A stretch of DNA of 40,670 bases, from positions 1 to 40,670 of the forward strand of contig JAMJFU010000010.1 of NCBI GenBank assembly GCA_023544525.1, given 5' to 3'. Source of the stretch: Anaerolineae bacterium. GTDB lineage: Bacteria; Chloroflexota; Anaerolineae; JAAYZQ01. Shown in pieces: positions 1 to 40,670 of this stretch. The notes beneath the pieces are model-generated. The model made no database searches. It saw only the letters and a program-made list of their open reading frames with translations, and was not told where the DNA came from. The stretch's first letter is position 1, and each line of letters begins with the position of its first letter. The position numbers were made by a program, and so were the translations under genes.

Positions 1-654
1 GTCAAAGCGCTTCATGTCGATGCGGCGGATCACTACGTTTTCGCGGCTCCGAGCCTGTTCGGCCACGCGGAGGAACTTGCGCGGGAGGCGCTGCACGTCC
101 TTGTCAAAGATGTCCGTAGGGAGGATCCAGGCGTACAGATCCTGGGCCTTGTCAAAGCCGGCACCTTCCACAAAATCCAGATAGTAGGGAGGATTGTAGG
201 TCATCAGGATGACGGGAGGGCTGTCATATGAATCGATGAGCAGCCCTACTTCTTCGTTTTGAGAGGGATTCTCCGGACCACGGATGGCCTCCATTCCCCG
301 CTCTCTGAGCCAATCTGCGGCGGTGTCGAGCAGGGCCTCGGCGGCGGCCTGGTCCTGGAAAACCTCAAAGAAGCCAAAGAACCCGACCTTGTCTTGATAG
401 ACCTCATTATGGCGGTGGTTGATGTGGGCGCTGATGGTACCGACGATCTCCTGCCCACGCCGGGCCAAAAACAGCTGTTGTTCTGCGTGCTCCCAGAAAG
501 GGTGGCCCTTTGGGTCCAGCAGCTTGAGCCTGTCGCCAAAGATCGGCGGAACCCAATTTGGGTTGTCACGGTACACACGCCAGGGGAATCTGGCAAATGC
601 GCGCCGTTGTTCTTCCGTGGTCACCGGTATGATCTCAACGCCCGATGATGTCAT
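1..654 (-). CDS. GNAT-like N-acetyltransferase / hypothetical protein, 3' part (runs off the window start)
   Basis: Minus-strand frame open from ATG at 654 (RBS-like ggaggag upstream) to position 1: MTSSGVEIIPVTTEEQRRAFARFPWRVYRDNPNWVPPIFGDRLKLLDPKGHPFWEHAEQQLFLARRGQEIVGTISAHINHRHNE...; not in the ORF track because it is truncated. Confidence 0.75.
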   Translation of the reverse strand, partial: MTSSGVEIIPVTTEEQRRAFARFPWRVYRDNPNWVPPIFGDRLKLLDPKGHPFWEHAEQQLFLARRGQEIVGTISAHINHRHNEVYQDKVGFFGFFEVFQDQAAAEALLDTAADWLRERGMEAIRGPENPSQNEEVGLLIDSYDSPPVILMTYNPPYYLDFVEGAGFDKAQDLYAWILPTDIFDKDVQRLPRKFLRVAEQARSRENVVIRRIDMKRFD

Positions 655-841
655 GGCTTGTCTCCTCCTTGATTTGGGTGCCCGCCTTCGGGCGTTCCCA
701 TTATACGCACGAGTTCGCAAAATGGCAAACTGTCTCTTCCACCCTCTTGGTGGTGCCAGGTGCGGGACACACTTTCCCCGGAGTCCGCTCACCGCTGGAG
801 AAGCGCCGCCAGTTCCAATAACGGGCACGCAGAATGCCGGC

Positions 842-870
842 TTGTCTTTCTGGGCAAGATCGGGTATAAT
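842..870 (+). promoter_or_regulatory. sigma70-type promoter TTGTCT-17 bp-TATAAT
   Basis: TTGTCT at 842-847, TATAAT at 865-870, 17-bp spacer; about 290 nt upstream of the ABC ATPase start. Confidence 0.6.
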
Positions 871-1156
871 CATTGTACCCCTGGAAGTGATTCTGGCCAG
901 GAGCACAGGGGGCGCTGTGGTTCGAGGCTTCACGGGCCATGATGGGGAGGTGGAGGGGAAGAGAAAACCGCGCACAGCCTGACACCTGTTCAGGCGGCTA
1001 TGCTCCCGTAGCCTTTACTTGCATCAAGACTTTGCCAGGGATTTTGGGGAGCGGTTTTGGCAATGAGCCCACGCCGGAATGGTACGCCATGCCACACGGC
1101 GTGACCGAAAAGTTCTGTCTCCAGGGTCCCGCCTCATCTCTAAGGAGCATAACTCA

Positions 1157-2257
1157 ATGGCAAGCATTACCTTCGAGCACGTATGGAAACGCTTCGGCGA
1201 CGTTATCGCCGTCCAGGACCTGGATATCTTTATCGAAGACCAAGAGTTCCTGGTGTTTGTCGGCCCCTCGGGCTGTGGCAAGTCCACCAGCCTGCGCATG
1301 TTGGCTGGTCTGGACGAGATCACCGAAGGCACGATCAAGATTGGCGACCGTGTGGTGAACGATGTCCCGCCCAAGGATCGGAACATCGCCATGGTGTTCC
1401 AGAGCTACGCCCTCTATCCCCATATGTCAGTCTATGACAACATGGCCTTTGGCCTGAAGCTGCGCAAGACCCCGAAACAGGAAATCGACAAGCGGGTCAA
1501 GGAGGCAGGTTCCCTCCTGGGCATCGAGAACCTGCTGGATCGCAAGCCCAAACAGCTTTCAGGTGGCCAGCGGCAGCGTGTGGCCCTGGGACGGGCCATC
1601 GTCCGTGATCCGGCTGTGTTCCTCATGGACGAGCCCCTGTCGAACCTCGACGCGAAGCTTCGCGTCCAGACCCGGTCCGAGATCTCCAAGTTGCATCAGC
1701 GACTGGCGACGACGTTCATCTATGTCACCCACGACCAGACTGAGGCCATGACCATGGGCAGCCGCATCTGCGTGCTCAAAGACGGCATCATGATGCAGAT
1801 CGATACGCCGCAGGGCCTCTACGATTACCCGGACAATGTCTTTGTCGCCGGCTTTATCGGTAGCCCGGCCATGAACTTCTTTGATGTGACCATGGTTGAG
1901 CAGGATGGGGACCTGTATGTCGACAGCGGCACGTTCCGCCTCAAGCTGCCACCCGAAAAGGCCCAGGCGGCCAAGCCTTATGCTGGCCAAGAGGTCGTCT
2001 GTGGGGTGCGCCCCGAGGACATACACGACCGTGAGTTTACCCCGCCTGGCATCCGCGCCGAACCGATGACCGCCGAGGTGGATGTGACAGAGCTGATGGG
2101 CAACGAGGTCTTTGTCTACCTGCTCACGGGCAAGAAGCAGTTCATCGCCCGGGTGGACCCGCGGACCAAGGCCAAAGTTGGCAAGGAGATGGATGTGGTG
2201 TTCAACATGGAGAACGTCCACCTCTTTGACCGCAAGACGGAGGATGTCATCCGCTAG
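1157..2257 (+). CDS. ABC transporter ATP-binding protein, MsmK/UgpC (carbohydrate CUT1) type
   Basis: MASITFEHVWKRFGD..., Walker A GPSGCGKST, signature LSGGQRQRVALGRA, Walker B VFLMDEPLSNLD, C-terminal TOBE-like regulatory domain. Confidence 0.93.
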   Translation: MASITFEHVWKRFGDVIAVQDLDIFIEDQEFLVFVGPSGCGKSTSLRMLAGLDEITEGTIKIGDRVVNDVPPKDRNIAMVFQSYALYPHMSVYDNMAFGLKLRKTPKQEIDKRVKEAGSLLGIENLLDRKPKQLSGGQRQRVALGRAIVRDPAVFLMDEPLSNLDAKLRVQTRSEISKLHQRLATTFIYVTHDQTEAMTMGSRICVLKDGIMMQIDTPQGLYDYPDNVFVAGFIGSPAMNFFDVTMVEQDGDLYVDSGTFRLKLPPEKAQAAKPYAGQEVVCGVRPEDIHDREFTPPGIRAEPMTAEVDVTELMGNEVFVYLLTGKKQFIARVDPRTKAKVGKEMDVVFNMENVHLFDRKTEDVIR

Positions 2258-2275
2258 GCAGCGGTTGAACGCAAC

Positions 2276-2327
2276 ACACAATGCACAGTTCCCATGCCTC
2301 TTGTGAAGTGGGGATTGTGCATTGTGT
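2276..2327. repeat. Intergenic inverted repeat / long hairpin
   Basis: ACACAATGCACA (2276-2287) and TGTGCATTGTGT (2316-2327) are perfect 12-bp complements; pairing extends inward about 6 bp with two wobbles. Confidence 0.7.
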
Positions 2328-2345
2328 CTTTTCGGAGGTCCAAAA

Positions 2346-3581
2346 ATGGCGAACTTCAAGTTGACTCGAGACCTGCAAATACAGGCGCAGACCAAGATCA
2401 TCCATCTCGTCATGGACGGGCTCGGAGGCTTGCCCAGGGCCGAGGACGGCAAAACAGAACTGGAGGCGGCACACACGCCCAACCTCGATGCCCTCGCGGG
2501 CCGCTCCCAGCTAGGCCTGGCTGTGCCGGTCGCTCCGGGCATCACACCCGGCAGCGGTCCGGCTCACCTGTCCCTCTTTGGCTACGATCCACTCGAATAC
2601 GACATCGGCCGTGGGGTCCTGGAAGCCCTGGGCATCGGCTTCGACTTGCAGCCTGAAGACGTGGCCGCTCGCGGCAACTTTTGCACCGTCGACGAGGAAG
2701 GGCGTATCACCGACCGGCGAGCAGGGCGGATCCCTACCGAGTTCAACGAGAAGTTGGTAGTCCTGCTCCGCGACATCAAGGTGCCGGGGGTGCAGACCTT
2801 TGTCGAACCGGTCAAAGAGTACCGGTTCGTGCTGGTCCTGCGTCCCACAGAGGGCCAGACCCTCTACGCCAATATCGCCGACACCGATCCACAAAAGCTG
2901 GGCGTGCCGCCTCTGCCGGCGGAGCCGCAAGATGAAGCCTCGAAGGCAACGGCCGAGTTGGTTAACGGCTGGATAGCGGCTGCCCGCGAGATCCTGAAGG
3001 ACCATCACCCCGCCAACTCGCTCAACCTGCGGGGCCTGGCCAAAGATCCAGGCCTGCCCAAGTTTGGAGAGGTCTTTGGATTGCGGGCAGCGGCCATCGC
3101 CACCTATCCTATGTACAAGGGCGTGGCCAAGTTGATCGGCATGGATGTCCTGCCAGTGGCTGGTGAGGACGTGGAAGACGAGGTCGAGGCGCTGCGCGGC
3201 CACTGGGCGGACTATGACTATTTCTTCTTCCACGTGAAAAAGACCGACTCGGCGGGGGAGGATGGGGACTTTGACCGCAAGGCGGCCGTCATCGAGCATG
3301 TGGACGAAGCTGTGGTCCCGGCCCTGCTTCAGATGGAGCCGGATGTACTGATCGTCACGGGTGACCACTCGACGCCCTCCGCCCTGAAGAGCCATTCCTG
3401 GCATCCGGTGCCTACGCTCTTGTGGAGTCACTACTGCCGGCCAGACGGCGCGCTCGGTGCCGGGGGTGCCGAGTTTGGCGAGCGGGCCTGCGGCAGGGGC
3501 AGCCTGGGCGTGTTTCCGGCCACGGACGAAATGGCGTTGGCCTTGGGGCACGCGCTGCGCCTGACAAAGTATGGCGCCTGA
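2346..3581 (+). CDS. apgM: 2,3-bisphosphoglycerate-independent phosphoglycerate mutase, archaeal (ApgM) type
   Basis: KIIHLVMDGLGGLP...; HTPNLDALAGRS; GSGPAHLSLFGYDP; FFFHVKKTDSAGEDGDFDRK; LIVTGDHSTP: metal-site motifs of the alkaline phosphatase superfamily ApgM group. Confidence 0.92.
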   Translation: MANFKLTRDLQIQAQTKIIHLVMDGLGGLPRAEDGKTELEAAHTPNLDALAGRSQLGLAVPVAPGITPGSGPAHLSLFGYDPLEYDIGRGVLEALGIGFDLQPEDVAARGNFCTVDEEGRITDRRAGRIPTEFNEKLVVLLRDIKVPGVQTFVEPVKEYRFVLVLRPTEGQTLYANIADTDPQKLGVPPLPAEPQDEASKATAELVNGWIAAAREILKDHHPANSLNLRGLAKDPGLPKFGEVFGLRAAAIATYPMYKGVAKLIGMDVLPVAGEDVEDEVEALRGHWADYDYFFFHVKKTDSAGEDGDFDRKAAVIEHVDEAVVPALLQMEPDVLIVTGDHSTPSALKSHSWHPVPTLLWSHYCRPDGALGAGGAEFGERACGRGSLGVFPATDEMALALGHALRLTKYGA

Positions 3582-3645
3582 GCTAGACCTGGCAACAGCC
3601 ACCAATGCCGCTTAATAAGCATCGTCGTGCACCACTAGTTCTCCG

Positions 3646-5217
3646 ATGCAAGATTATCAACTAAGACAGCGAGACTATCTACTCCGAATCAGCCGGGCAA
3701 TGACCGCCCGTCTGGACCTACCTTCGCTCCTGGAGCTCACGCTGCGCAGTGCGGTGGAGATTGTGCGCGGCCAGGTAGGCCTCATCGTGCTGCGTGGACG
3801 CGATGGGGTGATGCGCGTCCAGGCCAGCTACGGTCTGCCTGAGCGCCTGGTGCGCTTTTTCCAGCCGTTGTGGGCTGATCTGCCCGGAGTTGGTTCAGAC
3901 GAACTGGAGGGCATCGTCTCGCGCTGGCACATCCCTGACCTGCAGATGCGCCTGGGGATGGTGGCGGCGGCGGCGGGGTTGGCGTTGAGCCAGGTGGTGG
4001 CTCTGCCGTTGGTGATCGAAGGCGAGCTCATCGGCGTCGTCTATGTGTTTCGCACACGGGGGAGTGCCTTCTCAGCCGGTGACAGGGCTCTGTTGGCGGC
4101 CTTTGCCGATCAGGCGGCCATTGCTGTGCGCAACGCTGAACTCTACCAGCGCGTGATCGAGGAACAGCAGGCCCTGTCGGCCATGATCGAAAACAGTGCC
4201 GAAGGGGTGATGATCCTCGATGCGAGCGGTCGCATTGAAGTCTTTAATCGGGCCCTGAGCCGCATCACCGGCTGGGAGGCAACCGAAGCCATCGGCCGGC
4301 ATGCCACAGAGGTATTGGTGCTCCGTGATCGACAAGGCCAGCCGATGTCCCTGCCCGAGCCGCCGCGGCAGCGTACCTCGGCAGCGGAGAGCCGGGCGTA
4401 CGTGGAGGGGGACGTCGAACGCCGCGTTGGCCCACCGCTGACGGTGGGGGTGACAGCCACACCTCTCTATGGGGAACAAGGCGACCTGGTCCGTGAGATC
4501 TATAACGTGGTGGATATTACGCGCTTCCGCCAGGCTGAAGAGCTCAAGTCCACCTTTGTATCGGTGGTTTCGCACGAACTCAAGACACCGGTGGCCCTGA
4601 TCAAGGGCTATGCCGAGACGCTGCGGCGGGAGGATGCCGATTGGGATCGGCATACGATCCGGGAGAGCCTGGATGTCATCGCCGAGGAGGCCGACCACCT
4701 GACCCACCTCATCGATAGCCTGCTGGAGGCCAGCCGCATTCAGGCCGGCGGCCTGAAGCTGCAGCCAACAGATGTTCACCTTCCGCGCCTGGCGGCCAAA
4801 GTGGTGGATGCCTTTCGCACCCAGACCGGCATCCATACCTTTGACCTGGACTTTCCAGAGGACTTTCCGCCGGTGTGGGGAGATCCTGAACGGCTTCAAG
4901 AGGTGTTGTCCAACCTGGTAAGCAACGCGGTCAAGTACTCACCCAAGGGGGGCATGGTCTGGGTCGGCGGGCGTGTGGACCAGGGTGGGGTCACCGTATA
5001 CGTCGCGGATCAAGGCATCGGCATCCCGCCGGAGGAGCAAGGCCGCATCTTTGATCGCTTTCACCGCATAGAAACGGGGCTGCATCGTGGTACAGAGGGT
5101 ACCGGCCTGGGGCTATACCTGGTGAAGGCGATCGTCGAGGCCCACGGGGGGCGAGTATGGGTCGAAAGCGCGCCGGATCGGGGCTCGATCTTTATGTTCA
5201 ACCTACCCGTGAGGTAG
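3646..5217 (+). CDS. GAF-PAS sensor histidine kinase
   Basis: GAF-like N-terminus, PAS (AMIENSAEGVMILDASGRIEVFNRALSRITGW), HisKA VSVVSHELKTPVALIKGYAETL, HATPase_c NLVSNAVKYSPKGG...DQGIGIPPEEQGRIFDRF...GTGLGLYLVKAIVEAHGG. Confidence 0.93.
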   Translation: MQDYQLRQRDYLLRISRAMTARLDLPSLLELTLRSAVEIVRGQVGLIVLRGRDGVMRVQASYGLPERLVRFFQPLWADLPGVGSDELEGIVSRWHIPDLQMRLGMVAAAAGLALSQVVALPLVIEGELIGVVYVFRTRGSAFSAGDRALLAAFADQAAIAVRNAELYQRVIEEQQALSAMIENSAEGVMILDASGRIEVFNRALSRITGWEATEAIGRHATEVLVLRDRQGQPMSLPEPPRQRTSAAESRAYVEGDVERRVGPPLTVGVTATPLYGEQGDLVREIYNVVDITRFRQAEELKSTFVSVVSHELKTPVALIKGYAETLRREDADWDRHTIRESLDVIAEEADHLTHLIDSLLEASRIQAGGLKLQPTDVHLPRLAAKVVDAFRTQTGIHTFDLDFPEDFPPVWGDPERLQEVLSNLVSNAVKYSPKGGMVWVGGRVDQGGVTVYVADQGIGIPPEEQGRIFDRFHRIETGLHRGTEGTGLGLYLVKAIVEAHGGRVWVESAPDRGSIFMFNLPVR

Positions 5218-5294
5218 GGATTAAAGTCTTGAGGTTCAAGACAGGTGAGTCCAATCTCTAATCCCCAATCTCCAGTATCCCAAATGGAGGAAGT

Positions 5295-6017
5295 GTGATC
5301 GATACAGACGAGAAGCTGATCCTGGTTGTAGACGACGAGTCACGCATGGTGCGTTTTGTGCGGATGAACCTGGAGCTTGAGGGCTTCCGGGTGAGCGAAG
5401 CAGGCAGTGGCATCGAAGCGTTGGAAAAGGTGCGGGACGAGTTGCCCGACCTGGTCCTGCTCGATGTCATGATGCCCACGATGGATGGGTTCGAGACGCT
5501 GGAGCACATCCGGGAGATTTCGAACGTGCCGGTGATCATGCTGACGGTCAAGGGCTACGAAGAGGATCGCATCCGCGGCCTGGAGCTGGGGGCGGACGAT
5601 TACGTGACCAAGCCCTTCAGCCCGCGAGAGCTGGCGAGCCGCATCCGGGCGGTACTACGCCGGGCAGAGATGCCGTCGCCGGTGGCCAAGACGGCCATCC
5701 GCATCGACGACCGGCTCGAGGTCGATTTTCGCAAGCGGGAGGTGATCGTGGACGGCGAGCGGGTCAGCTTGCGGCCGACCGAGTACCGCCTGCTGTATCA
5801 CCTGGTGAACAACGCTGGCTGGGTGATGACCCACGAGATGCTCCTGTCCAAGGTTTGGGGCTACGAGTACCGGGAGGAGGCTGGGCTGCTGAGGCTCTAT
5901 ATCACCTACCTGCGCAAAAAGATCGAGCCGGACCCGAGCAATCCACGCTATATCTTTACCGAGCGGGGTGTGGGCTACCGCTTCGTGGACTTTGAGCGTT
6001 ATGCGGGTGAGGGTTGA
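5295..6017 (+). CDS. OmpR-family response regulator (GTG start)
   Basis: REC ([34 protein letters not shown]) plus winged-helix Trans_reg_C ([16 protein letters not shown]...[29 protein letters not shown]). Confidence 0.94.
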
Positions 6018-6065
6018 GGCCAAGGCTGAGGGCGATGTCGGTGGTAACCGCCTCAGCAGTACCGT

Positions 6066-6094
6066 TTGCCCAAAAGGCCGGGGGGTGGTACAAT
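6066..6094 (+). promoter_or_regulatory. Promoter of tRNA-Lys, TTGCCC-17 bp-TACAAT
   Basis: TTGCCC 6066-6071 and TACAAT 6089-6094, immediately upstream of the tRNA. Confidence 0.6.
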
Positions 6095-6102
6095 GTAAGC
6101 GT

Positions 6103-6176
6103 GGGCCGTTAGCTCAGTCAGGCAGAGCAGCTGCCTTTTAAGCAGCGGGTCGAAGGTTCGAATCCTTCACGGCTCA
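6103..6176 (+). tRNA. tRNA-Lys(TTT)
   Basis: Cloverleaf: acceptor GGGCCGT/ACGGCTC, D-loop TAGCTCAGTCAGG, anticodon arm CTGC-CTTTTAA-GCAG (anticodon TTT), T-arm GGTTCGAATCC; CCA not encoded. Confidence 0.95.
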
Positions 6177-6182
6177 CCTGGG

Positions 6183-6210
6183 AAAGCCACCTTCATGGGT
6201 GGCTTTTTTC
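6183..6210 (+). terminator. Rho-independent terminator after tRNA-Lys
   Basis: aaagccacc-ttcat-gggtggctttttt. Confidence 0.85.
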
Positions 6211-6258
6211 GTGCCAGGTCGACGGGTGACCCCGGAATGTGTAGCGCTGGCTGTAGGG

Positions 6259-7212
6259 CTAGGCCTCAGACACTTTGCAACGACAGCCCCTCTCGTGGCT
6301 GCAGCCCTCGTACGGCAGCTCAGGTACTTCGCTGAGGCGGTATGTTTGCTGCGTGATGGCCTCGCAGGCAGGGCACGGGTTGTGCCTTCTCTGGATAGCC
6401 ACCATCTCTATGCCGGCTGCCAGCAGGGAGGCCATGTTGCAGTGGTGATAGGCGGAGAGGAGAACCATCCTGGCGGCTGCCTCGCTGTCGATCCTTGAGG
6501 GGACCTGGAATCCATCTGGCAGCCAGGACCGGCACTCTTCCGTTCCGCACAGATGCATCATGGCCGCCGCGAGACGCAAACATTGCAGCTGGCTCTCACC
6601 CAGGTTGCTCAGGATGCCTGGCTTTGCGTGGGAGATCGCCTTGAGCACTGCGAAATCGGTCGCAGTGTCATAGCGTTGCCATGGCCCGTCGACCGTCCGG
6701 GGCAGCGCCTGTTGGGCTTCAAATGCGGCAACGCGCTGAGTGGCCTCCCGAAATCTGCTACGCAAGAGCGCAGTCAGCACCTCACTGTCGACGCCAGCCC
6801 GGCGCTCCTTCTTCTCGGCCAGGAATTGCTCGGCCAGGGCCTGACCCCGCTCGCTGCAGCGCAGCAATCTCAAGCCGCGCAGGCACCCGCGCATGCCGGC
6901 GGGATCAGCTGCTACGAGCCTGTCGATCAACTCTGGCTTGGGGCCGTCCGTGCCCAATCCCCGCTGCTCGAGCAGCGATCTGAGCTGCGCAGGGCGGTAC
7001 TTGTAATCGAGGCATTCGTGGAGACTGGGCTCTGCCAGCAGACCCTGGCGCAGGTAACGCTTGATTGCCTTGCGGGGAGCCTCTTCGAGGACAGCCTTCC
7101 AGCACTCAGACTGCACAAAGTCGTCGGGCACGCGTGGTCGTAGGAAGTTGCTCAGGAGTAGCAGGTGAGCGGGCGATTTCCTCCAATCAGGGCCGAAGCC
7201 GAAGGGTGACAT
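6259..7212 (-). CDS. SAP-domain protein with C-terminal Cys cluster
   Basis: MSPFGFGPDWRKSPAHLL...; SAP-like YRPAQLRSLLEQRGLGTDGPKPELIDRLVAAD; C-terminus CPACEAITQQTY...CSHERGCRC; start with ggaggg RBS. Confidence 0.7.
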   Translation of the reverse strand: MSPFGFGPDWRKSPAHLLLLSNFLRPRVPDDFVQSECWKAVLEEAPRKAIKRYLRQGLLAEPSLHECLDYKYRPAQLRSLLEQRGLGTDGPKPELIDRLVAADPAGMRGCLRGLRLLRCSERGQALAEQFLAEKKERRAGVDSEVLTALLRSRFREATQRVAAFEAQQALPRTVDGPWQRYDTATDFAVLKAISHAKPGILSNLGESQLQCLRLAAAMMHLCGTEECRSWLPDGFQVPSRIDSEAAARMVLLSAYHHCNMASLLAAGIEMVAIQRRHNPCPACEAITQQTYRLSEVPELPYEGCSHERGCRCKVSEA

Positions 7213-7359
7213 CGTATTCCCTCCGATGCAGCGTAAACCATCCTCGCCGGCCAGGAACGCCTCTTTCCCTGATAACATTATACCACGGTCCGAGCCGCCT
7301 GACAAGAGTTCTGCTGGCTCGTCACCCGCAGTTTGAGCGTCGCCCGGGACAATGCATCT

Positions 7360-7388
7360 TTGCCGCTGCCAGCAGGGCATGCTATAAT
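7360..7388 (+). promoter_or_regulatory. Promoter TTGCCG-17 bp-TATAAT upstream of the universal stress protein gene
   Basis: TTGCCG 7360-7365, TATAAT 7383-7388. Confidence 0.55.
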
Positions 7389-7444
7389 GGCTATGGTGCA
7401 CTGCCGGCTGGACGCCGGTCAGGAGGATCTTGAAGGGAGAGCCG

Positions 7445-7927
7445 ATGACAGAAGACAGACCGCGGCACATCATCTGTGCTGTACGGGGCAGCCCCCAGAG
7501 CCGAGCCACGGTCACCCGGGCCATTGAGCTGGCTCTGGTGAGCCAGGCACGGCTGACCTTTTTCTACGTAGTCGATGCCGAATTCAAGGGCCGGGCGACC
7601 GTCGGCGTGGCGTTGAGCAGAGTCTACCGCGAGCTGGTCCAGATGGCCGAGTTCAGCATGCTGATCCTCTGCGACCGGGCCGAGCGCAAAGGCGTGCGGG
7701 AGGTGGACTATCGCATCCGAGAGGGAAACGTGCGCAAACAACTGCTCAAGCTCGCCTCCGAGACAGGGGCCGACACGCTGGTGATGGGCTGGCCCGTGCG
7801 TGGCCCCGGCCGGCCCACGTTCAAGCGGGAGAAGTTTGAGTCATTTGTCGAGGAGTTGAGAGAAGTGGCCAATCCGCGCCTCGTGCTGGTGCCGCCGCCA
7901 GGCGAGCAGCAAGGTGCGGCGTTGTAG
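7445..7927 (+). CDS. Universal stress protein (UspA family)
   Basis: HIICAVRGSPQSRATVTRAIELALVSQARLTFFYVVDAEF... ASETGADTLVMGWPVRGPGRPTFKREKFESFVEEL. Confidence 0.75.
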   Translation: MTEDRPRHIICAVRGSPQSRATVTRAIELALVSQARLTFFYVVDAEFKGRATVGVALSRVYRELVQMAEFSMLILCDRAERKGVREVDYRIREGNVRKQLLKLASETGADTLVMGWPVRGPGRPTFKREKFESFVEELREVANPRLVLVPPPGEQQGAAL

Positions 7928-8137
7928 ATTATTCAGCATCGCCCTGCTATGGGCCTGGTCCTTCCCCGTAACCTTTTGACCCCAGGTTCCGTCTAAGTAG
8001 TGGATAGTCTGTGCCTGCACCTGCTGCCCCGCGTCGAAACCGCAAGCGCTGGCGTCCTCGCGCAGTGAGAGGAGTTCTTCCACCCCGCCCCCTGGCATTG
8101 GCCAGGGCGGCACCACACACAAAAAAGGAGAAAGCGA

Positions 8138-8525
8138 TGAGGAAAGCGACGGTTGTGGTCGCAGCGCTCTTGGCGCTGCTGCTGATGGCCCTGCCGGTGG
8201 GCTGGATGGAGAAGGGCACCCTAACGTAGGCCTGGTGTACGTCTACAAGGATGGTGTCCGGCCATGGCGCTGTACGGGCACGCTGGTCGCGCCGAGGGTG
8301 TTTCTCACGGCGGGCCACTGCGTCGAAGATGGAGTCGAGAAGGCTCGCGTCTGGTTCGACAGCGACATGACAGACAATCCGAACTACGAAGGAGGTCTTG
8401 TGGGGACACCTATCCTCCATCCGGGCTGTTTTTGGGGCGGCTCTAATCCCCACGACGTGGGCGTGGCGATCCTGGACGAGGCGGTCATGGACATCGATCC
8501 GGCGCCCCTGCCGCGCCCTCTTTGA
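8138..8525 (+). pseudogene. Trypsin-like secreted serine protease, frameshifted and C-terminally truncated
   Basis: Signal peptide MRKATVVVAALLALLLMALPVGW then a frame change at about 8200-8225; other frame reads DGEGHPNVGLVYVYKDGVRPWRCTGTLVAPRVFLTAGHCVEDG...HDVGVAILDEAV (His and Asp regions); no GDSGGP catalytic Ser region before the stop. Confidence 0.75.
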
Positions 8526-8650
8526 TTGCCACAGGTATGCCGGCATTTCGTCACCTCCTCATCCGTCTTAACCGCAGATTTCCCTTCCCCTGCCGCTCGT
8601 GGTAAAATCCCTGCATTCCGGGTCCAGAAACCAGGAGGGAAAACGACGAC

Positions 8651-10033
8651 GTGACCACAGGAGAGCGCCGGGCACCGAGCGGCATGACCGCCTTCTGGAT
8701 CGTGTGGGCGGGGCAACTGGTTTCGCTGTTGGGCAGCGGATTGACCCAATTCGCGCTGACCATCTGGCTTTTCCGGGAGACGGGCCAGGCGACCCAGTTG
8801 GCACTCATGGGCGTCTATTTCATGGTCCCCCTGTTGGTCATGAGCCCCGTCGTAGGGGTGATGGTCGACCGCTACGACCGTAAACTGATGATGATGCTCA
8901 GCGACCTGGCTGCTGGCGTGACGACGGTCTTTATCTTTGTCCTCTATGTGACCGGCGGTCTGGAGATCTGGCATCTCTACGTCAATGCCGCCATCAACGG
9001 CCTGTTCCAGGGCTTTCAATGGCCCGCCTACTCGGCCGCGCTGGCGCTGATGGTCCCCAAGAAGGACTATGTGCGGGTCAGCAGCCTGCTAGAGATCGTG
9101 GGGCCGGCCTCGGGCATCGTGTCACCCATCCTGGGTGGAGCGATCATAGGCCTGGGCGATACGGCTGGGTTCGACGGTGTCGCACTCATCATGGTCATCG
9201 ACATTGTAACCTTTGTCGCCGCCATCGGCACGCTGCTGCTCATCTATATCCCCAAGCCGGAGCGCACCACCCCTGTGGGGACTGGGGCAGGTGGCTTTTT
9301 CAAAGAAGCCATCTATGGTTTTCGCTACATCCTCGACCGGCCACCGCTGCTGGCCCTGCAGGGGGTCTTTTTGGTGGGCAATCTCTTCTACACGATAGCC
9401 GCCGGCACCCTGCTGGCGCCGATGATCCTGGCCCGCACCGGCAGCAACGCCCTGATCTTTGGCAGCATGGAGACTGTCGGCGCGGTAGGCATGGTCATTG
9501 GCGGCCTGGTGATTGGGGCCTGGGGTGGGTTCAAGCGGCGCATACACGGCGTGCTGGCAGGCTGGGCGCTGTCGTTCCTCGGGATCTTGATCATAGGCCT
9601 GGGCCGTCCCGAGCCGCCCTGGATGCTGGGCGTGTGGACGGCCGGCATCCTCATCAGTACGCTGGTTGTATCGCTGATCAACGGCTCGAACCAGGCGATC
9701 TGGATGGCCAAGGTCGCCCCTGATGTGCAGGGCCGAGTCTTTTCGACGCGGCGGCTCATTGCCTGGTTCGCCAACCCCCTGGCCAGCCTGATTGCCGGTC
9801 CGCTGGCGGACTATGTGATGGAGCCAGCCATGAGCGAGGGCGGCGCGCTGGTGGGGGTGTTCGGCGGGCTGGTTGGCACAGGCGCGGGCTCGGGCATGTC
9901 GCTGTTGTTTGTGTTCTCGGCGCTGGTGGGCCTCAGCTTCGTCCTCGGTGCATACCTGATCCCCATCGTGCGCGACGTCGAGGACCTGTTGCCCGATCAC
10001 GAGGGTGCCGTCGAGGTTGCGGCTGCCAGCTAG
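8651..10033 (+). CDS. MFS transporter (MFS_3 / macrolide-enterobactin efflux-like)
   Basis: About 12 hydrophobic segments; FWIVWAGQLVSLLGSGLTQFALTIWLFRETGQATQLALM...PLLVMSPVVGVMVDRYDRK; GTG start. Confidence 0.88.
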   Translation: MTTGERRAPSGMTAFWIVWAGQLVSLLGSGLTQFALTIWLFRETGQATQLALMGVYFMVPLLVMSPVVGVMVDRYDRKLMMMLSDLAAGVTTVFIFVLYVTGGLEIWHLYVNAAINGLFQGFQWPAYSAALALMVPKKDYVRVSSLLEIVGPASGIVSPILGGAIIGLGDTAGFDGVALIMVIDIVTFVAAIGTLLLIYIPKPERTTPVGTGAGGFFKEAIYGFRYILDRPPLLALQGVFLVGNLFYTIAAGTLLAPMILARTGSNALIFGSMETVGAVGMVIGGLVIGAWGGFKRRIHGVLAGWALSFLGILIIGLGRPEPPWMLGVWTAGILISTLVVSLINGSNQAIWMAKVAPDVQGRVFSTRRLIAWFANPLASLIAGPLADYVMEPAMSEGGALVGVFGGLVGTGAGSGMSLLFVFSALVGLSFVLGAYLIPIVRDVEDLLPDHEGAVEVAAAS

Positions 10034-10185
10034 CGCCGCGAAGCGCCCTTACAAGTGGAGGCGGTACAGGCGTCATTGCGGGGGTAGTCCGGCCATCGCG
10101 GCATGGGCCGCCTGAGTGACGGGAATGTGCTTGCAGGTCGCGGACGGTTTACGCCGCACATGTAGGGGAGATCAGGTGGAGGCCC

Positions 10186-11127
10186 ATGGACGTCTCGAAG
10201 CTGAAGGTGGCAGTGGTACAGGCGGCACCGGTGCTCTTTGACCGCGATGCTACTTTGGACAAAGCCCGGGAGCTGGTAGCCGGAGCACAGGGCGCGCAAC
10301 TGATCTTGTTCCCCGAGGCCTTTGTGCCTGCCTATCCGCGAGGCCTGAGCTTTGGCACGGTGGTGGGTGGTCGCACCGATGCCGGTCGCCGCCTGTGGCA
10401 GCGCTATTGGGCCAACGCCGTCGATGTGCCTGGACCGGCGACCAAGGCTCTCGGCGAGGCCGCGCGCCAGGTAGCGGCCTACCTGGCCGTAGGCGTAGTG
10501 GAGCGTGACCAGGACTATGGCGGGGGGACGCTGTACTGCACGCTGCTCTACTTTGGTCCCGACGGCCGGCTGCTGGCCAAACACCGCAAGCTCAAGCCGA
10601 CAGGTGCCGAGCGGCTTATCTGGGGCGAAGGCGATGGCAGCACGCTCGCGACGGTGGACACGGCCTTTGGCACCGTGGGTGGCCTGATCTGTTGGGAAAA
10701 CATGATGCCGCTGGCGCGGGCGGCGATGTACGCCAAGGGGGTAGCCATCTATCTGGCGCCCACAGCCGATGCCCGTGACTCCTGGCAGGCCACGCTGCGA
10801 CACATTGCCTGTGAGGGGCGCTGCTTTGTGCTGGGCTGCAACCAGTTCGTGACCAAGGCGATGTATCCTGAGGATTTGGAGGGGCTCGAAGACCTCGCGG
10901 ACCAGCCCGAGATCATATGCCGGGGTGGGAGTGCCATTGTTTCGCCTCTGGGCGAGGTGCTGGCCGGCCCCCTGTGGGATCAAGAGGGCACCCTCTACGC
11001 CGAGCTAGACCTGGGAGCTGTGGTGCGGGCCCGCTTCGATTTCGATCCCATGGGGCACTATGCCCGGCCTGATGTGTTCCGTCTGGTAGTGGACGAGCGG
11101 CCCAAGCCCTCGGTCACGGCCGGGTGA
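10186..11127 (+). CDS. Carbon-nitrogen hydrolase, nitrilase family
   Basis: LILFPEAFVPAYPRG (Glu), KHRKLKPTGAERLIWGEGDG (Lys), GGLICWENMMPLAR (Cys): nitrilase superfamily triad in order. Confidence 0.9.
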   Translation: MDVSKLKVAVVQAAPVLFDRDATLDKARELVAGAQGAQLILFPEAFVPAYPRGLSFGTVVGGRTDAGRRLWQRYWANAVDVPGPATKALGEAARQVAAYLAVGVVERDQDYGGGTLYCTLLYFGPDGRLLAKHRKLKPTGAERLIWGEGDGSTLATVDTAFGTVGGLICWENMMPLARAAMYAKGVAIYLAPTADARDSWQATLRHIACEGRCFVLGCNQFVTKAMYPEDLEGLEDLADQPEIICRGGSAIVSPLGEVLAGPLWDQEGTLYAELDLGAVVRARFDFDPMGHYARPDVFRLVVDERPKPSVTAG

Positions 11128-11141
11128 TCGTACCAACCCAA

Positions 11142-11172
11142 GGCCCCGAGGATCGTTAAGACCCTCGGGGCC
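11142..11172. terminator. GC-rich hairpin, possible bidirectional terminator between convergent genes
   Basis: GGCCCCGAGG (11142-11151) / CCTCGGGGCC (11163-11172); no strong T-run. Confidence 0.5.
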
Positions 11173-11180
11173 GTTGACTT

Positions 11181-11201
11181 GGGCAGGTCGAGGACCTGCC
11201 C
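11181..11201. repeat. Second perfect hairpin, GGGCAGGTC-gag-GACCTGCCC
   Basis: 9-bp perfect inverted repeat, 3-nt loop, followed by tcttat. Confidence 0.65.
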
Positions 11202-11225
11202 TCTTATAGGGGTCGCTCGTGCTCC

Positions 11226-13388
11226 CTACTTTGCCCTGGCAGCCGTCTGGCTGGTGTTGGTGGCGGTTGTCAGCGAGTTATGCAGCAAGGCCTTGTAGTT
11301 GCGGACCTTGGGCCACTCGCCCATGACCAGCGAGTCCTCCAGTGCCGAGAGATACTGGACTGCGTATCCCGTGTACAGCCCGGGTGCATAGATGACGTGT
11401 TTGAACCAGGAGCGATCCGGCAGGCCCTTTGCCTGGGTCAGATCCCTCTCCAGGCGGATGAACTTGTCGTTGATTAAGACCACCGTCCCTTCCAGGTCCT
11501 GCGGGAGGGAGGGGTTGCTGTCCAGAATCTCCGCTGCCCTGGCTTCCGCCTCCGTGGCTGTCGCCTGCCATGCCTGAGCCTGCTGCATCTCCCGGCCAAA
11601 GTCGACCATCACCTCCCCGTACAGGTCGATCTGCAGGTTATTCAGGCGGTCGAGGTAGCCAGAGATCTCGCCTGCATACTTGCTGTACTCGAAAGGCAGG
11701 ATGTTTGCATTGGCCAGGCGGAGCGCCGCCAGGCCGGCCACCCGCGCAGCAGCCGCGTGGTGCAGGTAGCCGGGATCACCCCAGTTCTCCATGAAGTAAA
11801 GGTCGTCGTAGGCACTGTGATACACGCCGCCCGGTGAGCCAAAGCCCATGCTGATGGACGGGACCCCGAGAAAGTCGAGAAAGACCGAGTAGTCGGAGCC
11901 ACCGCCCAACCGGCCGATGCGCGGCACGTTTCCTCCCTGGCGGGCAGACCAGTCATCATAGACCGAGGCACCCGGGGTGCGTGGCTCTTCGACTTCTTTG
12001 GTCACATCGTAGAGGAGTTGGTCCAGGGCTGGTACGGCCGAGGCACTGAAGTACTGGCCGCCCCCCGCGCCATCCAGGTTGATGTAGGCCACGGCATTCT
12101 TGCGTAGCTCTTGCTGGAACTCCTCGCCCCACTCGGTGGAGCCCAGGAGACCGTACTCCTCGCCGTCCCAGCCGGCCAGCACGATGGTGCGCTCGGGCTG
12201 CCAGCCCTCTTGCATGAGCTGAGACAGGGCGCGGGCCATCTCCATGACTACGATGTAGCCGCTGTTGCTGTCATTGGTGCCGTAGGTCCATCCGTCGCGG
12301 TGGGCACCGGCGATGACCCATTGGTCAGGATACTTGGTCCCCGGGATCTTGACCACGATATCCCAGATGGGTGCGATCTCGTAGTCGATCTCCAGGTTCA
12401 GGTGGACCGTGGCCGGGCCAGGTCCCAGGTGGTAGGTGAAGGGCAGGGCTCCCTGCCACTCGGCTGGTGCCTCGGGTCCGCCCATGGCCTCCAACAGCGG
12501 TGCGGCCTGGCCGTAGGCCAGCGGCGTGGTGGGCACCCCCTGCGGCAGGTTGCTCGCCCTCTCTGGGGGCAGGCGACGTGCGTTCTCAGTGGAGGCCCAG
12601 CCTGGGGTCAGTGGATCGCCGACGTAGTCAAAGATGTAAAGGATGCTGCCGCGCTGGATCGCATCGTCCGGGCGCCAGGGACCGTCCGGGTAGACCGGCC
12701 CGCGCACAAAGCCGTCGTCGGCCGGATCGGAGAAGAGGATCAGCCCGGCTGCGCCATGCTCGTAGGCTACCTTGGCCTTGACGCCGCGAAAAACGCCTCC
12801 ATAGCGGGCGATGGCGATCTTGCCCTCTACGTCGATCCCCAGGCCCTCGAGGAGCGCGTAATCTTCGGGCACGCCATAGTTGACGTATACCAGCTCGGCC
12901 GTCACCTCTCCCGCCGGGGAGTAGGCATTGTAGCCGACGACGACGTCGTCAAAGTTCTCGTGCCACGGCCAGCCGTTTTCCTTGACCTTGGCCGTGTACG
13001 CGCTGGGTGCCACCATTTCTACCGAAATGTTCCTGGGAACAGAGAGGTAGACATAGTAGGTCACCAACTCGGGTTCGAGGCCGTATTCGCGCAGTTTGTC
13101 CATCGAGTACTGCACATTCTGCCAGTCACCGTCCGTGCTGACCAGCGTGGGGTGTGAAGTCAAGGCGATGCTGTGCTCGCTTGCTACGTTGGGATCGGGA
13201 ATGGCTTGGAACAGGCTCTCATATTCACGTTCCCAGGTGGACTGTTCCATCGTAAAGCCCGGCAAGCGCGGCGGATCTTGCGCCATAACCGGGCTGATGG
13301 TTACCGGCTGCCACAACAGTGCGAGCAGCACGGCGATTGTCAGGACCAGAGCGGGAATCGTCCCGCGGCGTTTCGTTTGGTTGTGCAT
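11226..13388 (-). CDS. Secreted M28 family metallopeptidase with PA domain (glutamate carboxypeptidase II-like)
   Basis: Signal peptide; PA insert GKIAIARYGGVFRGVKAKVAYEHGAAGLILFSDP; M28 motifs VIAGAHRDGWTYGTNDSNSG, VLAGWDGEEYGLLGSTEW, GSDYSVFLDFLGVPSISMGF...YHSAYDD. Confidence 0.93.
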   Translation of the reverse strand: MHNQTKRRGTIPALVLTIAVLLALLWQPVTISPVMAQDPPRLPGFTMEQSTWEREYESLFQAIPDPNVASEHSIALTSHPTLVSTDGDWQNVQYSMDKLREYGLEPELVTYYVYLSVPRNISVEMVAPSAYTAKVKENGWPWHENFDDVVVGYNAYSPAGEVTAELVYVNYGVPEDYALLEGLGIDVEGKIAIARYGGVFRGVKAKVAYEHGAAGLILFSDPADDGFVRGPVYPDGPWRPDDAIQRGSILYIFDYVGDPLTPGWASTENARRLPPERASNLPQGVPTTPLAYGQAAPLLEAMGGPEAPAEWQGALPFTYHLGPGPATVHLNLEIDYEIAPIWDIVVKIPGTKYPDQWVIAGAHRDGWTYGTNDSNSGYIVVMEMARALSQLMQEGWQPERTIVLAGWDGEEYGLLGSTEWGEEFQQELRKNAVAYINLDGAGGGQYFSASAVPALDQLLYDVTKEVEEPRTPGASVYDDWSARQGGNVPRIGRLGGGSDYSVFLDFLGVPSISMGFGSPGGVYHSAYDDLYFMENWGDPGYLHHAAAARVAGLAALRLANANILPFEYSKYAGEISGYLDRLNNLQIDLYGEVMVDFGREMQQAQAWQATATEAEARAAEILDSNPSLPQDLEGTVVLINDKFIRLERDLTQAKGLPDRSWFKHVIYAPGLYTGYAVQYLSALEDSLVMGEWPKVRNYKALLHNSLTTATNTSQTAARAK

Positions 13389-13878
13389 GTTCCTCTCCTT
13401 TTCTGAAAAGGGTTAGGACTTTGTCGAGCCAAAGCTGCAGGGTAGATACACGTTCGGAGACTGCAAGATGCACTCGTCTCCAGCCAAGGACCGTGCTATC
13501 CGGGGTTCAACCTCCTTTCTAGCCAATGTCGGCCGGCCCATCTTGTCCATGGGCAGAGGTGCCATCGGGACGGGTGCTATGGAGGATACGGGTGACAGGG
13601 TCTGGAAAGTGGGGAGGCCGCCGATATCCTGTAGGATTCGAGCCGGCTTTGTGACAGTTGCGCAAGCAGCAGATGCGTTGCTGCCAGGAAGCAGAATAGG
13701 AGTTCTGCCTCGGGAACCATTCTACCGCCACCTTGACCGGAAGTCAATAGCTCGTCTTGTAGTCATAGGGCAAGCGTCGCCCTTTCGTCAGATAAGGACC
13801 CCTGATATTGGGATCCGGCGCGATCCGGCTCACGCAGGCCGGGTTCATCGGCACAAATACGGCCAGCGAGGGACGATT

Positions 13879-13906
13879 TTGAGGGCGCTTGCCCTCGTGG
13901 TATAAT
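13879..13906 (+). promoter_or_regulatory. Promoter TTGAGG-16 bp-TATAAT upstream of iorA
   Basis: TTGAGG 13879-13884, TATAAT 13901-13906. Confidence 0.5.
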
Positions 13907-13938
13907 CCACCCTACAGCACCAACGGAGGTGAATGCCC

Positions 13939-15744
13939 ATGAGACGATTGTTATCAGGAAACGAAGCAGTGGCCCGGGGGGCTTGGGAGGCAGGCGTTGC
14001 CGTTGCCTCGGCCTATCCCGGCACCCCCAGCACCGAAATCCTGGAGAATTTCGCCCGCTATCCCAACGTCTATGCCGAGTGGGCACCCAACGAGAAGGTG
14101 GCCGTCGACGTGGCGGTGGGTGCCGCCTATGCAGGCCGGCGGTCGCTGGCGACCATGAAGCATGTGGGCGTCAACGTGGCGGCCGACTCTGTCTTTTACG
14201 CCTCCATGACCGGCATGGAAGCAGGCATGGTGATCGTCACAGCCGACGATCCGGATATGCATTCCTCGCAGAATGAACAGGACAACCGCCGCTACGCCAA
14301 GTTCGCCCGCATCCCGTGCCTAGAGCCGTCCGACAGCCAGGAGGCCAAGGACATGGTGGCCGCGGCACTGGCCATCAGTGAGCAGTTCGATACCCCGGTC
14401 TTTTTGCGGCTTACGACCCGCATCTGCCACTCCAGCACCGCCGTGGAGCTGGGGGAGCAGGTCCCCCAGGCGCCAGCCAGCGCCAGGTTCCCCCGCAACC
14501 CAACCAAGTATGTCATGGTCCCGGGCAATGCCCGCAAAAAGCACCCGGTGATCGAAGAGCGGATGGAGCTGGTAGCCCAGTTTGCCGAGACCTTCCCCTT
14601 CAACCGCATCGAGTGGGGCGACATGGAGGGTGGCGAGGGGAAACTTGGGATTGTGACCTGCGGTGTGTCCTACCAGTATGCCAAGGAAGTCTTTCCCAAT
14701 GCCTCTGTACTACGCCTGGGCCTGACTTATCCCCTGCCGCCCGAGCTTGTGAGGGAGTTTGCCTCCAGGGTGGACCGGCTGATCGTAATCGAAGAGCTAG
14801 ATCCCTTCCTGGAAGAAGAGATCAAGCTGATGGGCATCCACTGCGAGGGCAAGAGCATCTTCCCCATGCTGGGCGAGTTCGATCCGCGGGTGGTCCGCGA
14901 GAGTGCCATCGAGGCCGGGCTGCTGCCCGCGTCGGCCCACGTGCCCGTGGCCGAGCTGGACAAGCCCGAGATCCCGCCGCGGCCACCTGTCCTCTGCCCC
15001 GGCTGTCCCCACCGTGCAGTGTTTCACGTGCTCAACAAGCGCAAGGTGCCGGTGACGGGCGACATTGGCTGCTATACGCTGGGCCTGCTGCCACCCCTGT
15101 CAGCCATCCATACCTGCGGTTGCATGGGCGCTGGCATTGGCCAGGCACATGGCGCCGACAAGGCCGGCATCGGCGAGCGGATGGTAGCCGTGATCGGCGA
15201 CTCGACCTTTTTCCATACCGGCATGCCAGCGCTGGCCAACGTCGCCTATAACCGCAGCAACGTGGTCACCATTATCCTGGACAACCGTATCACCGGTATG
15301 ACGGGACACCAGCAGAACCCCGGCACGGGCTACACCCTGCAGATGGAAGAGGTGCCTCCTCTGGAGCTGGAGCCGCTGGTGCGGGCCCTGGGCATTGAGC
15401 GGGTCAAGACGGTCCCGGCCTTTGATGTCAAGGCGCTGGACGAGACCATAAAGGAATATCTGAAAGCCGAGGGACCCAGCGTACTGATCGCCCGCGACGA
15501 GTGTGCCCTGTTGCCCAGCGCCCGGCGCAGGTGGCTGCCACTGCGGGTGGTGGCCGACAAGTGCAACGGCTGCACCATGTGCTTCCGCATCGGCTGCCCG
15601 GCCATCCTCAAGAGCGACGAGCTGGACGGTAAGACGCAGCGACCCAAGGCCCGCATCGACCCCTCATTGTGTACCGGCTGCGAGGTCTGCGCCCAGGTCT
15701 GCCCTCGGGATGCGATCCTGTTCCGGGCTCAGGTTGAGGCTTAG
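13939..15744 (+). CDS. iorA: Indolepyruvate ferredoxin oxidoreductase alpha subunit
   Basis: LLSGNEAVARGAWEAGVAVASAYPGTPSTEI..., TPP-binding GDIGCYTLG...GDSTFFHTG, C-terminal 2x[4Fe-4S] CNGCTMCFRIGCPAI / CTGCEVCAQVCP; upstream in-frame ATG at 13933 also possible. Confidence 0.94.
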   Translation: MRRLLSGNEAVARGAWEAGVAVASAYPGTPSTEILENFARYPNVYAEWAPNEKVAVDVAVGAAYAGRRSLATMKHVGVNVAADSVFYASMTGMEAGMVIVTADDPDMHSSQNEQDNRRYAKFARIPCLEPSDSQEAKDMVAAALAISEQFDTPVFLRLTTRICHSSTAVELGEQVPQAPASARFPRNPTKYVMVPGNARKKHPVIEERMELVAQFAETFPFNRIEWGDMEGGEGKLGIVTCGVSYQYAKEVFPNASVLRLGLTYPLPPELVREFASRVDRLIVIEELDPFLEEEIKLMGIHCEGKSIFPMLGEFDPRVVRESAIEAGLLPASAHVPVAELDKPEIPPRPPVLCPGCPHRAVFHVLNKRKVPVTGDIGCYTLGLLPPLSAIHTCGCMGAGIGQAHGADKAGIGERMVAVIGDSTFFHTGMPALANVAYNRSNVVTIILDNRITGMTGHQQNPGTGYTLQMEEVPPLELEPLVRALGIERVKTVPAFDVKALDETIKEYLKAEGPSVLIARDECALLPSARRRWLPLRVVADKCNGCTMCFRIGCPAILKSDELDGKTQRPKARIDPSLCTGCEVCAQVCPRDAILFRAQVEA

Positions 15745-15753
15745 GAGACTGGC

Positions 15754-16344
15754 ATGAACAAGAGCTACAATTTCCTGCTCGCCGGCGTTGGCGGCCAGGG
15801 CACGATCCTGGCCAGCGATGTACTGTCGGAAGTGGCGCTGGCGGCAGGCTATGACGTCAAAAAGTCGGAGGTCCACGGCATGGCCCAGCGGGGTGGCAGT
15901 GTCAACACCCACGTACGCTGGGATGCAGAGCGCGTGTACTCGCCGCTCATCGGCCTGGGAGAAGCGGATGTACTCTTGGTTTTCGAAGAGGCCGAGGCGC
16001 TGCGCTATGCCGAATATCTGAAGCCTGGCGGCGCGGCCATCGTCAACCGCGAGACCATCGAGCCGATCACTGTTACCTCCGGCGGGGCGCGCTATCCAAC
16101 GGAGGACGAGGTACGGGCCTTGTACCGTGACCTCGCCGGACGCTTTCACCTCATCCCCGGCTCGGCCCTCGCCGAAGAGATGGGCAACGCCCGGGCGGGC
16201 AACGTGGTGCTGCTCGGGGCGCTTTCGACGCTGCTAGACGTACCGGCCGAGACCTGGCTGGAGGTGATCGAAGGGCGGGTGCCACCAAAGTATGTAGAGC
16301 TTAACCGGCAGGCCTTTCTCAAGGGCCGTCAGGCGATGGAGTAG
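15754..16344 (+). CDS. iorB: Indolepyruvate oxidoreductase beta subunit
   Basis: NFLLAGVGGQGTILASDVLSEVALAAGYDVKKSEVHGMAQRGGSVNTHVRW. Confidence 0.94.
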   Translation: MNKSYNFLLAGVGGQGTILASDVLSEVALAAGYDVKKSEVHGMAQRGGSVNTHVRWDAERVYSPLIGLGEADVLLVFEEAEALRYAEYLKPGGAAIVNRETIEPITVTSGGARYPTEDEVRALYRDLAGRFHLIPGSALAEEMGNARAGNVVLLGALSTLLDVPAETWLEVIEGRVPPKYVELNRQAFLKGRQAME

Positions 16345-16408
16345 CTGGCATCGAGGAACCGCGCTGAAGGTCTGGGAGATGCCCTGCTGAGGGGCTGTTG
16401 GTAAAAAG

Positions 16409-16458
16409 AAAACCCCCAGAAGGTGTGTGAACCTCTGGTTCACGTGCCTTCCGGGGGT
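16409..16458. terminator. Hairpin between convergent iorB and the ferredoxin gene
   Basis: AAcccccagAAGG...TGAACC-tct-GGTTCA...CCTTccgggggt, preceded by aaaaagaaaa (T-run for the minus strand). Confidence 0.65.
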
Positions 16459-16471
16459 CGTTCGCTAGGGC

Positions 16472-16639
16472 TTATTGCTCGACGATGGCCTCGCTGGGGC
16501 ACTCGTCGAGGCAGCTCAGGCACTCGATGCAGATCTCCTGGTCGATGACGTACTTGCCATCGCCTTCGTGGATGGCACCCTCCGGGCAGACCTCCGCGCA
16601 GGAGCCGCATTCGATGCATTCGTCAGTGATGATCACCAT
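16472..16639 (-). CDS. 2x[4Fe-4S] ferredoxin, 55 aa
   Basis: Minus strand reads MVIITDECIECGSCAEVCPEGAIHEGDGKYVIDQEICIECLSCLDECPSEAIVEQ*; two CxxCxxCxxxCP motifs; below the ORF-track length cut-off. Confidence 0.93.
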   Translation of the reverse strand: MVIITDECIECGSCAEVCPEGAIHEGDGKYVIDQEICIECLSCLDECPSEAIVEQ

Positions 16640-16695
16640 GGCTCAGAAACCTCCTTGTTTCCTCTAGAATACTCGCCAGCGGTGGCGGTGGCTCA

Positions 16696-16723
16696 ATTAT
16701 ACCTCGATCTCTGCCAGCGTCAA
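16696..16723 (-). promoter_or_regulatory. Ferredoxin promoter TTGACG-16 bp-TATAAT (minus strand)
   Basis: Reverse complement of cgtcaa (16718-16723) and attata (16696-16701). Confidence 0.6.
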
Positions 16724-16806
16724 CTCGGTGGACGGCCTCTGTAGCACGGGCGCAGGCGCCAAGGCTTGGCCTGCTCCCGATTATGGCTGCTTCAGGGTCT
16801 GTCATA

Positions 16807-17172
16807 ATGGCCAAGCCCCTCGAGCTCGGAGTGGCCCAGGTCCATTCGTTCGACAGCAACCCGGCCGTCTATGCCGCCGACAAGGACTTTTTGTCGCTGG
16901 ATCTGACAGCGGGTGAGCGGGTTATGGTGCGGGTGACAAGCCTGACCAACACATTGACCCTGCTGGAGCTGTACGATGGGCAGGGGCATCTCCTCAGCCC
17001 GGTGGGCGAGACCCAACTGAGCTGGAAGCCAACGGAGGACGCGACCTATATCGTGGGCATCAGCCCGCTTACATCAACCTTTGGCTGCGCCGCCGACGTT
17101 GGCTATGTGGTTGTGGCCGAAATACCAGAGATCCGGACGGTCTATCTGCCGCTTACGATGAGGAACTACTGA
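16807..17172 (+). CDS. Small surface-type protein or orphan C-terminal fragment with YLPL tail
   Basis: MAKPLELGVAQVHSFDSNPAVYAADKDFLSLDLTAGERVMVRVTSL... PPC-like beta-domain ending VYLPLTMRNY; no signal peptide seen. Confidence 0.5.
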   Translation: MAKPLELGVAQVHSFDSNPAVYAADKDFLSLDLTAGERVMVRVTSLTNTLTLLELYDGQGHLLSPVGETQLSWKPTEDATYIVGISPLTSTFGCAADVGYVVVAEIPEIRTVYLPLTMRNY

Positions 17173-17179
17173 TCCTCTC

Positions 17180-17279
17180 ATACTGGACCAGTCTTGATCA
17201 GATGCAGAGGTCTTTCTAGCAGCTCTAACGCACATGGTATAGCGCAGTATCTGGCATCGGACAAAGACTGGTCCAGTAT
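17180..17279. repeat. 16-bp perfect inverted repeat pair, 68-bp spacer
   Basis: ATACTGGACCAGTCTT (17180-17195) vs AAGACTGGTCCAGTAT (17264-17279). Confidence 0.85.
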
Positions 17280-17324
17280 CGCAGTATGCACCGGCTCGGC
17301 GTTCTGGTGTGCTGTGCGGCTAGC

Positions 17325-17353
17325 TTGTCTTTTGGGCCCGATTCGTTTATAAT
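17325..17353 (+). promoter_or_regulatory. Promoter for glmS ribozyme-glmS transcript, TTGTCT-17 bp-TATAAT
   Basis: TTGTCT 17325-17330, TATAAT 17348-17353. Confidence 0.65.
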
Positions 17354-17455
17354 GGTCCCACTGAGACGCAAGCTGGGCGCTCGCCCGCACCTGGGGAAAG
17401 GAGGTCACCAGCCAGGAGAGACACCCACTTACAGGTACATCACCTGGGGAAGACA

Positions 17456-17670
17456 GCGCCAGGACCTGGTCGCCACTACAGGCGGCGAGGTTGACGAGGA
17501 GGAGGTTCCCCGTCTCACGGCGGGGCTAACGCCGGCCATCCCCCGATGGCCGGGCGGAAAATCGACAGATCGGCGGATGCCTCCCGGGCCAGACCATAGC
17601 CCGTATCTTTCCCTCCAGAAGACACACGCGCCGTACAAAACCGCCGGGTGACCGGCGGCACAAAGGGCCG
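17456..17670 (+). ncRNA. glmS ribozyme: glmS self-cleaving ribozyme/riboswitch
   Basis: Core matches the known glmS ribozyme: A|GCGCCaGgAC, GTTGACGAGGaGGAGGTT, ATCGA...ATCGGCGGATGCCTCCCGG, and P4-like ACCGCCGGGTGACCGGCGGcACAAAG; lies directly upstream of glmS. 3' end approximate. Confidence 0.9.
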
Positions 17671-17795
17671 CGCTGATGGTCACGATGGCCAGCGTTACGC
17701 TGGCAGCAGAACGCAAGCCGCCTATCTCCCCTTCCTCACTGCGACTCCCCGGGCCGGGCTTGCGACGCACCTATCTTCCGCAAGGAGGGAAGCCC

Positions 17796-19655
<1,860 letters not shown>

Positions 19656-19704
19656 GCGGCCTCCGAATAGGGTACGGGCGCACGGCTGCGCACCCCACAA
19701 AGAC

Positions 19705-19745
19705 TCAGGGCAGACGGCGTATCACGCCGTCTGCCCTGATATTTT
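19705..19745 (+). terminator. glmS rho-independent terminator
   Basis: TCAGGGCAGACGGCGT-atc-ACGCCGTCTGCCCTGA followed by TATTTT. Confidence 0.9.
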
Positions 19746-19910
19746 AACGGTGAGTGGCCACCGTGCCACGACTACTCCTGACTCCTCACTTCTACCTTCA
19801 GGATATCACAAAAATCCCTTTCCTACCGCAGGGGATGGTTGGAATTGCCTACGAGAAGAGTTGGAAGAGTTGGAGCTGGGACGCAACGGGGCAGGCGCAC
19901 GGCAAGGGAA

Positions 19911-19941
19911 AAGGGGAGAGACCTGGCGGGCCTCTCCCCTT
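19911..19941. terminator. Terminator-like hairpin downstream of the cytochrome operon
   Basis: AAGGGGAGAG...CTCTCCCCTT. Confidence 0.5.
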
Positions 19942-20007
19942 CTGACGTCAGACCGGGACCCTATAGAGATTGTGGTAAAGCCTCAGCAACGTACCCGCTT
20001 TCCGCTG

Positions 20008-22389
20008 TCAGCGCAGGATCACGGGCAAGTAGATATGGTATGGATAGCCCGCTACCACGCATAGCATATTACTCAACCCCGATTCGCATTCGGTGTACGT
20101 TGAGGTAACATAGTAGCAGTACTGCTCACCTGGTGTAAGGCCGGAATCGGTATAGGTGGTGACGGTGCCCGTTTCTGCGATGAACTGGTATTTTCCCGCC
20201 TGGTCGTAGTACAGCCGGTAGCCGGTGACTTGACTGTCTGCTGTGTGTTCATCGCTCCAGGCCAGGGTGGCTTCGGCCGGTCCGGCCTGTGCCGACAGCA
20301 GGTTCGGGACGGGTGGCTGGCAGACGGGTGGGACTACTTCGATGGCGGCCTGGGCCATCAGATAGGGCGCAGCTCCGGGGACGTCCTTGTTGTGGGTCCA
20401 CAGATCCCAGATGGTGTCGCCCCAGGCCCGGAGTTGCTCGAAGAAGGCATCGGTCTGCACCACATAGGCCTCAGGGGGCAGGGTCAGCTGGCCCGGCGTG
20501 GCATTGATCTCGTGCCGCAGGAACTGGATATACTCGCGGCTGGTGGTCTGGTAGTAGAGGTTGACCTCGATGGCGTCTGGATTCAGCCCGGCGGGCAGCG
20601 AGACGCTGACGTCGTCGTATCCCCCGGCATACTCGGCTGCTGAGAAATAGTCGGGACGTGAAACCCCTTCCCAGACCGGATCGACCAGCCGTTCGTCGGC
20701 CTCGTCGATGAGGAAGCCCTTAGGCGGGATGCGGTTGTCCTTGTAGCGGCCAGTCGACAGCACAAAGTGGAACGTCGTCTCACCCAGAGCGGGGTCCAGC
20801 GAGGTCTTGGCCTCGTAGACCAGCGCATCCACGTGCTCCTCGTTGATGCCCAAAGGTGCTCCTGGTAACCCCTTGAGGGTGCCGACGGCCGCGTCGTAGG
20901 GATTGATCTCGTAAATGAGCGCACCGAGGGCGTAGGCGCGGATGTTGACAAACATACGCCTGCCCTCGGGATAGCCACTGATCAGTTTGTGACCTGTCTG
21001 GTTCTGGATCCGGAAGTGCAGCGTATCGGTGCCAGAATCATAGGCGGCGTTCTGGATGGTGGCCGCCAGGTCCAGCTGCTGTTTGGCCCGATCTGAACCG
21101 GCCAACAGCATCGTCGGGGTAATGCCCACGCCCTGCTCCAGGTCCAGTGTCAGGGTCAACGCCCCCTGGTACAGCAGATCATGGTTCGTCTGGTCATAGT
21201 TCGGCGAACCGGGAATGGCACTGGCCAGCACCCACGAGACCCAGGCGTTGCCGCCGGTCAGGTCATGGAGCGGCTGGCCGCTGAGGGGGTGCTCTACGCT
21301 CCCGTCGGGGCGCAGGATGGCATTGTTGCTGTCCGAACCCTGCCCGACCACGTCACGCATGTGGCAGTCCTGGCACTTGGCGATGTAGTCGTTGGCGTAG
21401 GAGGTTTCGAACTGGTCCGGCGCAAAGGGCCCCAGGCCGGGGGCCCCAGCCTGCTGGCCGTAGGCCGAGATGGCAAATTCGGACCAGGTGCGCTCGACGT
21501 GAAAGTAAGAGTAGGCAGGGTCCAGCTCCGTGGGGAGCGGATCCGTCGGATCGGCGCCCAGGTTGTGGAGGGCAGGGTTCGACACGTCGTGGCAGCTATT
21601 GCAGAAGTAGCGGCTCTTGTGGTAGCGGCTGTAGAGCCGGTCGTGTCCCTCCTGCGCATCGGCAAAGGAGGCACGCCTCGGTTCTAGCTCGCTCACAAAG
21701 TACTGACCGCCCGCGTTTTCGACGTAGGCTGGGCTCACGGGCCGGTTGTCGGGGCCAAAGAAGGGATCGCCGTTGAACAGCAGCGTACCCTGCGCCTGGA
21801 TGACGTCTTCATTATAGGTCAGCAGGGCTTCATCCGCCGACGGCCAGTCGCTGAGATTGGTCTCATCCCAGTAGTTGAGCCAGTCGTTCCCCTCCCGCAT
21901 GCCGGCGTAGGTGTCCTCGAAGAATGGGTCGTACATGCGGTGACAGAAGTCGCAGGTCAACCCGTCAAAGTCGTCGAGGCGCATGGCCGAGGCGTTGGCC
22001 GGGTCCGACCGCCCCCCCAGCCACCCAGCCGGGAAGTGGCAGCGCTCGCAGATGTCCCCCGCATTGGGGTTGCCGTCGAGCGCATACATCGAGTCCTGGA
22101 TGGCGACGGTCATGGCCGGCCACAGCAAAAAGTCGCGAGCGGCCTGGGCCATCATCGAGCCGTTCCAGTTGAAACCCGGCTCCACTGCCGAGTTGTAGCC
22201 CTGGTGGCAACGAAGGCAAACGTCGGCCTCGTTGATGTCCACATTGTTCTCAGGATTGGGTTGCGTGCCCGGCATCCTCACCAGCGGGTCGTCCTGCACA
22301 GCCGGCGGAGGCTGGGCCAACACTGCCGTGCTGACGAGCGCAAGCGCCGCCAGCACCGCGGCCAGCATGAGACTCCTTTTTCCAAGCAT
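20008..22389 (-). CDS. Secreted pentaheme c-type cytochrome with FN3-like domain and YLP C-terminal tail
   Basis: Signal peptide MLGKRSLMLAAVLAALALVSTAVLA; CLRCH, CERCH, CDFCH, CNSCH, CQDCH; FN3-like PNLLSAQAGPAEATLAWSDEHTADSQVTGYRLYYDQAG...; ends YHIYLPVILR. Confidence 0.88.
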   Translation of the reverse strand: MLGKRSLMLAAVLAALALVSTAVLAQPPPAVQDDPLVRMPGTQPNPENNVDINEADVCLRCHQGYNSAVEPGFNWNGSMMAQAARDFLLWPAMTVAIQDSMYALDGNPNAGDICERCHFPAGWLGGRSDPANASAMRLDDFDGLTCDFCHRMYDPFFEDTYAGMREGNDWLNYWDETNLSDWPSADEALLTYNEDVIQAQGTLLFNGDPFFGPDNRPVSPAYVENAGGQYFVSELEPRRASFADAQEGHDRLYSRYHKSRYFCNSCHDVSNPALHNLGADPTDPLPTELDPAYSYFHVERTWSEFAISAYGQQAGAPGLGPFAPDQFETSYANDYIAKCQDCHMRDVVGQGSDSNNAILRPDGSVEHPLSGQPLHDLTGGNAWVSWVLASAIPGSPNYDQTNHDLLYQGALTLTLDLEQGVGITPTMLLAGSDRAKQQLDLAATIQNAAYDSGTDTLHFRIQNQTGHKLISGYPEGRRMFVNIRAYALGALIYEINPYDAAVGTLKGLPGAPLGINEEHVDALVYEAKTSLDPALGETTFHFVLSTGRYKDNRIPPKGFLIDEADERLVDPVWEGVSRPDYFSAAEYAGGYDDVSVSLPAGLNPDAIEVNLYYQTTSREYIQFLRHEINATPGQLTLPPEAYVVQTDAFFEQLRAWGDTIWDLWTHNKDVPGAAPYLMAQAAIEVVPPVCQPPVPNLLSAQAGPAEATLAWSDEHTADSQVTGYRLYYDQAGKYQFIAETGTVTTYTDSGLTPGEQYCYYVTSTYTECESGLSNMLCVVAGYPYHIYLPVILR

Positions 22390-22429
22390 TTGTCCTCCTC
22401 CTTGTGTAGCCTGCAAAGTGGAAAACGGG

Positions 22430-23104
22430 TTACGGACTCACTATCTCTCCTTCAGCCATCTGGATCGAGCGCGTCCCGTAGCTGGCCAGATCGATGGAGT
22501 GGGTCACCAGCAGGGCCGTCACGCCGGTCTCGGTGTGGATGCCGCGGAATAGCTCCATGATTTCGTGTTCGGTGGCCTCGTCCAGATCGCTGGTCGGCTC
22601 GTCGGCCAGAAGCAGTTCCGGCTCGTTCATCAGGGCTCGGGCAATGACCACCCGCTGTTGCTGCCCGCCGGAGAGCTGGCGCGGGAACGATTTGAACTTG
22701 TCGGCCAGGCCCACCTGCTCCAGAAGCTGGGTCGCCCGCTCGTACACGCGCTCCTGGTTCTGCTCGCCGCCAAACATCTTGGGCAGCATGACGTTCTCCA
22801 CGGCGGTCAGCGTCGGCAGCAGGCTGGCAAACTGAAAGACAAAGCCGATCTTTTGGTTGCGCAGCAGGGACTGCTCCTTGTCGGGCAGCTTCCACACCTC
22901 GATGTTGTCCAGGAGGACCTGGCCTGAGGTCGGCCGGGTCAGCCCGGCGACCAGGTTGAGCAGCGTCGTCTTGCCTGAACCTGAGCGTCCGGTGATGACC
23001 ACGAACTCTCCGCGCTCAACGTGCAAGGAGACGTCCCTTACCGCGGGGACGACGACCTCTTTGCTCACCGGATAGATCTTGGAAACTCTATTCAGAGATA
23101 TCAT
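22430..23104 (-). CDS. ABC transporter ATP-binding protein (LolD/MacB type)
   Basis: [55 protein letters not shown]. Confidence 0.94.
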
Positions 23105-23108
23105 GGGC

Positions 23109-24302
23109 TCACTCCCTCATCGAGATGGCCGGATCCTGGAGGCTGATCCTCACGGCCGGGATCAAGGCGGCGACGACGACACCAGCCAGGGCCAGTGCCA
23201 GGGCGCCCAGCCCCAGGGCAGCCAGGCCCAGCGGAGCCGGGATGAGGAAGGGTGTCCCCATCAGGCCGACGATCAGCGTCCGGAACAGGTAGATGGCCAG
23301 GATGGCCACGGCGATGCCGGTGACGCCACCGGCCAGGGCCAGGAGGACGGCCTCGAGTATCAATGACTTTAGGACGGTGGTGCGCCGTGCGCCCAGGGCG
23401 CGCATGACGCCGATGTGCCGCCGCCGCTCGTTGACGACCAACGAAAACACGACGGCGATGAGGGCCATGGCCAGCAGCCAGATGATGCCCAGCAGGGCCA
23501 CCACGCTGTTCAGCAAGCTCAGGAGCTGCTCACGCTGGCCCTTGAACAGCTTGTTGGTCTCCAGAGGCGTCACGCCTGGGATGGCCGCATCGATCTCTGC
23601 AGCTACCTGCTCGACGTTAGCGTCCGTGCTGACTTTGACCATGACCGAGGATATCGTGCGGGGCGGGATGTCCATGACCTTGACTGCCTCCGTGACCGAC
23701 GCGCGCGCGATCTCGAACGCTGTGTCAAAGGTAAAGAACATGCTCTGGTCCAGTCCTGTGCCTGTCGGGTCGAGGCTGCCTGCCAGATCCAGGGCATACC
23801 CGTAGACCAGCAGCACGCCTTCGTCCCTGGGCACGTACACCAGGCTGCCGCCGACCGCCTCCCCCACCTCGAGACCACCGTCGAGGTTCTTCTCCAGCCA
23901 AGGTGTCAGGGTAAAGTCGGTCTCTGGCTCGTAGGCGATGAGGAACATCTCGGGCACGGAGCAGCAGGTCGCCCCGCGCAGTGTGGATAGGTAGAGCTGG
24001 GGTGAGGTCGCTACCACGCCGGGCACGGCCGCAACCTGGTCCTTGATGGTGTCGGGCATCCAGCAGTGGACGGGGATGCCCATCAGCAGCGCGCTCTCCA
24101 GGCGTTGCTCGTGCCCTTCCGGGATGACGATGATGTCCGCGCCCAGCCGCTCCAAGGCCAGCTGCAGGCTGGTATTGGCGCCGCGGATGACCAGCGTGGA
24201 CGAGATGACGAAACCGGCCATCAGCGCCGCGCAGAAAAAGACAACCCAACCACGGAAAGAGTTGCCTGTCGCGTTGCGGATGGCAAGGCGGATCATTTGC
24301 AC
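23109..24302 (-). CDS. ABC transporter permease, FtsX/MacB fold
   Basis: N-terminal TM, large extracytoplasmic domain, three C-terminal TM segments; VVNERRRHIGVMRALGARR; 4 bp from the ATPase gene. Confidence 0.9.
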   Translation of the reverse strand: MQMIRLAIRNATGNSFRGWVVFFCAALMAGFVISSTLVIRGANTSLQLALERLGADIIVIPEGHEQRLESALLMGIPVHCWMPDTIKDQVAAVPGVVATSPQLYLSTLRGATCCSVPEMFLIAYEPETDFTLTPWLEKNLDGGLEVGEAVGGSLVYVPRDEGVLLVYGYALDLAGSLDPTGTGLDQSMFFTFDTAFEIARASVTEAVKVMDIPPRTISSVMVKVSTDANVEQVAAEIDAAIPGVTPLETNKLFKGQREQLLSLLNSVVALLGIIWLLAMALIAVVFSLVVNERRRHIGVMRALGARRTTVLKSLILEAVLLALAGGVTGIAVAILAIYLFRTLIVGLMGTPFLIPAPLGLAALGLGALALALAGVVVAALIPAVRISLQDPAISMRE

Positions 24303-24347
24303 AGAATTGCCTCCTGTACGGAAACTGTGATACCGGCCATGACGATG

Positions 24348-25544
24348 CTATTCTCGCATGGACAATGCCGGTTCTTGCTGGCTGAGCCTCGATGCCGGGA
24401 TCCAGGCTGCCACCGTGACACTCAGCACAGCTAGCGCCAACCCCGCCACGATCAGCCCGGCGAGTATAGGCGCAGGTGGCAGCGTGATCAGGATGCCAGC
24501 GGCTCGGGCGATCTGCTTCTGAAAGAGCCCCGCGGCAAGCACGGCCAGGCCGATGCCGGCCAGGCCCCCTGACAGGGCCAGCACGATCCCTTCGGCCAGC
24601 AGGGTCTGGAGGACCAATCTGCTGGTCGCGCCCAGCGCCCGCAGCGTCCCGATCTCCCGTTGCCGCGCGTTGGCGGCCAGCGAAAAGACCAGGCCCATGA
24701 AGAGCGTCGACAGCAGCCAGGTCAGGCCGGCCAGGGCCAGCACTGTGCGCAACAGGCCGACCATCTGGGCCCGCTGCGTTTGGAAAAAGCCGGTACTCTC
24801 GATCGGTACCACGCCGGGCACCTGTTCCAGGATCCGAACCGCCACCTCGTGGGGGTCGCTGCCCAGCCGGACCTTGACCATGGCGCTGGAGATGCTCTCG
24901 GGCGCTATCTGAAACGGCGGCCGGGGTTGGTTCTGCACCTGCTCCAGGATGGCCAGCGCGGTGTCAAAGCTGACAAACAGGGTTTGGTCGACGTCGCCGC
25001 CCGTCTCCTGCAGGGTCCGCACCAACTTGAGCGGATAACCATAAACCTGCATCTTGTCGCCGCCATCCGGGATCGACACGGCTGCACCGCCAATCGCCTC
25101 GCCCAGGCGCAGGTTGCCAACGGGATCGTGGTCCAGCCAGGGTTTGAGCACAAAGTCGGAGCGCGGATCATAGGCTACCAGGTACATTTCGGGCAAGGCG
25201 CAGTAGGGGCTGTCGGTCAGGGTCGAAAGATAGAGCTGAGGCGTGATGGCCTCCACCCCTTCCACGGCCCTGACCCGATCCATATAGGCCCGGGGCATCC
25301 AGCGAGCGGTGATCATGCCCACCAGGTGCGCACCGTCAAAGTCCTGAGACATCGTGCCCCAGGGGATGACCATGATGTCGGCGCCCATGCGGCTCAGATT
25401 CTGCCTCAGGCCACTCTCTGCGCCGCGCACGACCAGCGTCGCCGACAGGCTCAGGCCGGCCACCAGCGCGGCGCAGACCAGGATGGCCCCGCTCCTGAAC
25501 AGGTTGCCCAGGATGTTTCTCCAGACCAACCTGGCTCTGGTCAA
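24348..25544 (-). CDS. ABC transporter permease, FtsX/MacB fold (paralog)
   Basis: AANARQREIGTLRALGATSRLVLQTLLAEG; same architecture as the downstream permease. Confidence 0.9.
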   Translation of the reverse strand: MTRARLVWRNILGNLFRSGAILVCAALVAGLSLSATLVVRGAESGLRQNLSRMGADIMVIPWGTMSQDFDGAHLVGMITARWMPRAYMDRVRAVEGVEAITPQLYLSTLTDSPYCALPEMYLVAYDPRSDFVLKPWLDHDPVGNLRLGEAIGGAAVSIPDGGDKMQVYGYPLKLVRTLQETGGDVDQTLFVSFDTALAILEQVQNQPRPPFQIAPESISSAMVKVRLGSDPHEVAVRILEQVPGVVPIESTGFFQTQRAQMVGLLRTVLALAGLTWLLSTLFMGLVFSLAANARQREIGTLRALGATSRLVLQTLLAEGIVLALSGGLAGIGLAVLAAGLFQKQIARAAGILITLPPAPILAGLIVAGLALAVLSVTVAAWIPASRLSQQEPALSMRE

Positions 25545-25960
25545 ACGACCTCGGCCTCCCGGCCCCAGGAAAAGACAACGGTCACCAGGCTGATGCCTAT
25601 GACCAGTGCCCCCATAAAGATGAGCGCTGGTTTCATCGTCGAGACGCAGGGCATGTCAGGGTTCATGCACACGCCGATGAGGCTCGTGGGCAAGAGGATG
25701 GCCAAGGCACCCAGCGTTGTGCCGGTGATGCCCAGGATGCGGCGAGATTCTTTGCGCTGGCTAAAGCCCATCATCAGCCCCACAGCCAGCAGGGGCAAGC
25801 CCAGGCCCAGCTCAGCGCGGCCGGTCCAGTGGCACTTCATAGAGATCTGCCGGCCGTCGGCCAGGGTCAACATGCGCCCGGCCGACTCACAGTCGGTGAA
25901 CATGGGTACGACGGCGATGGCGATGGCCAGGATGGCGATTGCGGCAGCTGCAAGTTTCAT
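25541..25960 (-). CDS. DUF4418-like small membrane protein
   Basis: MKLAAAAIAILAIAIAVVPMFTDCES... CHWTGRAELGLGLPLLAVGLMM... CMNPDMPCVSTMKPALIFMGALVIG; four hydrophobic segments; stop overlaps the permease start. Confidence 0.75.
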   Translation of the reverse strand: MKLAAAAIAILAIAIAVVPMFTDCESAGRMLTLADGRQISMKCHWTGRAELGLGLPLLAVGLMMGFSQRKESRRILGITGTTLGALAILLPTSLIGVCMNPDMPCVSTMKPALIFMGALVIGISLVTVVFSWGREAEVV

Positions 25961-25991
25961 TCTTTTTCCCTCCCTTGATTGTGCTTGGTTG

Positions 25992-26020
25992 ATTGTATCG
26001 TGCTTTGGTTCCGAAAGCAA
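25992..26020 (-). promoter_or_regulatory. Promoter TTGCTT-17 bp-TACAAT for the DUF4418-FtsX-FtsX-LolD-cytochrome operon
   Basis: Reverse complement of aagcaa (26015-26020) and attgta (25992-25997); about 30 nt upstream of the DUF4418 start. Confidence 0.6.
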
Positions 26021-26590
26021 GTACGATGATTGACGTAAGCCAGATAATTACATTTTGCCTTTGAGACAGGGCAGGGAAACCCAACCCCTACCACGAGGTC
26101 ACTCGTAGGGGCGCGGTCATCGCGCCTGGGATGGTCCAGTTGGCCAAATGCAATTATCCCAATGACATAGGTCCGGCTCTTGCAGGGGCGTCATTGCCAG
26201 GGAGGGGATCGGGTGCGGCGACCTTGCACCCGCAGAGGGCCATAGCTTCGGCCGAGGGACAGGCCCAGGAGGGACAGGATCCTGTCACTGCAACCGGTGA
26301 ACGGGTCTCCGGTGAGCAAGGGAAAGATCGCTTGCCCTCGGTTGCCCTCGGGGCGGGCATCGCTCGCAAACGGCACCTGCCGCTCGCGACGACAAGCGTG
26401 TCTTCTCCTGCATAGTTGACACCGTGGGCCACGTACTATGGGCACTGAGGCTGGACGGGAGGTTGGGCGACCTGGCGCCAAGCCTGGTGGCTGGCGCAAG
26501 GCACCTATCCTCCACTGCTGAGAGCCTGCCCGTCTCTTCCCGATGGTCACGGCGCTTACTCTGGAGACAATGGCTTTCTGTAGCCCGCTG

Positions 26591-27085
26591 CTACCAGGCT
26601 ACCACGTGTTCCAGTTTGAGGTCGCCGACGGCGATGGTGACCGGCCGGTGCGACTGGATGGCGTTGCTCGTGTTGCGGTAGAGCACGTAGTACGTGCGCC
26701 CGGGCTCCACGCGATGGTTGTGAAGCCCCATGATGGTCACGTCCACGATCTCGCCCGTGTCTTCGGCGATGAGCATTGGTGCCGTCTCGGAATAGTGCCC
26801 AAAGTTGGCCGCTTTGCCCTCGTCGACGACCCGGTAGCGCAGCTCGACCATGCCGCCGTCAGCGGTCACGGCCAGGAAGGCAAAACGCACGCCGAACTTT
26901 TCCTCGATCTCGCTGTTGACCGGCATGTTGCCCGGCTCCCATTGCGGCTCGGGTCTGAAGGCTTGCCATCCCCAAAGGGAACCACCTACGAGCAGCACCA
27001 GACCCAGAGCCAGGGCAAAGTGGTTGATGTTGAGCCCCATTGGCCCGCGCCAGGCCTTGACTGTAGCTACCGATTTGTTCATCAT
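26591..27085 (-). CDS. Membrane-anchored protein of unknown function
   Basis: N-terminal TM FALALGLVLLVGGSLWGW, then FGVRFAFLAVTADGGMVELRYRVVDEGKAANF...VDVTIMGLHNHRVEPGRTYYVLYRNTSNAIQSHRPVTIAVGDLKLEHVVAW. Confidence 0.75.
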   Translation of the reverse strand: MMNKSVATVKAWRGPMGLNINHFALALGLVLLVGGSLWGWQAFRPEPQWEPGNMPVNSEIEEKFGVRFAFLAVTADGGMVELRYRVVDEGKAANFGHYSETAPMLIAEDTGEIVDVTIMGLHNHRVEPGRTYYVLYRNTSNAIQSHRPVTIAVGDLKLEHVVAW

Positions 27086-27175
27086 GAGTTCCCCCTCATG
27101 CTCTCGTATCAGTGTTTTGGTAGGGCCAGGGCTTGCGAGCTTAGCGCAAGCCCTGGCCGCTTACTAGTAGCGCTC

Positions 27176-29515
27176 TTATGGGTTGCGCGAGATGACGGGC
27201 AGGTAGATGGTGAACGTAGCAGCTTGCGCGTCTATCTCTACCGTGGCCGACGCTGTGGGTCCCCAGAAGCCCAAGCTGTCCAGGGCCCGTGCGTAGAAGG
27301 TGTACTCCCCGGTAGGCCAGGCACTGACGTCGACCGTGCCGACCAGCACCTCGTTCGGGGTATCGAATACCCCATCCGCTGCCTCCAGTGGCGTGCCCAT
27401 TCCCTCTCCGGGATCGGCATCGACGAACCATTCCGCTCCAACGACGTTGGACAGGAGGTTGGGATCGCCTGCCGCGCCCGAGATCTCAACGGTCGGCACC
27501 CCGGCGACTGCGATCTCGGCCGTCGCCGTCCTGGCGGCCACGTTGAAGGTGACCGTCAGCGTGGCGATGACGGGTCCTTCGGTGTCTACCAGGCCGCGGT
27601 CGATGGTGATGATTGCCTCACCAAAGGTGGTTCCCCAGTTGCCGGCCGCGTCCAGGCCGTGCACGTACACGGTGTGGTCGCCCTGGGCCAGGTATAGGAA
27701 ACTGGCGACGGGGATGTCAAAGTAGACGCCCTCTGTGATCTCGTCGAACAGGCCGTCCGAGGGGAAGAGATCAAAGCCGCTGCCGTCGGGCCCTATCGTG
27801 TCGATGAACGCTTCGGCATTGGCCAGCAGCGATTGCGCCTCGGCCACCAGGGGATCGGAGATCGTGCCTTCCAGGCGTACGGAAGTCACCGGTGGCGCAC
27901 CAGACAGGTCGAGCAGTGCCGGCGTGAGACTGGCCGCGGAAACTACGGGCCCGCTCTGGTCCAGGGTCAGGGTGATGACGCCCGCTGGCGCGCTCAGGTT
28001 ACCCAGCGCGTCCTCGGCCACGATGGCGATGGGGTGCAGGCCCTCGGCCAGGGTGCTCAGGTCTGTGATGGTCAGCGTGGCGGTCATGGCCGTGATGGGA
28101 TTGTCGATCCGGGCCAGGAGCATCGCTCGCGCGGTAGTGGTGATGGAGTACGTGGCAGCCACGACGTTGTTGCGGCCCGTGCTGTGGTCGTCGCCGGTGG
28201 CCCGCAGGAGCACCGGCTTCGTGCCGTTGCTGGGCTCAGGCGACAGGCTCATGCCCGTTACCCTTGGGCCAGCGTAGTCCAGATTGAGCACTGCCGAGCC
28301 CACCGGCCCCCAACCGTTGGCATCCAGGCCGCGTACGTAGAACACGAGGAAGCCGCTTGGCCAGCTTGCCGGCAGTTCGCCGGCTGCGAACGAGTACGTT
28401 GCTCCACCGCCGCCCATTGTCATGGGAGTTCCACTGCCTGGCGAGCCCACCGTGTTGATAAAGAACTCAGCACTAGTCGCCGCTGGAGTAAAGCCAGCGC
28501 TTAGGGTCACGGGTTCATCGCCCTGCGTCGGGTTGGGACCGACCAGCACGTTGCTGGCCACCGGGCCGGCCGTGGCCGTTGCCGTCGAGACAGCGTTTAG
28601 GAAGGTCATCATGCCGCGGTGCAGGAGCAGGTTCGTGTCATACAGCGCGTAGCGCTGGTCCTGCACAGCCGCAATCGGGATGGTCGCCAGGGCGTCCACC
28701 GTCTGGCCGGCGGCGATGGTGTCGGCCACCACCCCGTAGCCGGCCGGGAGCGGCTGGCCGTCGGAGGCGATGATCTGCTGCTCCAGGCCGAGGAGCCCCA
28801 TCCAGTGGCTCTCCAACCCGGCGTTGACGTAGCGCAGCAGGATCGTCTGGCCAGGGATGACGTCGATGGCGGGCACGGCCGGATAGGCTTGGCCGTTGAT
28901 CAGCCCGTAGCGCGGCGCATACTCGTACAGATTGAAGTTGAGTGGGTCGAGGTTCAAGAGCGGGTCGACTTCACCCAGCACCAGCAGCCATTCGTCGTCG
29001 TAGGTGCCCGGGGCCAGCGTAGGACTCACGACCAGGGCGCCGTAGAGACCCATGGCCACCTGGCGCGGGCCCTCTGCCGTCAGGCCTGCCTCGTAGAGGA
29101 AGGTGCCGCTGTAGGCGAGGGTAAAGCTGTAGGTCGCTGTCCCGCCCGGTGGCACGCCGTCCAGGTCGGGCAGCAGGTCCTGCCCGGGGAAGGCCAGCGC
29201 GACCGTGAAGGGCAGCGAGTTGGTCAGCGTCACCACCATCGTCTCGCCCTCGTTGCCAAGCAGCAGCGGCCCCGGCACCGTGGCCGAGATACCTGCACTG
29301 CTGGCGAAACCCCAGGTGTGGACGAGTGCGCTGTCCGGCATGCTGAGCTCACCGTGCGTGGCCCACAGCTCGCAGGTTGTAGTGCCAAGGCCGTCCGAAG
29401 TGCAACTGCTAGGCGGTAGGTCGGCCATGGCCGGAGCGGCGAAGAGCAGGGATGCCACCGCCAGCAGCAGGAACAGACCGCCCAGGAGAGCCAGGGAACG
29501 GATTCTTGTTCTCAT
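27176..29515 (-). CDS. Multicopper-oxidase-fold protein C, catalytically degenerate, with Ig-like repeats and YLP tail
   Basis: Signal peptide; cupredoxin-like LTNSLPFTVALAFPGQD / YSGTFLYEAGLTAEGPRQVAMGLYGALVV paralogous to the next gene; Ig-like modules; ends FTIYLPVISRNP. Confidence 0.78.
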   Translation of the reverse strand: MRTRIRSLALLGGLFLLLAVASLLFAAPAMADLPPSSCTSDGLGTTTCELWATHGELSMPDSALVHTWGFASSAGISATVPGPLLLGNEGETMVVTLTNSLPFTVALAFPGQDLLPDLDGVPPGGTATYSFTLAYSGTFLYEAGLTAEGPRQVAMGLYGALVVSPTLAPGTYDDEWLLVLGEVDPLLNLDPLNFNLYEYAPRYGLINGQAYPAVPAIDVIPGQTILLRYVNAGLESHWMGLLGLEQQIIASDGQPLPAGYGVVADTIAAGQTVDALATIPIAAVQDQRYALYDTNLLLHRGMMTFLNAVSTATATAGPVASNVLVGPNPTQGDEPVTLSAGFTPAATSAEFFINTVGSPGSGTPMTMGGGGATYSFAAGELPASWPSGFLVFYVRGLDANGWGPVGSAVLNLDYAGPRVTGMSLSPEPSNGTKPVLLRATGDDHSTGRNNVVAATYSITTTARAMLLARIDNPITAMTATLTITDLSTLAEGLHPIAIVAEDALGNLSAPAGVITLTLDQSGPVVSAASLTPALLDLSGAPPVTSVRLEGTISDPLVAEAQSLLANAEAFIDTIGPDGSGFDLFPSDGLFDEITEGVYFDIPVASFLYLAQGDHTVYVHGLDAAGNWGTTFGEAIITIDRGLVDTEGPVIATLTVTFNVAARTATAEIAVAGVPTVEISGAAGDPNLLSNVVGAEWFVDADPGEGMGTPLEAADGVFDTPNEVLVGTVDVSAWPTGEYTFYARALDSLGFWGPTASATVEIDAQAATFTIYLPVISRNP

Positions 29516-29586
29516 GTCAGTGTTCTCCATTCTCTGTGGACTGCCGAGAGAAAGTCCGTTAGTTCTTTTCGTCTTCATTGGGCACC

Positions 29587-30948
29587 TCATGGGCAGTCGT
29601 TGGGCAGCGGCGGGTCGATGCGGGTGAAGGTGATGTGGCCGCTGAGCACCACGCCCCAGGCGGTGATCTGCTGCAGGGCATGGTTATGGCTGATGTGATA
29701 GTATTCGCCGCAGGCGTTCAGAGCCTGGTGACCTACCGGCAGCAGGTCGGTGGCGCCCAGGTAGGGGCTACCGCTGTAGAAGGTGCCGAAGGTCAGGTTC
29801 TGAAGCTGCGGGATGGTCACCGGGATGGGATTCTCTGTCGGATGCCAGCCCTCCACGTCGGTCCAGGCGAACATCTCGTCGGTGGTCTGGCCCGGGCCGA
29901 GGGTGATGGTGAACCGTTCATAGGACAGGTCCTGGCCTGCGCCGTCGATGAGCACGTTGCCGTCCCGGGCGATGATCCGCCCGTGGTTGCCGTGGGGATG
30001 GTGGGGATAGTTCTCGGTGCCCACGCTCAGGTAGCGGATCAAGGCCGGATGGGGATGGTAGGCGTCTCCGGCGGCCGGATCGTCGTTGAAGGGGTTGATG
30101 TGGATCAACGAGCCGTAGGGCTGGTCCGGCAGCCATTCGGCGCCATTGGGTGCGATGGTGTCGGGGAAGCTGCGGCCGTTGATGTTCCAGTAGCGCGAGG
30201 TATAGTTGTTCATGTCGTAGGGCAGGCCTTGCTCTACGGCCATGTGCAGCATGGGGTCGATCTCGGAAAAGATCAGCAGGAACTCCTCATCCGGCATGAA
30301 CTCGGTGGTGTAGGTCACTGTCCCGCTGACCACAACCTCGTTGTAGGCAAAGTTGGGACCAGCCAGCGGCCGGACGACCAGCGCGCCAAAGAGGCCCATG
30401 TTGACCTGGATGCCCGGCTCGGTGCCGCTCTCGTAGAGGTAGGTGCCTGGTTGGGAAGCGACAAAGCTGTAGGTCATGCTGCCGCCGTTGGCCGTTGCCA
30501 CGGGCGCCAGGGAGATGAGTTCTCCCGTCCCAGCGTCTACCACCGGCGTGGATGGCACGCCGTTGGCCAGCACGTCCTCCTGCCCAGGGAAGATGAGCGA
30601 CACGTCGTGGTCCAGCGTGTTGTTCACGACGATGGTCACCGTCATCCCTTCCGTGACGCACAGGGTCGGGCTCGGATGCTGGAACGGATCGCCGCCGGCG
30701 CTAAAGCCCCACATGTACACCCTGTTGCCATCCGGCAGGCTGATCGTGCCTGTCATAGTGCTCAGGCTAAAGATGGCGGATTTGCCATCCGGGGATGCAT
30801 TCTCAGTGCACACGATGCCGTGGGGCGGCATGTCTTCGTGCCCGGCCGTTACGATCCCACCGCTGCCAACGATGACCAGCAGCACAGCCGCCAGCACCAG
30901 GGGCAGGGACAGCAGTAGGACGTTCCTTCTAAGGCTTGAGGATTTCAT
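29587..30948 (-). CDS. Multicopper oxidase-like protein B (retains last-domain ligand motifs only)
   Basis: Sec signal peptide; YPHHPHGNHGRIIARDG and CGEYYHISHNHALQQITAWG; degenerate domain 1 (FPGQED, YLYESGTEPGIQVNMGLFGALVV). Confidence 0.85.
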   Translation of the reverse strand: MKSSSLRRNVLLLSLPLVLAAVLLVIVGSGGIVTAGHEDMPPHGIVCTENASPDGKSAIFSLSTMTGTISLPDGNRVYMWGFSAGGDPFQHPSPTLCVTEGMTVTIVVNNTLDHDVSLIFPGQEDVLANGVPSTPVVDAGTGELISLAPVATANGGSMTYSFVASQPGTYLYESGTEPGIQVNMGLFGALVVRPLAGPNFAYNEVVVSGTVTYTTEFMPDEEFLLIFSEIDPMLHMAVEQGLPYDMNNYTSRYWNINGRSFPDTIAPNGAEWLPDQPYGSLIHINPFNDDPAAGDAYHPHPALIRYLSVGTENYPHHPHGNHGRIIARDGNVLIDGAGQDLSYERFTITLGPGQTTDEMFAWTDVEGWHPTENPIPVTIPQLQNLTFGTFYSGSPYLGATDLLPVGHQALNACGEYYHISHNHALQQITAWGVVLSGHITFTRIDPPLPNDCP

Positions 30949-30968
30949 TGGTCTCACCTCACTCTTCA

Positions 30969-32360
30969 TCACGCACCCCCCCAGTCATTGGCCGCGGCCT
31001 GGTCGCCCAGCGTGCCGGCGGGGTAGATGTGGACTTCGGTCATGGGTCCGCCGAGGCCGGGCATGCCCGGATTGCTCAGGTGGGCCAGGTTGCGGCTGAA
31101 CAGCTTCAGCACGGTCTTCTCTGTCACGTCCGGCGCGACAAAGATGGCGTCGACACTCTGTCCCGCACCGATGTGTACGCTATCGGTCAGGAAGCTCAGG
31201 TCGTTTCCGCCCCGGCCGCGCAGGAAGGTGGCGTCGCGGCCCACGACCCGCATCTTGATGCCGGTCAGGCGCATCGACTGCTCGACGTAACCCAGGTTGA
31301 TGAAACGGATCAGCACCCGGTCGCCTGAATTGCAGGTGATCAGCGACGACAGTGGCTGGTACTTCAGCTCCGGCCGGCCGGCAGGCGGGATCAAGTCACC
31401 GGTAGCGGAATCTGTACCACCGCCATTCGGAGCGATGGTATCAGGATAGGCCCGGCCGTTCATCAGGTAGAGGTCGGGATTGTAGTCGCTCCACTCGGGC
31501 AACTGCACGTGCGAGTCGCACCAGTGGGCGAGGGACCAGACCTCGTTCATGACCAGGGCAAACTCGCGGTCGTAGGCCGTCGAACCATCGCCGTCATTGT
31601 AGACGTAGCCCATGGGTGCTGCGGCGTCTAGGCTGCCGCCCAGGCGCGCTATGGGCGCCGAGGCTCCTCCCAGGAAGTTCTGCTTGGGCCGGATGTAGAC
31701 CCCGCCGACCATGCCCATGTGCACGTGCTCCGTCTCCTCAAAGTGGCAGTGGAACATATAGGTGCCTGGGTCCCGGGCCCGGTAGAAGTAGGTCAGGTCG
31801 CGGGCGATGGGCACCCCCACCGACGAGTGCGGCTCGCCGTCAAAGATGGGGATGGCGTTGCGGAAGCCATGGAAGTGGAGCGTGTGGGCGTCGATCAGGT
31901 CTGGCCGGATCTGCAAGCCCAGGTTGGTCAGCTTCAGCGTAAAGTCCGTCGTATTGTCATGCGGATCCAGTGGGTTCTCGTTGCGCCACTCGTCCAGCCA
32001 GAACATGGGCGACGTGAGTTGGCACTTCATCTTCTGACTAAAGATCAGGTCGCGGTTGCCCTCTATCGAGGTCACGTCGCGGAAGCCAAAGATGTAGGTC
32101 GTCAGCCCGGGGGGCGCCAGGTTGTCGGGGTGGTAGGGCGGGTTTGCCCCCGGCAGGTAGATCCAGCCGTCGGTGGCGGCAAAGTGCCGGTAGACACCTA
32201 TGATGGGATCCTGGGCGGCGGGCGACGCTTCCACGACTCTGTCCGGTTTGAGCAGGGCCTTGGGCACCACTGCACCGGCCGCCGTGACGCCCACCAGGCC
32301 GGCACCCAGTTTGAGTAGTTGCCTCCGGCTGAGTTCTCGCGTCAGGTTCTCTTTTCTCAT
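30969..32360 (-). CDS. Multicopper oxidase-like protein A (retains domain-1 T1/T2/T3 ligand motifs only), Tat signal
   Basis: Tat motif SRRQLLKLGAGLVGVTAAGA; DAHTLHFHGFRN; PGTYMFHCHFEETEHVHMGMVGGVYIRP; C-terminal domain lacks HxxHxH and HCH motifs. Confidence 0.88.
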   Translation of the reverse strand: MRKENLTRELSRRQLLKLGAGLVGVTAAGAVVPKALLKPDRVVEASPAAQDPIIGVYRHFAATDGWIYLPGANPPYHPDNLAPPGLTTYIFGFRDVTSIEGNRDLIFSQKMKCQLTSPMFWLDEWRNENPLDPHDNTTDFTLKLTNLGLQIRPDLIDAHTLHFHGFRNAIPIFDGEPHSSVGVPIARDLTYFYRARDPGTYMFHCHFEETEHVHMGMVGGVYIRPKQNFLGGASAPIARLGGSLDAAAPMGYVYNDGDGSTAYDREFALVMNEVWSLAHWCDSHVQLPEWSDYNPDLYLMNGRAYPDTIAPNGGGTDSATGDLIPPAGRPELKYQPLSSLITCNSGDRVLIRFINLGYVEQSMRLTGIKMRVVGRDATFLRGRGGNDLSFLTDSVHIGAGQSVDAIFVAPDVTEKTVLKLFSRNLAHLSNPGMPGLGGPMTEVHIYPAGTLGDQAAANDWGGA

Positions 32361-32438
32361 TTTGTATCTCCTCGTTGTTCTTTCGGAGGGGTGGGGGCCC
32401 GCTGCGCGGAGCGCAGCGGGTCCCCCACGCAACTCGTC

Positions 32439-35400
32439 CTACCAGGGCATCGTACCGCCGCCAAAGCCGGTAATGCTCGCCCCGTCCGGTGTCGTCAGAA
32501 CAGGCCATTCGAACCACAGGCCGATGCGGCCAAACCCCGAGTAGTACGGCCAGGGGTTATCCCCGGCGCTGAGGTCGGTCCGGCCGATGAGCAGGCCGTT
32601 TTGATAGACCTCGACCAGGCCTCCCCGCGTCGCCCGCGCGCCCAAGGCGTCGCCGGCGGCGAGGCTCAGCCCGCCAAAGGTCGCGTGGACCTGCCACACG
32701 TTGCCGGGCGACAGGGTCGCGACCTGTATCGTCCCGGCGGTGGCATCGTACCCGACGTCGATCAGGTAGGTGTCCATGCCACGCAGTTCGCCCGCATCCA
32801 GGCCGCCCACTTTGAGCAGCAGGTCCTGGCGCGTGGCGGTCTCGCTGGCAGCGCCAAAGATAAAGTAGGCCTCTTGGTCGACGCTGAAGAGGTCCGCGTT
32901 CCAGTAGATGCTGCCACTGTCCAGCACCTCGATGCCGGTTGCTTCGTCAAGGACAAAGCTCTCTGTCTCGCCGCCCCACTCGACCACGGTTCCCGTACCG
33001 CCGTGGGAGATGATGGGCAGCCAGACGGTAAAGTCAGCCTGGATCGGCGCCGCAGGTTGCACCGCTTCCGCGGCCTGGACAACCGCCGCCGTGGGGAAGA
33101 GGATGGGCGTGTTGGGGAAGTTGGCGCCGGTCTCGTCAGCACCTATCTCGAAACTGCCCTGCGACGGACGCGGCTGGCGGTCATAGTCCTGGTTGGGGGC
33201 TAGGATGCCGCCCTCCTCGTCGATGCCCATGTTGATGGCCGGAGAGCCGTCCTGCAGGTGGTAGTCACCCAGCAGCGTGACAGGCAGCTCCACGGCCACC
33301 ATGTCGGCGCCGACAAAGTTGGGGTTGCCCCGCCAGGGGAAGACCCGCACGGTAGAGTCATACTCCGCCATGACCAGGGGATCGACGCCTACCATGTTCG
33401 AGGCATCGGGCACGCCGTTCAGGACCTGCATCAGCGTGTAGGTGGGGCTTAGCTGGCCAGCGTTGCCCGCGACACCCAGATCCCAATAGAGAATGGGGCT
33501 GGGGTCTCCGTCGAGGCCGATGCCGGCCACGCCGTCGCCGGTCCAGGTGCCGGCCCGGTTGTCCCAGAAGATGTTGTTGAACATCAGCGCGTCGCCAAAG
33601 ATGGGTGCGTCGGCTGGCAGCGTTGCCTGCAGCAGATCGCTGTTCCTGCTGCTGCTAAAGCCGGCGGGTGCCGCCAGACCGTTGCTGGTCATAGCCGTGG
33701 CCGTGGTCAGGTTGTTCATGACCGTATTGTTGTAGAAACGCACGTCGGGCGCGTCGTTGAGTGAGACACCACCGCCTTCGTGGGTCGAGACGTTGTTGGC
33801 GATGATGTTGTTGTAGACGTTGAAGGGAAAGTTGCCGGCCATCAGGAAGCGCAGGCCGCCACCGTCGTCGTTGGCCAGGTTGCCCTGGAGCAGGTTGGCA
33901 TAGACGTCCACCGGCCCCGCGCCGGGCGAGAGTAGCGCCGGATCGGCCGGCAGCTCGCCGGCGATCATGACGCCGCCGCCCTCGTCGTAGGAGCGGTTAA
34001 AGTAGATGCGGTTGTGGTGGATGCTGCCACCGGGGCTTTCGCCATAGTGGCTGATGCCACCGCCGTACTCTGCGGAAAAGTTGCCGCAGATGTCGTTGGC
34101 CGCAATCTCATAGTTGTCGGTACCGGCAAAGACGCCGATGGCGCCGGCCAGGTTCGTCCCGCCGTTGCCCACGATGCGGTTGTGGGCGATGAGGATGTCG
34201 TCGTTATGGTTGTCCTTAAAGGGCACGTCCCGATCGGGTGTCCCTAGGCGGATGGCGCCGGCGTAGGCGCCGCCGTTGTTCTCGATCTGGTTGTTGGTGA
34301 TGCGCAGGAAGTTGGCATAGCCGTTGACAAAGATGCCGCCACCCTGGATCACCACCTCGGCGGGCACGCCTGGGATCGGCTCCCCGCCGACCTGGTTGAG
34401 GTTGTTGGGGAAGCCCTGCTGGTCGCCACCCTGGATCTTGAAGCCGTCGATAGAGACGGCAAAGTCATTGCTGAACTCGAGGTCCTCGGCAAAGACGGTC
34501 ACGACTGGCCCCTCGTAGATGCGCGGGTTGCCGTCGCCGTCTTCCGGGCTGCCGTCCCAGCCAGGGTAGCCGTCGAAGCCGCGGTTGAGCCAGATGTCGC
34601 CCACGTTCAAGCGCCACTCTTCAGCATAGGCCTCGTTGCCGCCTACGCCACGGCCGTCCAGGATGGTGCCCTGGATGCCGGTGCCGTCGGTGTAGACCCC
34701 ACCTGGGCCGACACCCTGCAGCTTGACCGGCGAGTAGATGACCGGGTTCTCCAGGTAGAAGCCCAGCGGGTTGGTGAACGGTATCACCGCACCGGGATAC
34801 ACCACGACCAGGTCATCCCCGTCCGATGCCCAGGCATCGTCGAGGGCGGCCTGAATCGGCCCAAGGCCGGGCCGGGGATAGGCCGCTTGGTCATAGGTAT
34901 GACCTGGCCCTACCTCGTAGAGGTTGGGCAGGTAGGCGGGTCGCTGGCCCACGCGTCCACGCAAGACGTGGATCGTCAGGCCGTTGACCGTGGTCTGGTT
35001 GTTGCCGGCTACGATGTTGAGCTGGCGTGGGCCGGCATCGACGTTACGGCCGACAGTAGCCACGATCTCGCGATCGGTCCAGCTCACGACGTCCAGCCTG
35101 TTGTCGTCCAGCCAGACGGCGGAGCGCGTATTGTCAGGATCGTAGACGCCAAAGCCCAGCCCGTAGATGGTCAGGTTGCCCTGATCCTCGATGTAGGGCT
35201 TGTCCACGGCAAAGATCTGGGGCGTCGTGTCCTCCAGTTTGCAGGCTGCGATCTGGCTCACATTGGACGCGGGGTTCCAGATGAGGGCCCCGTTCTGCGT
35301 CGGCGCCAGGTCAGACGGCACGAGCACGCCGGGATAGCTCTCGAAGGTGGTGCCGATGGAGCGGTAGCCGGGATGGTATCTTTCGTTGAAGGCGCCGGGC

Positions 35401-38294
35401 TGGCCCGGGTCGTTGCCATAGATATAATACATGCTGGCGTTCATGCCAGAGGGCGTCGGCGTGTTGTAGGTTGCGGCCGAGGGCAGGAGCACCTCGTACA
35501 CCCCGTGGAAGTCGGAGTGGACCGTGTGCACCAGCCGCCCGGTAAAGTCATAGATGCCCATGGGCATGTTGGCCATTCCGCCTTTTTCGCCAAAGAAGAG
35601 CTCAAAGGGGTTGGTCGAGACATTCAGGTCGTCGATGATGTAACCGCGCCAGCGGCCGGGAGGTGGTACCCTGGTCCACAGCGTAAAGATGGGCGCCACA
35701 CCCTTTTGATCGCGGACCTCGACCAACTTGACATTGCACAGAGGCATCTCCTGGCCCTCGAAGCGGCTGCCGCCCACCTCGACGTAACCCGGGTTCTCGA
35801 CAGCATCGAGGCCATCAGGCTCGATCCCGGCCACGTCGACGACGTGGAGCGGCCCTGCGCAGGCCGGCGGTGGGATCTCGGGATAGAACACGTCGCCATC
35901 ATAGATGTTGACGTCTTCCTCCTTGGTCACCTCGTACAGCGGCCGGCCCGTGTACGGGTCGTCCGGGATGACCACCTCTACCAGGTAGTCGCCCACGGGG
36001 AGGGGTATTGGCGCAGGCAGTGAAATGCCGTCGGTACCGGTAAAGATCTCGCCAAAGCCCCAGTTGCCGGGCAGCTCCTGCTGTCCCTGGCTGAACTGGA
36101 CGCCCATGGGTGGCCCTTCCAGGCAGTCGTAATCGCCGGTTGCCGGCGGGAAGGACGGAAAGTCCACCGGCTCGCCGTAGACGTCCAGCGGCTGGCAGTT
36201 CTTGGGCCGCACAAAATCCTCGGTGGTTGTGGTGGCCAGCAGAGGGCCCTTTGCATATGAGCCATCTGCATCGAACACAAAGCTGCCGTCGGGGTTCTTC
36301 ACCGTGGCATAGAGCCGCATCTGCAGGTTGGGGATGCCCGGCTGCCAGGGTTCGGCACCGGCGTAGCGGGCGTCGTCTTCGGCCCGCACGGTGTCAAAGA
36401 ACACTGTGCCGGCGATATCGCCGTGGGTCCCCGGCTCGTAGGGATGCACGCCCCAGTCCACGCGGCCCCACTGGCTAAAGATGGGCAGCACGCCCAGGTC
36501 GACGATATTGCCCAGGACCGTCGTCTCCTCTGTGGCGTTGCTGGCCTGGTAGGTCACGCCCGTGGTGTGGTAGAGGTCGCTGTAGGCCTCCAGCACCATC
36601 CAGGAGCTCATGGGGTAGCCCTTTTCCAGGGCCCAGTTGCCATTTGCGTCGGTCACCGAGGCGATGGACATGCGATCGATCTCGGTATTGTCCCGGTCGC
36701 GCAGCACGACGACATAGTCGGGCACGCCCGGCTCGCCGGGATCCTGCCGGCCGTTCTCATTGAGGTCCCTGAAGACCGTGCCATACCACTTGGTGAACCA
36801 GTTGGTCATGGTCCGCACGCCGATGTCGGTCGTCTCACCCGCCTGTACCGTGACCTGCACAAAGTCCAGGATATAGTGCTGGTTCAGGTCCCAGTAAGAC
36901 AGGAAATAGTCGCCGGGCGGCACGTTGTCGATCTGGAAGCTGCCGTCGGCCTCTCCCATCCCGACCCAGACCGCTGTATCCCCGCCTTGCAGGCTGTTCA
37001 GCGACAGCCAGGGGTAGGCGATCGGTTCGTCCAGCTTGGCGCCCATGAGCCCGCCCCAGATGTCGGCATTGTGGGGTAACCCGCCCTGGGAGGGCGTGTA
37101 GGTGGTGATGCCCATGATCACGCCCTTGATGCTGCCGTAGGTGGCGTCTGTTACCGTCAGCGTGTCCGTGGGCCGGACAAAACCAAAGATGGTCCAGGGG
37201 AAGGGCTCACCGGCCACGATGAACTCGTTGTCCAGGCCGGTGCCGGCCTCCTGCAGCCAGGTGTCCCAGCCGTGGGAGCCCTCCAGCGTCGTAGTCTGGA
37301 CCCAGTCCGTCCCGTCGGGTGGGGTCACCAGCACGTCGTAGCGGATGGTGCCGATGTTGGGGATGTTGATGATGCCATAATCGTCGCTCAGGCACTCACC
37401 GCCGATCTTGGTGATATTCAGCGGCATGCCGTCGGCGTCGACCAGGACCTCGCCGGTGTCCGGGTCCTTCTCATACTCGGTGCACAGCGGGTTGCCAAAG
37501 AGGTCGGCCGTGATCTCGCCGGCGATGTCGTTGAGGCTGACCCGGAAGCCGGCCATGCTCGTCGGACCGGGTGCCGGCTGCTCGACAGGTGCGTCGAACT
37601 GGCTGTTGGTCATCGAGTTGTCGTTAAAGACCTTGATGACCATCGAGGCCGGCGGCAGCGGGTGGGGATGCACGGCGACTGTGACCAGGCCCGGGTCCAC
37701 CAGGGGCACGGTAAAGTGCTCGCCGTCGACCTTGTAGCCGTCGGCCAGGACCGAGATCAGGTACTTGCCGGGCGGGAGGGTGATGCCCGTCGTCTCGTTC
37801 AACTCGTCCTGGGTGCCCTGGGTGACGATGGGCGCCCAGCCAGGGGTGGTATGCACCCCGGGCCACTCGCAGCCCTCGGGATAGTTCAGGTTGCGGTCGA
37901 TCGGGTTGGTATTGGTCGGGTAGTCTGTGTAGGCCCAGCAGTCAGTGGTGTCGAAGGGGTCGCCGGTGTTGTCCTCCACGATCTGGAACTCGTACTCGGT
38001 CACCAGATCCCCTGCGTACACCGCGCCACCCAAAGCCTTGAGCTCGGTGCGTGCGGCGACCACCCGCAGGGTGAGGGTGTTCGTCTGGGCTGGGGCCTGG
38101 ATGGCCGCAGCCTCGATGGGAGTCCTGGCCAGCATCTCGCCTGCCTCTGCCCCTGGCACCGCGGCCACAGCGCGTGGCATGGTCAACAGCAGCGGTATCA
38201 ATAACAACACTGGCAGTAGGGTCAGCAGAATGGCCCAGGCTGGGTGCCTTGGCCGGCTCTCGGAGCCGGCGTCGGCTTGCACTTTTCGCATCAT
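32439..38294 (-). CDS. Giant (1951 aa) secreted modular protein: SdrD_B/Cna-B-like, IPT/TIG-like, right-handed beta-helix, C-terminal LamG/ConA-like region
   Basis: Signal peptide AILLTLLPVLLLIPLLLTMPRAVAA; SdrD_B GTVFRDLNENGRQDPGEPGVPDYVVVLRD; IPT-like KPYIEDQGNLTIYGLGFGVYDPDNTRSAVWLDD; repeated NNxI..N beta-helix rungs (ITNNQIENNGG, AHNRIVGNGG, HHNRIYFNRS, YNNIIANN). Confidence 0.88.
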   Translation of the reverse strand: MMRKVQADAGSESRPRHPAWAILLTLLPVLLLIPLLLTMPRAVAAVPGAEAGEMLARTPIEAAAIQAPAQTNTLTLRVVAARTELKALGGAVYAGDLVTEYEFQIVEDNTGDPFDTTDCWAYTDYPTNTNPIDRNLNYPEGCEWPGVHTTPGWAPIVTQGTQDELNETTGITLPPGKYLISVLADGYKVDGEHFTVPLVDPGLVTVAVHPHPLPPASMVIKVFNDNSMTNSQFDAPVEQPAPGPTSMAGFRVSLNDIAGEITADLFGNPLCTEYEKDPDTGEVLVDADGMPLNITKIGGECLSDDYGIINIPNIGTIRYDVLVTPPDGTDWVQTTTLEGSHGWDTWLQEAGTGLDNEFIVAGEPFPWTIFGFVRPTDTLTVTDATYGSIKGVIMGITTYTPSQGGLPHNADIWGGLMGAKLDEPIAYPWLSLNSLQGGDTAVWVGMGEADGSFQIDNVPPGDYFLSYWDLNQHYILDFVQVTVQAGETTDIGVRTMTNWFTKWYGTVFRDLNENGRQDPGEPGVPDYVVVLRDRDNTEIDRMSIASVTDANGNWALEKGYPMSSWMVLEAYSDLYHTTGVTYQASNATEETTVLGNIVDLGVLPIFSQWGRVDWGVHPYEPGTHGDIAGTVFFDTVRAEDDARYAGAEPWQPGIPNLQMRLYATVKNPDGSFVFDADGSYAKGPLLATTTTEDFVRPKNCQPLDVYGEPVDFPSFPPATGDYDCLEGPPMGVQFSQGQQELPGNWGFGEIFTGTDGISLPAPIPLPVGDYLVEVVIPDDPYTGRPLYEVTKEEDVNIYDGDVFYPEIPPPACAGPLHVVDVAGIEPDGLDAVENPGYVEVGGSRFEGQEMPLCNVKLVEVRDQKGVAPIFTLWTRVPPPGRWRGYIIDDLNVSTNPFELFFGEKGGMANMPMGIYDFTGRLVHTVHSDFHGVYEVLLPSAATYNTPTPSGMNASMYYIYGNDPGQPGAFNERYHPGYRSIGTTFESYPGVLVPSDLAPTQNGALIWNPASNVSQIAACKLEDTTPQIFAVDKPYIEDQGNLTIYGLGFGVYDPDNTRSAVWLDDNRLDVVSWTDREIVATVGRNVDAGPRQLNIVAGNNQTTVNGLTIHVLRGRVGQRPAYLPNLYEVGPGHTYDQAAYPRPGLGPIQAALDDAWASDGDDLVVVYPGAVIPFTNPLGFYLENPVIYSPVKLQGVGPGGVYTDGTGIQGTILDGRGVGGNEAYAEEWRLNVGDIWLNRGFDGYPGWDGSPEDGDGNPRIYEGPVVTVFAEDLEFSNDFAVSIDGFKIQGGDQQGFPNNLNQVGGEPIPGVPAEVVIQGGGIFVNGYANFLRITNNQIENNGGAYAGAIRLGTPDRDVPFKDNHNDDILIAHNRIVGNGGTNLAGAIGVFAGTDNYEIAANDICGNFSAEYGGGISHYGESPGGSIHHNRIYFNRSYDEGGGVMIAGELPADPALLSPGAGPVDVYANLLQGNLANDDGGGLRFLMAGNFPFNVYNNIIANNVSTHEGGGVSLNDAPDVRFYNNTVMNNLTTATAMTSNGLAAPAGFSSSRNSDLLQATLPADAPIFGDALMFNNIFWDNRAGTWTGDGVAGIGLDGDPSPILYWDLGVAGNAGQLSPTYTLMQVLNGVPDASNMVGVDPLVMAEYDSTVRVFPWRGNPNFVGADMVAVELPVTLLGDYHLQDGSPAINMGIDEEGGILAPNQDYDRQPRPSQGSFEIGADETGANFPNTPILFPTAAVVQAAEAVQPAAPIQADFTVWLPIISHGGTGTVVEWGGETESFVLDEATGIEVLDSGSIYWNADLFSVDQEAYFIFGAASETATRQDLLLKVGGLDAGELRGMDTYLIDVGYDATAGTIQVATLSPGNVWQVHATFGGLSLAAGDALGARATRGGLVEVYQNGLLIGRTDLSAGDNPWPYYSGFGRIGLWFEWPVLTTPDGASITGFGGGTMPW

Positions 38295-38402
38295 TTGTGC
38301 TCCTCCTCAGTAGAAATGTGCCGGGGGCATGGCAATCCGCCACTTACGACTTCGATCGGACCTGTCGTCTGTACACTGGACTTCAGGCCAAATGCAGCGG
38401 TT

Positions 38403-38424
38403 GCTGGGAGGTGATTCTCCCAGC
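38403..38424. promoter_or_regulatory. Hairpin in the leader upstream of the giant gene
   Basis: GCTGGGAG-gtgatt-CTCCCAGC. Confidence 0.4.
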
Positions 38425-38586
38425 GCTCAACGGCTGGCATGACGTTCACCAGCCGCACAGGTGGGGCTGCAAAGCCGGCAGGGGCAGTGCACCGGCCCCA
38501 ACGTAAACCCAAAAAGGCTCATAGGCGACTCCTTTCTATCACTGGTACGGTGTCTCATTCTCGTTGAAGCCATCGATGGATGCCCT

Positions 38587-39000
38587 CTATATGGCTGCTG
38601 CATTGGCTGCAGAGCTGCTGCGGTGGTCCAAGCCCAGGGCTTTGGGCACGATGCGCCGCATCTGGGCTGCGCGTACTGGTTTCTCCAGGCAGCAGTAGAC
38701 GGCCAGCCGTTGGGCGGCCAGATCGGTCTCCTGGCCGCGAAAGGCGGTGATCCAGATTACTACAGTCTCCTGGTTTGTCTTTCTGATCATCTCGGTGAGT
38801 TCCTGGCCGTCGATCCCAGGCATTCGCAGATCGGTGATCACCAGCGCATAGGGGGTCTCTGTAAGCAAACCCGCGGCCTCCAGGCCGTTGCGGGCGATGT
38901 GCACTTTGCACCAAGGCCCCAACGCTTGCAGGGTCTCTTGGAGGAAAAAGAGCACTTGCTCGTCATCGTCAACCACCAGGATACATTTTTGTTCAGCCAC
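38587..39000 (-). CDS. Stand-alone receiver-domain response regulator (probable GTG start)
   Basis: VAEQKCILVVDDDEQVLFFLQETLQALG...YALVITDLRMPGIDGQEL...VYCCLEKPVRAAQMRRIV. Confidence 0.82.
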   Translation of the reverse strand: MAEQKCILVVDDDEQVLFFLQETLQALGPWCKVHIARNGLEAAGLLTETPYALVITDLRMPGIDGQELTEMIRKTNQETVVIWITAFRGQETDLAAQRLAVYCCLEKPVRAAQMRRIVPKALGLDHRSSSAANAAAI

Positions 39001-39227
39001 AGCAACGTACCATCTCCTCGGAGATAGGCCAAAATGCGAGGCATGGCAGCATCGCTGCCATTGTACCCGTGCCATTGGGTTGGCACATACCCGGACCAGC
39101 AGAGCTACCTACACGTATCGCTCAAGTATGATTATAGCAGGGGAAGTACTTGCCAACCGCCGGGGAAGGGGTGGATTGTCTCCGGATCCGGTTGGAAGGG
39201 TTGGGAAAGTTGGTTAAGTTGGAAGGC

Positions 39228-39953
39228 CTAGGCTTTGAACGTATAGCCGACGCCGCGCACATTCAAGATGTGGCGCGGTCGCGAGGGGTTCTCCTCCACC
39301 TTGTGGCGGAGGCGATAGATGTACCACTTGATGATATCCCTGGCTTCCTGGAGGTGGTCGCATTCATAGCTGCGCACCACTTCGACCAGTTCTGGAGGCG
39401 GCACCACCCGCTGGGCATTCTGCATGAGATGGACCAGCAGTTCGAACTCGCATACCGTCAGGTCGAGGGGTTCCTCGCGGCAGAATGCCTGGCGATCCGT
39501 AAGGTTGACAGTGAAGATCCCTTGCTGCAACAGGTCCCCAGTTGTCATGGCCTGCTCTGCCTCGACGTCATGTGCCCTGTGCCGTTTGCTGAGGACCTCG
39601 TCCACTGCCTGGCGCACTTCTGCGGCCCGTACCGGTTTGAGCAGGTAGGCGTCGATGCCTTCGCTAATAGCGGTCCGGGCCGAATCGAGGGAGCCGTGGC
39701 CCGTCAGGATGATCCGTGCGGTCTGTGGCCAACGCCAACTGATGGCCTCCAGGACACGGAGGCCGTCTACGCGGCCGCCCAGTCTCAGGTCTAGGACCGC
39801 CAGGTCAAAGGACCGGTCGCGCAAGCAGTCCAGGGCTTCTTCGCCACTGCAAACCAGTGTGACATCATGCCCTTCGTTCTCGAGGGTCTCGCCCAGGAAG
39901 AAGCGTATCCCTTCGTCGTCGTCTACGATCAGGGTCCGGATAGGCTTGGTCAT
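39228..39953 (-). CDS. Response regulator, REC plus winged-helix DNA-binding domain
   Basis: LIVDDDEGIRFFLGETLENEGHDV, LAVLDLRLGG, LLKPVRAAEV; C-terminal DIIKWYIYRLRHKVEENPSRPRHILNVRGVGYTF. Confidence 0.92.
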   Translation of the reverse strand: MTKPIRTLIVDDDEGIRFFLGETLENEGHDVTLVCSGEEALDCLRDRSFDLAVLDLRLGGRVDGLRVLEAISWRWPQTARIILTGHGSLDSARTAISEGIDAYLLKPVRAAEVRQAVDEVLSKRHRAHDVEAEQAMTTGDLLQQGIFTVNLTDRQAFCREEPLDLTVCEFELLVHLMQNAQRVVPPPELVEVVRSYECDHLQEARDIIKWYIYRLRHKVEENPSRPRHILNVRGVGYTFKA

Positions 39954-39998
39954 CGATGAATCTCCATGGTTTTCCTGTGTCTCGGAGGGCCCGGCCAG

Positions 39999-40670
39999 CT
40001 AGGCAGGAAGCCACACCTTGAATGTGGTGCCCTCTCCAACACGGCTCTGGACCTCGATGAGGCCGCCGTGTTGTTGGGCGATGTTCTGGCTGATAAACAG
40101 ACCCAAACCCAGGCCATCAGGCTTGGTAGTATGGAACGGTTCAAAGAGGCGCTCCAGCGCCTCAGGCGACATCCCTGTGCCTGTATCGGCGAAGGAGATG
40201 CTCACCCCCGAGGGCTGCCGAGTCCTCTGGGCGGAAACCATTAGCCGGCCGCCATGGGGCATGGCGTCGATGGCGTTGGTGACCAGGTTCATAAAGATCT
40301 GCTGCATGGCGTCGGGCATCAGCTCCAACCGTGGCAGCTCCGAATCTTGCTCCCAAACCACTTCGATGGCGCCGGTTTCACAGCGCTTTTGACAGAGGAC
40401 CAGCACGTGGTCCAACAGCATGTTGATATCGGTAAGCTGCTTTGCCTCCAAGCGTGAGCGGCGGTGCAGTTCCCGCAACTGGGACACTACCCTGGCCGCG
40501 CGCCCTGATGCGGAGGAAGCCACTTTGATGTACTTGCGTGGCTCCCGGCCGGCGTCCAGGGCCTCGAGGGCCAGGTCGAGGCAGCCGACGACCGACTGCA
40601 GCGGATTGTTGATCTCGTGGGCCAGCGATGCTGCCAGTTGGGCGGCCATGGCCAGCCGCTCGGCCTGGAC
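39999..40670 (-). CDS. Sensor histidine kinase, C-terminal part (runs off the window end)
   Basis: Open frame to 40670 (VQAERLAMAAQLAASLAHEINNPLQSVVGCLDLAL); HATPase_c QIFMNLVTNAIDAMPHGG...FADTGTGMSPEALERLFEPFHTTKPDGLGLGLFISQNIAQQHGG. Confidence 0.93.
   Translation of the reverse strand, partial: VQAERLAMAAQLAASLAHEINNPLQSVVGCLDLALEALDAGREPRKYIKVASSASGRAARVVSQLRELHRRSRLEAKQLTDINMLLDHVLVLCQKRCETGAIEVVWEQDSELPRLELMPDAMQQIFMNLVTNAIDAMPHGGRLMVSAQRTRQPSGVSISFADTGTGMSPEALERLFEPFHTTKPDGLGLGLFISQNIAQQHGGLIEVQSRVGEGTTFKVWLPA

Follow-up and report, generated by a model that had tools for sequence, protein, structure and literature searches.

Two adjacent paralogs in a conserved five-gene cassette divide between them one set of multicopper oxidase ligands

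Can two neighboring genes, each encoding both cupredoxin domains of a two-domain multicopper oxidase but with copper ligands in only one domain, be the parts of a single enzyme, or are they damaged oxidases? This question is raised by genes A and B of an Anaerolineae bacterium, which lie side by side in the window analyzed here, a contig of 40,670 nt (C11) from a 4.5-Mb draft genome that comprises 515 contigs. The initial annotation had located both genes and proposed, from their histidine motifs, that A supplies the type-1 (T1) copper site and half of the trinuclear cluster (TNC) while B supplies the other half. The positions, strands and translations that it gave proved exact, and every motif that it quoted is present.

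Copper ligands of the three paralogs in the window

Ligand columns were read by aligning A, B and C, the product of the gene that follows B, to intact single-chain two-domain oxidases from related genomes (G351, G300 and G244), and the resulting features are collected in Table 1. In domain 1 of A the ligand columns read H159, H162, H164, H204, C205, H206, H212 and M217, of which H159, C205, H212 and M217 make up a complete T1 site in the N-terminal domain, while H162, H164, H204 and H206 are TNC histidines. Domain 2 of A holds no ligand, and its four positions read T/S/R/K, A/D/T/P, Y/F and R. B is the reverse, with the other four TNC histidines in domain 2 (H317, H319, H421 and H423) and none in domain 1, where HCH has given way to E/Q-S-G in nearly every sequence (78/78 for S and G) and the second T1 histidine to Q in 78/78. 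Both halves of this partition had been claimed from motifs, and the alignment to intact oxidases upholds them; a search of the aligned columns for the absent motifs elsewhere in A or B found none. In Pfam, A matches Cu-oxidase_2/_3, and both B and C match Cu-oxidase_3.

Since the T1 ligands and four TNC histidines are on A and the other four TNC histidines are on B, the two proteins jointly carry one complete ligand set, the sum being exactly one T1 site and one eight-histidine TNC. Neither chain alone has the full set, and by ligand count no homomer of A or of B could supply eight TNC histidines. Measured against the multicopper oxidase superfamily, A and B have its domains and fold, and only A and B together have its T1 ligands and eight TNC histidines. 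Measured against the type C two-domain oxidases, each chain has two cupredoxin domains and A has the N-terminal T1 site, while none of A, B and C has ligands in both of its domains.

C, which the initial annotation had left unused, is a third paralog with no ligand in either domain. In domain 1 it reads E/Q-A-G for HCH and Q for the second T1 histidine, and its N-terminus has a hydrophobic segment. The N-terminal hydrophobic segment of B is a probable Sec signal.

Table 1. Features of the cassette and its surroundings, in window coordinates
Feature	Position	Strand	Basis or remark
Response regulator, OmpR-type regulator and histidine kinase, upstream of D	38587..40649	-	
Gene D, 1951 aa, giant secreted protein, SdrD_B / beta-helix-like; conserved first gene	32439..38294	-	
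Gene A, 463 aa, Tat signal, two cupredoxin domains	30969..32360	-	Pfam, alignment, model
A domain 1 HTLHFHG: H159 (T1), H162 and H164 (TNC)	31866..31886	-	Alignment to intact two-domain oxidases
A domain 1 HCHFEETEHVHMGM: H204 and H206 (TNC), C205, H212 and M217 (T1)	31710..31751	-	Alignment
A domain 2 HxHG position, degenerate (INLGYVEQSMRLTG)	31260..31301	-	Alignment
A domain 2 HxH position, degenerate (FSRNLAH)	31080..31100	-	Alignment
Gene B, 453 aa, N-terminal hydrophobic segment, two cupredoxin domains	29587..30948	-	Pfam, alignment, model
B domain 1 HxxHxHG position, degenerate (VSLIFPG)	30583..30603	-	Alignment
B domain 1 HCHxxxxxHxxxxM position, degenerate (ESGTEPGIQVNMGL)	30391..30432	-	Alignment
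B domain 2 HHPHGNH: H317 and H319 (TNC)	29983..30003	-	Aligned to 3g5w HTHGH
B domain 2 HISHNH: H421 and H423 (TNC)	29680..29697	-	
Gene C, 804 aa: two ligand-free cupredoxin domains, Ig-like repeats, LPVISRNP tail	27176..29590	-	Pfam, alignment
C cupredoxin core, both domains without any copper ligand	28556..29401	-	Alignment
Gene E, 164 aa, small membrane-anchored protein; conserved last core gene	26591..27085	-	
DUF4418, two FtsX permeases and ABC ATPase	22430..26020	-	Adjoin cassette in close relatives only

Genes D, A, B, C and E form an operon, a co-directed run on the minus strand headed by D, in which A, B and C are separated by gaps of ∼20 nt or overlap briefly. Pfam finds SdrD_B-type and carbohydrate-binding-like domains in D, and its repetitive C-terminal half reads as beta-helix-like; E has no match in Pfam or NCBIfam. 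Past E on the same strand, the DUF4418, FtsX and ABC genes are followed by a gene for a multihaem c-type cytochrome of 802 aa with five CxxCH motifs and an fn3 domain (20008-22416), which is absent from the recurrent neighbors of the cassette. A YLPVIxR/WLPIISH-like motif, possibly an anchoring or sorting signal, is common to C, this cytochrome and D, and is C-terminal in the first two.

Distribution of the cassette and conservation of the partition

A single pattern scan of 85,462 species genomes yielded 80 loci, in Chloroflexota, Actinomycetota, Methylococcaceae and Myxococcota, so that the cassette occurs in at least four bacterial phyla; its bearers include isolates of Methylobacter tundripaludum, Cryobacterium and Micromonospora. 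B follows A directly at 79/79 loci with room for it, across a median gap of ∼13 nt, and C follows B directly at 71/72 loci, the exception being L124. D lies upstream of A wherever enough upstream sequence exists (L096 has only 1.3 kb). Among 399 Chloroflexota genomes, A was found at 10 loci in 9 genomes, the window's own included, directly before B in 10/10, with D in front where the contig permits and C and E behind. Among 398 Actinomycetota genomes, A was found in three, with B alongside at all loci; one of these (G401) is locus L131 of the species-genome scan, and the other two (G497 and G610) hold diverged copies in which the order D-A-B(-C-E) and the ligand partition are unchanged. A homolog of A occurring without B, the case that would have told against a shared site, was thus sought among the 399 Chloroflexota genomes, the 398 Actinomycetota genomes and the 79 loci with room, and none was seen. 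Within the cassette family, no A-B fusion gene was found in the 80 loci, where long apparent reading frames in G+C-rich genomes were treated as frame artefacts.

The ligand partition is fixed across these genomes, in 81 sequences of A, 78 of B and 71 of C. In A, H212 and M217 are invariant (81/81), HCH is present in 81/81 except for its first histidine (80/81), and the four TNC histidines are present in 81/81, one of them in 80/81. In B, H317 and H319 are invariant in 78/78 and H421 and H423 in 77/77. The conservation of H159, H162, H164 and H204-H206 of A is partly built in by the scan patterns, TYM[YF]HCH and HT[LVI]H[FW]HGF; this bias touches neither H212 and M217 of A nor any residue of B or C, and the pattern-linked ligands of A are equally conserved in loci that were found without the patterns. 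With ligand states fixed across phyla, chance or decay is ruled out as the source of the missing ligands. Since the four invariant or nearly invariant TNC histidines of each protein would be dispensable for A or B alone, we count them in favor of a site shared by the two.

Genes of two-component systems lie near 25-27 of the 80 loci, CopC-CopD genes near 20 and SCO1 genes near two, the latter two kinds suggesting a copper supply; taken with the export signals, these neighbors fit regulated extracellular copper loading. That A, B and C could all be pseudoenzymes, serving as structural proteins of the cell surface, would agree with the ligand-free C and with the giant surface proteins encoded next door, but it is very improbable given T1 and TNC ligands that are invariant across phyla and the CopC-CopD and SCO1 genes nearby. 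It is also improbable that A and B have separate functions, with A serving as a type-1 blue-copper electron carrier, for which its single-domain T1 site would suffice, and B as a protein with a mononuclear copper or zinc site, since its four histidines could hold one metal. A carrier would have no use for the four TNC histidines that A retains, A and B are never found apart, and a natural fusion (G185, below) has the same complementary pattern in one chain.

Several further features of these loci were recorded. One contig (G246:C98; L061 and L062, and Oscillochloris sp. ZM17-4, L127) carries two tandem D-A-B-C-E copies. D orthologs (L071-L150) measure 1700-2600 aa in most complete copies, and 417 positions are conserved in ≥90% of 21 sequences across phyla, most densely in the repetitive region 1350-1580; the linkage of D to the cassette is as tight as that of A and B. 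Second copies of E occur in L092, L094, L097 and others, and in some cases E is fused to an additional membrane region. A subtilase (S8), possibly a processing protease, lies downstream of the cassette in ∼31 loci (e.g. L129:16332-18983, L093:18163-21192 and L094:17372-19516), and some of these carry Ig-like repeats resembling those of C. Extra C-like matches downstream in Methylobacter and Cryobacterium, considered as a fourth paralog, proved to be such subtilases with similar Ig-like repeats and no further paralog.

Phylogeny, independent split forms and predicted structures

The 60-row tree resolves A, B and C as three separate, fully supported clades, with B and C as sisters. Outside the cassette family, complementary loss was seen in two other arrangements. 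G320 and G327 hold adjacent genes of 375-390 aa, one of which keeps the ligands of domain 1 and the other those of domain 2, though the loss is less complete, as the A-like protein retains HEH in domain 2. G185 holds a reading frame of 764 aa in which two units are naturally fused; the first unit has ligands in its domain 1 alone, and the second in its domain 2 alone. These forms resemble A and B in the placement of the ligands that remain, in domain 1 of one unit and in domain 2 of its partner, and differ in their independent origin and less complete losses. The halves of G185 are each other's closest relatives in the tree, although gene conversion between them could mimic a recent duplication there. 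In AU tests, joining A with the A-like rows of G320/G327 was rejected (p 0.004), as was joining A with these rows plus the first half of G185 (p 0.002), and joining the A-like rows with the first half of G185 was weakly rejected (p 0.035). A single origin of all split forms is therefore rejected, and the complementary split appears to have had at least three origins. The loci examined for G320, G327 and G185 showed no D, C or E of the cassette. A further homolog of the two-domain oxidase family of G320, near position 548900 of G339:C3, has a reading frame that is broken before domain 2, perhaps through an error in sequencing or because the gene is a pseudogene.

Single-chain AlphaFold2 models of A (pLDDT 80.5, pTM 0.82) and B (pLDDT 81.9, pTM 0.80) have 2zwn and 3g5w as their best two-domain fold matches (Foldseek, TM by target 0.69-0.75), and 3g5w is also the top sequence profile match of A. 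In each model the ligand-free domain is the confident one, and the low-confidence stretches inside domains fall mostly in the ligand-bearing domain (A 171-178; B 385-400 and 403-411). In models of single chains, such uncertain ligand-bearing domains would be compatible with an absent partner, though no proof of one.

In paired alignments, strong covariation is most frequent in the block of A domain 1 against B domain 2, and the top pairs are close neighbors of the copper-binding motifs in both proteins (A 169-192 and 207; B 322 and 418-441). There, 6.6-9.7% of pairs exceed the 99th percentile versus 0.3-2.9% in other combinations, which makes it the only one of the nine domain-1/domain-2 site combinations that stands well above background. 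When near relatives were re-paired as a control, 4.2% (sd 1.3) remained versus 6.1% observed, and with a reduced set 2.3% (sd 0.8) versus 3.9%, placing the signal ∼1.5-2 SD above the control. Because the signal drops under this re-pairing, the covariation between A and B is partly phylogenetic; we regard it as real and as modest backing for a shared site, and have set it aside as proof of an interface. No clear covariation was seen in paired alignments between A domain 2 and C domain 1, or between B domain 1 and C domain 2.

Proposed enzyme and its relation to known oxidases

Two-domain oxidases are trimers whose TNC residues come from two protomers, and in type C the T1 site is in the N-terminal domain (PMC13151041; PMC3192119). 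The initial annotation had likened A and B to a two-domain oxidase distributed over two chains. The likeness stands and can be narrowed to a homotrimeric type C oxidase as the parent, and the assignment of T1 and half of the cluster to A and the other half to B is sustained by the ligand table. The limit to two chains has been amended: a dead third paralog, C, is retained in 71/72 loci, and the partition therefore probably involves three. We consider it reasonably likely that A, B and C are three subunits of one extracytoplasmic oxidase of the two-domain type, descended from a homotrimeric type C ancestor, so that the cassette probably encodes a mixed three-part enzyme instead of one of the usual three identical parts.

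Such an enzyme could have arisen as follows. In the homotrimeric ancestor, each TNC would have lain where domain 1 of a protomer meets domain 2 of its neighbor; two duplications of its gene would then have given three chains, of which only the interface of A domain 1 with B domain 2 retained ligands. The T1 copper of A (H159, C205, H212 and M217) would accept electrons from the substrate, and these would pass via A H204-C205-H206 to a TNC held by H162, H164, H204 and H206 of A and H317, H319, H421 and H423 of B, where O2 would be reduced to water. C would close the pseudo-threefold ring, leaving two dead interfaces, and its Ig-like tail may anchor the complex to the giant surface protein D. 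We would thus expect a complex of A1B1C1 stoichiometry at the cell surface, with four coppers per complex and oxidase activity. Whether its substrate is a metal or a phenol was not decided by any evidence in the searched literature or the neighboring genes.

An alternative in which A and B share the TNC as a heterodimer or a mixed trimer (e.g. ABB), with C as a separate structural or anchoring cupredoxin paralog, is unlikely. The partition itself concerns A and B only, the fused or paired relatives G185, G320 and G327 have just two units, and C evolves faster and carries repeats. C could be bound elsewhere than in the ring. Against this, C retains both cupredoxin domains and its place after B in 71/72 loci, and the known two-domain oxidases are trimers (PMC13151041). 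For the most specific form of the three-subunit reading, an obligate A/B/C heterotrimer with one in-trans trinuclear site, docked on D within a widespread five-gene machine for extracellular oxidation, and an independent, unfused parallel to the evolution of ceruloplasmin from a homotrimer, we hold belief and doubt to be evenly balanced.

The search of the literature, outside which most subscription journals fall, returned no heteromeric or split multicopper oxidase and no description of such a system. Among the known enzymes, six-domain oxidases, ceruloplasmin for example, are believed to derive from a triplicated two-domain oxidase after the loss of two of its three sites, and copper nitrite reductase (NirK) has a single type-2 copper, only three interfacial histidines, and HCA instead of HCH at the T1 cysteine. 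The proposed complex would resemble NirK as a two-domain trimer with T1 in domain 1 and copper at the subunit interface, and would resemble ceruloplasmin, hephaestin and the bacterial and algal six-domain forms in having six cupredoxin domains, a single TNC and otherwise dead interfaces. Identity with NirK is ruled out by the HCH of A and the eight TNC histidines of A and B. In six-domain oxidases one of three TNC sites survives, between domains 1 and 6 or 2 and 3 (PMC3600357), and in the cassette, by ligand count, one TNC can form from A and B; the former are one polypeptide, whereas the latter has three adjacent genes of two domains each.

If the three-subunit reading is correct, the cassette would be a living version of the triplication step with its units still in separate genes, in which the order of duplication, loss and specialization becomes directly testable, and it would be a multicopper oxidase whose trinuclear center requires two different gene products. 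The cassette also marks a putative surface system of five genes, conserved across at least four phyla, whose members would be called damaged oxidases by single-gene annotation.

The type C oxidases themselves (3g5w from Nitrosomonas europaea and 2zwn from a metagenome) share with A and B taken together the two domains, the T1 site in domain 1, and four TNC histidines in domain 1 (HxH, HCH) and four in domain 2 (HxH, HxH). They differ in having one gene, one type of chain and three equal sites, whereas the cassette spreads its ligands over two chains, has a dead third and can form at most one site. An ordinary single-chain two-domain oxidase is also encoded in the window's own genome (G000:C24:8931-9149, L003), where its neighbors, as named by sequence reading only, are a predicted ZIP-type metal transporter and an MntR/DtxR-like regulator.
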